DNA from: Panopea generosa | Lineage: Eukaryota > Mollusca > Bivalvia > Adapedonta > Hiatellidae | Length of the DNA stretch: 64,000 nucleotides | Assembly: GCA_029582155.1 (NCBI GenBank) | Contig: CM055899.1 | Coordinates: 55,199,853-55,263,852, forward strand | Reading direction: 5' to 3' | Shown here: piece by piece, positions 1 to 64,000 of the stretch | Layout of the letters: the number at the start of each line of letters is the position of its first letter | How positions within the stretch are numbered: position 1 is the first letter of the stretch | Notes under the pieces: model-generated | What the model was told of the DNA's origin: nothing | Database searches by the model: none | The model's input: only the letters and a program-made list of their open reading frames with translations | Position numbers and translations under genes: made by a program

Positions 1-905
1 GATAAACACACCATTGATACCTAAATTACACAATAAAAGCAAAAATAGCATCAGTACCACGTGTTTGATAGCCACATTACATATTACATTCCTTACATGC
101 ATGATAAGCACGTGTATGATACTTAAATTACACAAAACCGACAACAACCGCAAAAGAGAACCGCACGATTAATACCTAAAATACCCAAGACAGGCACCAA
201 CAACAAAATAACGACACGTTTCGTGCATGTATCTAAATTACACAAGACAAGCACCAACTGTATGATTTGCACACGATTGGTAGCTAAATTACACAATTAA
301 AGGACCAACAACATTAAAAAAACACGTTTGGTACCTAAATTACAAAAGACAAGTGCTACCTGCATGATAAGCAAATTTTTGGTTAAAGTATACAAGACAA
401 ACACCATATGCATGATAAACACACATTTGGTACATAAATTAAACAATTAAATGACCAACGATATGAGAACCAACCGTTCGATAGCTAAATTCCACAATAC
501 AATCCTTAAACACGTGTATGGTACTTAAATTACACAAAACGTGCAACAACCACAAAAGAGAACCGCATGTCCAATACCTAAATTACCCAAAGACAGGCAC
601 CTACAACATGAGAACCACACGTTTGGTATCTAAATTACACAAGAAAAGCACCACCTTCATGTTATACACACGATTGGTACCTAGATAGCACAATTTAAGC
701 ACCAACATCATGAAAACCACAAGTTTGTTATCTAAATTACAAAAGACATGCGCTAATGCATGATAACCACGTGTTTGGTACTTAAATTACACAAGACAAG
801 CACCAACTGCAGGAGAAACACACGTCTGATACCTAATGTACACAAGACAGGTTTTAACGCCTTGAGAACCTCACGTTTGCACCTAAATTATACATGACAA
901 GTGTT
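1..905 (-). repeat. Diverged 51-bp satellite, minus orientation
   Basis: Degenerate tandem repeats run from the window edge. Read on the minus strand each unit carries AATTTAGGTACCAAACGTGT followed by a CTCATGC-type box and a GTTGGTGCTTGTCTTGTGT-like box. Unit length is about 51 bp but many units have small indels. The same satellite occurs in plus orientation at 2070-3300 and 11280-13335. No gene is seen. Confidence 0.9.
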
Positions 906-1018
906 AAAGTGTACGCATGTCAGAATATAAATGGCTATTTATCGTTAAATAGACATGTAAATAACAAAAAAATCAACAAATATTAATTGAACGAAATATA
1001 TCAAATGAGAAAAAAAAA

Positions 1019-2069
1019 GATATTAAATATCATGATTTAAAGCGTTTCTTAAATATTATGGGCGCCGCAATTTTATAGCTCTTCTATACTGAGTACCAAA
1101 AGCTTTGTCAGATAAAATATATGGGAAATCCCATAGGGTACATTTAAAGCTGGATGTGTGCCTGGATATGGAATTGATCTTTTGAAGATGCAGTCTGAAA
1201 TAGAATTTTGGTTTGCAACAAACAGAAACGGTGAAAAATTCAAATATACCAACTTTCATTCTGGTGATATCCACCGTTTTTAGTCGTTCTTTTATCAATG
1301 TAAAGGGAGGTGATTTACCGACTTCATAACTTTAAAGAGGGAATGCCTGTACAGTGATGACATTTTATGCATTGTTTTACAAGTTTTACATTTTGTGGTG
1401 TTTTATCTCATCATTAACACAGTTTCAGTTCTTTAACTAGACAAGCACTATGCTTTTATTTGACAAAATGCTGTTTTACACAAAGGAGCAATAACTTTTA
1501 ACCAGACCATCAAATGAATCCAAATTCTGTTGATGTTGTTCTTAGTTCTTTGACAAATATAGTTGAATTAAAAAAAATATATCGATTTTTTTTTTATTAT
1601 AGTTAAGCATGAAAATACCGACAAAACTTTTGGAACTCAGTATATGTTGGAGGGTTTCGGTGACGTCATAGAAGCACTTCCGTTCTAGTTCTCGTGAAAA
1701 TGTTATTGTGTCGTTAGTGACTGCTCTCTACTTAAACTCTTATGTATATACAGTAATTAACGTAAACAGTTTATAGATAGATATATAGTGCATTAGTGAA
1801 CATCGAAGGAAGACAATTAAACGCGAAAACGATTCTGAATTGAAAGACTTAACCCATAAACATAGTTTTCCTTAGCGAAATAAGTGGTTGGAGTAATATG
1901 TTTTGTGGGCAGCGTTGTGTTTAGTTTTCCTAAGATGTGATTTCCCAATGCCTCAGTGTCAAGCTTCTGGTGACGTCACGCGCAAAACGCCATTATACTT
2001 TGGGTGTAGGACCTAAGATTGCAGAATGAAGCGTACCAATGCATTGGCGTTACTCTTCCAAAATATTGT
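1019..2069. mobile_element. Core of a foldback-like element, copy 1
   Basis: This unique segment lies between a minus-oriented satellite on its left and a plus-oriented satellite on its right. Its ends (1019-1068 and about 1640-2069) match 10765-11275 in reverse complement, including the shared GGCGCC box and the GGTGACGTCATAGAAG stretch. About 570 bases (1069-1640) are absent from the other copy and look like a later insertion, which contains a short minus-strand open frame (1056-1298) that I do not recognise. The arrangement of inverted satellite arms around a core resembles foldback transposons, but no transposase is present. Confidence 0.6.
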
Positions 2070-3300
2070 AATTTAGGTATCAAAAGTGTGGCTTTTACGC
2101 TGTTAGTGTCTGTTTTGTGTATTTTAGGTACCAACCGTGTACTTATCATACCATTTCGTTGATTCGTGTGCATAGCATGCAGTTGTTGATTGTCTCGAGT
2201 AATTTAGGTACCAAACGTGTGGATCTCATGTCGTAAGTGCTTGTCCTGTGTAATTTAGGTACCAAACGCGTTGTTCTCATGCCGTTAGTGCTTGTCAAGT
2301 GTTATTTACGCACTTAACGTGTGGTTCGCATTCCGTTTTTAAGTTATTTGTGTACTTTAGGTACCAAACGTGTGCTTATCGTGCAAGTTGTGCTTGTCTT
2401 ATTAATGTAGATACCAAACGTGTGAGTCTCATTCAGTTGGTGTTTTTATTGTGTAGTTTAGGTACCAAATGTGTAGTTCTCAAATAGCTGGTTCTTATCT
2501 TGTGTGATTTAAGTACCAAACACGTGCTTATTATGCAAATTGCGATTGTGTTACGTACCAACGTTTGATTATCATGTCATTGATGCGTGTGCATACCATG
2601 CAGTTGGTGATTGTGTCATGTAGTATAGGTACCAAACGCGAGGATCTCACGTCGTTGATGCCTGTCTTGTGCTTGTCTAAAGTAATGTAGGTATCAAACG
2701 TGTGGTTCTCATTCCGTTGGTACTTTTATTGAAAATTTTATGTACCAAATGTGTTTGTATCAAGTAGTTGGTTCTTGTTTTTTGTAATTTAGGTACAAAA
2801 CACTTATCATATAGATAGCGCATGTCTTATGTTATAAAGGTACGAAATGTTTGATTCTCATGACATTGATGCGTGTCCACACCATGCAGTTGGTGATTGT
2901 CTCGTGTAATTTGAAAACAAAACGTGTACTAATCATGTACTTTGTGCTTGTCTTATGTAATAAAGGCACGAAACGTGTGATTTTCATGTCGTTAATGCCT
3001 GTCTTGTGTATTTAAGGTACCAAATGTGTGCTAATCATGCAGTTGGTTGGTGTCTAGTGTAATTCAGGCCGTTAGTACTTGCCCATTGTAATTTACGTAC
3101 TAAACGTGTTGTCCTCATGTCGTTTATGTTTTGATTGTGTTACTAAGGTACCAAATGTGTACTTAGTGTGCAGTTTGAGCTTGTGTTATGTAATATAGGT
3201 ACTAAACGTTTGTTTCTAATTCTGTTTAGGTACAAAACAAGTGTTTGCAGGTTTCATGCAGGTAGAGCTTGTCTTATGTAATTAAGGTACGAAATATAAA
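2070..3300 (+). repeat. Diverged 51-bp satellite, plus orientation
   Basis: The same satellite family as 1-905 in the opposite orientation. It abuts the core without a gap and ends at a TTAAGGTACGAAA unit. Both strands show period-17 open stretches because the unit is close to 51 bp, but stops and frameshifts interrupt them, so this is not read as coding. Confidence 0.9.
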
Positions 3301-3844
3301 CTTGCTTTCTCTTGCAGTTTCGATGTATACAGATGTATACAAATTCTCATATTTTATATAAAAGTACATGTTCATGTGGGATATTTTTTCTTCTTTGTGT
3401 GCTTAATTATTAAATCACTGAGATGGTCAATAATAACAAACTGTGTGTACATTGTTATATATGGTAAACTTGATTTTCTCACTTGAATATATTGACATGT
3501 TCTTTGTGTGAAATTGAAGCTTGGGATTGCTTGTGAGCTCAATAACAATGACATTGTAACTGGTGGCTGTATTGAAAATAAATATTTTTATAAAAAAGCC
3601 TTTTGAGGTCAGGTCCAGCAACAATTTGGGCTGAAGAATTGTTGATAATATGTTCGTATGTCTGTCAGCCCCAGCGTCAATCTTCAATGAAGGGAGCAGG
3701 AATGAAATCAAACGAGATAATATAGCACAATCATATCCCTGTATTGTACACATCTGCCATAGAGTAATAGAGTCGTGATTTTCATTTAATGTTACAAGTA
3801 CGTATTTGAGCTTATAAGAAACGATCTACACAGATATAACAATT

Positions 3845-4770
3845 AGAAGAAGGGGGACTTAGAATGCTGGACTTAAAGCAAGCTTGATCAAGCGAATAAT
3901 GAACAATAGAACATGTTTGTGGAAAGAAATATATCTAAATGTGTTATTTGGAACAATAAACAATAAAATAGGTTTTATAAAGGATGGTTTTGACAAAGGC
4001 GTAAACTGTTTTGAACATATATATGATTATAGATTGAAAACGTTTTACACTTTTGACTACTTTTCATACTTATACGATATAAAAAGAACAGATTATCTCA
4101 AGTATTTATCACTTATATCGTGTATTGGAAAAAACTTTTAATCTAAACTATACAAATACAAACTTCATAAGTAACCTATGTACATAAACAAAAAACAAGC
4201 AATTGGGAAAAAGAATTTCAAGATGTAATTATTGACTTGAAATAAAGTTATATAGTATAGCATTAAAATGTATAATTTCCACTAAACAATGCAATTTTCA
4301 ATATAAATATATAGTGAGAATCGTTGCCAGAAACGTGATTGATGTGTTATGGATACAGAAACCGTGAACCATTTATTTTGGAAATGTTTCATATGCAAAC
4401 ATTCTGGCCAAGTTTACAAATATTTTTGAGTATATTTGTCATTTAATTTAGTAAACATACATGTAACTTTATGATACTCAGCTAATTATACAAATACAGC
4501 TGTGATTATTTGTATAATGATATCAGCAAAGTATTATATTTAATTAAACAAATGTAGAAAAAACATTCCTAATGCCATTGGATACAAGGTTTACTTATTT
4601 CAATGTATTGAAATTAATAAAAAATGCATTTACATAATTGAAAAATAAATGGAGATATCTTATCGATTATATTTTTAGTTAAGATCATTTTGATATATTT
4701 ATGTTGTTTATGGGATGATGCAAAAAAATTCTATCATATTGCATTGCATTAAACTTCTTTACATTCATGG
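3845..4770 (+). mobile_element. LINE 3'-end relic, copy 1
   Basis: The remains of a non-LTR retrotransposon reverse transcriptase C-terminus. At 3845-3880 a GGLRMLDLK-type motif is readable, as in the C-terminal part of CR1/L1-like polymerases. At about 4343 the peptide CVMDTETVNHLFWKC matches the cysteine/histidine C-terminal motif of such elements. Frames are broken by stops and the element ends near a tetranucleotide repeat. The LINE clade is not certain. Confidence 0.65.
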
Positions 4771-4778
4771 CTGGTGTA

Positions 4779-4820
4779 TCTTTCTTGTCTGTCTGTCTGG
4801 CTGGCTGGCTGGCTGGCTGT
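4779..4820 (+). repeat. Short (TCTG)/(GGCT) microsatellite
   Basis: A short tetranucleotide run at the end of the LINE relic. The duplicate copy at 14743-14820 is a longer, purer CTGT array, so the two copies have evolved different lengths and unit sequences. Confidence 0.9.
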
Positions 4821-5339
4821 CTTTCACACTACAAATACATTTGATTATGTTTTATTAAAATTGTATGTATATGCTGCAAGTGAAAATGTAAATAAACGGG
4901 ATACCAAAATTAAAAAAAAAATCTATCCTTGTAAGAAGGACTGCAAAATCTATAATATTGGGATCCTTACTGTATAGATTTATGTCCAGGTCCATTGATA
5001 TTGTCGTTAAAAATCATGCGGAAAATATATCTGAACGTTCTTAGTGTATTTAAATTCATGTTTTATATAACAGAAAATTGTGCGTTTAATTTGATTGTTT
5101 ATACGGAAAGTATGCTCCCTTCATCAATATAGCATTCATCGGTTTGATAATTCTATATAACAAAAATCATGATATTACAATTTTAATAATAACGTCCTGT
5201 ATTGTAAATATATGAAGTAATGTCGAGTTTTTCGTTAAATGTTAGCAGTACGTATCTGGGCTAGTAACAAACACAGTTAAAAATATATCAATATTGGAAT
5301 AATTAGAAAGATATTTCAAGGTTTATAAATGTCGTCATT

Positions 5340-5990
5340 TAAACCATCAAGATAAATACAAATATGTTTATACTTAGTTCTAACTCCGGAACAATACTTC
5401 GCACTGCTAAAATCAGTGAATCAATGTGCTATGCTCATCACACTGGTCTATTGTATGGTGATTGGAAAATTGCATTGCCATGTGTAACTTAATACGTACT
5501 TTCCTATGACTGTGTCCTGTCTTTAACAGCAATTGCATATTACAATTTCAATATAACCTTGCAGTTTATTATCACAAAATATCAACATGTTATGCACAAC
5601 ACCATTGTCCGTAGCTTAAAGTTTAAGGTCACACAACTCCAAAAGGAAATATATTGCAAATGAGTTTCGCCAAAACAACATATATTTAGTATTGAAATTG
5701 TTTTATATATATTTTTATATGACACGGTACTGTTTTACGATTTAATTGAATTTACTTTTCAGAATTGAGGTTAAAAAAGTTTAAGGGTAAGACTTGTTTT
5801 GTATTTACATAAACATCACGTGATCGAAATTGGGGTAGCTACGTTGAATTGAAATTGTATCATTAAATATGGAGATTGGTGTACTAAACACATATTTTAG
5901 TGCATCAAGCATGTGTCAGTTGTATATACAGTACGGTATTGTGGATCTGGAATTAACGACAATACATTAAATTTAATAATAACAACATAT
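5340..5990 (+). repeat. Diverged microexon-type unit, copy 1
   Basis: This stretch is homologous to the repeat units of the 28-39 kb array: it has the CAGTTTATTACCACAAAAT block, the CATTGTCCGTAGCTTAA block, the GACACGGTACTG..ACGATT block, and after the exon position GTAAGACTTGTTTTGTAT. At 5763-5786 an AG/GT-bordered segment of 24 nt stands where the array units have 21 nt. It is open in the same phase-1 frame, with codons reading LRLKKFK. Confidence 0.7.
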
Positions 5991-5995
5991 AAGGG

Positions 5996-8310
5996 GCCAG
6001 TTGTTCAAAGAAGCGTTAACTTTAGCGCTATGTTAAGCTAACGCTACGTCAAATCCCTTTACCTAGCGTAAGCTAACGCTAGCTTAAAAAAGTGTTGTTC
6101 AAAATAATTTAACGCTGTCGTTAAAATTTAATTCCAACGTTAAGTCTTCATATCACAAGTTAACGCTATCGTTAAATGTTAACGCCAACGTTTAATTAAG
6201 TAACTTTGCACTTCCCAAAATGCATTGCAATTATATCTCACTTCCTTCAACAACAATGGCCGAGTTATTATCTTCTACATCTTCTGCATCATCTTCTTAA
6301 AAAAAGAAACACTATCTCCAAACTTCACCAGAGATGGGCTTCTTAGGTTAGAGGAACTAGCGACAAGGAAGGAAAACCCTGATCTGCTATCAACAAAATA
6401 TCCCTCTACTATGACCAAAAGGCAGAAGAACGAACTTTGGGAAGCTATAGCTGTGGAGGTTTCTGCTGTTTGTGTTTTCACTCGAACTTCTGCAGAATAT
6501 TCCAACAAGTGGCAAAATTTGAAGAGGGAGACAGAGGAAGCACATAGAGAAGACACAATTGAGATGAGAAAGACGGGTGTGGTCCAAAGAAAAGTGTTCT
6601 ATCTGAACAACATGCCAGAATCATAGACGTCTTTGGAGAGAGAGCCTCGTTTATGGAATTACTGGTGGCACAGGAAGTGGTGATCTAGGTATGTGTTAAA
6701 CTAGAGATATAACAACTTAAACATGATATCTTCTGTTAAGTATATTTAAAGAGTCGTTCATGGAACAGTGCTGCAATCCGACATTCAAACTCGAAGAAAA
6801 ATAGAATGGGTTGGGTGGAAGGTATGGTATAGTATAGCTCTATTGTTATTAAAAAGATGTTTATCTTTCTAAAATTTTGTCAATATATATTTTGAATATT
6901 TCAGCGTTTCATTCGTTTTCATAAAAAATGTGTGTTTTACTAACGCTTTTAATGTTGTCGAAATGAGTCTTCCGAAAAAATGGATTGTTGCTATAAATAG
7001 AAACAAGGAATTCCGTCTGAAAAAAAATGTGCGTCAGTTGTTCTGTCTGTATCTAAAACTTCGAATGCATACATTTAACAAGTGAAACTTACTCGGTAGA
7101 AAATTTACTGACTGTGAAGTTCTCTAATATCAGCAACATTATAATTTGAAAATATTTGCTCCTGTACGCAAAGTAAATAAATATTCCGTTTCTGCCATGT
7201 CGCTTATATCAATTAATTTTCTTTGGGTGTAGTCGATTTTTATAATTGTTACTCGAGTATCAATTTATTACTTTAGTCAATACTCGATTAAGTTAACATT
7301 AAAGAAGATAGACGTTTTCTTTTAATTGAGTCGATTTTAAAGTTGAAATCTACTTAAAAAAAGTAGAAAATAGTTTCTTTCAATCAGTTGTTATTGTATT
7401 GAGAATATAGAGCATTATATTGTGGCAACACAAATTAATTTTGTCTGTCATTTTAGGGAAGTTGGTCATTGTATCATTGAATTAAGATAATCCAGTGTTC
7501 CATCATTTATATAAGTATTTTTTGTTTAAAATGGAAAAAGCTTCATCTCGAAATAGCCAACAGAGGAAACAGAAGAAGGTGTGTTGTCTTCACTAGATAT
7601 AACACAGTCTGGACCATATGTCAAAACTACTGCCTTCAAAATGGATTAAATGAGCACAAGTATATCACATTTCTTTTATTTTAACTACTGTGCTACAAAA
7701 TCAAACTTATTGGCATAAGAGGGATATTAAGAGGGGTCAGCTAGGGTATCTCGACCCCGCCCCGGGATTTTAAAGTGTTATTTAATTCCCACTCCCATCC
7801 CATCAGTTACACAACCACTTCTTCAAACAAAATCCTCGATCCGCATATAAAAACCCTATTAAAAAAGTATTAACATATACAATCTATCAAATAAGGATAT
7901 AAGAGGATAAAACATATTAAAATATGAGTCACGTTCTAATTCTAACCAAATTTATTACCATTAATGTTGTCGTTGTTTGTTATTAAAATACGTTAATTAA
8001 AAACTTTTACCCAGACACTTATTTAAGATAATAAAAAATAATTGCAAATTATATCATAACATGAATAACACTACCAAGGATAATATCAAACGATAATGAC
8101 GTCATGACGTATCTTATTTCCATTACATGGTCCTTGAAAATATAATTATTAAATTAGTATTATAAAAACATTTTTATACACTGAAAAAATATTAATTTGG
8201 TGGGCTCCGACCTAGGTAGGCAGCTATTTTTTGTTAAAATTTTGCTTTGGGTTTTTAGTAAGTAGATAGGAGCACGGCAAACAATTTATTTTTTCAGTAC
8301 GGCCTGATAT
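5996..8310 (+). mobile_element. Left part of a PIF/Harbinger-like element, copy 1
   Basis: Starts at GGGGCCAGTTGTTCAAAGAA followed by about 200 bases dense in TTAACGCT-type words in both orientations, as in the subterminal regions of such elements. It carries the Myb/SANT-like frame at 6225-6626. No matching right end is found before 8310, where the duplicated segment stops. From 6630 to 8310 I see no further coding region. Confidence 0.6.
6225..6626 (+). CDS. Myb/SANT-like DNA-binding protein fragment (Harbinger accessory protein type)
   Basis: The frame encodes a Myb/SANT-like domain of the class found in Harbinger accessory proteins and in NAIF1/zeste-like proteins. The similar region starts around residue 36 (DGLLRLEELATRK), continues through TMTKRQKNELWEAIAVEVSA with the conserved tryptophan, and ends with SNKWQNLKRE and a KTGVVQR segment. 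The first ~30 residues are hydrophobic and probably not native, so the ATG at 6225 may not be the true start. The C-terminal part normally following this domain is missing after a TAG. In Harbinger elements this protein binds the element ends and brings in the transposase. This copy is probably a remnant; the duplicate at 16453-16797 keeps most of the same residues. Confidence 0.65.
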   Translation: MQLYLTSFNNNGRVIIFYIFCIIFLKKETLSPNFTRDGLLRLEELATRKENPDLLSTKYPSTMTKRQKNELWEAIAVEVSAVCVFTRTSAEYSNKWQNLKRETEEAHREDTIEMRKTGVVQRKVFYLNNMPES

Positions 8311-8572
8311 TAGTACGTTTACAGCTACACATCAAAGAATACGTCGTATTTATACATTACTTTATTCTGTTCACTGAATTACAACTTATATATACCATGA
8401 AGTTTGATATTTATAAAATAATATTGCTCACATCTCAGTCTGTTGCAAGGTAGTTGTTTAGATTAAATATGATGTTTGTGTTGTTTATGATATAAAATCA
8501 TGACACCGAACGTTGTTTTTAACATATTTCAATTTGATTACATACGTCATATTGCACAAATGAAAATATACT
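8310..8572 (+). repeat. Copy of the sequence upstream of the ROCO exon
   Basis: This piece matches 40819-41080 closely over its whole length, from TTTACAGCTACACATCAAAG to ATTGCACAAATGAAAATATA. It begins exactly where the 5-kb duplication ends. In the other copy the same sequence lies about 100 bases before the first recognisable ROCO exon. Confidence 0.85.
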
Positions 8573-8880
8573 AAGTACCAAATACATGCTTAAAGGGGAA
8601 CGCACCCCTGTGTATAAAACAGGATAATATGAATAGCTTTGAGTTCAGCTTTCTATTAATAGTATCAATATGCATAAATTCGAGTCCATAAAGACATATC
8701 AACTCGTTCTGTAACGGTCATTTTCGCACATCAACTTTGTGGTGGAAGTCGCTATATTGGACACCTGTGTGACGTTACAACTGCACTTCCGGTTTAAAAC
8801 AAAATTAATTTATACGTTACAGCATATATAGAAACGTGCAATTATAGTCACCGGCAAACGTGCTCGCAAGAATAATAAAA

Positions 8881-9283
8881 TGGATTTTAATAACGGAGAA
8901 GGATTTATGGTCTACCACTTTGAACCAGAATTTTCGGAAGAAGAGTTAAATGAATTAGAAAACGAGAGACATAGTGAGACGGCATAGTCGTTCACACATG
9001 TGAACGATTTTGCAGCTGCGAAAACTGTGCAATGATGCCTTCTTCTGACGAAAATACGTGCTGCAGATGCAATGACCTTACTATTGGAAATTTAGAAGAT
9101 TTAGAATGTTTCACAAAAATAATACAGAGACAAACAGCAATATCTTATGAAGCTTTCACCCAAAAGATGATAACAGTCACACCAATAATGAACCTTAGAA
9201 CAAGCCCGAAACCCATGAATCACGAGTCTGACATCGTATCATGTAGCCTGACATTGTTGATTGAATTTAAAATTGTAAAATGA
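8881..9283 (+). pseudogene. P2X7 C-terminal-like cysteine domain, frameshifted
   Basis: The first frame (8881-8986) reads an acidic N-terminus with YHFEPEFSEEELNELENER and then stops. A second frame, one base off, continues from about 9008 with CSCENCAMMPSSDENTCC and an ECF motif. This cysteine pattern and the acidic leader are typical of the stand-alone proteins that resemble the zinc-binding C-terminal domain of P2X7 receptors and are abundant in invertebrate genomes. The channel part of P2X is not present. A small hairpin (TCGTTCACA / TGTGAACGA) sits at the break. The later part of the domain is lost or unrecognisable, so this looks like a pseudogene. Confidence 0.6.
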
Positions 9284-10518
9284 CCCTTATTTGATAAAGA
9301 AAAAAAATTAAAGTACTTGTTGCGGTCAGTGTTGATGTAGATCCAGGCGAGCCTGAACAATTATGCTGTTCTTTCAGGTTATATACTGTTTTCTACTCAG
9401 TCAATAAATTAGCAAAAATCACTATTTAAACCAGGAATGCAATTTATGGGAAAATGGTCTGTTACATATATTTACCTGTCTAAGAGAGAATAAGAAATAC
9501 TTTTATATATATTTTCTTATCGTGTTTAGCTCTTACGGCCATTGTTGAACACTGAGAAATGGTTGGTAAAATTTGGATTTCATACCCTTTTTCGTAAAAT
9601 TAGATGAAGCATGGCATTGTCTTTTGATTTTTCAAATTGTGTTACTACCTTATTTGATATATGATGATTATCTATTCTACCAGTTCCCTGAACATATATG
9701 AATGTTTCTCCTTATAGGGAATGTCATATGGACTATAATGTCTATAGGCATATTGCACCAAGTGTATGTTACTGTCAGGCTACTGGCACCCTGCTGAGCT
9801 TTCATAATTCACCAACACCACATTCACACCATGTGGTTATGAGAAATACCCTGCCACAGTATTTATATTGTACCCTAATTAGCATAAATCACCTCAGGTT
9901 TTATGACCCCAGGGTTTATCACGTAGTATTATGGCTTTTACTAATTTAAACAATTTCAGTTATTAGGGGTTCAATATCAATGCAAACTTTATGTAATATG
10001 GTTTTATGTATATTTTTCACAAATTATATACCAGTACACTATTTATACAAGTAAAAACAAAACTCTACTGTTGAATAACATACAATAGCAAAGTATAAGA
10101 AGGAAAATAAACATGCATTTTCATATATTTATGACTAAATAAAGGAACAAAGATTTTAATTTATCTTTCGTTACGAAGTAGAGGTAGTTCAATGTCTATT
10201 CACGAATAATGACCTAGCTGACTGTGAAAAGCCATATATCAATAAACTAAATTGCCTATTGATTAAAAAATTAATAAAAATGAGTTAATGAACAATTAAC
10301 GGTTGACTGAATATTAGCGACATTTTTCTACCATCGTGGGCTTACTGTTATACAGATGTTCAGTTAACCTAACCACTGTTTCCTGGGATCCTGAAAAGTT
10401 AATCAGTACTCGAGCAGACCCCATATCCGCAAGTAACTGATAACTTTCTCACTTGAATCAGCGTCGAGAGACAAATGATAATGAGACACAGTGTTGTATG
10501 TCAATCATCACAGAGACG
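9284..10518. other. Intergenic, nothing recognised
   Basis: AT-rich sequence with scattered stops in all frames. A short open frame at 9698-9949 shows no recognisable motif and is not called as a gene. Confidence 0.6.
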
Positions 10519-10594
10519 GTTGCCGGGTGGGGATTCGAACTCGTGACACCTGAATTGATAGTCAGACACGTAACTGACTGAGCCAATCGGGCCT
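10519..10594 (-). mobile_element. tRNA-derived SINE head
   Basis: On the minus strand the sequence carries a box A-like TTGGCTCAGTCAGTTACGTG and a box B-like GAGTTCGAATCCC at tRNA spacing. The acceptor and T stems do not pair, so it is not a functional tRNA gene; a SINE or tRNA pseudogene is the better reading. Confidence 0.6.
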
Positions 10595-10764
10595 GTCACA
10601 ATTAAATGGTTTTTATTTGTATTTTGATAATAAATGTTAGATACCATGTCGTTTTCACACCTAAGTTTTGGCATTAACCTCTTCTTTTTATTGGATTATC
10701 GCTACTGTTTAATCAGCATACAATTATAATATTGTGAAAGTTTGCTATATTAATTTCGCAATAT

Positions 10765-11275
10765 TTTGGAAGAGTAATGCCAATGCATTGGTACGCTTCA
10801 TTCTGCAATCTTAGGTTCTACCACAAAAGTATATAGGCGTTTCGCACGTGCCGTCACCTGAAGCTTGACACTGATGCATTGTGAAATCACATATAAGGAA
10901 AACTAAACACAACGCTGCCCACAAAATATATAGCATTTCCCCACCCACTTATTCCGCTGAAGAAAACAATGTTTATGGGTTAAGTCCTTCAATTCATAAT
11001 CGATTTTGCGTTTAATAGTCTTCCTTCGATGTTCACTAATGCACTGCATATCGATCTATAAACTGTTTATGTAAATTAGTGTACATAACAGTTATAGTAG
11101 AGAGCAGTCACAAACGACACAATAAAATTTTCGCAAGAACTAGAACGGAAGTGCTTCTATGACGTCACCGAAAATCTCCAACATAAAAGTGCTATCAAAT
11201 GGCGGCGCCCATACTATTTATGAAACGCTTGAAATCATGATATTAAATATCGGTTTTCTCATTTAATAAATTTCG
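10765..11275. mobile_element. Core of the foldback-like element, copy 2, reversed
   Basis: Reverse-complement match of 1019-1068 plus about 1640-2069, without the ~570-base insertion. The end near 11275 leads into the plus-oriented satellite, while the end at 10765 has no satellite beside it, unlike copy 1. Confidence 0.75.
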
Positions 11276-11279
11276 TGTC

Positions 11280-13335
11280 ATCAAATCGTGTTCATAGAAT
11301 GACGTTGGTCTTGTGTAATTTAGATACCAAACGTGTGGTTCTCATGTTGTTGGTGCCTGTCTTTGGGTATTTTAGGTATTAAACATGCGGTTCTCTTTTG
11401 CAGTTGTTGCCTGTCTTGTGTAATTTAAGTACCATACACGTGCGTATCATCCAGTTAAGGATTGCCGTGTGTAATATAGCTATCGAACGTGCGGTTCTCA
11501 GAGCGTTGGTGTTTTAATTGTGTAATTGAGGTACCAAATATGAGTTTATCATGCATATGGTGTTTGTCTTGTATACTTTAAGTACCAAAAATGTGCTTAT
11601 CATGCAGGTAGCGCTTGTCTTTTGTAACTGAGGTACAAACGCGTGTTTCTCATGCCAATGGTGCTTGTTGTGTGTAATTTACGTACTAAACGTGTGATTC
11701 TCTTGTAATTGTGTAATTTAGGTACCAAATTTGTAGTTCTCAAGCAGATGGTGATTGTCTTGTGAAATTAAGATAGCAAACGTGTGGATCTCACGCCGTT
11801 GGTGTTTTTATTTTGTAATTTAGGTACCAAATGTATACTTCTCAAGCAGTTGGTTCTTGTCTTGTGTAATTTAAATACAAAAGACGTGCTTATCATGTAA
11901 AAAGCGCTTGTCTTAAGTAATTAAGGTACCAAACGTGATATACTCATGATGCTTTAATTGTGTAATTTAGGTTCCAAAAGGTGCATATCATGCAGTTGGT
12001 GATTGCCTTCAGTAATTAAGGTACCAAAAGTGTGGATCTCACGCCGTTAGTGTCTGTTTTGAGGTACCAACCGTGTACTTATCATACCATGTCGTTGATG
12101 CGTGTGCATATCATGCAATTGGTGATTGGCATGTGTAGTTTAGGTACCAAACGTGTGGATCTCATGTCGTTAGTGCTTGTCCTGTGTAATTTAGTTACCA
12201 AACGCGTTGTTCTCATGCCGTTGGTGCTTGACGTGTTTAATTTACGAACTTAACGTGTGGTTCTCATTCTGTTTGTTAGTTATTTGTGTATTTTAGGTAC
12301 CAAACGTATGCTTATCTTGCAAGTTGTGCTTGTCTAATTAATGAAGATACCAAACTCTTTCAGTTGGTGCTTTTATTGTGAAGTTTAGGTACCAAATGTG
12401 TAGTTCTCAAATAGTTTGTTCTTCTCTTGTGTAATTTAAGTACCAAATACGTGCTTATCGTGCAGATTGCGCTTGTCTTATGTAATAAAAGTATCAAACG
12501 TTTGATTATCATGTCGTTGATGCGTGTGCATATCATGCGATTGGCTCATGTAGTATAGGTCCCAAACATTTGGATCTCACGTCGTTGATGCCTGTCTTGT
12601 GTATTTTAGGTACCAAACGTGTGCTTAGCATGCAGTTTGTGCTTGTCTTATGTAATTTAGGTACCAAACGTGTGGTTTTCATTTCGTTGGTACTTTTATT
12701 GAGAAATCTATGTACGAAATGAGTGGTTATCAAGAAGTTGGTTCTTGTCTTGTGTAATTTAAGTACCAAACACGTGCTTATCATATAGATAGCGCTTGTC
12801 TTATGTAATAAAGGTACCATACGTTTGATTCTCATGACATTGATGCGTGTGCATATCATGCAGTTGGTGATTGTGTCGTGTAATTTAGAATCCTAATGTG
12901 TGCTTCTCATGCATTTTGTGCTTGTCTTACGTAATAAAGGCACGAAACGTGTGATCCTCATGTCGTTGGTGCCTGTCTTGTGTATTTTAGGTACCAAATG
13001 TATGCTAATCATGCAGTTGGTGGGTGTCTAGTGTAATTTAGGCAGTTAGTAATTGCCCATTATAATTTACGTACTAAACGTGTTGTCCTCATGTCGTTTA
13101 TGCTTTGATTGTTTTAATTAAGTACCAAATGTGCACTAAGTATGCAGTTTGTGCTTGTCTTATGTAATGCAGGTACCAAACGTTTGTTTCTAATTACGTT
13201 GGTGCTTTTATTATGTAATTGAGGTACCAAATGAGTGGTTCTCATGTAGTTGGTTCTTGTCTTGTGTAATTTAGGTACAAAACACGTGTTTATCATGCAG
13301 GTAGAGCTTGTCTTATGTAATTAAGGTACGAAAGA
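11280..13335 (+). repeat. 51-bp satellite, long plus-oriented array
   Basis: About 2 kb of the satellite described at 2070-3300. On the minus strand parts of it read as a 17-residue periodic peptide (LVPKLHKTSTN and variants, at 12533-12859 and 13114-13296). The array joins the duplicated segment at the same unit (TTAAGGTACGAAA) as in copy 1. Confidence 0.92.
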
Positions 13336-13884
13336 TAAATTTGCAATCTCTTGCAGTTTCGATGTATACAGATGTACACAAATTAGCATATTTCATATAA
13401 AAGTACATGTTCATGTGGTACATTGTTTCTTTTTTGTGCTTAATCATTAAATCACTGAGATGGTCAATGATAACAAACTGTGTGCACATTGTTATATATG
13501 GTTTACTTGTTTTTCTCATTTGAATATGTTGACATGTTTTTTGTGTGAAATTGAACCTTGGGATTGCTCGTGAGCTCTATAACAATGACAATGAACTGTT
13601 GGCTGTATTGAAAATAAATATTTAAAAAATAAAAGCCAATTGTGGTCGGATTGAGTAACAATTTGGGGTTGAAGAATTGTCGATAATACGTTCGTATGTT
13701 TGTCAGCCCAATCGTCAATCTTCAATGAAGAGAGCAAGAATGCGATCAAACGGGAAAATATAACACAATCATCTTCATGTATTGTACACATCTGTAATAA
13801 AGTATAAGAGTCGTGATTTTCGTTTAATGTTACCAGTACGTATCTGAGCTTGTAAGAAACGATCTACACTGATATAACAATTTG

Positions 13885-14740
13885 AGAAAGGGGGACTTAA
13901 AATGCTGGACTTGGAAAAAAATCATATTTTCTCTTAAAGCAAGTTGGATCAATCGAATAACGAACAATAGCACATTTCGTGGAAAGAAATATATATTAAT
14001 GTGTTATTTGGAACAATAAACAACAAAACAGGTTTTATTAAGGGTGGTTTTGACAATTTGACATTTATCACGTATATCGTTTATTGCAAAACACTTTAAA
14101 TCTAAATTATACAATTACCAACTTCATAAGTAACCTACCTACATAAACACACAACAACAAATATGAGAAAAAGAATTTCAAGATGCAATTGTTGACTAAA
14201 AATGTAGATATATAGTATTAAAATCTATAATTTCCACTAAACTATGCAATATTCAATATAAATATATAGTGAAAATAGTTACTAGAAATGTGATTTATGT
14301 GTTATGGATATAGAAACCGTGAACCAGTTATTTTGGAATTGTGTTCATATACAAACATTCTGGTCAAGTTTACAAATACTTTTGCGTATATTTTTCATTG
14401 AATTTAGTTAACATACATGTAACTTTGGGATACTCAGCTAATTAAACAAACAAAGCTGTGATTATTTGTATAATAATATCACCAAAATGTTATATATACT
14501 GAAACAAATGTAGAAAAAAAAACATTCCTAATGCCATTGGATTAATGTTATACTTATTTAAATGTATTGAAATTGATAAAAAATGCATTTATATAACGGA
14601 AAATGGAGATATCTTATCGATTATTTTTTTAATTAAAATCATTTTGATATATTTATATTGTTTATGGGATTGTGCAAAAAAAGAATTCTATCATATTGCA
14701 TTTCATTATACTTCTTTACATGTATGGCTGGTATATCTCT
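13885..14740 (+). mobile_element. LINE 3'-end relic, copy 2
   Basis: Second copy of the relic at 3845-4770. A GGLKMLDLEK-type motif lies at about 13893, and CVMDIETVNQLFWNC at about 14299 shows the cysteine motif with the histidine replaced by glutamine. Frames are broken. Confidence 0.65.
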
Positions 14741-14742
14741 CT

Positions 14743-14746
14743 TGCC

Positions 14747-14820
<74 letters not shown>
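14743..14820 (+). repeat. (CTGT)n microsatellite
   Basis: An almost perfect CTGT array of about 19 units. It produces long artefactual CLSV or TDRQ reading frames on both strands. Confidence 0.97.
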
Positions 14821-14821
<1 letters not shown>

Positions 14822-15339
14822 ATTTATTATTTTCACAATACAAATACATTTTATTATGTTTGATTTAAAATGTATGTATATGCTGTATGTGAAAATGTAA
14901 CCAAACTGGTATCCATAATTATGGTAACTCAAAATTAAAAAAAAATCTGTGCTTGTAAGAAGGACTGCAAAATCAAGAAATATTGGGATCCTTACTGTAT
15001 AGAAATATGTCCAGGTCCATTAATATTGTCGTTAAAAATCATGCGGAAAATCTATCTGAACGTTCTTAGTGTATTTAAATTCATGTTATATATAACAGAA
15101 AATTATGCATTTAATTTGATTGTTCATACGGAAAGTATGCTCCCTGCACCAATATAGCATTCATCGCCAAGTTTGATAATTCTATATAACAAATAATCAA
15201 AGTGTTACAATTTTAATAATATCGTCCTGTTTTTTTTAATATATGAAGTAATGTCGAGCTTTTCGTTTAATGTTAGCAGTACTTATCTGGACTAGTTAGA
15301 AACACAGTGAAAAATATATCAATATTGGAATATTTAGGA

Positions 15340-16105
15340 AGATATTTCAAGGTTTATATATTTTGTCATTCAAACCATCAAGAGATATACAAATAACTCC
15401 GGAAGAATTATCGCACTGCTAAAAGCAGTTAACCAATGTGCTATGTTCATCACATTGGTCTATTTTATGGTGGTTTGAAAATCGCATTGCCATTTGTAAG
15501 TTAATCCGTACTTTCTTATGACTGTGTCCTGTCTTTAACAGTAATTGCATATTGCAATTTCAGTATAACCTTGCAGTTTATTACCACAAAATATAAACAC
15601 CATTATCCGTAGCTTGAAGTTCAATGTCACACAACTCCAAAAAGAAATATATTGCAAATGTTACAGTTTATAACAACAAAATATCAACATGTTATGCACA
15701 ACACCATTATACGTAGCTTAAAGTTCAATGTCACACAACTCCAAAAAGAAATATATTGCATATGCGTTTCGCCAAAACAACATATATTTAGTACTGAAAT
15801 TGTTTTATATATATTTTTATATGACACGGCACTGTTTTACGATTGAATTGCATTTACGTTTTCATAAATGTGGAATGAACAGATTACGGGTAGACTTGTT
15901 TTGTATTTACGTAAACATCACATAATTAGCTGAGCTCGAAATTGGGGAAGTTACGTTGAATTGAAATTGTATCATGAAAGATGGAGATTGGTGTACTCAA
16001 CACATATTTTAGTGCATCAAGCATGTGTCAGTTGTATATACAGTACGCTATTGTGGATCTGGAATAAACGACAATACATTAAATTTAATAATAACAACAT
16101 ATCAG
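15340..16105 (+). repeat. Diverged microexon-type unit, copy 2
   Basis: Duplicate of 5340-5990. Here the exon position has lost its splice signals: the acceptor AG is gone (ACGTTTTCATAAATG) and the donor reads GGGTAGACTTG. An internal partial duplication of the CAGTTTATAACAACAAAATA block is seen at 15575-15770. Confidence 0.7.
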
Positions 16106-18358
16106 GGGCCGGTTGTTCAAAGAAGCGTTAACTTTAACGCTATGTTAAGCTAACGCTACGTCAAATCCCTTAACCTAGCGTAAGTTAACGTTAGCTTAAA
16201 AAAGTGTTATTCAAAATGATTTAATGCTGTCTTTAAAATTTAATTCCAACGTTAAGTCTTCATGTCACAAATTAACGCTATCGTTAAATGTTAACGCCAA
16301 CGTTTAATTAAGTAACTTTGCACTTCCCAAAATGCATTGCAATTATATCTCACTTCCTTCAACAACAATGGCCTAGTTATTATCTGCTACATCTTCTGCA
16401 TCATCTTCTTAAAAAAACAAAAAAAATATCTCACAACTTCACCAGAGATTAAGTTCTTAGGTTAGAGGAACTAGCAACAAGGAAAGAAAACCCTGATCTG
16501 CTATCAACCAAATATTCCTCTACTATGACCAAAAGGCAGAAGAACAAACTTTGGGAAGCTATAGCTGTGGAGGTTTCTGCTGTTGGTGTTTTCACTCGAA
16601 CTTCTGCAGAATGTTCCAACAAGTGGCAAAATTTGAAGAGGGAGACAAAGGAAGCACATAGAGAGGACACAATGGAGATGAGAAAGACGGGTGTGGTCCA
16701 AAGAAGAGTATTCTATCTGAACAACATGCCAGAATCATTGACGTCTTTGGAGAGACAGCCTCGTTTTTGGAATTACTGGTGGCACAGGCAGTGGTGAACT
16801 GGGTATGTCTTTAACTAGAGATATAACAACTTAAACACGATATCTTCTGTTAAGTATATTTAAAGAGTCGTTCATGGAACAGTGCTGCAATCCGATATTC
16901 AAACTCGAAGAAAAATAGAATGGGTTGGGTGGAGGGGATGGTATCGTATAGCTCTATTGTTATTAAAAAGATGTTTATCTTTCTAAAATCTTGTAGATAA
17001 TTATATATTTTGAATATTTCAGCGTTTCATTAGTTTTCATAAAAAATATTTGTTTTACTAACGCTTTTAATGTTGTCTAAATGAGTCTTCCGAAAAAATG
17101 GATTGTTGCTATAAATAGAAACAAGGAATTCCGTCTGAAAAAAAAATGTGCGTCGGTTGTTCTGTCTGTATCTAATATCAGCAACATTATAATTTGAAAA
17201 TATTTGCTCCTGTACGCAGTGTAAACAAATATTCTGTTTCTGCCATGTCGCTTATATCAATTAATTTTCTTTGGGTGTAGTCGATTTTTTTAATGTTACT
17301 CGACTATCAATTTATTACTTTAGTCAATACTGGATTAAGTTAGCATTAAAGAAGAAAGACGTTTTCTTTTAATTGAGTCGATTTTAAAGTTGAAATCTAC
17401 TAAAAAAAAGAAGTAGAAAATAGTTTCTTTCAATCAGTTGTTATTGTATTGAGAATATAGAGCATTATATTGTGGCAACACAAATTAATTTTGTCTGTCA
17501 TTTTAGGGAAGTTGGTCATTGTATCATTGAATTAAGATAATCCAGTGTTCCATCATTTATATAAGTATTTTTGTTTAGAATGGAAAAAGCTTCATCTCGA
17601 AATAGCCAACAGAGGAAACAGAAGAAGGTGTGTTGGCTTCACTAAATATAACACAGTCTGGACCATATGTCAAAACTACTGCCTTCAAAATGGATTAAAT
17701 GAGCACAAGTATATCACATTTCTTTTATTTTAACTACTGTGCTATAAAATCAAACTTATTGGCATGAGAGGGATATTAAGAGGGGTCAGCTAGGGTAACT
17801 CGACCCCGCCCCGGGATTTTAAAGTGTTGTTTAATCCCCACTCCCATCCCATCAGTTGAACAACCACTTCCTCAAACAAAATCCTCGATCTGCATATAAA
17901 AACCCTATAAAAAAGTATTAACAGCTACAATCTAGCAAATAAGGATATAAGAGGATAAAACAAATTAAAAAATGAGTCACGTTCTAATTCTAACCAAATT
18001 TATTACCATTAATGTTGTCGTTGTTTGTTATTAAAATACGTTAATTAAAAACTTTTACCCAGACACTTATTTAAGATAATAAAAAATAATTGCAAATTAT
18101 ATCATAACATGAATAACACTACCAAGGATAACATCAAACAATAATGACGTCATGACGTATCTTATTTCCATTACATGGTCCTTGAAAATATAATTATTAA
18201 AATAGTATTATAAAAACATTTATATACACTGAAAAAATATTTATTTGGTGGGCTCCGACCTAGGTAGGCCGCTATTTTTTGTTAAAATTTTGCTTTGAGT
18301 TTTTAGTAAGTAGTTAGGAGCACGGCAAACAATTTATTTTTTCAGTACGGCCTGATAT
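16106..18358 (+). mobile_element. Left part of a PIF/Harbinger-like element, copy 2
   Basis: Starts at GGGGCCGGTTGTTCAAAGAA after the microexon-unit words ATATCAGG. It has the same TTAACGCT-rich subterminal region and Myb-like frame as copy 1. With the minus-strand transposase remnant at 19690-20341 it may once have formed one element with two convergent genes, but no right end matching the left one is found. Confidence 0.6.
16453..16797 (+). pseudogene. Myb/SANT-like protein fragment, copy 2
   Basis: Same domain as 6225-6626. The frame is open from 16453 but a TAA lies just before it, at a position where copy 1 is open. The core WEAIAVEVSAVGVFTRTSAE and NKWQNLKRETKEAHRE are well kept. Unlike copy 1 it runs past the MPES motif for some 25 further residues. 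Probably a decaying transposon gene. Confidence 0.6.
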
Positions 18359-18875
18359 AATGGGTGTCTTAAAGAATCAGATTTTAGCACGGCTTGTTCA
18401 TATTCCTAATTGACTGTGTTCCGTATTCAGAAAAACAAAGGAAAATAAAATCTCAGGAAGATTTGGCGGCTGTTCAAATGAGATAGTTCGAAGGCGAAAT
18501 AGCAAACCAGGCACTCCAAACCGAAAATCTCAAGCTACAGATAAAGCTTTTGAGGCGTATCATAAGAATGAAAAAGACGAAACATTATCTGCGCAGGAGC
18601 TGTTTGCGCTATTGCCCTTTCTATCGCAGAAAACCGTTTTTCTTTGCTCACTACATTTTTGATATTAAAAAAATCCTTTTTAAAATTATACATTTCATAT
18701 ATCGAATAAATGCACTGATATATTTAATCTTGTTTGTGTTTAAAAAAATTCCATAACACTTAAGAAAAATGCAAAAATTCAAAGGTGAATATTCCATCGG
18801 ATCCCACTTTTGTGTAATTACTTTATTTTTTATTTTTATCATTATTGTTATGCACATCACCGCCCACACAAAATC
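18359..18875. other. Unassigned segment, possible Harbinger Myb-protein tail
   Basis: Around 18480-18545 a plus-strand stretch reads EIANQALQTENLKLQIKLL, a coiled-coil-like segment of the kind found at the C-terminus of Myb-like Harbinger proteins. The assignment is weak. The rest is AT-rich with no recognised gene. Confidence 0.25.
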
Positions 18876-18879
18876 TTGG

Positions 18880-19515
18880 GGGTTGCATAAAGTTATCGCA
18901 TCGTCCGTCTATCTGTCCGTCCTTTCGTTCGGTATTTCGTGTCCGGCTTGTAACTTTGTCATGCAAAAATGGATTTTATAAATACTTGCTTCAAATGGTT
19001 AACTTTAATGTAATAAAATTGTGTCTCTAGTCTGAAACATCAGTCCATGAATCTCGATATTCACATATTCATCGCTACCTATTATAAAGTATATCGTTAT
19101 TTTCACAGACCATTTGGGGTCATGAGACACTTACTAGTGACATTTCTTTTTTTGTGATATTTCTGTGTACCCCCACCCCCCCCCCCCCCCTAGCCACCCC
19201 CCCCCCCCCCCCCCACCCCTTCAAAATTTAGTGGCATATTGTAATCGCAGCGGCGATCCGTCTGTCCGTCCTTCCGTCCAGTATTTCGTGTCTGGCCTGT
19301 AACTTTGTCATGCATTGATGGATTTTGTTAACACTTGCTATAAATGATCACCAAAACATGACAACGTGTCGCGAGTAAGATCCACACCCGTACATCAAAG
19401 ATCAAGGTCACACTTGAGTTTGTTTGACAACACTTTGAGTTTGTGTGAGATATCGTGTTCGGCCTGAAACTTTGTCGTGCATAGATATATTTTATAAATA
19501 CTTCCTACTTCTCTT
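18880..19515 (+). repeat. Dispersed repeat with GTCCGTC head, three partial copies
   Basis: Three pieces (about 18895-18985, 19245-19350 and 19440-19510) share a GTCTGTCCGTCC head, a TTTCGTGTCCGGC..TGTAACTTTGTCATGCA block and GGATTTTATAAATACTTGC. This looks like a family common in bivalve genomes; the family name cannot be given from sequence alone. Confidence 0.65.
19171..19218 (+). repeat. Poly-C tract
   Basis: Two long cytosine runs separated by TAGCCA, between copies of the GTCCGTC repeat. Such a tract is prone to length errors in assembly. Confidence 0.95.
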
Positions 19516-19689
19516 AGACAAGTATGGTATGTGGTTCGTATCATTATTATCATATGCCGTTGTTTTCTGACTAATTAAAAGGAGACTTCTTGTAGCGTGT
19601 ATATATTAAAAGTATAAGAAACAATCATGACATTTCTATTTTAAGACTTGCATAAGTGACTAAGCCAAGTAAAATTTACTGTTTAGAAA

Positions 19690-20341
19690 CTAACCTTCAT
19701 GGCCGCACATCGCCTGAATGTTGATACTATTGTAACCTTTTCGGTTCACAAACGGCCCTCGTCTTCTGATGGTGCTTGTATCCGCAAATGTGTTCCGTCT
19801 ATACAACCAACAATGCTGGATAAACCTCTCTTCATATAAAAAGATCTCTTAATAACCCTATTCTGTTCCTCTGACGGCCGTGATCATGTTTTATTATTTT
19901 CTTAAAATGTTTCAATAGAGCGTTAGTGACAGCGTCAACTGCCCTTCTAATTAGTGGTATCTCATTGTATCCCCGATAACCTCTAAGAAATTTCCAGTAG
20001 CGTAAAATCTCAGTGCCATAAGAAATTGCTGCCTCACAGACAGGGCATGGACGCGTAATGTTGGCCTTATCAGGTCCTCACCAAGCAAATCTTCTAAAAA
20101 AATCTATACTGGCATTTCCAAATCTGTATCTGGACCGCATTTCTTCCTCAGACAGCTTTTTTAGATGTTCGCTTTTTCTGTAAACTCTTTCTTGGCGCAC
20201 ATTGGCAAGAAATGAGCAGCCATCTTCAAATTCGAATATGTATTTCGTCAAATACAACATATAACTAATCTCAGAAATTGTTTTATAAATGTTTTTATTT
20301 GACACAATACCATTTTTGATTGAATTGTATTTACTTTTCAT
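19690..20341 (-). pseudogene. PIF/Harbinger transposase, degenerate
   Basis: Read on the minus strand, an N-terminal piece (20341 to 20078) ends in LSEEEMRSRYRFGNASIDFF, matching the start of HARBI1-like nucleases. After frameshifts the next block reads QQFLMALRFYATGNFLEVIG (about 20020-19960). A third block reads GCIDGTHLRIQAPSEDEGRF followed by NRKGYNSINIQAMCGHEG (about 19825-19690), which contains the first catalytic aspartate in CIDGTH. A stop follows and the remaining DDE residues are missing. In active elements this enzyme cuts at 3-bp targets with the Myb-like partner. The first ~30 residues of the N-terminal frame overlap microexon-unit sequence, so the natural start is lost. Confidence 0.85.
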
Positions 20342-20344
20342 TAG

Positions 20345-20366
20345 CGGTGCGAAAAAGGTGTGGAGG
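20345..20366 (+). other. Diverged microexon-like segment
   Basis: The position equivalent to the array microexons. An AG acceptor (TTTTCATTAG) and a GTAAGAC donor survive, but the segment is 22 nt, which would break the reading frame. Probably a dead copy. Confidence 0.4.
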
Positions 20367-23300
20367 GTAAGACTTGTTTTCTATTTACATGGACATCACG
20401 TAATGAATTGAATTCGAAATTGGGAAAATCACGTTGAATTGAATTTGTATCATAAAATATGTAGATTGTTGAAGTAAACATGCCGTCAATCATTTAGATA
20501 TTCCACTATGTGTTATTTATGAATATTTTAACATATACATACCATGCCATGGCGGTTCAGGAATAAACGATAATACATTAAATTTGATAATAGCGACTGA
20601 TCACTTTTGAGGTTATGAAAATGGATCAAAAGTCTTGGTCATTTTTTTCCGGTTTTAGAAATTGAATATTTGTGAACTGTTGGACACGGATCAAAAATGT
20701 ATTTTTTTTATGTTGAGAAGTAGGACTCTATCAATATTTAGATCATCGTACGTTAAACCATATTTCAAACACTATTGCATATATCGATTGAATTAATTAC
20801 AAGGAGGTGTGTCTCAATTGCAGTCACTTAATCACGGGAGAAATACCAATATTGCTATTTATGATCTTTCGACCAAGACGGTACTTACTCTCGGTTGTAC
20901 GGTCTTCTACAGATGTATTTTGACTGGATAAGCGACATTGAAGGAAATATATATATGAACATATACGACATTAGTCGAACTCATTAAAAAATGCATTTAA
21001 TGTATTTGCATAGTATATGTAAACGTACACTGCTTTATGATATTTTTCCGTTGTTATTAAACATAAACAAATTATACATGTAACACCTATTTATTATTGT
21101 TTTTCGCATAAACACTTTTTAATAACGATGCAATAGTTTCAGTATATTAGTTACTACATTTTAACGATACGGTATTCGAAGTAAAGCCCCCCGCAGATAA
21201 ATGCACTTACACATATGCAGTACTTAATGTATGCAGTTAAAATGCGATTAATTGTGTTGATTATGACGGTGTTGTTTTTTTTTCAATTCTTTTCCTCAAC
21301 ATCCTTCAACATTTATTCAAGTTCCTAGTATACAGTTATCTTGTATTAAAGAAATGTGTGGGTTTACACTTTTATATTTATATTTAAATAGCAATTTTGA
21401 TTAAGTAAACCGTTGGCAAAATATTTCCTGCTTTTAATCGTCGAAGTATTTGAATTGCAACGAAATACACGAATTTGTTTGAAAAAAAACAACATTACTT
21501 TTCAAATTTACTAAAGACTTAATTGCGTTTGTTTGAGTGCTTAAATGCAGTCCCACTCTTAATCGGATACTTATTTATTTAAATTTGAATGCGAAGAAAG
21601 CTCAGATCGTATATGAACCGATCTATATTCTGCTTCCTAGATATACCCAAGTAATTAGTGTTATTTCAGAGGCATCGTGATAAGCTGGGAATACAACCCG
21701 AATGTTGTTTTATATCTATTCCTAAGAACTAAAATGCAGTACAGTTTTGCATTCACACTTATCTTGTACACGGCAACGAGGCATGAAACGTAATTAACAA
21801 CGGAAGGTGTATATTCTAACACGCATTCAGACTATTAATAAAACTCATTTCTCATGTCGTTTATACGGGAATGTCTTGTTTTGATGAAATAGAACAGACG
21901 GAAACATTTTAAGGTGCTGCATTTAAATGTTATTGAAATGAGCATACTGATCTCGCATACGAGTATCCATGCAAGTTGTAGGTCGCTCAATCAAAATCAT
22001 TTTAATCAACATTTAAGTTTCCTTTATGCTCCTGTAATAGACATATTTTCTACTGTTATACATGTGTAGGGCAAAGGTTTTAAACTCTCCATCTGACTAA
22101 ATTGAACTTTTCATGCCGCAACGTAGTTTTGTAATGAACACGAAACGCTTCAAATGTAGATATCATTATGAAATATTGAGAATGGTGTAGTAAACATAAT
22201 TCAAACATGTGTCAGTTATGAATATTGAAATGTATAGATACCGTGTCATGGCGGTTCAGGAATAAACGACAATGCATTAAATTTAATAATAGCAACTAAT
22301 CAGGCAACTCTTCTGTTTTAATGATGAAGCAAAGTTCATGATATTTTTGTTCTAGTGTTAGCAATTGCGTTGCTTGAATATTTGTGATCTAGTAGACAAG
22401 GCCCAAAATGTTTTTCATGTTGAGAAGTAGGACTCTGTCTATATTGAGATATGTCAATCAGATTTCGAAAAATATTGCATACTGTGAAATCATTAATTTT
22501 CATTATTTTTGGTACAACATTTAACAGGGATTGAACATTTTTATAAACAAATTTTAGAAAAAAATATTTGAATATGAGTTTTTCTATCACGTAACGCTCC
22601 TGCATCTACACACGCAGTAATAAATGTTCTTCGCAACATAATCGAGGGGAGAGGTGTCAATTAGTCGGCACTTTAGTGTTTTGTCAAACTGTTATGAAAA
22701 CACAAATTGGAGAGGACGTATCACAAGTTGAAGATGTACGTAGGTCGAGACAAACGCAAATCCACTCATCAGAAATATGTATACATCGTCGACAAACAGA
22801 AATAAAATTATAATAGTCCAATAGGCTACTTTTTAATGAAAAACTATAAATCTGCATTGTATTTATTCGCACGCTTATTCTCTTTTTAAAAAATAACTAC
22901 TCGAAACAAAGCTGAAAAAAATACGTCATGCTGACGTAGAATTGGTCGTCTACTGTTGTAATGGACATCCAGGTAACGGTCTATTTTAAGCGCTTTCCAC
23001 AGCGATCAAAATAACATATACGCGAGTAAACACACTACCTCTGATAATGACACGCATTGTTTATGTAATCAAACGGTTGGAATATCAAAACAGATACCGT
23101 ATTTTAACTTAATCAGTGCACTAAATTAAAGATTTCAAATTTAAATTTAACTTTCGATACATCTAAAAGATAAATGAGCACACTAAATAGAAACTACTGT
23201 TAACATATAAATCTAGCTTATAAAGGTAAGAATATGTTTAAGTACAGGTAAATGCTATGCAGTTCGGATGTACCAAAATTTTATCCACGACCATTTCGTT

Positions 23301-24155
23301 TAGATTTAATTTCGTTGTCGAGGCCCCCCACGAAATCAACGAAAAAAAATAATGATTTCACAGTATATTGATTGAAGACATTACTAGGTGGGGTGTTTCA
23401 GTTAAACTTGATCACGGTGGATATAAGGTCTTACTACACAGTTGAACTTTGTTATTTTTTCTATATAAAATAAGGTCTAGGATTTCCATGGTAAAATAAG
23501 AATTTCACATACAATCATTTTTTAAGTAATATTTTCATAGCAGAAATGTATACTCACATAAAAATGCACCATAACTTGTTGGTTGACCAGGTTGTTTTTT
23601 AAGAGGTTGCAGTGACAGCCTGAGATTTTCTGGAAAATGAAGTCCTCAACATACATGCATCAGTTGAAATTCTATAAAACTCACTTTCTTAACACGATTG
23701 ATGTGTCTTATTGCAGTATATGCTACGCCATCTTTTGTTCTACTCATCTGCAGCAAGAAATCACAACCACTATGAACCATTTTGAAAATATTTCAAAACT
23801 AAATTACCAAATATTTTTTTAAGCATAACATCATGTTACCTTGGGGAAAAAGGTGCGTAACTGTGTAGCGAGACGTATACCAACATTGCTATATGTTTTT
23901 CGAACGACACGATACTCACTCTTGTTTGTACGGTATTCTACAGATGCATTTTGACAGCGTAAGCAATATTGAAGGATATATTTCAGGAAATAAATATGCA
24001 CAATATAATTATTTAAAATACATTGAGTGTATTTGTATTGTAGAAATACACTTAGTTTTATGTTGATTCAGATGTTATTGCCGATATATGAGTGGCATTA
24101 ATAAAACCTGTCACTGGTCTTCCGATATTTAAGATTTTCACGCAAACTGGATTTT

Positions 24156-24359
24156 TTAAGACCTACCCTTTAAAGTATTCCCCCGAACAGATACACTCTT
24201 CTGAAGTCTTGCTGTCCACCATCTAAATGCCGCAAAGTAGTTTTCCCTTGGTATACTGTTCAAACACTGAAATATTGCTGACCCAAGGGCACTTTTAGTA
24301 GCATAGAATTTACCTGCGAGCATTTTTCTGGCATAATATTTTTCAACCATAATAACCAT
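24156..24359 (-). pseudogene. mariner-like transposase C-terminal fragment
   Basis: The minus-strand frame reads SALGSAIFQCLNSIPRENYF then AAFRWWTARLQKSVSVRGN. This pattern (small helix, IP, aromatic, W.xRL.K.V..xG) is typical of the C-terminal end of Tc1/mariner transposases. The DDE catalytic part is not seen upstream on that strand, so this is a truncated remnant. The assignment rests on motif memory only. Confidence 0.5.
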
Positions 24360-25824
24360 TTTATGTTCTACGAATAATTGTTCGCTTTTAATATTGTGGT
24401 TAGAAGCATTGTCATAAATAAGCTGTTTGTCTTATAAACCCTAACTTGGTCGTTTGTTTTGATAAAACTGTTTGACAGATTGAAATACTTTATCTTTTTT
24501 AAACTTGTCATTAGTTGTTTAACCCTATTCGTAAAGAATATGTATAACATGTTCACTAGAATGGAAGAAAATGAAATATAAATCCTTTTTAGCGGTTCTT
24601 GTCATCTTTGTTTTGACCGGCCTAGCCTTAAATTACCAACCCATTGTTTGTTATCAATGCGCCTTGGTTCATACCCATACCTTGCTGACCCCTTCAGTTT
24701 CTTAATTCAACGAAAAACTATTCTTAATGTTACGATAAGACTATCGTGTATACGACACAATTCAGAATAAATCTCTTTTGACTATAATAGCAAAATAATG
24801 GAGCTTTAATTTCAGCATTTACTTATAATTTTTCTTCCGGTTTCATTATGGCATTTAAATATAGCAACTATAAATGAGTGTGTATAATTCAACAATAAAT
24901 ATCTTGATCAATTATAATCGGATGAAATTGAGAATCAACAGGTGTATTGATTAAAATATCCCCAAACGATTCCACGAGTTTGTCATGTTCTTGTACATCA
25001 TTGTTTCTACGGATGACCAGTAGTGACAGAATTTATTGAATTTCCCTCGTACATACCACTGATGGGAGTGCAGACATTGTTTTCCGTCAAGAAAATGTGG
25101 TTAATTGTAAATATTTCAAAAAATAAATGTTGATTACAATGTTTTTATTGTATTTCGCATAAATACTTTTGAATAGCGATACAATAATTTCAATATATTC
25201 GCTAGTATATTGTTAATGAGTCTGTATTCGAGGCAAAGCCCCACAGAAAAACATAATTCCACATGTGCAGTACTTATTTTTTGCAGTTAAAATGCGATTA
25301 TTTGAGTGGTTTATAATAGCGTTGTTATTACGTCTCTCTTAGATTAAAGAAATGTACAGATTTACACTTTTATAATACAATAGTAATTTTGATTATGTAA
25401 ATCACAGGCGAAAGTATTTAGCTGGTTTTTAATCGGCAAAATGATTTAGTTACGACAAAGTTAATTTGAAAACATTATTTTACAATTCTATTCACAGACT
25501 TAATTTTGTTTGTTTTAGTGCTAGAATGCACCACCAGTCTAAAATCGTATACATTACGGTCATACCAATTTATTTAAACTCGAATGCTACGAAAGCTCAA
25601 AATGTATATAAACCGCTCTATAGTTTGCTTCCTAGGTAGAACTAAATATTAAGTGTTGTTGATAGTGGCATCGAGTTTAGCTAAGACTAGAACTCGCAAC
25701 ATGTCGTATATATATTCATGAGAACTAAAATGCAGCACTTGTCTGAAATCACACTTTTCTTGTACATGGCACCAAGGCATGAAACGTAATTAATAACCGA
25801 AGGTGTATTTTCTGAAGGTGATTG

Positions 25825-26049
25825 CTATCTGTTTAATTTTTTTATTATATATTTATTGTTATTTTATTTAGAAAGTATTGTTTTACCTGGTGTTCATTTC
25901 TAACTGTTTAATTCTTCTATTATATATGTATTGTTATTTTATTTCGAAAGTATTGTTTCTTCCTGGTGTTCAATTCTATCTGTTTAATTATTCTATTATA
26001 TATTTATTGTTATTTTATCAAGAAAGTATTGTTTCTTCCTGGTGTTCAG
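25825..26049 (+). repeat. 75-bp tandem repeat, three copies
   Basis: Three head-to-tail units, each starting CTATCTGTTTAAT or CTAACTGTTTAAT and ending GAAAGTATTGTTTCTTCCTGGTGTTC, at 25825, 25900 and 25976. Confidence 0.93.
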
Positions 26050-29000
26050 GTAAAACGAACGCTTTTATACAGGTATTATAAAACGCAAAATTTAAATTTA
26101 TGTGATATACATTTTCTATTTTCGTAAAATGAAATGCGTTTCTTTTGCAGTTTCAATGTATATAATATGATATATATTCAGATATTTTCCGTAATGATAT
26201 ACTTGTTCGTGTGAAATTATTGAATAGTATAAAGTGGCTTTAAATATATAGAAAATATCGTTATTTTTTGTAGTACGATTATATTAAATTCTTTCTTCAA
26301 TTTTCAATATTTGCATGCAAAGAAAAATGCAAAATTCTAGCTGCCAATACTGTACATATTGAGCCGGTTAAAATTTCAAAGTGGGCTTACTGGCGGCATG
26401 TTTCAGTTAACCCTTTAAAGATAGAATCACTTGTAGTCATGCGATGTAAATATTTCAATAACAAGGAAAAATTAAAAACAAATTATACGGATCAAACGTT
26501 CATTGATTTACTGTCAGTAATATTTGTCACTGTTTTCAATACTATAGCGGTTATCCTAATGAGATATGAATTCCGGGATTTGGCAATTTAGGGGATGTAA
26601 ATCGTGTCAGGTTCGGATTACTGTTTTCGAGCATCTTTTCTCATTTCAAATCAGGATTTCAATCTATGAATATAATCTTTATTAATCATAGTTTGGTTTT
26701 TAATATTATTTTTATTTTGACAATCTGTCTTCGATTAAAAGAACTAAATAAATGTGATTACATTCAAATATCGGATCATGAGTACGTTAAACTTTCTCTA
26801 TGGGGAGGGCTGTTGGTAATGTTGTTTACATGTTTATCCTGACCAATGTTCACTATATATAAATATAATTGTATAGTTATTATTCACGTAATTGAATGAA
26901 TTATAATAGATACAATAAAATATTATTTTATTAGTTTCATGCAAATTAAACTTTAGTTATCACACACAAATGTATGAAAACAACACGTTAAAAATACAAG
27001 ACCACATACATCGTGATAATTAAACTGTATCGATTACATAAAAATAAACGTTTGGAAAATAATTCGCAACATGAATTAATTTATTATTATGAAATAAGAT
27101 ACATACAAGATTAGCTCCATAATGTGTCTTTTGAATTCATTTATGTGTCTATTATTTGACCACTGTTGAAATATGGAGCTCTTCTCGTTAATAACTGCAT
27201 TCAAAGTGAATAAAAATATTAACAATATAGATAAATAAAGACAAACTGCTAGGATTGTATGTATAATGGACAATTGAAAAACGATATAGTCAAACCAGTT
27301 GGGAAACACTTGGAGATCGGATACGTAAATGTACATTCCTTGTTCTTATAAAAAATATGTTGGTAATACTTCTTAAATTATATTTTAGAAATTCATATAA
27401 TATTCGAGTACGCAAACAGCTTATTACTACAATTCATTTCTCGTATAATTTAAACGGGAATGGAATGATCGTTTTGATGAAACAAACCAGTCGAAAATAA
27501 TTTAAAGTGCGGTCTTGATTATTGTATTGAAATGAGTATACAGATCTCGCATACGTTTATAAGTCTCAATCTTACTAAGAAAACCGTATCTTAAATAATG
27601 TTCTTTTTTTGAGAACATGATTTTGACGTTGACTCGAATGATCGAATTTTTGATGTAACAACATAGTTTTATAAAAGAACAGGAATCACATCAAATAGAT
27701 ATATCACATATTATTTATAGTATAGCACAATCGGTACATGGTATCCTCCAACGTTGTCTCAGTCTTGCATTTATTTCTATTGTTTCATCTGCAAATTCAC
27801 GGTTGATTTAAAGAAATAGTCAATAACACATATGCATCAAACAATTATGAAGACTACGGTAATTATATTATTTTTAATTCTCTATTATTGATGTATTTTG
27901 ATATACATATTGATCAATTAATTAACTATTTACTATTTACCATCAAAAGTGTTCTATATAAAACGATAAATTCTTAGAGATAAGCATTTATTTATGTTTT
28001 CGATTTTTATCCTTATTCTATGGTTGTATTAACCTGTTACCATATAGTATATATAAAGATAAATAAAACTATGATTAAACTATGTTCTAACTTCGGAGGA
28101 ATATTTCACATCACATTGGTCTATCGAATTGTAGTTGGAAAATCGCATTGCCATTTGTATGTTAATCCGCACTTTCCTAAAATCAACATGTAATCAATCC
28201 TTGGAATTGTTTAATAACTGTGTTTCATTGGACACGTTACCGTTTTAGCAAGTTCAGAATCAGTTTTTTATCTGGTGTTAGAATTTGCGTTGCTTGAATA
28301 TATGTGAACTTTAAGACACTGCCTTAAAATGTTTTTGATGTTGAGAAGTAGGTATCTATCAAATTGAATATTGAGATCATCGCAATACTTAACTTATGCA
28401 GTTAAAATGCGATAATCTGAGTGAATTATGATAGCGATGTTGTTTATTTAGTTTTATTTTCCAACTTCCTTTAACATTTATTCAAGTTGATATACGTTTA
28501 TCTTGGATTAAGGAAATGTACAGATTTACACTTTTAAAGTTGCCTCGAGAAATCGAATTTCCGATTTATCAACATACATGTAGTTTTATAAAAGAACAGG
28601 AAACACTTCAAATAGATATATCACATATTTTTGATAGTATAGCACAATCGGTACATGACCTTCCCCACCTTTGTCTCAGCCATGCATTTATTTCCATTGT
28701 TCCATCTGCAAATTCACGGTTGATTTAAAAAAAATTGTCAATAAAACATAAAGTTGTGCATCAAACAACTATTACGACTACGGTAATTACATTATTTTTA
28801 ATTCTTTATTATAAATGTATTTGATATACATATTGATCAATTAGTTAACTATTTACTATTTACCATAAAAGTGTTCTATAAAAAACGATAAAGTCTCTTT
28901 TATTCTTTTTCTATGATTTTATGTTAATCTGCGCTTTTATATGACCTTGTCCTGTCTTTAACAGCTATTTGCATGTTACAATTTCAATATAACCTTACAG

Positions 29001-29206
29001 TTTATTACCACAAAATAACAACATTTAATGCACATCAACATTGTCCGTAGCTTAATTTTCAAAGTCACACAACTTCCAAAAGAAATATATTGCATATGTA
29101 ATTAGTCAAAATCAACATATAATCAATCTTTGAAATTGTTTAATAACTGTGTTTTTTTGGACACGATACCTTTTTATGATTGAATTGAATTGTCTTTACT
29201 TTTCAG

Positions 29207-29227
29207 AAAAATTGGAAGCTCAGGAAG
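29207..29227 (+). CDS. Heptad microexon 1 (21 nt)
   Basis: Bordered by CTTTACTTTTCAG and GTAAGACTTG. In the phase-1 frame the codons read K L E A Q E, and the preceding exon's G would add E in front. Length is exactly seven codons with symmetric 1-1 phase. Expression is not shown. Confidence 0.55.
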
Positions 29228-30258
29228 GTAAGACTTGTTTTGTATAAATATGGGTATCACATATAATAAATGGTGCAGTAAACATGCTGTACATCTTTGA
29301 GTGCTTCCACCATGTGCTATTTTGAGCATTGGAATGTATAGACACCATGGTATGGCGGGTCAGGAATAATCGACAATACATTTAATTTTATGAATGTAAT
29401 AGCGACTGATCAGGTTAGTTTTGGGTTTTTAATAATGGAGCAAAGTTCAGAATCAGTTTTTTTCTGGTGTTAGAATTTGCGTTGCTTGAATATTTGTGAA
29501 CTTTTAGACACCGCCTAAAATGTTTTCGATGTTGAAAAGTAGGGATTTATTGATATTGAGATCATCGTAAAAAGATTTAGAACAATATTGCATAACCATA
29601 TTGATTGAACAAATAACAAGGTGGAGTGTTGCAGTTATAGCCACTTGATCAAGGGGGGATACCAATATTGCTATTGCTGTTATTGCTAATATGTACACTA
29701 CTGGTGGGCGTTCAAAAACGGAGATTTGTCAATAAAATGTTGTAAGTTGTAAACATTTAGAAAAGTAAATGTTTTAATAATTAATGCATTTCGCATAAAC
29801 AATTTTGAATAACGATGCAATAATTTCAATATATTCGTAAATATAGTTTTAATGAGACTGTATTCGGAGCAAAGTCCCGGCATCAAAACATGCATACACA
29901 AATGCAATACTTAATTGGAAGACTATTTCACATCACATTGGTCTATCAAATTGGAGATGGGAAATCGAATCGCCATTTGTATGTTAATCTGCGCTTTCAT
30001 ATGACCTTGTCCTGTCTTTAACAGCTATTTGCATGTTACAATTTCAATATAACCTTGCAGTTTATTACCACAAAATAACAACATTTAATGCACATCACCA
30101 TTGTCCGTAGCTTAAAAATCAAAGTCACAGAACTCCCAAAAGAAATATGTTGCATATTGAATTCGTCAAAATCAATATGTAATCAATCTTTGAAATTATT
30201 AAACTGTGTTTTATTCGACAGGATACCGTTTTACGATTGAATTGTGTTTACTTTGCAG

Positions 30259-30279
30259 AAATAATGAACGCTGCAGAAG
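30259..30279 (+). CDS. Heptad microexon 2 (21 nt)
   Basis: Bordered by GTTTACTTTGCAG and GTAAGACTTG. Phase-1 codons read I M N A A E. It lies 1,052 bases after microexon 1. Confidence 0.55.
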
Positions 30280-32557
30280 GTAAGACTTGTTTTGTATTAA
30301 CATTGGTTTCCCATATAATAATAAATGGTGTAGTTCACATGCCGTACGTCTTTGAGTGCTTCCATCATGTGCTATTATGAGTAATGAAATGTATAGACAC
30401 CATGGCATGGATGGTTAGGAATAATCGACATTACATTTAATTTAATGATAGCAACTGATCATGTAAATTTTTTTTTTTTTTCAATCAAGATCAGTTTTTT
30501 TCCGGTGTTAGAATTTGTGTTGTTTGAATATATGTGATCTTTTAGACACCGCCGTAAATGTTTTTGATGTTGAGAAGTAGGAATCTATCGATATTGAGAT
30601 CATCGCAATACTTAACTTATGCTGTTAAAATGCAATAATCTGAGTGAATATGACAGCGATGTTGTTTATTTAGTTTTATTTTCCAACTTCCTTTAACATT
30701 TTGTCAAGTTGATATACGTTTAGCTTGGATTAAAGAAATGTACAGATTTACACTTTTATAATGCAATAGCAATTTTGATTAAGTGAACCGTAGTCAAAAA
30801 TATTTCTATGGTTTCTAATCTACAATTAACTTAATTTTAATACTAATTCATGATATTGTTTTTTTCATTAGCATAGAAATAAAAAAAAACATTTAAAGTG
30901 CGGTATTGTTTATTTTATTGAAATCAGTATACAAATCTCGCTTACGAGTCACCGTGCCAACTGTATTTCGTTCAATCAGAATCATTTTAATATATATGTT
31001 GTTATGAGTTTCTCCTCTTTACCTGTTGGACTTAATGGATTTATTTTCTACTGTTACGCATATGTATATGTCACCACCTTCTCCCTTAGCCCTTAATGGG
31101 CTGGATCCGGTAGAACAATTTATAGGGTATTTAGATACATTGAACACATGTCGAATTTCCAATAGTTTTATATCTCTCCAATCATTCCATATATATATTC
31201 AGTGATCTATCATGCATTCTGAAACAAACATTAGAAACAATAAATACCATGATACATACAATAAAACAGTCAATATACAACATGTTCGGTGATGGTGGCT
31301 TACACAACGACAGTTCAATATAACATTTACAAATATCTGATTTACTTGTAATATTAAACAATTCGAATGATTCCAGTTATACAAAACAATATGTTGTTGT
31401 TTATTGGAAAATATAACATAATATAATTACCTGCAGTTATAATCAATATTTCTCACATTTATTGTTATCAACGCACAAAAAATGAATATGTCGTAGTTTA
31501 ACAATGTAAATGTCACAATAATGAGTATGAAATCCGTGCGCTGTTTTAGTTATATTTAAATCATATGCCTAAAGGGAAGTTATGAAAGTACCAAACTAAC
31601 TAAGATACTGTTTTTTACTTAAAGCTACCTACTCTGTATATAACACACTATGACATAGACGCAAAGCAAATGTTTTCGACTCTCAGTTTTACTAAGAAGA
31701 CAGTATCTTGAATTCCATTTTATTTTGAAAAAATGATTTTGACGTTGACTCGAATAATCGAATTTTCGATGTATCAACATAGTTTTATAAAAGAACACGA
31801 AACATTTCAAATAGATATATCACATATTTTTGATAGTATAGCACAATCGGTACATGGCCTCCTCCAACGTTGTCTCAACCATGCATTTATTCTAATTGTC
31901 CCATCTGCAAATTCAAGGTTGATTTAAAGAAATTGTCAATAACACATATGCGTCAGTCAGTTATAACGACTACGATAATTATATAGTTTTAAATTCTCTA
32001 TTATTAAAGTATTTTGATGTACATGTTGATCAATTAGTTAACTATTTACTGTTTACCATAAAAGTGTAAAATAATAAACGATAAAGTCTTAGAGATAAGC
32101 ATTATGTTCTCGCTTTTTTTACTTGTTATATGATTGTATATACCTGTTACCATATAGTATATATGAAGTGAAATAGAACTATGTTTAAACTTAGCTCTAA
32201 CTTCTGAAAAATATTTCACATCACATTGGTCTATCGAATTGTAGTTGAAAAATCGCATCGCCATTTGTATGTTAATCCGCACTTTACTAAGAAATTGTCC
32301 AGTCTTTAACAGCAATTTGCATATTGCAAATTTGATATAACCTTGCAGTTTATTACCACAAAATAACAACATTTTATGCACATCACCATTGTCCGTAGCT
32401 TAATGTTCAAATGTTCAAAGTCACACAACTTCCAAAAGACATAGATTGCATATGTAAATCGTCAAAATCAACATGTAATCAATCTTTGAAATTGTTTAAT
32501 AACTGTGTTTTATTGGACACGATACCTTTTTATGATTGAATTGTATTTACATTTCAG

Positions 32558-32578
32558 AAATGGGAAAAGCTCGGGAAG
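32558..32578 (+). CDS. Heptad microexon 3 (21 nt)
   Basis: Bordered by TATTTACATTTCAG and GTAAGACTTG. Phase-1 codons read M G K A R E. It lies 2,299 bases after microexon 2. Confidence 0.55.
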
Positions 32579-34036
32579 GTAAGACTTGTTTTGTATTAAC
32601 ATGGGTATCACATATACCAAAGGGTGTAGTAAACATGCCGTACATCATTGTGTGCTTCCACCATGTGTTATTATAAGCATTGAAATGTATAGGCACCATG
32701 GCATGGCAGGTCAGGAATAATCGACACTACATTTATGTTAAAACATGTAATAACAACTGATCAGGTTAGTTTTGAGTTTTTAATGATGGAGCAAAGTTCA
32801 GTATCAGTTTTTTCCCGGTGTTAGAATTTGAGTTGCTTGAATATTTGTGAACTTTTAGACACCGCTTATTTAAACTCGAATGCGAAGAAAGCCCAGAAGT
32901 GGGAAATCGAATCCGCAACATGTCGTTGTGTATTTATTCCTAAGTACTAGAATGTAGCGCAGGTTGAAATCATACTTTACTTGTACATGGTAACAAGGCA
33001 TGGAACGGAATTAACAACGGAATGTGCATATTTGAACACACATGTCATTCAGACTATTAATACTATTTTCTTGTCATTTACAAAGAACCTATTGGCACTG
33101 TAAATCAATATAATTGCATTGTTATTATTTATTTAATATCAAATAATATATACAATAAAATATTATTAAATTAGTTTCTTTGATACTGGCATGTGGTATC
33201 TTTTTGGTGAAATAAAACAGACGGAAACAATTTTAAGGGCGGTATTGGAGTTCTATTGAACTGACCATGCATATCCTTCATACGAGACTCCGTCCCAGTT
33301 GTAGCTCGCTCAAAAAACTCATCTTTTAACAAATATTCGAGTTTACTCTCGACTGCTGTGGGCGTTTGGAAATGTAACGATCACATTTACCGCTGTAACA
33401 AATAAAGAGACGCAAGGTAAATGTTTTCAACTTTTCCTTTGACTAAAAAGACAGTATCTTATAATATAATCGCTATATGTTTTCATCGAAAAATTTTCTC
33501 AATCATGCAATTATTTCTAATGTTCCATCCGCAAATTCAATGTTAATTTAAAGAAATGGTCAATATCACATATCCATCTAACAACTACAAACATGCCATA
33601 CATCTTTGTGTGCTTCCAGCATGTGTTATCATTTTAGGTACAACGAAAGGCACGTTTTATTTCGAAAACATTATTTCCATTCGTTTAATTCAGTGCTTTA
33701 CGTTGATATTAATTCGTTTTTACTTGAATGCAAATAAATCTCAGAACATATTGGTCTATCAAATCGGAGTTCGGAAATTGAATAGCAATTTGTAAATTAA
33801 TCTGCATTTTCATATGACCTTGTCCTGTCTTTAACAGCAATTTGCATGTTACAATTTCAATATAACATTGCAGTTTATTACCACAAAATAACAACACTTT
33901 ATGCACATCACCATTGTCCGTAGCTTAAAAATCACATTCGTCAAAATCAACATGCAATCAATCTTTGAAATTGTTTAATAACTGTGTTTTATTGAACACG
34001 ATACCGTTTCACGATTGAATTGGTTTTACTTTGCAG

Positions 34037-34057
34037 AAAAAATGAAAGCTGCAGAAG
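34037..34057 (+). CDS. Heptad microexon 4 (21 nt)
   Basis: Bordered by TTTTACTTTGCAG and GTAAGACTTG. Phase-1 codons read K M K A A E. The sequence is identical to microexon 5. The phase-0 frame meets TGA. Confidence 0.58.
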
Positions 34058-35751
34058 GTAAGACTTGTTTTATATTATCATGAGTTTCCCATATAATAAA
34101 TGGTGTAGTAAACATGCCGTGCGTCTTTGACTGCTTCCACCATGTGCTATTATTAACAATGAAATGTATAGACACCATGTCATGGCGGTTAAAGAATAAT
34201 CGACATTACATTTAATTTAATGATAGCAACTGATCATGTATTTTTTTTTTCAATCAAGATCAGTTTTTATTTCCGGTGTTATAATTTGTGTTGTTTGAAT
34301 ATATGTGAACTTTTAAACACCGCCGTAAATGTTTTTGATGTTGAGAAGTAGGAATCTATCGATATTGAGATCATCGTAATACTTAACTTATACAGATAAA
34401 ATGCGATAATCTGAGTGAATTATGATAGCGATGTTGTTTATTTAGTTTTATTTTCGAACGTCCTTTAACATTTATTCAAGTTGATATACGTTTATCGTGG
34501 ATTAAAGAAATGTACAGATTTACACCTTTATAACGCAATAGCAATTTTGATTAAGAAAACCGTAGTCGAACATATTTCTCTGGTTTCTAATCTACAAAAT
34601 AAATTAGTTGTAATACAAATTGATGATATCTTTTTTATTCATTTGTCTAGAAATAAAACAGTCGAAAACCATATAAAGTGCGGTGTTGTATATTTTATTG
34701 AAATCAGTATACAAATCTCGCTTATGAGTCACCGTGCCAACTGTATTTCGTTCATTAAAAATCATTTTAATATATATGCTATTATGTGTTTCTACTCTTT
34801 ACCTGTTGGACTTCAACGTAATGGATATATTTTCTACTGTAACACTTTCGTAGACGCAAAGCAAGTGTTTTCGACTCTCAGTCTTACTAATAAGACAGTA
34901 TCTAAAATTACATTATTTTTTTTTTTTGAGAACATGATTATGACTTTGACTCGAATAATCTATTTTTCGATGTATCAACATAGATTTATAAAAGAACAGG
35001 AAACACTTAAAATAGATATATAACATATTTTAGAAAGTATAGCACAATCTGTACATGGCCTCCTCCACCGTTGTCTCAGCCATGCATTTATTTCCACTGT
35101 TCCATCTGCAAATTCACGATTGATTTAAAGAAATTGTCAATAGCACATCTGCATCAAACAATTATAAAGATTACGGTTATTATAAAGTTTTTAATTCTCT
35201 ATTATTAATGTTTTTTGATATACATATTGATCAATTTGTTAACTATTTACTGTTTACCATAGAAGTGTTTATATAAAACGATAAAGTCTTAGAGTTCAGC
35301 GTTATTGTTTTTGCTCTTATTCTTTTTCTATGATTTTATATACCTGTTACCATATAGTATATATAAAGACAAATAAAACTATGTTGAAACATTGTTCTAA
35401 CTTTGGAGGAATATTTCACATCACATTGGTTTATCGAATTGTAGTTGGGAAATCGCATCGCCATTTGTATGTTAATCTGCGCTTTCATATGACCTTGTCT
35501 TGTCTTTAACAGCTATTTGCATGTTACAATTTCAATATAACTTTGCAGTTTTTTACAACAAAATAACAACATTTTATGCACATCACTATTGTCCGTAGCT
35601 TAAAATTCAAAGTCACACAACTACCAAAAAAAAAAATATGTTGCATATTTAATTTATCAAAATCAACAAGTAATCAATCTTTGAAATTGTTTAATAACTG
35701 TGATTAATTGGACACGATACCGTTTACGATTGAATTGTGTTTACTTTGCAG

Positions 35752-35772
35752 AAAAAATGAAAGCTGCAGAAG
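35752..35772 (+). CDS. Heptad microexon 5 (21 nt)
   Basis: Bordered by GTTTACTTTGCAG and GTAAGACTTG. Phase-1 codons read K M K A A E, as in microexon 4, which lies 1,715 bases upstream. Confidence 0.58.
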
Positions 35773-37450
35773 GTAAGACTTGTTTTGTATTAACATGGGT
35801 TTCCCATATAATAAATGGTGTAGTTAACATGCCGTGCATCTTTGAGTGCTTCCATCATGTGCTATTATGAGCATTGAAATGTATAGACACCATGTCATGG
35901 CGGTTAAAGAATAATCGACATTATATTTAATTTAATGATAGCAACTGATCATGGAAAAAAAATTTTCCAATGAAGATCAGTTTGTTTCCGGTGTTAGAAT
36001 TTGTGTTGTTTAAATATATGTGAACTATTAGACACCGCCGTAAATGTTTTTGATGTTGAGAAGTAGGAATCTATCGATATTGAGATCATCGTAATACTTA
36101 ACTTATGCTGTTAAAATGCGATAATCTGAGTGAATTATGATAGCGATGTTATTTATTTAGTTTTATTTTCCAACGACCTTAGACAATTATTCAAGTTGAT
36201 ATACGTTTATCTTGGATTAAGGAAATGTACAGATTTACACTTTTATAATGCAATAGCAATTTTGATTAAGTAAACCGTAGTCGAACATATTTCGCTGGTT
36301 TCTAATCTACAAAATAAATTAGTTGTAATATTAATTCATGATTTTTTTTATTTTCCTAGAAATAAAACAGTCGAAAACCATTTAAAGTGCGGTATTGTAT
36401 ATTTTATTGAAATCAGTATACAATTCTCGCTTACGAGTCACCGTGCCATCTGTATTTTGTTCAATCAAAATCATTTTAATATAAAAGTTATTATGGGTTT
36501 CTCCTCTTTACCTGTTGGACTTCAACTTAATAGATATATTTTCTACTGTAACACTTTTGTAGACGCAAAGCAAGTGTTTTCGACTCTCAGTCTTACTAAT
36601 AAGACAGTATCTGAAATTACATTATATTTTTGAGAACATGATTTTGACGTTGACTCGAGTAATCTAATGTTCGATATATAAACATCTACTTATAAAAGAA
36701 CAGGAAACACTTCAAATAGATATATCATATATTTTTTTTAGTATAGCACAATCTGTACATGGCCTCCTCGACCGTTGACTCAGCATGCATTTATTTCCAT
36801 TGTTCCATCTGCAAATTCACGTTTGATTTAAAGAAATTATCAGTAGCACATCTGCATCAAACAATTATAACGACACCGGTAATTATATAGTTTTTAATTC
36901 TCTATTATTAATGTATTTTGATATACATATTGATCAATTCGTTAACTATTTACTGTTTACCATTAAAGTTTTATATAAAACGATAAAATCTTAGAGATAA
37001 GTGTCATTGTTTTCGCTTTTATTCTTTTTCTATGATTTTATATACCTGTTACCATAAAGTATATATAAAGAGAAATAAAACTATGTTTAAACTTAGTTCT
37101 AACTTCGAAGGAATATTTCACATCACATTGGTCTATCAAATTGGAGTTGGCAAATCGAATCGCCATTTGTATGCTATCTGCGCTTTCATATGACCTTGTC
37201 TTGTCTTTAAAAGCTATTTGCATGTTACAATTTCAATATAACCTTGCAGTTTATTACCACAAAATAACAACATTTAATGCACATCACCATTGTCCGTAGC
37301 TTAAAAATCAAAGTCACACAACTACCAAAAGAAATATGTTGCATATTTAATTCGTCAAAATCAACAAGTAATCAATCTTTGAAATTGTTTAATAACTGTG
37401 TTTTATTGGACACGATACCGTTTTACGATTGAATTGCGTTTACTTCGCAG

Positions 37451-37471
37451 AAAAATTGAAAGCTACGCAAG
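37451..37471 (+). CDS. Heptad microexon 6 (21 nt)
   Basis: Bordered by GTTTACTTCGCAG and GTAAGACTTG. Phase-1 codons read K L K A T Q. Confidence 0.55.
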
Positions 37472-38807
37472 GTAAGACTTGTGTATTACTATGGGTTTCC
37501 CATATAATAAATGAGGTAGTTAACATGCCGTACGTCTTTGAGTGCTTCTACCATGTGCTATTATGAGCATTGAAATGTATAGACACCATGTCATGGCGGC
37601 TAAAGAATAATCGACATTACATTTAATTAAATGATAGCAACTGAACATGTAAATTTTGTTTGTGCAATAATGATCAGTTTTTTTCCGGTGTCAGAATTTG
37701 TGTTGCTTGAATATATATGAACGTTAAGACACTTCCTCAAAATGTTTTTGATGTTGAGAAGTAGAAATCTATCGATATTGAGAACATCGTAATACTTAAC
37801 TTATGAAGTTAGAATGCGATAATCTGAGTGAATTATGATAGCGATGTTGTTTATGTAGTTTTATTTTCCAACGCCCTTTGACATTTATTCAAGTTGATAT
37901 ACGTTTATCTTGGGTTAAAGAAATGTACTTATTTACACTTTTATAAAATTAAATGCAATAGCAATTTTGATTACCATAATTTTTTGAGAAAATGATTTTG
38001 ACGTTGACTCGAATAATCGAATTTTCGATGTAACAACATAGATTTATAAAGGAACAGGAAACACTTCAAATAGATATATCACATATTTTTGATAGCATAG
38101 TAAAATCGGTACATGGCCTCCTCCACCAATGTCTCAGCCATGCATTTATTTCCATTGTTCCATCTGTAATTTCACGGTTGGTTTAAAGAAATTGTCAAAA
38201 GCACATCTGCGTCAAACAATTATAACGACTACGGTAATTATATAGGTTTTAATTATCTATTATTAATGTATTTTGATATACATATTGATCAATTTGTTAA
38301 TTATTTACTATTTACCATCAATGTGTTCTATATAAAACGATAAAGTCTTAGAGATAAGCATTATGTTTTCGCTTTTATCTTTATTCTATGATTGTATATA
38401 CCTGTTACCATATAGTATATATAAAGACAAATAAAACTATGTTTAATCTTAATTCTAACTTCGGAGGAATATTTCACATCACATTGGTCTATCAAATTGT
38501 AGTTGGGAAATCGCTTCGCCATTTGTATGTTAATCTGCGTTTTCCAATGACCTTGTCCTGTCTTTAACAGCTTTAAGTATGTTAAAATTTCAATTGAACT
38601 TTGCAGTTTATGACCACAAAATAACATCATTTTATGCACATTACCATTGTCCGTAGCTTAAAAATCAAAGTCACACAATTACCAAAAGAAATATGTTGTA
38701 TATGTAATTCGTCAAAATCAACAAGTCATCAATCTTTGAAATTTTTTAATAACTGTGTTTTATTGGACACGATACCGTTTTACGATTGAATTGTATTTAC
38801 TTTGCAG

Positions 38808-38828
38808 AAAAAAATAAAGCTGCGATAG
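38808..38828 (+). CDS. Heptad microexon 7 (21 nt)
   Basis: Bordered by ATTTACTTTGCAG and GTAAGACTTG. Phase-1 codons read K N K A A I; the other two frames contain stops (TAA, TAG). It is the last microexon before the ROCO exon at 41184. Its final G plus the GC opening that exon would make a glycine codon. Confidence 0.55.
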   Translation, partial: KKIKLR

Positions 38829-39689
38829 GTAAGACTTGTTTTGTATCAACATGGGTTTCACATATAATTAATGGTGTAGTAAACATGCCGTATGTCTTTG
38901 GGTGCTTCTACCATGTGCTATTATGAGCATTGAAATGTATAGACACCATGTCATGGCGGTTCAAGAATAATGGACATTACATTTAAATCAATGATAGCAA
39001 CTGATCATGTAATTTTTTATTGTGCAATAAAGATCAGTTTTTTTCCGGTGTTAAAATTTGTTTTGCTCGAATATATGTGAACTTTAAGACACCGCCTCAA
39101 AATGTTTTTGATGTTGAGAAGTAGAAATCTATCGATATTGAAATCATCGTAATACTTAACTTATGCAGTTAAAATGCGATAATCTGAGTGAATTATGATA
39201 GCGATGTTGTTTATTTAGTTTTATTTTCCAACGCCCTTTGATATTTATTCAAATTGATATACGCTTATCTTGGATTAAAGAAATGTACAGATTTACACTT
39301 TTATAATGCAATAGCAATTTTGATGAGGTCAGCCGTAGTCGAAAATATTTCGCTGGTTTCTAATCTACAAAAAAAATTAGTTGTATTACTAACTGATGAA
39401 TTTTCATTTGTCTAGAAATAAAACAATCGAAAACCATTAAAAATGCGGCATTGTTTATTTTATTGAAAGCAGTATACAAATCTCGTTTACGAGTCACCGT
39501 GCCAACTGTATTTTGTTCAATCAAAATCATTTTAATATATATGTTATTATGAGTTTCTCCTCTTTACTTGTTGGACATAACTTAATGGATGTATTTTCTA
39601 CTGTAACACATATGTAGACGCAAAGCAAGTATTTTCGACGCTCAGTCTTACTAAAAAGACAGTATCCTAAATACCATTATTTTTTGAGA

Positions 39690-39965
39690 AAAATATGACA
39701 AATCATTGTTGCCAATCACAATAGTTGGCAATCTGATAAAATGCGTCAGTTGAACAAACTAAATATCGGTCGAATATCGCATAACACGGTCGAAACCTGG
39801 GAGCGAGTATCGTCTCGGTTGAAAACATCTTGGTACATCCACTGTGTTTATGGAAGGCCAATGAATGTTTTCTACAGCACTAGGGTTCATACCAATCGAT
39901 CGTACAGACACGGTCTGTCAATCAAACAAGTCGATCAACCAACAAGCGGTTGCTATTGGTAGATA
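39690..39965 (+). other. Unassigned open segment ending the array
   Basis: The last array unit is cut at about 39690 by sequence with a less AT-biased composition. An open frame from 39741 to 39962 (73 residues) shows no motif I recognise. It could be an upstream exon, part of an insertion, or chance. Confidence 0.3.
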
Positions 39966-40818
39966 CATGCGAACCTTCTCTAAGTAAACCATTGTATTAC
40001 GTTATTTTTATTTGGACAACCAACTCCTCGTGGCCAGTGGACATAATATGCTTAAAAAAATCTGCATATGGGGTTTAGCGATGTTTCAAGAATATTTTAG
40101 TCATATCGCAACAGTGTCTTCTCGAAACGCTGAAACATATTTCAAACAAAATTAAGTTTAAATTTATTAAATGTAGAAAGTAATAGGATTATTCAATTTA
40201 CATTTGGTTTTAATCATTTAAGTTAATTGAACAAGTTTGGTCCAGAGTGTTTGTTATACAACTTTACATCGATCATACGCAAATATAAACATGTAAATAG
40301 CATCATTGATTTTTGTTTTTAGATAAATAGTTTGACTCCGATAATGTGACCAGATGATTTCAATGATGTAAAATAATAAAACATAAAGCTCAATACCATA
40401 ATATGTAAAAATAACTTTCAATGAATATTCGCGGTCATAAACGTATAGTAGATTAAAGTATGTTGTGTTTTTATATTATTTTTTAATTGATTTTAACATA
40501 TAAAGAAAAGCATTACTTTCTAAATAGCACTATTCATTTTCTGCATTTAAGACAATCTCAATAAAGAAATAAAATTTGAAAAAAACATTACGACTTTCCA
40601 TTTAACAAATACTTATCGTATCACAAATTCATGATATTATTTTTAAATTTCATAGCGTCATTAAAATGATATATAGTGAAGTCGAATACATTGACATGGA
40701 CAATTTAATGATGTGTGGAAGCTTTGTCGTATGTTTTTTTTTAATTATCATACTTTGGTGAATTTCACTTAACGAGCATTTAACCATTTTGTTATTTGGC
40801 GTGTATAATTATTTAATA
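39966..40818. other. Non-coding, nothing recognised
   Basis: AT-rich sequence with stops in all frames and no clear repeat. Confidence 0.6.
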
Positions 40819-41080
40819 ATTAGTAGGTTTTACAGCTACACATCAAAGAATGCGTCGTATTTATACATTACACTATTCTGTTCACTGAATTACAATCGAT
40901 ATATACCATGAAGTTTGATATTTATAAATATTGCTCACATTTCAATCTGTTGCGAGGTAGGTGTATTGGTTAAATATGATGTTAGTGTTGTTGTATGATA
41001 TTAAATCATGACACCGAACGCTGTTTTTAACATATTTCAATTTGATTACATACGTCATATTGCACAAATGAAAATATACT
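40819..41080 (+). repeat. Sequence upstream of ROCO, duplicated at 8310-8572
   Basis: Close match to 8310-8572 in the same orientation. It lies ~100 bases before the acceptor of the first recognised ROCO exon, so it is probably intronic or promoter-proximal sequence. Confidence 0.85.
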
Positions 41081-41183
41081 TCTATTAAAAAAAATATCAT
41101 AAAATAATCTTAATAAATCATTTGCGCTTGGAATTGTAGTATATCATGTTATATTTTTAAGGATATATTTTTTTTTCATTAAG

Positions 41184-41450
41184 GCCGCTTTCTACCAAAA
41201 GAAATACAACGTATGAATGCGAAGTCTATTGACATATATAAGCAAGCACTTACTGAGGGAAAAGAAAAAGTTCACAACATCCGGGTCATGGTTGTCGGAC
41301 ATTTCAATGTAGGAAAGACGTCACTAACAAAACGAATGCTAGGGGAATCTGTTGATATCAATTCCGAGGAGAGCACAAATGGCATACAAATGTATATGAA
41401 AAAATGTAAGGTTTCTATACAGGATGGAATGTGGACCAAGTTAACAAAAG
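41184..41450 (+). CDS. ROCO exon A: Roc domain P-loop
   Basis: Begins after TTTTTCATTAAG in phase 1 and reads RFLPKEIQRMN, then a helix (DIYKQALTEGKEKVHNIR) and MVVGHFNVGKTSLTKRMLGE. GHFNVGKT is an intact Walker A motif for phosphate binding. The exon ends KKCKVSIQDGMWTKLTK in phase 1 before GTATTG. An ATG at 41213 could serve as a start, but the frame is open upstream to the splice acceptor, so it is more likely internal. Confidence 0.88.
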
Positions 41451-44235
41451 GTATTGATATAATGCTATTCCTATAAATAATCGATGAAAAGTACAATGTC
41501 GTGTTAACGAATCACTTTTCATTTAAATCAATTTTCAAATTGTAAGTTATGGTTTATTTGCAGTTCAATTAAAGATAATATTAATGATATATCTAGCATT
41601 CTGTGAAGTTTCCATTTTAAATTAAATCTTACAATGTCTCAACGTTTGCTTATTGACACTGCCTTGTCAGGTGATACCGGGTCACTTCCGGTAGTAACGA
41701 ATCGCGCATATTTTATGATGGGGCACGTCCGAGGGCTGTTGTATAAGTACTTTGTAATATATAAGTATCAACTTTACAATAATTATCACCTAATAGTTAA
41801 GAAATTGGTGTTTTCCTTCTCTTTTTTTTTTGATTAAAGAAGTTAGTGAAAAGATGATAAATTCGGCCTTAAAACTATCGTCATCAATGCGATAATTGCC
41901 CAGTAAATGTTTAAATTGTAGGTTCTATGCTTATATAAAATACTACAACCTTGCTTTAAATAAACAGTTAATATACTAAAAATAATCCTTTCAAAATGTC
42001 ACTGTCATAATATGTACATTATGAGTAACATTATACACATGCAATGACAAATTACTGAATTAAATGTACATTTTTGGCAACTCAACTCTGCATCAAATAT
42101 TTTCTTTGGCACAACAGACACCACAATGTGTAATAATATAAAGTGTTCAGCTATCAATGATATAATTACAAGACACCATAACACTTTTGTCTTCAATATT
42201 GGTGTATTTGCGGTCTACAATCAACAGACACTGGTGGTCTCACTTTGAATGCATGGAAGCATTTTATTACACTTTTATTCACATAGACTGTTTATGTATG
42301 TACATGTACCGTCTTTTGTGAATAAAGAGTTCTCTCTTCATTAAACACATCATGTGTTTTATTCAACTGTTACATAGTATTACTGTACTGCACATACTAG
42401 AGTAGACATAATTTATATGTGCTCATCGTTAACAAAAAGACCATCAGAGACTGAATGATTATATTGAAGACAAACAAAGACTTATCTTTGTTCTCATGAA
42501 TGTACATTACTTCATGTATAGTTAAATAAAACATGAAAGAGCTGTCTTTAGAAAACGAATTATTGACAGGTGATAGGCATGAACAATAGACAAATTATCA
42601 AGACAAAAACTTCATTTGACAATGCTCGATAGTGCTAAAATGTATTATGCATCTTCTTCCAAATAAATTAATATGTCATTGACTTTTTGATTATGGTAAT
42701 ATAGCAAAAGGAATGGAAGCACTATATTTATGAGAATTTATGACAAACAAATAGTATGTCACCATCGATTACATCTGTATCAAAACCAAGTGGAACATAA
42801 TCTTGATCAATCCATCCCTGGTATTCATTACATACATGTAGACCAGCCACTGCCAAGATGAATATCCTGGTCCTCCAAATACGTCATAACCAATGCACTG
42901 AACAACATTTCTAGATGATACTGAAAACACAACAGTATATTGCAAATGTTTGGTTTAAGACATCATTAATCAAATTTGAAAACAAAAAAATGTGTGGTAC
43001 GGTTTTTTGTAGCGACTTGTAGGCACTGAGTACCATCTTGTTATTCATGAACATTGTCTTTACATGAAATATGAAACAAACTTTTTTTAAGGCCTATGTT
43101 GAATAACAGAAGCCAACGCATGTCGTTAACCAACAAAGTCACTCCTCAGATCAAGTTGCTCATTTGCACAAAGAAATCTTAAACATTTTGAACACCCATC
43201 ATCACTTGCCCTATTTGCATAACTGATTAGCTACTCCTGGAAAGACAGTAAATGCATAAAAGTGACTTTTTACAGGAACATTTATCGGATTATTTTCTTT
43301 TTTGTAGTGTGGTTAGAATATATAAAATGCATTATTTTAAGGTGTTTACTGAAACTGATAACACTTCAATAACCTAGATCACGAATGTTCTTAATGGAAA
43401 TGCCTTTGTTTTAACTTGACTGGTCCGATTTCTATGTGAGTACCTGCCCGAACACAACCGAGCCCCTTATCCCACAATTGTTTTCTTTTCAAGTTAGTTT
43501 ACTATCTGTAGTAAAATCATAAGATAATGGTTAGCCTTTAACAACTTCAGTACCGGCCATGCTCATCATCACATAAACACCCAGCACACCACTCTGTCAT
43601 TTTTGTATTAAATGAATCACTCTGTCTTATTTCAATTGTGTTACCGATCCAAAAAAAGCATCTCCTCAGTCCCAACTCCCATTTTTTAAAACAATGTTTC
43701 ATATAAAAATAAACACCCGATCCTACAAGGACATCGCATTCGCAATCCCAATCCATGTTTAAAAGTTGTTTGTTTTAATTAAACTATATCCCAGTTTTGT
43801 TACAGGCCCAAGATCTCTCTCTCTCTTTCTCTCTCTCTCTCTCCACATGACACACACGCACGAACGCAGACACATAAAACACACACTCAAGCATCATGCC
43901 ATTTTACTTTGATTTTTTTCTGCCTTTTTCAAGATATCCGAGATCCAGAGTCCAAACATTTTGTTAACTTTGTTTATTGATTAGGTCAATATAATTATAA
44001 TATAAAATCCTAGCGACATAAGTGATGATGACTCGACATACTTCCTATGACTTTAAAATGCATTTTTTTGTGAATATAGTAAATGAGACATTGGATTATT
44101 TATTGTTAAACAACAACTGATATGATATTTTAATTAATCTGAAAGAAAATCAATTGATGTCTATAACTATAGATTTTAAAAAAAAACAACATGACAACTA
44201 ATGTTAATCACAGTACTATTTTAAATACATTTCAG
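41451..44235 (+). other. Intron with CT microsatellite
   Basis: No exon was recognised inside this 2.8-kb interval. It has a CT-rich microsatellite at 43813-43844 and a short unrecognised minus-strand open frame at 43547-43756. Confidence 0.6.
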
Positions 44236-44430
44236 ATGAAATAACAAATGAAACCTCCAAGCGTCTCGTTGATTCGTTGAGTAATTACAAACAAAGCAAA
44301 GATACAGATGTTATTGAGCCCTTTACTAATAGTTCGTATAAAACTGATGCAGCTACATCTTCAACTTTGGAATCCTCAGAAGTTATTTATACAAGAGAAC
44401 GACCAGACGAAAATATCGTGTGCGATGATG
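44236..44430 (+). CDS. ROCO exon B: insert in Roc
   Basis: 195 nt, phase 1-1, between ACATTTCAG and GTATATTT. Reads DEITNETSKRLVDSLSNYK and continues as a serine/threonine- and acid-rich stretch ending ENIVCDD. It lies between the P-loop and switch-II exons, so it is a low-complexity insert in Roc; the whole exon is open. Exon assignment rests on phase and open frame rather than a conserved motif. Confidence 0.65.
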
Positions 44431-44849
44431 GTATATTTTTATTTCACTAGATACATTGATTTACATGTAACTGATAAAGTAAGTAACTTATTATAATATC
44501 TTAATTGCATACGGCCCAGCAAATGTTGTGGCTTGAACCGGTCACATTGAGTCAGTGTTAAGCGAATACATCTGGAGCTGCAAATTGAATAAAAGTAACG
44601 CTGTGAGAAACATTGCTTTAAAAAGTTATTCATTTAATTTAATAATGATATATGTCTTATGTGCCTTATATGCTTTTCATCAGATTGGTGTTGATGTTAG
44701 ATATTAAATATAATTTAAAAATAATTTTAAAGCCAAATCAGGACAAACTACCAAAACAAAACAAAATATGAACTGGTATATTTTTACGATGGATTGACAA
44801 ATGGATTTACAATGAAATCAATTTGTGTAAAATACATGATTGTAAATTA

Positions 44850-45010
44850 ATTAGCACTCGTGGTGACGCGAGATAACACGATGTCACTCGGAGGATGCGA
44901 AGTCCGTTCACGTCGCGATATAATTATATGCGTCCATGCGCAGAGTAAAGCGTCTTAACGAAACCCCGCGCAAAGAGTAGAGTGATGGTTTAAGGTGGCG
45001 CGTACTGTAC
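44850..45010. other. CpG-rich patch inside a ROCO intron
   Basis: A short stretch with many CG dinucleotides (for example GTTCACGTCGCGATAT and AACCCCGCGC context) stands out from the AT-rich introns around it. No coding frame or tRNA is recognised. It may be an inserted element. Confidence 0.4.
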
Positions 45011-45294
45011 GTTTAATATGTGTCATAATATATAAGTATTCACACAGAGAAGCCATAGTTCGGCAGAATGTAATACATGTAGTAAATAATTTTCAATTGA
45101 ATGTATATAAACAAAGATTCAACAACTCGTTCTAGTAATTCGTGTTTTCAAAGGGAAATTTTTTGTATTGATTTAAATTAGTGCACTTCCTTTAATGAGG
45201 CTCAATTTCTATCAACATATTCATATCTTTATGTAATAATTATGATTATAGCTAAGAAAACATACTGTTTTATCAAATGTCTGTACTCTTATAG

Positions 45295-45372
45295 AAGAAG
45301 AGCGTGTTGTCAAACCGTCAGAAGATGTCGATTCTGACAAACTACAAACCCTTTTGGAAGATATCGAGGTTG
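45295..45372 (+). CDS. ROCO exon C: short acidic exon
   Basis: 78 nt, phase 1-1, between ACTCTTATAG and GTAGGACA. Reads EEERVVKPSEDVDSDKLQTL then LEDIEV. It follows exon B in phase. It carries no domain motif; the call depends on frame and splice sites. Confidence 0.6.
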
Positions 45373-47481
45373 GTAGGACATATTGGTATAATTATATAAT
45401 TGTGTTAAAATTTTACCAGCTATCCACATATCTCAGGCGATGGACTTTTACATGTGGTATTTAGAAATCAGTATGTGCCTTAACCGAAGCACTTAATGGT
45501 TAATTTCAGTGTATCATATTTACATGTATCTTTGGACATTTGTTGTGGTAGAATCAGCGTTTCCGAGATGTAACTATTGAGTATACAGTAGTTAGCAATG
45601 CCACTAAAAAACTTGTTAACACGAAATGGCTGTAAAAAAGGCATGACCGTGCATGTTCCGTCAACCGAACTGGCTTGCAAAGAACTCAACTCGGAGATAA
45701 CATTACTTTGCACTTGCTAGGTGAAGATCATATCTAAATAGTATTAAACTTGTTAAAGCAACATCTTAAACATGACCATTGAGTAATGGGTTTAAACTCA
45801 AGTGAAAATTGAAAAAATAGCATTAATTATATTAAAAATATACATGTACGTACATGTACAAAAACATGCAGTTACATCATGAATCCAGCATATACCGATA
45901 ACATATGTTCTCAATGTTTGTTGACTCTCGTAAAATCAGTAGCCAATGTTAGAGATAGCGGAGAAAAGTAGCGTTTATTCAATTGTCACAATGTACAAAT
46001 TAGTATAATTGAATTGTGGATTTTACTTTGGTTTGTACGTAAGTTTGTCGGTTTTCGGTTATTATCTTAAATGTTGATAGATCACTTACTGTGCTTTTAA
46101 TAATTCCATTGTGTTTGGAAATGATAGCTTAGATTGTTTAAACAAATCGGATATGATTGTTCCATCAAATTGTTATGACTGTTTTCAAGAGAAAATTTAT
46201 ACAGACCTGTATGCATCTCAGTTCACACATATAACACTGAAAATGTTTGCGGTGCTTCTATCGATTTTATACATCTGGCATAAATTATCAACATTCTGTA
46301 CACGTGTCCTATACACCCTCATATTTCGTTTGAGCTTCCTTTAATGAAGTACCGCAGTTTCTCGTTTACTGCTATTCGTAGCGGCACGCATTTTTTTCGG
46401 ACGATTTTCACCGTTTTCTACTTTTACAAATTATCAAAATTAATTTCAAATCGTTTCTAGTAACATTTTTAGATTACATATTTATTCCTGTGATAAGATA
46501 ATAACTTTTATTCCGATGATATGCAACGGATTTCATTTAAACGCGATTTTAAAAACAACCAATGTTGAACATTCAAGACTGATTGCACAGGACAAAGTCA
46601 TGAATTTTACATATTTCAAATTTTATGCAGTTTACTATAATACGTCCGAATAAAAAGAAAGTGGTGTTCGCACGATTTCTTTTCATTAACTCGAATTTAA
46701 ATTAAAATTGAAACATTTGAGAATTTGATGTCGTCTGAAATCAGCAAATGTCGTGTGTTTTCAATGTTTTATTTTAATATAGAGACATGTAACATAATAT
46801 TAATTTTTGCAAAGACGAAAATAACAGGAAGAAATATATATTTTCTGAATTTAAATTAATATCAGATCCCCTTAAGTTCGACATAGCACCACATTGATAT
46901 TTGCAAGTATACTTTGCATAGTAGGCTCTTAATATTTTAGTAAATTATAATTCTGAAAATATCAACAGTATGGAATAAATACTGAGATTAAATATTCAGT
47001 TAAACGCGTTATTTTATTGTATATTCTACAGTTCGTGTGGTAAATGTATCTATGATTCAAGGAAATTAATTGTTTTCTGTGTGGGACACCCTCATTGTCA
47101 CATTGATTGGGGTGGGGGTGGGGGGGGAGGCAGTATTAATTTTCAATATATATTTTACAGGTAACTTGATTAATAAAATTTTGACCAGCATTTCTATGAG
47201 TTTTATAATGTGTTAATTTTTGTGAAGTTTTTGATAAACAGCTGAATTAAACGGAGCGGACAAATCAATTCACTTAATTAAAAATGATCGTTTAACAATC
47301 ATAAAACTATCCAAAAACACGTCATAATAATTGTGTCGACTTCAAGAATTGTTAAACAGCATTTAAACGCTCGTTAATTGATTCTTTCTACAACAAGGAG
47401 TTTTGATTCATATTAAGAACAAATTATTATAGTCGAACAAATATCGCATTTAACGTTTAATGGATTCATGTTGTGTTGTAG
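45373..47481 (+). other. Intron or missing-exon interval
   Basis: No exon recognised. The phases on either side (1 and 0) require a further exon of length 3n+2 or a frameshift. A G-rich run lies at 47108-47129. Confidence 0.5.
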
Positions 47482-47701
47482 ATGACTCAGAAAAAGACAT
47501 GTGGAAATGAACACCATTTTGCTAACCTGTCTATGTGGGATTTCGCTGGACAATATGTGTTCTACGCCACCCACCAGGTGTTCTTATCACCAAGAGCTGT
47601 GTATCTTCTTGTCACCGATATGTCCAAACACATTGATGATGTTGTGATAGGAGACGACAGTTATTTTAACACCAGTGGTTCGGACAAATGTAAAATATCT
47701 G
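47482..47701 (+). CDS. ROCO exon D: Roc switch II
   Basis: Reads LSMWDFAGQYVFYATHQVFL, in which DFAG is the DxxG switch-II motif and WDFAGQ is a ROCO hallmark. It continues AVYLLVTDMSKHIDD and SDKCKIS and ends in phase 1 before GTAAGCTT. The acceptor TTGTGTTGTAG puts the open frame in phase 0, which does not match exon C; read in phase 1 a TGA appears after nine codons. Confidence 0.85.
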
Positions 47702-48529
47702 GTAAGCTTAACTTGTTTAATAGAAATTGCTACTTGTTAACATTTATTAATAATTCTAGGTCAATAACGAGGCAAATTATACAATAGAATTTCAAACTAG
47801 ATACCGTAGAAAAACGAGATAAGTGGCTTGTAGGAAATATTGAAGTCAATGTCGGGCACAGGACAAATGAAAACTGAACAAATGTTGAATTAAATGAGAC
47901 ACTAATTACATTTCAAACACGAATATTGGAAATGGCATGTTTACCGTAGTAATTATTATTATTATACGTGACATGTATGCGAAATCATTAATGCCTATAT
48001 TTCAATATTATTATACTGTAAATTACTACTTTAAATGACATATGTAATACCAAACAATAGACCTTAATTTATACCCGATAATAAAAGTAAAAACAACGAA
48101 GAATACAGTTTACGTATAATAATACATAACAAAATCCATAACACTATATCTTTCAGCTATGAAATAACATGTTTAAACATTTTAAAATATTCGGATGGAA
48201 TTTTTAAAACTAATTATCGTTCAAAACAGTATCAATCGTTATTACACGACTTCTCACTGCATATATCCGACATTCGTAAAACTGGGAAGGGGCATTAAGT
48301 GTTACCCCTGTCCTGTTCGTTTGAGTTCGATTTTAGTTAGTTGGTTAATGTGTTAATGCTATAATTTCGATATATCTATGTCCATGTTGTATTCGAGATA
48401 TTTTTTTGTTAATTTACGACAAGCCTAAGAAAATTCATTAAACTAACAAGGCTAGGATCTGTTTGGATCCTGTATTTTCACATTAGAAATATATGGGTTA
48501 CCACTGGGAATTTGGAGATAAGGAGGAAT

Positions 48530-49060
48530 ATACCTTTTAAATTATTTTCGAAATCAGTGGAATATTTGGTATGTAATGAAACTAGAAGTAATTTCCAATT
48601 TGAATATGCTTTTTTTCTGCGGTAAATATAACACGTCTTTACCTGTGACGTCGTAAACATGGCCTTGTTTGGTCTTTTTGACGTCCCGATTTATAGCAGC
48701 AAAATCGCGTATTTGTCGACCTCAGTCAAGTTATACGAATGTACAGAATCGAAACACATATCACCACGTACACATTCAACGGATATATGAATTTACATAT
48801 GCAATAATTACGACGAACGCCAAATTCTGAGAATATTAGCGAAATACGGAAATTATTATTTTCTCGATTTTTTCGAAAAAAATGCTTCAAATCAAAATTA
48901 CCAAAAAACAAACCGAGCGATTTTGGAATAATTTTTATTTGAGTTCTAACAATATGCTTCACAGTGACTGTGATATTTTTAGAACAATTGACAAACTAAT
49001 TTTTTTTTTATTTTTAATTATTTAACCCCACCCTACGTCAAAAAAAACGTCAACATATTG
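48530..49060 (+). repeat. Direct repeat, copy 1
   Basis: Homologous to 49105-49640, sharing TGACGTCGTAAACATGGCC, TTTTTGACGTCCC, GACGAACGCCA, CAAATCAAAATTACCAAAAA and a closing ATTTAACCC..ACCCTACGTCAAAAAA. Intronic, no gene. Confidence 0.9.
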
Positions 49061-49104
49061 CATAATTCTACACGTTTTTCATACGATTTTCGGCAGTTGA
49101 TTAA

Positions 49105-49640
49105 AGTTAAATTATTTTCTAAATCAGTGGTTCAATTAGTATATTATATAACTAGAAGACATTTCCAATGTGAATATGTATTTTCTGCAGCGGTCAATAG
49201 AATATATATTTATATGTGACGTCGTAAACATGGCCATGTTCAGCCTTTTTGACGTCCCAATGTATAGCAGCAAATCACATATTTTTCGACCTCAGTTCTA
49301 ATACACAGAATAGAAACATTATCACCATGTACACATTTGACGGATGTGTGGATTTACAGATGCAAAAATTATGACGAACGCCACATTTTGAAAATACTAG
49401 CGAAAAACGGAAACTATATTTTCTCTCGGTTTTTTCGAAAAACGGTTTCAAATCAAAATTACCAAAAATCAAACCAAGCGAATTTTGCATAATTTTTATA
49501 TGTTTTCATACTATATATTGTACAATTATTTTGAGATTTTTAGAAAAATTGACAAACAAGATGTTTTATGATATTCAATTATTTAACCCTACCCTACGTC
49601 AAAAAACGCTTTAAAGCAAACGTCAACGTCGGTATAGCAC
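49105..49640 (+). repeat. Direct repeat, copy 2
   Basis: Second copy of 48530-49060 at an offset of about 570 bases, with moderate divergence. The repeated word TTTTTGACGTCCCAATGTAT and the AACGTC ends suggest a mobile or segmental origin. Confidence 0.9.
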
Positions 49641-49960
49641 CTGAGTTATACGTTTTGGGATAACTAAACAAGTTTGTTCTTATCATTATATTAGTATTTT
49701 GTGCACACAAGTTATATGTACTTCTGTTGTTTAGTGGCAACTAATTTGTCTATAGCATTTATGATAGCGTGTCTGTTTGGTGCACGTACAAAACTGTCAT
49801 TTTTTTTTCACTTACAAGGATCTGGATTCCAAAACAATATTCTCATTTCTGACTAGCTCCACGACTGCTAGTGAAATGGAGACATCAAGGTTGTCAATTA
49901 TTAGAACAACAGGTCTGGCCTTTCTAAAGTTCGGAGCAAACTGTTACACATACATAAAAT

Positions 49961-50096
49961 GGGCTTGAAACAATACCGTCTATGATGAGCAGTGAAAAGC
50001 CACGATCCAGGTATATTGTCATTGAACGTACGTAGGAGCATGGGGCTGGGTGGAAGGGTGGCTTTTCACTGCTATAATGGGTATTGTTTCAAGCCC
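49961..50096. mobile_element. Small inverted-repeat element
   Basis: Arms 49961-50003 and 50059-50096 are near-perfect inverted repeats (GGGCTTGAAACAATACC .. AGCAGTGAAAAGCCAC and its reverse complement) around a ~55-base loop. The DNA could fold into a hairpin. It resembles a MITE; no target-site duplication was confirmed. Confidence 0.6.
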
Positions 50097-50984
50097 CTGC
50101 ATAATAAGAGGAAAGTTAGGTGAGATTCGAGTCGGTCTATGGAAGAAATTGTAGCTACAACCATCAACTTAATGTCCAGAATGATATCACACTTTTAAAG
50201 TTGTTTAGAGAGTCAAATGTCGGTGTGGATCGTCGGATCATCATTGATAAAATTGGTTTTCATCACCGCCAGAGGTACAACATGGGGAAGTAATCTAGGT
50301 TAGAAAGAACAGGAATAGATGTTTGGTGGCAGTGGAGATGTGATTTCAGTTCTATGGACTTGGTCAAAAATGTGATTAATTGTTGAATTTCAATGAATCG
50401 CCCAATATATATTATACGTTTAATGTGGCGGTAATGATATTGGTGCCTCCGACTCAAAGTACTAAGAACAAACATAAGGAAATACATTAGTGAAATTTGG
50501 GAAATTCTCCCTAAAACGAAAATGTTTTTTCTCAAATATTACCAAGATTAAAGTATACATTCGGTACCCTGACATATCGAGTCGGACGGTGTGCTTTTGG
50601 CAGAGTTGGGCACAAATTTATTCATAAATACTATTCAAGCTTCAATCTGAGAATGTTGGTCTTTCCTTCAGAATAAAATGTAATATGTGTTTTGATAGTT
50701 GTGTTGATTGATGCAAGATGAAACTTGGTCGATGGCGAAATACATTTTGTTTGATAACCGTTGATGCGTTCACTTCCCCCACTTTGGTGGCGGTGAAGGG
50801 CCATGTTGATTAACAATCCTCATGTCCCTTCATTTGGCGGTAAACGCGAACTCAACAGTATACAATTGAATATGAAAATCAGCAGTGCCTAGCCACTGAA
50901 TATGAGCACAGGGCTGGGTAATTAACTTTGAACGCTACTGTTCCTCTTATCTGCACAAGGTGTGTAATCGTTTTGAATTGAATT

Positions 50985-51215
50985 GGACATTGGATAATAA
51001 TGTATTCCTGTTGGGGCATGTTCAAAATAGTTGGCCTATAAGGGCAATTGAATAATAACATTATGCCTGTTGGTGCAACTGAGTTATAATTCTATGCCTG
51101 TTGGGGCAATTGAATAATGAGTGTATGCCTGTTGCGGCAACTGAATAATAATTGTATACCTTTTGGGCAATTGAATAATTGCTAGCCTGTTGGGGCATTT
51201 GAATATTAATCATGG
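50985..51215 (+). repeat. Minisatellite with TGCCTGTTGGGGCAA units
   Basis: Five to six degenerate units of about 38 bp, each with TATGCCTGTTGGGGCAA and TTGAATAAT. Intronic. Confidence 0.88.
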
Positions 51216-52255
51216 CCGTGGACAAGTTTTCGCCAACAATAAAACTGTAAATTATTAAAACGTTTTACTTTCTTTCGGTATATGTTTAATGAATATCAAA
51301 TGGGATCATTAGGTCGATCGTCGAATTGCGAGTATACACAAAAAACATTGGAATTATTTAATCCATTTTCTTCCTATAAACTGTCACTTAAAGGTCTGAG
51401 ATAAGTACTTATGTCAGATTATCTATGTGTATCTGTAGAACTCCTACTAAATCTATGCCCAATTATGGTTTGCCTTCATCCGTCCATTCGTCCGTCTAAG
51501 TTAACAACTGTTAACAGATTAATAACTTCTACATGATGTATATGTATTTAATATACACTTTTATTGAATGCATGTCAAGTTTGATATGTGTCAGCGTCGA
51601 TCAAATTTTAAGGAACTGTTGGACTGTTTTCTGGTTAGTTATCGTTTAAATTGTTTTCCAATCAACAGCAGGGATATTTGTGTTGACATACACATTACTA
51701 AGATATAATTTAATCATGTTAGGGCGACTTGTCATCACAAAATAAATTGTTAAAAAACTAGGTTTAATGAAGTTTGAATAAATCATGTGATGGACAACGT
51801 AACAGTATAGAAATTAAAATAATCTAACACCGCAACACTGGAATAAAACTACTGCAAACAATAAACCGATTCTAATATCACAAATATATTAGAATAGGAT
51901 AACAATTGAAAATATTATCAAAATCTGGAAATAAAGAACGTTTAGTTCATTCGTACAAGGTATATGACCCTTCATTTTAGGCTTTATTTGGTATAACAAC
52001 TGTCAGCTTGAATACATACAAGGCACTATACAATAACGTTTAGTCTTATAATGGTATCTTACACTTATTACGTGTATTTTATTCTAGTCAGTTTTGGCAT
52101 ATTCCCGATGGACTCCCCTTTTATATATTTAAAAACAAAGTTTCTTTTAAGATCGTGTCTTTTTTAAGGTAGCACGTTTCTATGAAATGCCATTTTAAAT
52201 GATCTTTGTATTGTACCTCTGTTTTTGCATTCATGTAGTATATATTGTATTACAG

Positions 52256-52510
52256 AACGCACAAGGCGAGATGTCTGAAATGTACTTCGACGCTTTGAGA
52301 AATTTCTTATCAAAAAGTGTCACTCTGAGTCATTTGGCAGATGAAGAGTTTGCTGTGAACAATACTATTGCAGATGATCCTGCTATAGATGGACTGAAGA
52401 AGAAGATACTCGAAGTCGCATCGCAACAGGAATACTGGGGCGAATGGATACCCGTCAAGTGGATAACACTTGAAAGGGCGTTAGACGAACCTAGAGATCG
52501 AAGTATTAAG
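52256..52510 (+). CDS. ROCO exon E: Roc-COR linker
   Basis: 255 nt, phase 0-0, between TTGTATTACAG and GTAATTTT. Reads EMSEMYFDALRNFLSK, then AVNNTIADDPAIDGLKKKIL and WGEWIPVKWITLERAL. The N(T)xADDP..L...I...A..Q.YWGE.IP.+W..LE pattern is the start of COR in Death-domain ROCO proteins. The preceding exon in frame is not found. Confidence 0.88.
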
Positions 52511-53190
52511 GTAATTTTTGGCATTGGATATGTTTTTTATCAAAATTTACAAGAGCTGTAACAAAGACGGCAGCGCTCTAGATCATTCTAAATACTCAAA
52601 ATAAAGAATATAAAGCAGTCAATAACTGAAAAAAAAAGTTTTTGAGCGCCAGATGGAAACATATCTTCATATTTAAAAAGAGCATAGCTCATGTTACCTT
52701 AAAACTAAAAGAGCAAGGTAGACTATTTACGTCTGTAGCAAGCATTATACAGATGTTAGGAATAAAAACGCTTCAGAAAATTAATATAGGGAACTTAAGC
52801 TATTGATTAAAATGTATTTATGGAGTGAAACAATATTTTCATTATTTAGTAGTCAACTTCAATCTTTTAACCCAAAACAAATCTCAAAAGTTTTATATTT
52901 GAAACCTATACACACACTTTCAATCAACAGCATTAAAGGAAATTAAAGTTATTGAACCGTTTATTTCTTTTTAATAAAATTTGACTATGACACAATTAGC
53001 CTCAAAGCAAACTCGAGCTTCTCTTCTTCGGTAGGAAGCTATACACAAAATGCAATCAATATATTATGAAGGAAACTTATGCTATTAAGCGGAAATATTT
53101 GTTTCTGTTTTTAAAATAGTTTATGCTTACTTATTTTACTTCGATTGTGAAACAAGTTCTTACAACTTAGGCGAATCACGGTCGAAGATT

Positions 53191-53291
53191 TACTGGTTAG
53201 AACCAGTACTAAGCATATGCGGAAAAGTGTCTTGCTCAAGGACACCACACATACATGTAGCCGTGGCAAAGGTTCGAACCCACGATGCTCC
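53191..53291 (-). mobile_element. tRNA-derived SINE fragment
   Basis: On the minus strand it has a box B-like GGGTTCGAACC, then GTGTCCTTGAGCAAGACACT, the body of a SINE also seen at 59441 and 60036. The head with box A is degenerate. Confidence 0.6.
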
Positions 53292-53977
53292 ATTTTTTTG
53301 GTTCGATCCTCCGCCATGTTTTTAAAATCGGTCAACTTGACCAAATTTATATCAAAATCATTTTTTGTTCACGTTTGCTACCTATAAATAAAGTATCGTC
53401 ACTATATCGTAAGTAAAAAATACTAAATACGTTATTGACCGGAATTTTTCAATCGCCCAACCCAGGCATGTAAAGTAGTAACAACTTTTAAAAGGCATAA
53501 ATTGTGGAGTTAAAAAGCATTCCAATGTAAGACTCGGTGACAAGAAACAGTACGTGTCAACTTAAATTGAATAGTCCGAAGCTATTAAACGTCTGTTACA
53601 TGTTCTGATGGAAGCAGATGCGATCGCCGGTGAATGAATTGTTTCCAAAGTTCATATAACCATAATTTGACTGACTCCAGGTACAAGAGATGTGTATTAT
53701 TGACACATTTTGTAATGTATGTTTAGTTTCTAGAAGAACGTGTAATATGATGACAATGACAATTATATTGTGTTATGTAACTAATCTTTTGTCATTGATT
53801 TTAATCGAGTACTCTATTAATGGAGTAAAAATGGTTTCCACTGCTAATACTGAGAAACAAAATGCATGTCACTTATACATAATGGCTTCGAGCTCCTTGC
53901 GAAGAATAGTTTCCGGAACTAAAACTATGAATGTACTTGGCCACAGTTTTATATAACTATTATTGAATCAATGATAG

Positions 53978-54099
53978 GTCATCGAGATTGCTGACATTGA
54001 ATCTATAAACTCAAGTTTGCCAGTTCCATTGACGATGCCTGAAGAACTGCAGGTCTTCCTCCGATTACAACATGATTTGGGCACCATTGTGTACTTCAG
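53978..54099 (+). CDS. ROCO exon F: COR
   Basis: 122 nt, starts in phase 0 after CAATGATAG and ends in phase 2 before GTATGTAA. Reads VIEIADIESINSSLPVPLTM and then LQVFLRLQHDLGTIVYFR, matching the COR segment before the FL..H..G.I.YF motif. Confidence 0.85.
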
Positions 54100-55036
54100 G
54101 TATGTAATAATGCAGTTTATTAGTTGCTTTTAGTAAAAGCAAGAATTTGCGTTAGACAAGTAAAAAGTAAATAAAATAATGTTTTCTTTTTTAATTGAAT
54201 TTACGAATAAACTGTTGACTTTGGTAAAATATAAAAAAAAATCAGTACAATATCACGATTTTTTAAGCAGCATATTATGCTTCTATATGACAATACATAA
54301 ATCATAGGATATCTTCACATATGACTAGTTCATGAGTACAATCAGTGTTTGCGTTTTGTGTTAATATTATAATATGGTACGTTGCATACGGTTGTGACGT
54401 GAACGCGTTTTACCCATAGAAACCGGCACCATCGGTATATTTTGTTTTCCCCTTCGGATACTTGTTACACAAAAAATATCGTTCGTCTATTTTGTTTATT
54501 TCACACCAAATTGTTTGAATACTATCGACTTGACCACAGTACAAACGGCATTTCAAATTTTATATACCATTGGTAGACTTGAAGGAAATGAAATAGGTTT
54601 TATTATATTGATAAAAATGTTGACAACTCTGAATGAAAGATATTCTCACCATGGTTATATAACATTACATGTTTCTTATTTGTTTTACATATCACATGCA
54701 GTTTTAATTATCGATTGATTGAGATACCATAACTGAATCAGTGTGTATTTAGATATGTCAGTAGGTTGATATTATGGGTATAAGTTTTGTTCCTTAGTAT
54801 AATCTGTTACTTATAACTCAAAAAGGTTTCAAAGTGTATGTACAAATAAATTGTATGATGTTAAAAAGGTAACGATCAAGAGACATAGTAGGTGTGAAAG
54901 AAAACGAAAATGTGTTATTGTTATCCATACAACACAAGTGTGTAGGATGTTAAACATTAAAGCTTCCATTTATTACAAAATTAGTTATTATTCCTCACTT
55001 GATATGCAAATTACACCAGTCATTCAAAACTCCGGC

Positions 55037-55063
55037 AGCATTTCTATCTTTCTCTCTCTTTTT

Positions 55064-55126
<63 letters not shown>
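55037..55126 (+). repeat. (CT)n microsatellite
   Basis: A long CT run with a few TTT interruptions, in the intron between exons F and G. A short (AT)n run follows at 55208-55228. Confidence 0.97.
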
Positions 55127-55127
<1 letters not shown>

Positions 55128-55310
55128 ATACAAAATAAAAGAAGTTAAACCTCTATTTTGTGTTGGTGTTTTGGTGTTACATGTCAAGTTTTAACTTTAA
55201 CATAATCCTTATATATATATATATATATCTAAAGGGGGAGATAATTAAATTCACAACAACGGAATTTACGATTTTTGGGATCTCTTGATGCTCACCCACA
55301 ATGCATGACA

Positions 55311-55645
55311 TATATATGGAGATAAGTATGTGTAATTAACCAAGACATAAATGTACAGACTAGACTACGGCTGTCCTTTATATAGCATGCGAGTAGTCAT
55401 GAATCTTTCACTGGATCCTACTCATATAAAGCTATAAGTTCATGTGTGTAAATTTGTCCACTCTGTCCAGATGTGTTGCTATAATTCCATAATATATAAG
55501 TCATGGTCGACACCGAATTCATTGGTTTGGCAGAGGCCTTGATATTGTATCTATGGTTTGCATTGTAGCTAGGCGCACTCGCCGTAGTCTGGTCTGTACA
55601 TTTATGTCTTGTTTTTTCACAAATACTTATCTCCATAAATATATA
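55311..55645. mobile_element. MITE-like element with ~60-bp terminal inverted repeats
   Basis: Arm 55311-55371 (GGAGATAAGTATGTGTAATT.. ..GACTACGGC) matches the reverse complement of 55580-55645 closely. The ~200-base interior has no open frame of note. Both ends sit in TATATA sequence, which could be a target duplication. Confidence 0.75.
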
Positions 55646-56261
55646 TATATAAATATATTACTAAAATGGCCTACCCTGGAGTAGTGGTGTAAGCACCGTT
55701 TCAAGTTAATTTATGTCTAATGCCTCAACTTCAAAACCCAATAAATGAGATTTCCGGATTCATCATGCATTAAAAGCACATTTTATCAACGCCATATAAT
55801 CGTCATATGGAAACCATACGGTAGCTTTATAAAGTTCTGTTTCCGATTTTCACAAGATACCTATATGAAGCGTATTTGCCAGTGTGTGCCAATAATGAAC
55901 ATGAGAAAATGTGATAGGTGATACTGTTGTTAAATTCTGAAAAGTTGTCTACATTTCAACCGCCATGTAAGTGCTTGTCTATTTTCAACAACCGGAGATA
56001 GCGCCAAGTATCTCACAGCCTTCCCATATATTGTTTTATGCTATTCAGTAATTGTTTGAGTTACAAATGCGTGTAGCTACATGTACTTGATTTCATCGGT
56101 TGTTGATACGTTTAATCTCGTTTAAAACACTTATTCTTAAACTCTATGAACTATTTGATATATTTCCTTGTACAATTATTTAGAACTTAGAACGTTGTTG
56201 TTAATCATCAGAATTCTAATTTCACGGACATGCTACTAAAAACGATACTATTGAATTTCAG

Positions 56262-56419
56262 TGACGAAGGTCTAAACATGCACGTCTTACTTGATCCCCA
56301 ATGGACAATTGACGCTTTTAAGTGTCTTATCACAGCCAAAAGGTTTTGTAAGAAACCAACGATTTTCAAAGATTGGCAGGAATTCAACAGGAAAGGCATT
56401 TTAAAGAAGGATCTTGTTG
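56262..56419 (+). CDS. ROCO exon G: COR
   Basis: 158 nt, phase 2 to phase 1, between TTGAATTTCAG and GTAGGTGA. Reads DEGLNMHVLLDPQWTIDAFK then CLITAKRFC. The LDPQW motif is a COR hallmark. Phase agrees with exons F and H. Confidence 0.9.
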
Positions 56420-56588
56420 GTAGGTGAATATAATCTAGTATATATCAGTTTAATAAGCTCGAATATATTTTAGCTTTTGTCACCAACACATCTTCATCCC
56501 AATAGTAGTATATACCACTACAAGAATGACCAGATATCTTCATTTCGTTTACTCTAGAATTATTGCACTTGAATTGGTGAAAATTGAC

Positions 56589-58064
56589 ATTTTTCAGGGG
56601 CAATAACGTTGTAATGGTTGACCGGTATTTTTTCAGGGGCAATGACGTTGTATTGGTTGAACCTATATTTTGTCAGGGGTAATAACATTGTAATGATTGA
56701 CCCTTTATTTGGTCAGATGCAATAACGTTGTAATGGTTGACCCTATATTTTGTCAGGGGCAATAACGTTGTAATAGGTTAGCTTTTATTTTGTCAGGGGC
56801 AACATCATTGTAATGGTTGACCCTATATTTTGTCAGGGGCAATAACATTGTAATGGTTGACACGATATTTTGTCAGGAGCAATAACATTGTAATGATTGA
56901 CCCGATATTGTGTTAAGGGCAACAACATTATAATGGTTGACCCGATATTTTATCAAGGACAATGACGTTGTAATGGGTGACTCTTTATTTTGTCAGGGAC
57001 AACATCATTGTAATGGTTGACCCGATATTTTGTCAGATGCAATGACGTTGTAATGGTTGACCCGATATGTTGTCAGGAGCAAAACCGTTGAAATGTTTGA
57101 CCCGATATTTTGTCAGGGGCAATAACATTGTAATGGTTGACTCTAAATTTTGCCAGGGGTTTTAACGTTGTAATGTTTGACCCGATATTTTATCAAGGAC
57201 AATGACGTTGTAATTGGTGACCCTTTATTTTGTCAGGGACAACATCATTGTAATGGTTGACTCTATATTTTGTCAGATGCAATGACGTTGTAATGGTTGA
57301 CCCGATATGTTGTCAGGAGCAAAACCGTTGAAATGTTTGACCCGATATTTTGTCAGGGCCAATAACGTTGTAATGGTTGATCTCATAATTTATCAGGGGC
57401 AATAATGATGTAAAGGTTGACCCTATTTTTTGTCAGGAGCAATACCGTTGTAATTGTTGACCATATATTTTGTCAGGGGCAATAACGCTGTAATGATTGA
57501 CTCTATATTTTGTCAGGGGCAATATCGTTGTAATTGTTGACCCTATACATTGTCAGGGGCAATAACGTTGTTATGATTGACCCTGTATTTTGTTAAGGGC
57601 AATAACGTTATAATGGTTGATCCGATATTTTGTCAGGGGCAATAACGTTGCAATGGTTTATCCGATATTTTGTCAGGGGCAATAACGTTATAATAATTGA
57701 CCCTTTTCTTTGTCAGGGGCAATAACGTTTTATGTTTGACCATGTTCTTTGTCAGCGGCAATAACGTTGTAATGGTTGACCCTAGTCTTCGTCAGTGGCA
57801 ATAACGTTTTATGGTTGACCCTTTATTTTGTCAGGGGCAATAACGTTTTAATTGTTGATCTGATGTTTTGTCAGGGACACTAACGTTGTAATGGTTGACC
57901 TTATATCATGTCTGGGGCAATTATGTTGTAATGGTAGATCCGATATTTTGTCATGGGCAATAACTTTGAAATGGTTGACGCGACGTTTTGTCAGGGGTAA
58001 TAACTTTGTAATGGTCGACCCAATAATTTGTCAGGGGCAATAACGTTGTAAAGGTTGACCCGAT
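56589..58064 (+). repeat. 40-bp minisatellite array (~37 units)
   Basis: Head-to-tail 40-bp units carrying TTTTGTCAGGGGCAATAACG and TTGTAATGGTTGACCC, filling most of the intron between exons G and H. A block of six units (56941-57120 and on) recurs 240 bases later at 57181-57360 with shared variants, so there is a higher-order period. Units after 57720 are sometimes 39 bp. Confidence 0.97.
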
Positions 58065-58727
58065 TAAATAAATGATAGTAGTAATATGTCAACTTAAATT
58101 ATGATAAGTCCAATGAAGAATACATGTATTATCCAATAAAAATGTTGTAAATGGTAACAATTTAACCGAAATGAAAACTCCTTAATTCAAAATGACGGTA
58201 TTCCACTTGATGGGGATCGTGAGTGCGTTTTATGACATTGGACACACACGTGAAAATTTATTAATATTGAAAATAATTTTTGAGCAAGTCTCAGAAACAA
58301 AATGTCTCAACGTGAAATCGCCATTAATTCTACCTAAAATCAAAACTAAGTTATCGCACACTGTCCACTTTATGGCAGTGAACACTTGTATGAAGATTCC
58401 TGGTAGTCTTGGTGTATGGGTAGTGGTTAAAACTTTATAACACAATGCTTTGTGCTTTCTAAATATATTATACTCAGAAAACGTAGCACTATAAAGTGTT
58501 ATCTTTTTTATATATTTATTATCTAGATGACATTAACTCGCGTTCTTACAATAAAAGTATGAATGATTTAAACGCTCAAATATAGGAAGACAGTTTAGTA
58601 ATCTTCCAGCATCTTACATTCTGATTGTTAAAATGTGTTCTGGACAGCGGGATGTGAATCTTGCTGCCTATCGAGAACTTACGTACGTGTAACAATAATA
58701 TTCTTTAGTCCTATTCATTATTTACAG

Positions 58728-58855
58728 ACTCTATATGGAAAAACGAAGAGAATGAAAGTTTTTACGAACATCGCCATTACTTGATTAGATTGATGGAGAA
58801 ATTGGACATCATTGCCAAGCCACGTACATTCAATGAAGACATGACTGAAGTTGTG
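58728..58855 (+). CDS. ROCO exon H: COR
   Basis: 128 nt, phase 1 to phase 0, between TTATTTACAG and GTGTGTTT. Reads DSIWKNEENESFYEHRHYLI then LMEKLDIIAKPR, the helix that precedes the large C-terminal COR block. Confidence 0.87.
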
Positions 58856-59002
58856 GTGTGTTTTGTTTTGTTTTGCCTCTATTTTATCAGACAATTGCAA
58901 ATTAACTATGTTACGAACTGAGTATATATTTAATCAATTTATCGACATGGTAGCTATTTTATCAGCTAACACTTTAACTACCTTGTTCGATCCAGATATT
59001 CG

Positions 59003-59241
59003 AAATGTATTTTATATCATTTATCAATCATTACATGTAAGTCATACTGTTGATACTTGTCTATCCATGTATGGTCTAACAAATGTATTTAATATCATTT
59101 ATCGATCATTACATGTAAATCATACTGTTGATAGTTGTCTATCCATATATGGTCTAACAAATGTATTTTATATAATTGATCGACCATTACATGTAAGTCA
59201 TACTGTTGATACTTGTCTATCCATGTATGGTCAAACAAATG
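59003..59241 (+). repeat. 87-bp tandem repeat, nearly three copies
   Basis: Each unit has ATGTATTTTATATCATTTAT, CGATCATTACATGTAAGTCA and a TGTCTATCCATGTATGGTCT block. The unit is a multiple of three and stays open in one frame (part of an open frame at 58851-59330), but it lies in the intron after exon H. Confidence 0.93.
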
Positions 59242-59440
59242 TAGGAAATGTCAGGAAATCGAGTCTTATTAATAAGCTACTTATTTTACGGTTTACTGAG
59301 GAGATTTTGTCAAAAGTGACATTATATTAATTTTAGAAAACATCTTTCTTACTGAGCTCAGATAACAGATGGTGGAGTGTATGAAGGGTGTGTGTTTGGG
59401 GAGAGGGAGAGAGGGAGATGGTGGAGTGGCTTTGATTATC

Positions 59441-59492
59441 CGCCACGGCTCTGTCCTTGAGCAAGATACTTTATCAGCATGAGCTTAGAACT
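59441..59492 (+). mobile_element. SINE body fragment
   Basis: CCACGGCTCTGTCCTTGAGC and AAGATACTTTATCAGCATGA match the body of the SINE found on the minus strand at 53191-53291. No tRNA head remains. Confidence 0.5.
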
Positions 59493-60035
59493 TGGTCTAT
59501 TCAATAACACTTTGAGCATGATTTGTCTTAGTTGTTGAAACTTGATTCATAATAAAAGTCATACACATATACTATGTATTTACATGAGATTAAGCGACTG
59601 TTAATTTTTATACTATGACTTATTGAATACTGACGGGAACGTGCACGTGTTCATCATACGGATCTAAAATTTATACTAGTAAGGACAAGTTAACATTTTT
59701 CTACCGATGTTAAATATAACATAAATAATAAATATTATTTTAAATTGATATACACATTTAAACGTAATGTGTTTATAAATTACGAAGCCATATTATGCCA
59801 TATCTATGAAGTATCATTCATCTGTTTTACTTAGGCATGTATTATCATGTTAATAGAGAGTAACATTGTGGAACGTTTAAAATATCTTAGTTCAGACTTG
59901 CTCAAAGAGATAACAAACACTATCGGTTAAGGTTGATTATTATTACTGTAATCATTCGATATGAACAATCTGGGTTTTATTCAATACATTTACATTTGTA
60001 TTTATTATTTTTGAAAAATAAGTTCTCGATATTCC

Positions 60036-60129
60036 TGTGTCTTACGAAATGACACCACAAACATGTATAACCATGGCGAAGGATCGAACCAACAACCTTT
60101 CAATGCTCTACCACTGGACCAAGCGCTCC
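60036..60129 (-). mobile_element. tRNA-derived SINE
   Basis: The minus strand reads GGAGCGCTTGGTCCAGTGGT with box A (TGGTCCAGTGGTAGAGC) and box B (GGTTCGATCC) at tRNA spacing, followed by the GTGGTGTC..AAGACAC body. The stems do not fold as a real tRNA. Confidence 0.7.
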
Positions 60130-60292
60130 ATTGTTACAGGTTATGCTCTGAAGTATAGTTAAATACCTTTGTTCTTGCTTGAGTTCTCGTGCAGTTTTGG
60201 TGATAAATGTGAATACTAGTAATATATTTATTTGAAATCCCAATTAAGTGGCAAAAGACAAAGTATTTAACCAATGTATTGATACATTGTAG

Positions 60293-60887
60293 GTTCTCGA
60301 TTACTGCTATGCACCAAGTGTCCTTAAAGAAACGGTACCATCAAAATATCTGACTCCTTCTCAAACAGCCGACGCGAAGTCAACATCCACTCTGTGTTTT
60401 ACTGATTCCACTGGATTTCTACATCCCTCAATATACCACCGACTAATGGCCGCTTGCCTCACGAAGTGGTCAATATCAACACAGAATGATAAACATCTAA
60501 TATTCTGTGGGTGTGGAGTATCTGACATCAACAAAACTCACCGAGTAACCATATACTTCCTGGAAAATGTCATCCAGATATGGGTTACGAAATATGGTCG
60601 AATAACAACAGATCCAGACGTGTCAGTGTGTGAAGAGGTAAGGCAGTTTATGGAACAGACGTTACAGCGGATAACGCAACACTTGGGTCAAAGTAGCAAG
60701 ATTGAAACATCTGTCAAATGCCCGCGTGTTACAGGAGTAAGAAGTGGATTGCTACCGTTGAGTGAGTTCTTGACGAATGGCGAGTGTCCATGCAGTTCGC
60801 ACGACGAAATGCATGTTCTGATGTTTTCAGAGATGTTATTGGTCTGGGCTTACAGTAGAGATGACTCTGGTGCAACTGGACAGAAAG
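60293..60887 (+). CDS. ROCO exon I: COR C-terminal half
   Basis: 595 nt, phase 0 to phase 1, between ATACATTGTAG and GTACTATA. Reads VLDYCYAPSVLKETVP at the start (the Y..PS.L motif of COR). It then gives FTDSTGFLHPSIYHRLMAAC, a strand-rich stretch (KHLIFCGCGVSDINKTHRVT), and a C-terminal helix with EEVRQFMEQTLQRITQHL. It ends with CSSHDEMHVLMFSEMLLVWA. This is the dimerisation and second lobe of COR. Codon use looks less AT-biased than the introns, supporting a real coding exon. Confidence 0.9.
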
Positions 60888-62240
60888 GTACTATATGTTT
60901 GTGATAGTTTAAAACTGAAATATTGATTGGTTATTATTTATCATTTACTCATTGATTTTTCCCTGTTGCATTGCCAAAGGCAGTGGCTGTTCCTGGATTT
61001 TATCGGCCCTGCGTGTGATACTTATATTAAAAAATGTTAATATATATTAAAATAAAAAAGCGTGTTTTCATACATCTATCACATTATCGTGTGCATTCTT
61101 TTAACTTTTATCACTATTAAGCTTTGTTAATCATTGGTAATTGTAAATAATAGTATCCATTTTCTATATGGATACATTACTTCATTATATATTATATTCT
61201 TATTTGGAACACATTTGCCTTTTAAAGTGAGTATATCAGGAAAAAAGCTATCAATGTCTTAAAAATAAAACTATTTTTATATATTTGATAAAAATCCTCT
61301 CGTTATCATTAATAATTAAAATCCGAATAGTTTAGTATGTCAAGCCCGTCAAAACGTGACAAAATTGATAACTAAATTATAGTGGTATACTAAAAACAAA
61401 ATCCCCATTCTTAAAATAGACAGCACTTAAATACAGCTTGGCGAACTTCACGTTGTCATTTTGAATTTAACTAAGATGAAACAATGTTTATTACGTGTAA
61501 ACCTGTCAAACGAATCAAATCAAAATCCAAATGAAATCACTTGACTCATTTAGTACGTTACAAAATAGGTTACAATTTTAAGCAGGAAAATCTACTTTTG
61601 TCTAACCTAGGCGCGTAGTCCAAGTTATGAAATCCTATTGGCAATACGGGGTCAGTGAGTATATATGCATGGCACATTGAAAACAAATTATATTCAATTT
61701 TAAAATTTTGAAATAAATTCCCTTTAAGTGTTTGCGAAATATGCCACATGTGTGTGAATAAATATATGCCACGCACCCCTCTGTCAATGTTTGATTAGAA
61801 ACAACGGCAGACCATTAAGATAATGGTCCATATTTCCAAACTGACACTTAAAACATAATATATGATCTCTAGAACTGTTACATTAAAGTAGTTCACATTG
61901 ATTCAAATACAGGTCCAATCTGAAAAAAAAACATCGATAATGCCATTAAAATAAAAATGTGCATTAAAATGCATTTTTAAAGAAGGAAAAACAGTGATTA
62001 TTGATAACCGGCATTATTTGACTACCTCACGGAAGCGCATCCTGTTTCCAATGGTGTACTGTGCCTTATAGGATAATCGATGACGAAAAGTCTGCTACCA
62101 ATATCTAAGGTTAAACTGCTTCTTTTATTCTGATCATTTCATGAATATAAGAGACCGGTCAACTTGTATGGTGATTTACCCTTATAATCTCCAGTAAACT
62201 ACCTTATGTCACATAAGCCTTTGAAGAACGTATATAATTA
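60888..62240 (+). other. Intron, nothing recognised
   Basis: AT-rich intronic sequence with no repeat or frame I can name. Confidence 0.6.
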
Positions 62241-63470
62241 CATGTAAATGTTTTCCCATAGTATTCCTATGTAAATTTCAAAGTCACCCGAATCGAAACG
62301 GACTCTAGCTATGTTATTTGAACATAAAGCAACCTCAATGTATATTTTGTACTAAATACGAATGGTTTGTCTGGGAGGTTATTGAGAAGAAATTATTTGA
62401 AAAATCACAGTTGTATCTCTATTTGTGCCCCTATTGACTCATTATTGTTATTAATTTTCCACCCTCACCTCTTTATCAAGATAATCTCAACTGTTATGAC
62501 TGAAATTAGGTCCAGGTCTCAAGATGATTAACATATTTCTTGAAATAGATGGGGAAAAGAACATTTCCCATACCATTGCTATTTAAATAGCAAAGTCCCA
62601 TACCGATGCTATTTAAATAGAAAATTCCCATACCATTGCTATTTAAATAGCAATATTCCTTACAAATAAATCATAATCATTTCTTTTGAACACAAATGCA
62701 ATCCCTACGCATAGAGATCATTCGTTTTAAATATGAACGAATTTGGCTGAGTTATTTTTATCATTCACAATTGTATCCATTTTTAGTCACATAATGGACA
62801 CTTATTGATTTTAATTTCGTTTTATAGTAAACAACTTAACAGCTTTGAATAAATTGATTAACAATACTTGAAACGGAGTGGGAGATTTTCCTGTTTTCCC
62901 TTAGTATTCACAGTATGTAAAAAATCAAAGCTTCATTACTGGGTCCCAGGCAAGACGATTTACATTTATGAATGTATTTGGCTTATCAGTTCTTTAGAAA
63001 AAAAAAACTTTTGAAATTCTACTGTCCCGTTATGAATATTAAATCCCCTTTAAAGGAACCAGTCTTAACTGTTATGTCAAATATGCTTCAAACATCAAGA
63101 TGATTGATTTGGAAACGATCAGAGACAATAAAAATCCCCTTTCTGGACCCCAATGGACCTTAGTCCTTTTATTTTAAGATATAAAAAAACTACTCACAGG
63201 AATATGTAAACCAAATATGAAACAATCTGACTGGTCGATTCTTGATATTGAGATTTAGATTAAAATAACACTATGATAAACTGATAAGCCCAAGGGACGG
63301 AGCCAAATCTTTGCCCAGGATCATGACTTAAACAAACTTGAGAGAGCTGAATGTACGACCAATTAAGACCACATTTCGGGGGAAATCAGTAGTACTGTTT
63401 CAGGGAGACAGTCGTTTGAAGCAAACGTAAAACGATGGACAGACGGACCAGACGACGCATTTTGATGATA
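62240..63470 (+). repeat. Decayed dispersed repeat, bivalve type
   Basis: Phrases such as TATGTAAATTTCAAAGTCAC, GGGTCCCAGGCAAGACG, CTGGACCCCAATGGACC and a closing ATGGACAGACGGACCAGACG resemble a non-autonomous repeat often seen in bivalve introns. Boundaries are unclear. Family assignment is by recollection. Confidence 0.45.
62562..62655 (+). repeat. Three-copy ~36-bp repeat with ATTTAAAT palindrome
   Basis: Each unit reads TTCCCATACCATTGCTATTT then AAATAGC, so every unit contains the palindrome GCTATTTAAATAGC or a one-base variant. Confidence 0.93.
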
Positions 63471-63557
63471 AAAGTTTACATGTGAGCAAATATCGAATTA
63501 ATGTCATCATAATTACTTTGTATTATCATGGTTATACGTAAAAATCCTTTATTTCAG

Positions 63558-63853
63558 ATAGTTCTGTCCTCTCTGATCAAACACTTGATAGGGTCCCAAA
63601 GGAAAAGGAATTAAACACAATAGCAAATAGGATTGGAAACAAATGGAAGCAGCTGACATTAGAGTTGGGATTGTCGCAAGCGGATTTTGAACAGGCTCAG
63701 GCGAACCATCCTCACAGCGTAGTGGATCTGGGCATCACTGTTCTGATAAAGTGGGCGAGAAAGAGTGTGACAACTGCGACATTTAGGAAACTGGAAAGTG
63801 CCTTGAAGCAGACGGATATATGCACAATTGACGTGTTTAAAGGTATTAGGTGA
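63558..63853 (+). CDS. ROCO exon J: Death domain
   Basis: Starts in phase 1 after CTTTATTTCAG. After a short linker it reads ELNTIANRIGNKWKQLTLEL, then GLSQADFEQAQANHPHSVVD and ITVLIKWARKSVTTATFRKL, a complete six-helix Death domain of about 80 residues (W at helix 2, L..LG, HP.S, L..W). Death domains pair with other Death domains in apoptosis and NF-kB adaptors. A TGA closes the frame at 63853, but a strong donor-like AG/GTGAGG overlaps it, so the gene may continue past the window. Confidence 0.88.
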
Positions 63854-64000
63854 GGATGAGGGTTGAACTTGATCACTTTGCAGGATATCGTCGTTCTACA
63901 GATGATTTCAAAATACAGAGTACTTTACTTTTATATATTATCGTAAAACAACTAGAAACGTTAACTAAATAGAAGCATACATTGTAAATAGACCCTCAAA

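Follow-up and report, generated by a model that had tools for sequence, protein, structure and literature searches.

The window analysed here, a stretch of 64,000 nucleotides from Panopea generosa (contig CM055899.1, positions 55,199,853 to 55,263,852, forward strand), contains a tandem array of repeat units bearing candidate 21-nt microexons and, downstream on the same strand, a ROCO gene with Roc, COR-A, and Death matches (Table 1). That the host is a mollusc, as a preliminary description of this DNA had claimed, agrees with the protein matches, since all 29 that name an organism (34 in total) are bivalves.

Table 1. Coordinates of the array units and of the ROCO gene in the window; the microexons are candidates predicted from their sequence.
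Feature	Position	Strand	Evidence
Candidate older 24-nt (octad) microexon, upstream class, ELRLKKFK	5763..5786	+	phase 1, AG/GT intact
Decayed unit, 23 nt, without acceptor or donor	15866..15888 (approximate ends)	+	
Decayed unit, 25 nt by profile alignment, without acceptor	20343..20367 (approximate ends)	+	
Tandem array of repeat units bearing candidate 21-nt microexons	27564..39690	+	direct repeats
Candidate microexon 1, EKLEAQE	29207..29227	+	
Candidate microexon 2, EIMNAAE	30259..30279	+	
Candidate microexon 3, EMGKARE	32558..32578	+	
Candidate microexon 4, EKMKAAE	34037..34057	+	
Candidate microexon 5, EKMKAAE	35752..35772	+	
Candidate microexon 6, EKLKATQ	37451..37471	+	
Candidate microexon 7, EKNKAAI	38808..38828	+	
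Roc exon, P-loop VVGHFNVGKTSL, phase 1 at both ends	41184..41450	+	Roc 1.6e-6, 28.8 bits vs cut-off 27
Acidic/polar insert exon within Roc, phase 1	44236..44430	+	
Second insert exon; donor GTTGGT inferred from phase	45295..45368	+	
Roc exon, DFAGQ	47482..47701	+	Roc 1.5e-8 on ORF 47482-47784
Exon aligned with homologs in the Roc-to-COR interval; alone without Pfam family	52256..52510	+	
COR-region exon	53978..54099	+	COR-A 9.4e-17 on joined translation of 52256-60887 exons
COR-region exon	56262..56419	+	part of joined COR-A translation
COR-region exon	58728..58855	+	part of joined COR-A translation
Exon past COR-A, kept in bivalve homologs; alone without Pfam family	60293..60887	+	
Death-domain exon	63558..63850 (3' end approximate)	+	Death 1.8e-8 on ORF 63542-63850; tblastn

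All seven units of the preliminary description, each consisting of CAG, 21 nt, and GTAAGACTTG, were recovered at their places by a pattern scan of the window, and the same pattern gave 0 matches in 100 shuffles. They form a direct-repeat array with an exon-to-exon spacing of 1052–2299 nt. The common open frame attributed to them is borne out, with stops in 0/7 exons in phase 1, 5/7 in phase 0, and 1/7 in phase 2; the proposed series of symmetric phase 1-1 microexons is likewise supported. The 12 nt AGGTAAGACTTG, comprising the donor and the final two exon bases, are identical in 7/7 window units. The borders are thus as constant as described, but the exon letters, of which only some residues had been said to vary, in fact vary more than the flanking intron. 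The pairwise exon difference across all window pairs is 26.8%, against 4–18% in nearly all 20-column flank stretches of the alignment; one poly-T stretch goes up to 30%.

Downstream of the array, the ROCO arrangement of Roc followed by COR is found through Roc matches above the cut-off on two exons, the COR-A match on the joined translation, and the alignment to homologs. The Death domain, matched by both its profile and tblastn, is as in the bivalve subgroup, and an exon-by-exon alignment to bivalve homologs supports the gene structure. The phase 1 of the units matches the phase-1 start of the first Roc exon. A Roc exon with the THADK motif, present in a sister copy, is absent from the window copy, so that the downstream frame would shift; the window's ROCO copy may be broken downstream.

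The Roc exon has 43 matches in the genome, ten of which show 94–100% identity and all lie on C6 at 55.07–57.61 Mb. Each of these ten close copies has upstream units on the same strand, and in the six copies examined the Roc exon is preceded by CATTAAG and open in phase 1 (6/6). When units in the stretches analysed are assigned to copies by position, each to the next Roc exon, nine copies possess 15, 7, 8, 13, 2, 0, 5, 10, and 6 intact 21-nt units and the tenth possesses 2; this range of 0–15 per gene copy is in line with the earlier claim that the heptad number would follow the genomic unit number. Outside the cluster, the nearest Roc relative (C18, 71%) has no unit in the 10 kb upstream. A search for an N-terminal HEPN_DZIP3 domain, with 150 of 192 candidates scored, matched the genome 126 times, and no match listed is located on C6 at 54.9–57.7 Mb.

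A genome pattern search with the exon length left free (12–42 nt) yielded 75 matches, 74 of which are situated within 2.7 Mb of C6 (54.94–57.61 Mb) and measure 21 nt (56 matches), 24 nt (17), or 27 nt (1). Controls read backwards gave 1 match vs 54 for one pattern and 7 vs 75 for the length-free pattern; with seven control matches, chance could account for some few of the 75, but not for the clustering. A chance origin of the units is ruled out by these controls and the shuffles. Spread of the motif by a mobile element was judged unlikely, given the confinement of 74/75 matches to one 2.7-Mb stretch, the ten Roc copies alongside, and the inversion of 6/74 C6 matches, all in one cluster.

A profile scan of selected genomic stretches provided 88 units, 10 in the window and 78 outside. 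The preliminary description covers seven of these and leaves out the 24-nt class, the two decayed units, those outside the window, and the ROCO-Death gene with its family of ten copies. Profile matches not spanning the unit were dropped (109 matches on separate stretches, with 80 units retained on joined stretches; 12 further matches, with 8 retained), including one upstream 24-nt unit at 55728923 that is open in phase 1. The two units of L033 were left out of every statistic, and six intact 24-nt units were left out of the pair statistics. In 72/88 units both AG and GT are present, these two being the selection rule for the wider set; every one of these units measures 21 or 24 nt, with no phase-1 stop. 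Among the 16 units lacking AG or GT, three measure 22, 23, or 25 nt, and one holds a stop.

Such decay raises the alternative of an expanding intronic repeat in or near the ROCO gene, the exon-like cores of which are relics that have lost their splicing. The unit is mostly noncoding and grows as a long tandem repeat, the splice sites are dead in 16/88 units, the window copy is possibly a broken gene, and the donor beyond GT changes at 6/97 cells in the nine closest pairs of the wider set. Nevertheless, this alternative is improbable, as frame damage is seen only where AG or GT is also lost (0/72 intact-border units vs 4/16; Fisher p 0.0008, with the counts not independent because the units are related by duplication). 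Furthermore, lengths are multiples of three only, and stops among the 49 distinct exon sequences of the length-free pattern number 0 in phase 1 vs 28 in phase 0 and 16 in phase 2, while the window donor is invariant next to fast-changing letters. For the comparison of frame and splice sites with the flanking intron that the preliminary description had called for, the answer is divided: the frame is better kept and the window borders are identical, but the exon letters are less well kept than the intron.

The units diversify fast, with replacement changes clustering in the 21-nt exons. In 33 non-overlapping close pairs, pN is 0.146, pS is 0.090, and near-flank divergence is 0.034, giving a pN/flank ratio of 4.3 (bootstrap 3.1–6.2) and a pN/pS ratio of 1.6 (1.0–3.1), the latter interval reaching 1 at its lower bound. 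A second way of matching pairs, in which flank distance had a set minimum, gave slightly different values (pN 0.158, flank 0.039). In contrast, the Roc exon shows a pN of 0.035 and a pS of 0.044 (6 copies). About 101 exon changes would be expected to produce 5.1 stops, and 0 were seen; the keeping of lengths divisible by three is weak evidence within close pairs, where only about one indel of another length is expected.

Mutational bias at the locus, or constraint on the near flank, may account for part of this excess, given that pS is 2.7 times the near flank and that the excess is smaller against a longer flank (exon 12.9% vs 5.3% over 1300 nt). In its full form, this would mean that the microexons are used and change fast by mutation or conversion bias without selection for new residues, a reading to which the pN/pS lower bound of 1.0 also lends some weight. 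In one near-identical pair, moreover, 5/21 exon bases differ at a flank difference of 0.5%, which could be a single conversion event; however, the odd exon of this pair occurs only once among the units and pattern matches. The avoidance of stops and the uneven replacements across residues 1–7 (1, 10, 13, 7, 6, 12, and 12 in the 33 pairs) likewise count against bias as the whole explanation, which appears rather unlikely. Six pairs with dead splice sites, too few to decide, show 6/126 exon differences at a mean near flank of 2.0%.

In each predicted heptad, residues 1, 4, and 5 (E, K, and A) are mostly constant, and residues 2, 3, 6, and 7 are variable. On an ideal helix, the former would be located at 40–140 degrees and the latter at 200–340 degrees, and with such opposite placement one side of the repeat would be constant and the other hypervariable. 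The repeat is predicted to be helical, although Gly at position 3 in 9/44 distinct heptads and Pro in 3 count against a regular one. The preliminary description had predicted a coiled-coil heptad with M/L and A at a/d. The alanine stands, occupying position 5 in 38/44 distinct heptads, but by inspection of their composition hydrophobic residues do not occur consistently at any a/d pair, position 2 being mostly K/M, position 3 M/G/L/D, and position 6 R/A. A classical parallel coiled coil with its length tuned through exon skipping would accord with the exact heptad length, the E/K/A-rich residues, the symmetric phase, and the position-5 alanine; it is nonetheless doubtful, as position 3, a candidate for the core, is among the most variable, and the heptad register would be interrupted by the 24-nt exons.

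Taken together, the units are probably real, spliced coding microexons of tandemly expanded bivalve ROCO (Roc-COR) Death-domain genes, encoding a heptad/octad repeat before the GTPase. Upstream 24-nt exons (8 residues) and downstream 21-nt exons (7 residues), all of phase 1-1, would be joined serially and lead into the Roc exon, which begins in phase 1. A helical repeat would thereby be placed immediately ahead of the GTPase, its length set by the intact units in that copy, and the units would multiply in blocks and then diversify by replacement. ROCO GTPase/Death-domain proteins are of a kind often tied to immunity. For function, the best guess is a variable surface for binding or assembly that would act on a ROCO-Death switch, as in innate sensing, with a putative role in immune recognition.

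If spliced as we infer, the units would form an array in which each seven-residue repeat has an exon of its own, across ten gene copies, and in which replacement divergence is about fourfold that of the adjoining intron flank. ROCO switches would then have acquired modular, fast-evolving N-terminal arrays in brown algae and bivalves alike. The product would be a candidate variable receptor for bivalve immunity, possibly overlooked, since gene annotation may miss microexons so short. Close counterparts are bivalve ROCO-Death proteins (e.g. Mercenaria LOC123537873 and LOC128553824), with 36–39% identity and Roc, COR-A, and Death domains (domain matches in P0001 and P0003). In these homologs, a variable N-terminal part joins directly ahead of the xPxEI segment and comprises Macro, SH2, HEPN_DZIP3, or no recognised domain. 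The heptads are absent from the 537 annotated ROCO-sized candidate proteins (none at E<=10), in a database apparently without this species. Within the accessible portions of the literature on microexons, exon arrays, coiled coils, molluscs, and ROCO, no comparable heptad-per-exon, or smaller, array was found.

Three known systems share parts of this architecture, as far as the available parts of the cited papers describe them. Schistosome micro-exon genes have serial very short exons, mostly divisible by three, with long introns, and encode secreted proteins with a signal peptide, the longest of 189 residues (PMC10526429). The likeness in very short exons of such lengths is true of the array and untrue of the Roc-COR-Death part, and unlike in those genes, the units here are near-identical tandem copies that would contribute to a gene for a large GTPase. 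Aphid bicycle genes contain many small same-phase internal exons, in phase 2, with rapid protein change and raised dN/dS, and encode effector candidates (PMC9168663); the available part of that account mentions neither ROCO nor tandem heptad units.

For brown algae, Zambounis et al. are said to have described, in 2012, ROCO genes with LRR exon arrays. In the available part of a later study, such genes possess same-phase tandem exons encoding one LRR each, N-terminal to Roc, with 72-bp phase-2 exons, annotated alternative transcripts, and diversifying selection at variable repeat positions (Teng et al. 2024, PMC11378527). By analogy, the present array resembles these in that each same-phase exon upstream of Roc holds a single repeat, as judged here from genomic structure alone; it differs in its 21/24-nt phase-1 exons, in its heptad/octad rather than LRR units, and in its animal ROCO-Death host gene. 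More tentatively, the locus could represent an animal cytosolic receptor family with a diversity-generating single-heptad microexon array, in which block duplication alters length, diversification is focused on one face of a long helix, and any subset could be spliced. It would then be the bivalve convergent counterpart of the brown-algal ROCO LRR arrays, with units about one third as long.

The seven 21-nt phase-1 microexons that the preliminary description placed at window positions 29207–38828 are present exactly in the form claimed when the window sequence is re-read, and they constitute the cores of a direct-repeat array with an exon-to-exon spacing of 1052–2299 nt. Over all pairs of these units the 21-nt cores differ by 26.8%; the flanking intron differs by 4–18% in nearly all 20-column stretches, the exception being a badly aligning poly-T tract (30%). 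Every unit ends in phase 1, which matches the starting phase of the P-loop exon (Roc exon) of a ROCO (Roc-COR) Death-domain gene, 2.4 kb downstream of the last unit on the same strand. CATTAAG stands directly before this exon, with phase 1 open, in all six copies examined. Two of the gene's ORFs gave no family when searched alone. A 40-bp minisatellite of about 37 copies (window 56589–58061) separates two COR-region exons.

Exons of the ROCO gene downstream of the microexon array (window positions)
Feature	Position	Strand	Match or remark
Roc P-loop exon (VVGHFNVGKTSL)	41184–41450	same as units	Roc 1.6e-6, 28.8 bits vs cut-off 27
Two insert exons, acidic/polar, between P-loop and DFAGQ of Roc	44236–44430, 45295–45368		also in sister copies
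DFAGQ exon			Roc 1.5e-8
COR-A, further exons			9.4e-17 on joined translation
Death domain, further exon			1.8e-8

In the sister gene copy L016, one exon carries the motif VILVGTHADKLNK (THADK motif), which contacts guanine in small GTPases. No such exon was found in the 47.7–52.2 kb part of the window (47701–52256), and, because 47701 ends in phase 1 and 52256 starts in phase 0, a frame shift is expected if they are joined directly. Hence, this ROCO gene may be defective in its downstream part or differently spliced, or an incomplete assembly may account for the missing exon; the conclusion at the family level is independent of the state of this copy. Elsewhere in the window, a segmental duplication (2068–8310 and 12012–18358, 81–97% identity) holds two Myb/SANT-like reading frames, at 6342–6623 (matching Myb_DNA-bind_5) and, as its copy, 16456–16737; frames of this type are often found in transposon-derived genes. 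Tandem repeats of 51 bp occupy 1–3230 and 11308–13333, the block at approximately 1–900 being inverted relative to the others.

The window occupies C6:55199853–55263852. Across the 1.47 Gb genome searched, 43 matches to the Roc exon are listed, ten of which (94–100% identity) all lie on chromosome C6 at 55.07–57.61 Mb; the next best, at 71%, is on C18. Array units are situated upstream on the same strand in all ten close copies, but the 10 kb preceding the C18 relative hold none. When each unit is allotted by position to the Roc exon that follows it, intact 21-nt units (AG acceptor and GT donor both present) number 15, 7, 8, 13, 2, 0, 5, 10 and 6 in nine copies and 2 at the tenth (stretch L033), counts that depend on the extent of sequence examined; the copy with none has one intact 24-nt unit, EKQKKAAE. 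In one copy, a block of two units (EMRTARK, EKWKAPL) recurs three and a half times with a flank divergence of about 1%, a recent block amplification. An inverted cluster at C6:57171901–57202027 contains six microexons and is perhaps a partial gene copy, since none of the 43 listed Roc-exon matches is a close one on the strand concerned.

A genome pattern with fixed donor and acceptor stretches and exon length free from 12 to 42 nt matches 75 places, 74 on C6 and one on C1, against 7 for the backwards control. The C6 exons are 21 nt (56), 24 nt (17) or 27 nt (one) long, and the common open phase-1 frame claimed earlier holds among their 49 distinct sequences: none has a stop in this frame, against 28 when read in phase 0 and 16 when read in phase 2. 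The 24-nt exons (DRTMIKIS, DGTVVKIG, ELRLKKFK and others) lie mostly upstream of the 21-nt exons of the same copy, except near 56.39–56.40 Mb, where the two are interleaved. A profile scan of the examined DNA yields 88 units, 72 of them intact (66 of 21 nt and 6 of 24 nt), with stops in 0, 43 and 13 in phases 1, 0 and 2, respectively. The 16 units lacking AG and/or GT include three of 22, 23 or 25 nt and one with an in-frame stop; the difference in frame damage between the two classes gives a Fisher p of 0.0008, which serves only as a guide because the units share ancestry.

To estimate the rate of exon change, 66 intact 21-nt units were compared in 33 non-overlapping close pairs, which differ at 14.6% of replacement sites, 9.0% of synonymous sites and 3.4% of the near flank (110 nt on either side). 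The ratios, with bootstrap ranges over pairs, are 4.3 (3.1–6.2) for pN/flank, 1.6 (1.0–3.1) for pN/pS and 2.7 (1.4–4.4) for pS/flank; since synonymous sites are raised too, selection is not claimed as the full cause. For the Roc exon, pN is 0.035 and pS 0.044 (six copies). When 1300 nt of flank is taken for comparison, the excess in the exon shrinks (12.9% vs 5.3%, well-aligned pairs); in the pair 56401165/56419771, 5 of the 21 exon bases differ, compared with 0.5% over 1300 nt. Several pairs diverge less in the near flank than over 1300 nt, for instance 55031712/55071762 (2.1% vs 16.2%), which suggests conversion or constraint beside the exon.

Nine pairs with a near flank at most 1% different carry 16 differences in 189 exon positions vs 12 in 1967 elsewhere, of which six fall in the 11 donor columns (6/97), while the 14 acceptor columns show no difference (0/126). 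The upkeep of frame and splice borders proposed earlier stands for the frame, and 12 nt (AGGTAAGACTTG) are identical in all seven window units. In the nine pairs, the donor beyond GT is not specially kept, given its 6/97 differences; the upkeep of AG and GT is itself a product of the rule by which units were selected.

Approximately 101 exon changes produced no stops, vs 5.1 expected. The entropies of residues 1–7 (44 distinct 21-nt exons) are 0.16, 1.80, 3.23, 1.44, 0.88, 3.15 and 2.44 bits. Most exons retain residues 1, 4 and 5 (E, K, A); residues 2, 3, 6 and 7 are variable. At 100 degrees per residue, the retained group occupies angles of 100, 40 and 140, the variable group 200, 300, 240 and 340, and this two-sided pattern is a fact of the sequence. 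The E/K/A content suggests that the heptad chain would be helical; the classical a/d core of the coiled coil formerly proposed is not seen in the exon sequences.

The joined exons, used as a protein query, give 34 hits among the 7995 best candidates scored (best, 39% identity with 93% covered), and the 29 that name an organism all come from bivalves (Mercenaria, Ruditapes, Sinanodonta, Potamilus, Dreissena, Mactra). The N-terminal domains of these homologs vary (Macro and SH2 checked; HEPN_DZIP3 by accession). Of five Mercenaria proteins examined that reach past the joint, three share with the window a Gly just before the xPxEI segment and two lack it. No heptads were found at E ≤ 10 in ROCO-sized proteins (537 candidates). 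On C12, four of 126 HEPN_DZIP3 matches (150 of 192 candidates scored) precede more distantly related Roc exons by approximately 5–57 kb, a hint that related ROCO genes carry HEPN_DZIP3 where the C6 group has microexons.

Among known systems, the closest kind is the brown-algal ROCO family, in which a 72-bp phase-2 exon of its own encodes each LRR on the N-terminal side of Roc; diversifying selection and alternative splicing are reported there (PMC11378527). The proposal made for the algal genes, together with the expansion of the present family, its Death domain and its fast change, suggests a possible connection with immunity. Schistosome micro-exon genes (PMC10526429), previously named as the closest parallel, and aphid bicycle genes (PMC9168663) have small 3n or same-phase exons in common with the array, but the brown-algal family is closer, sharing the logic of the bivalve array although repeat and lineage differ.
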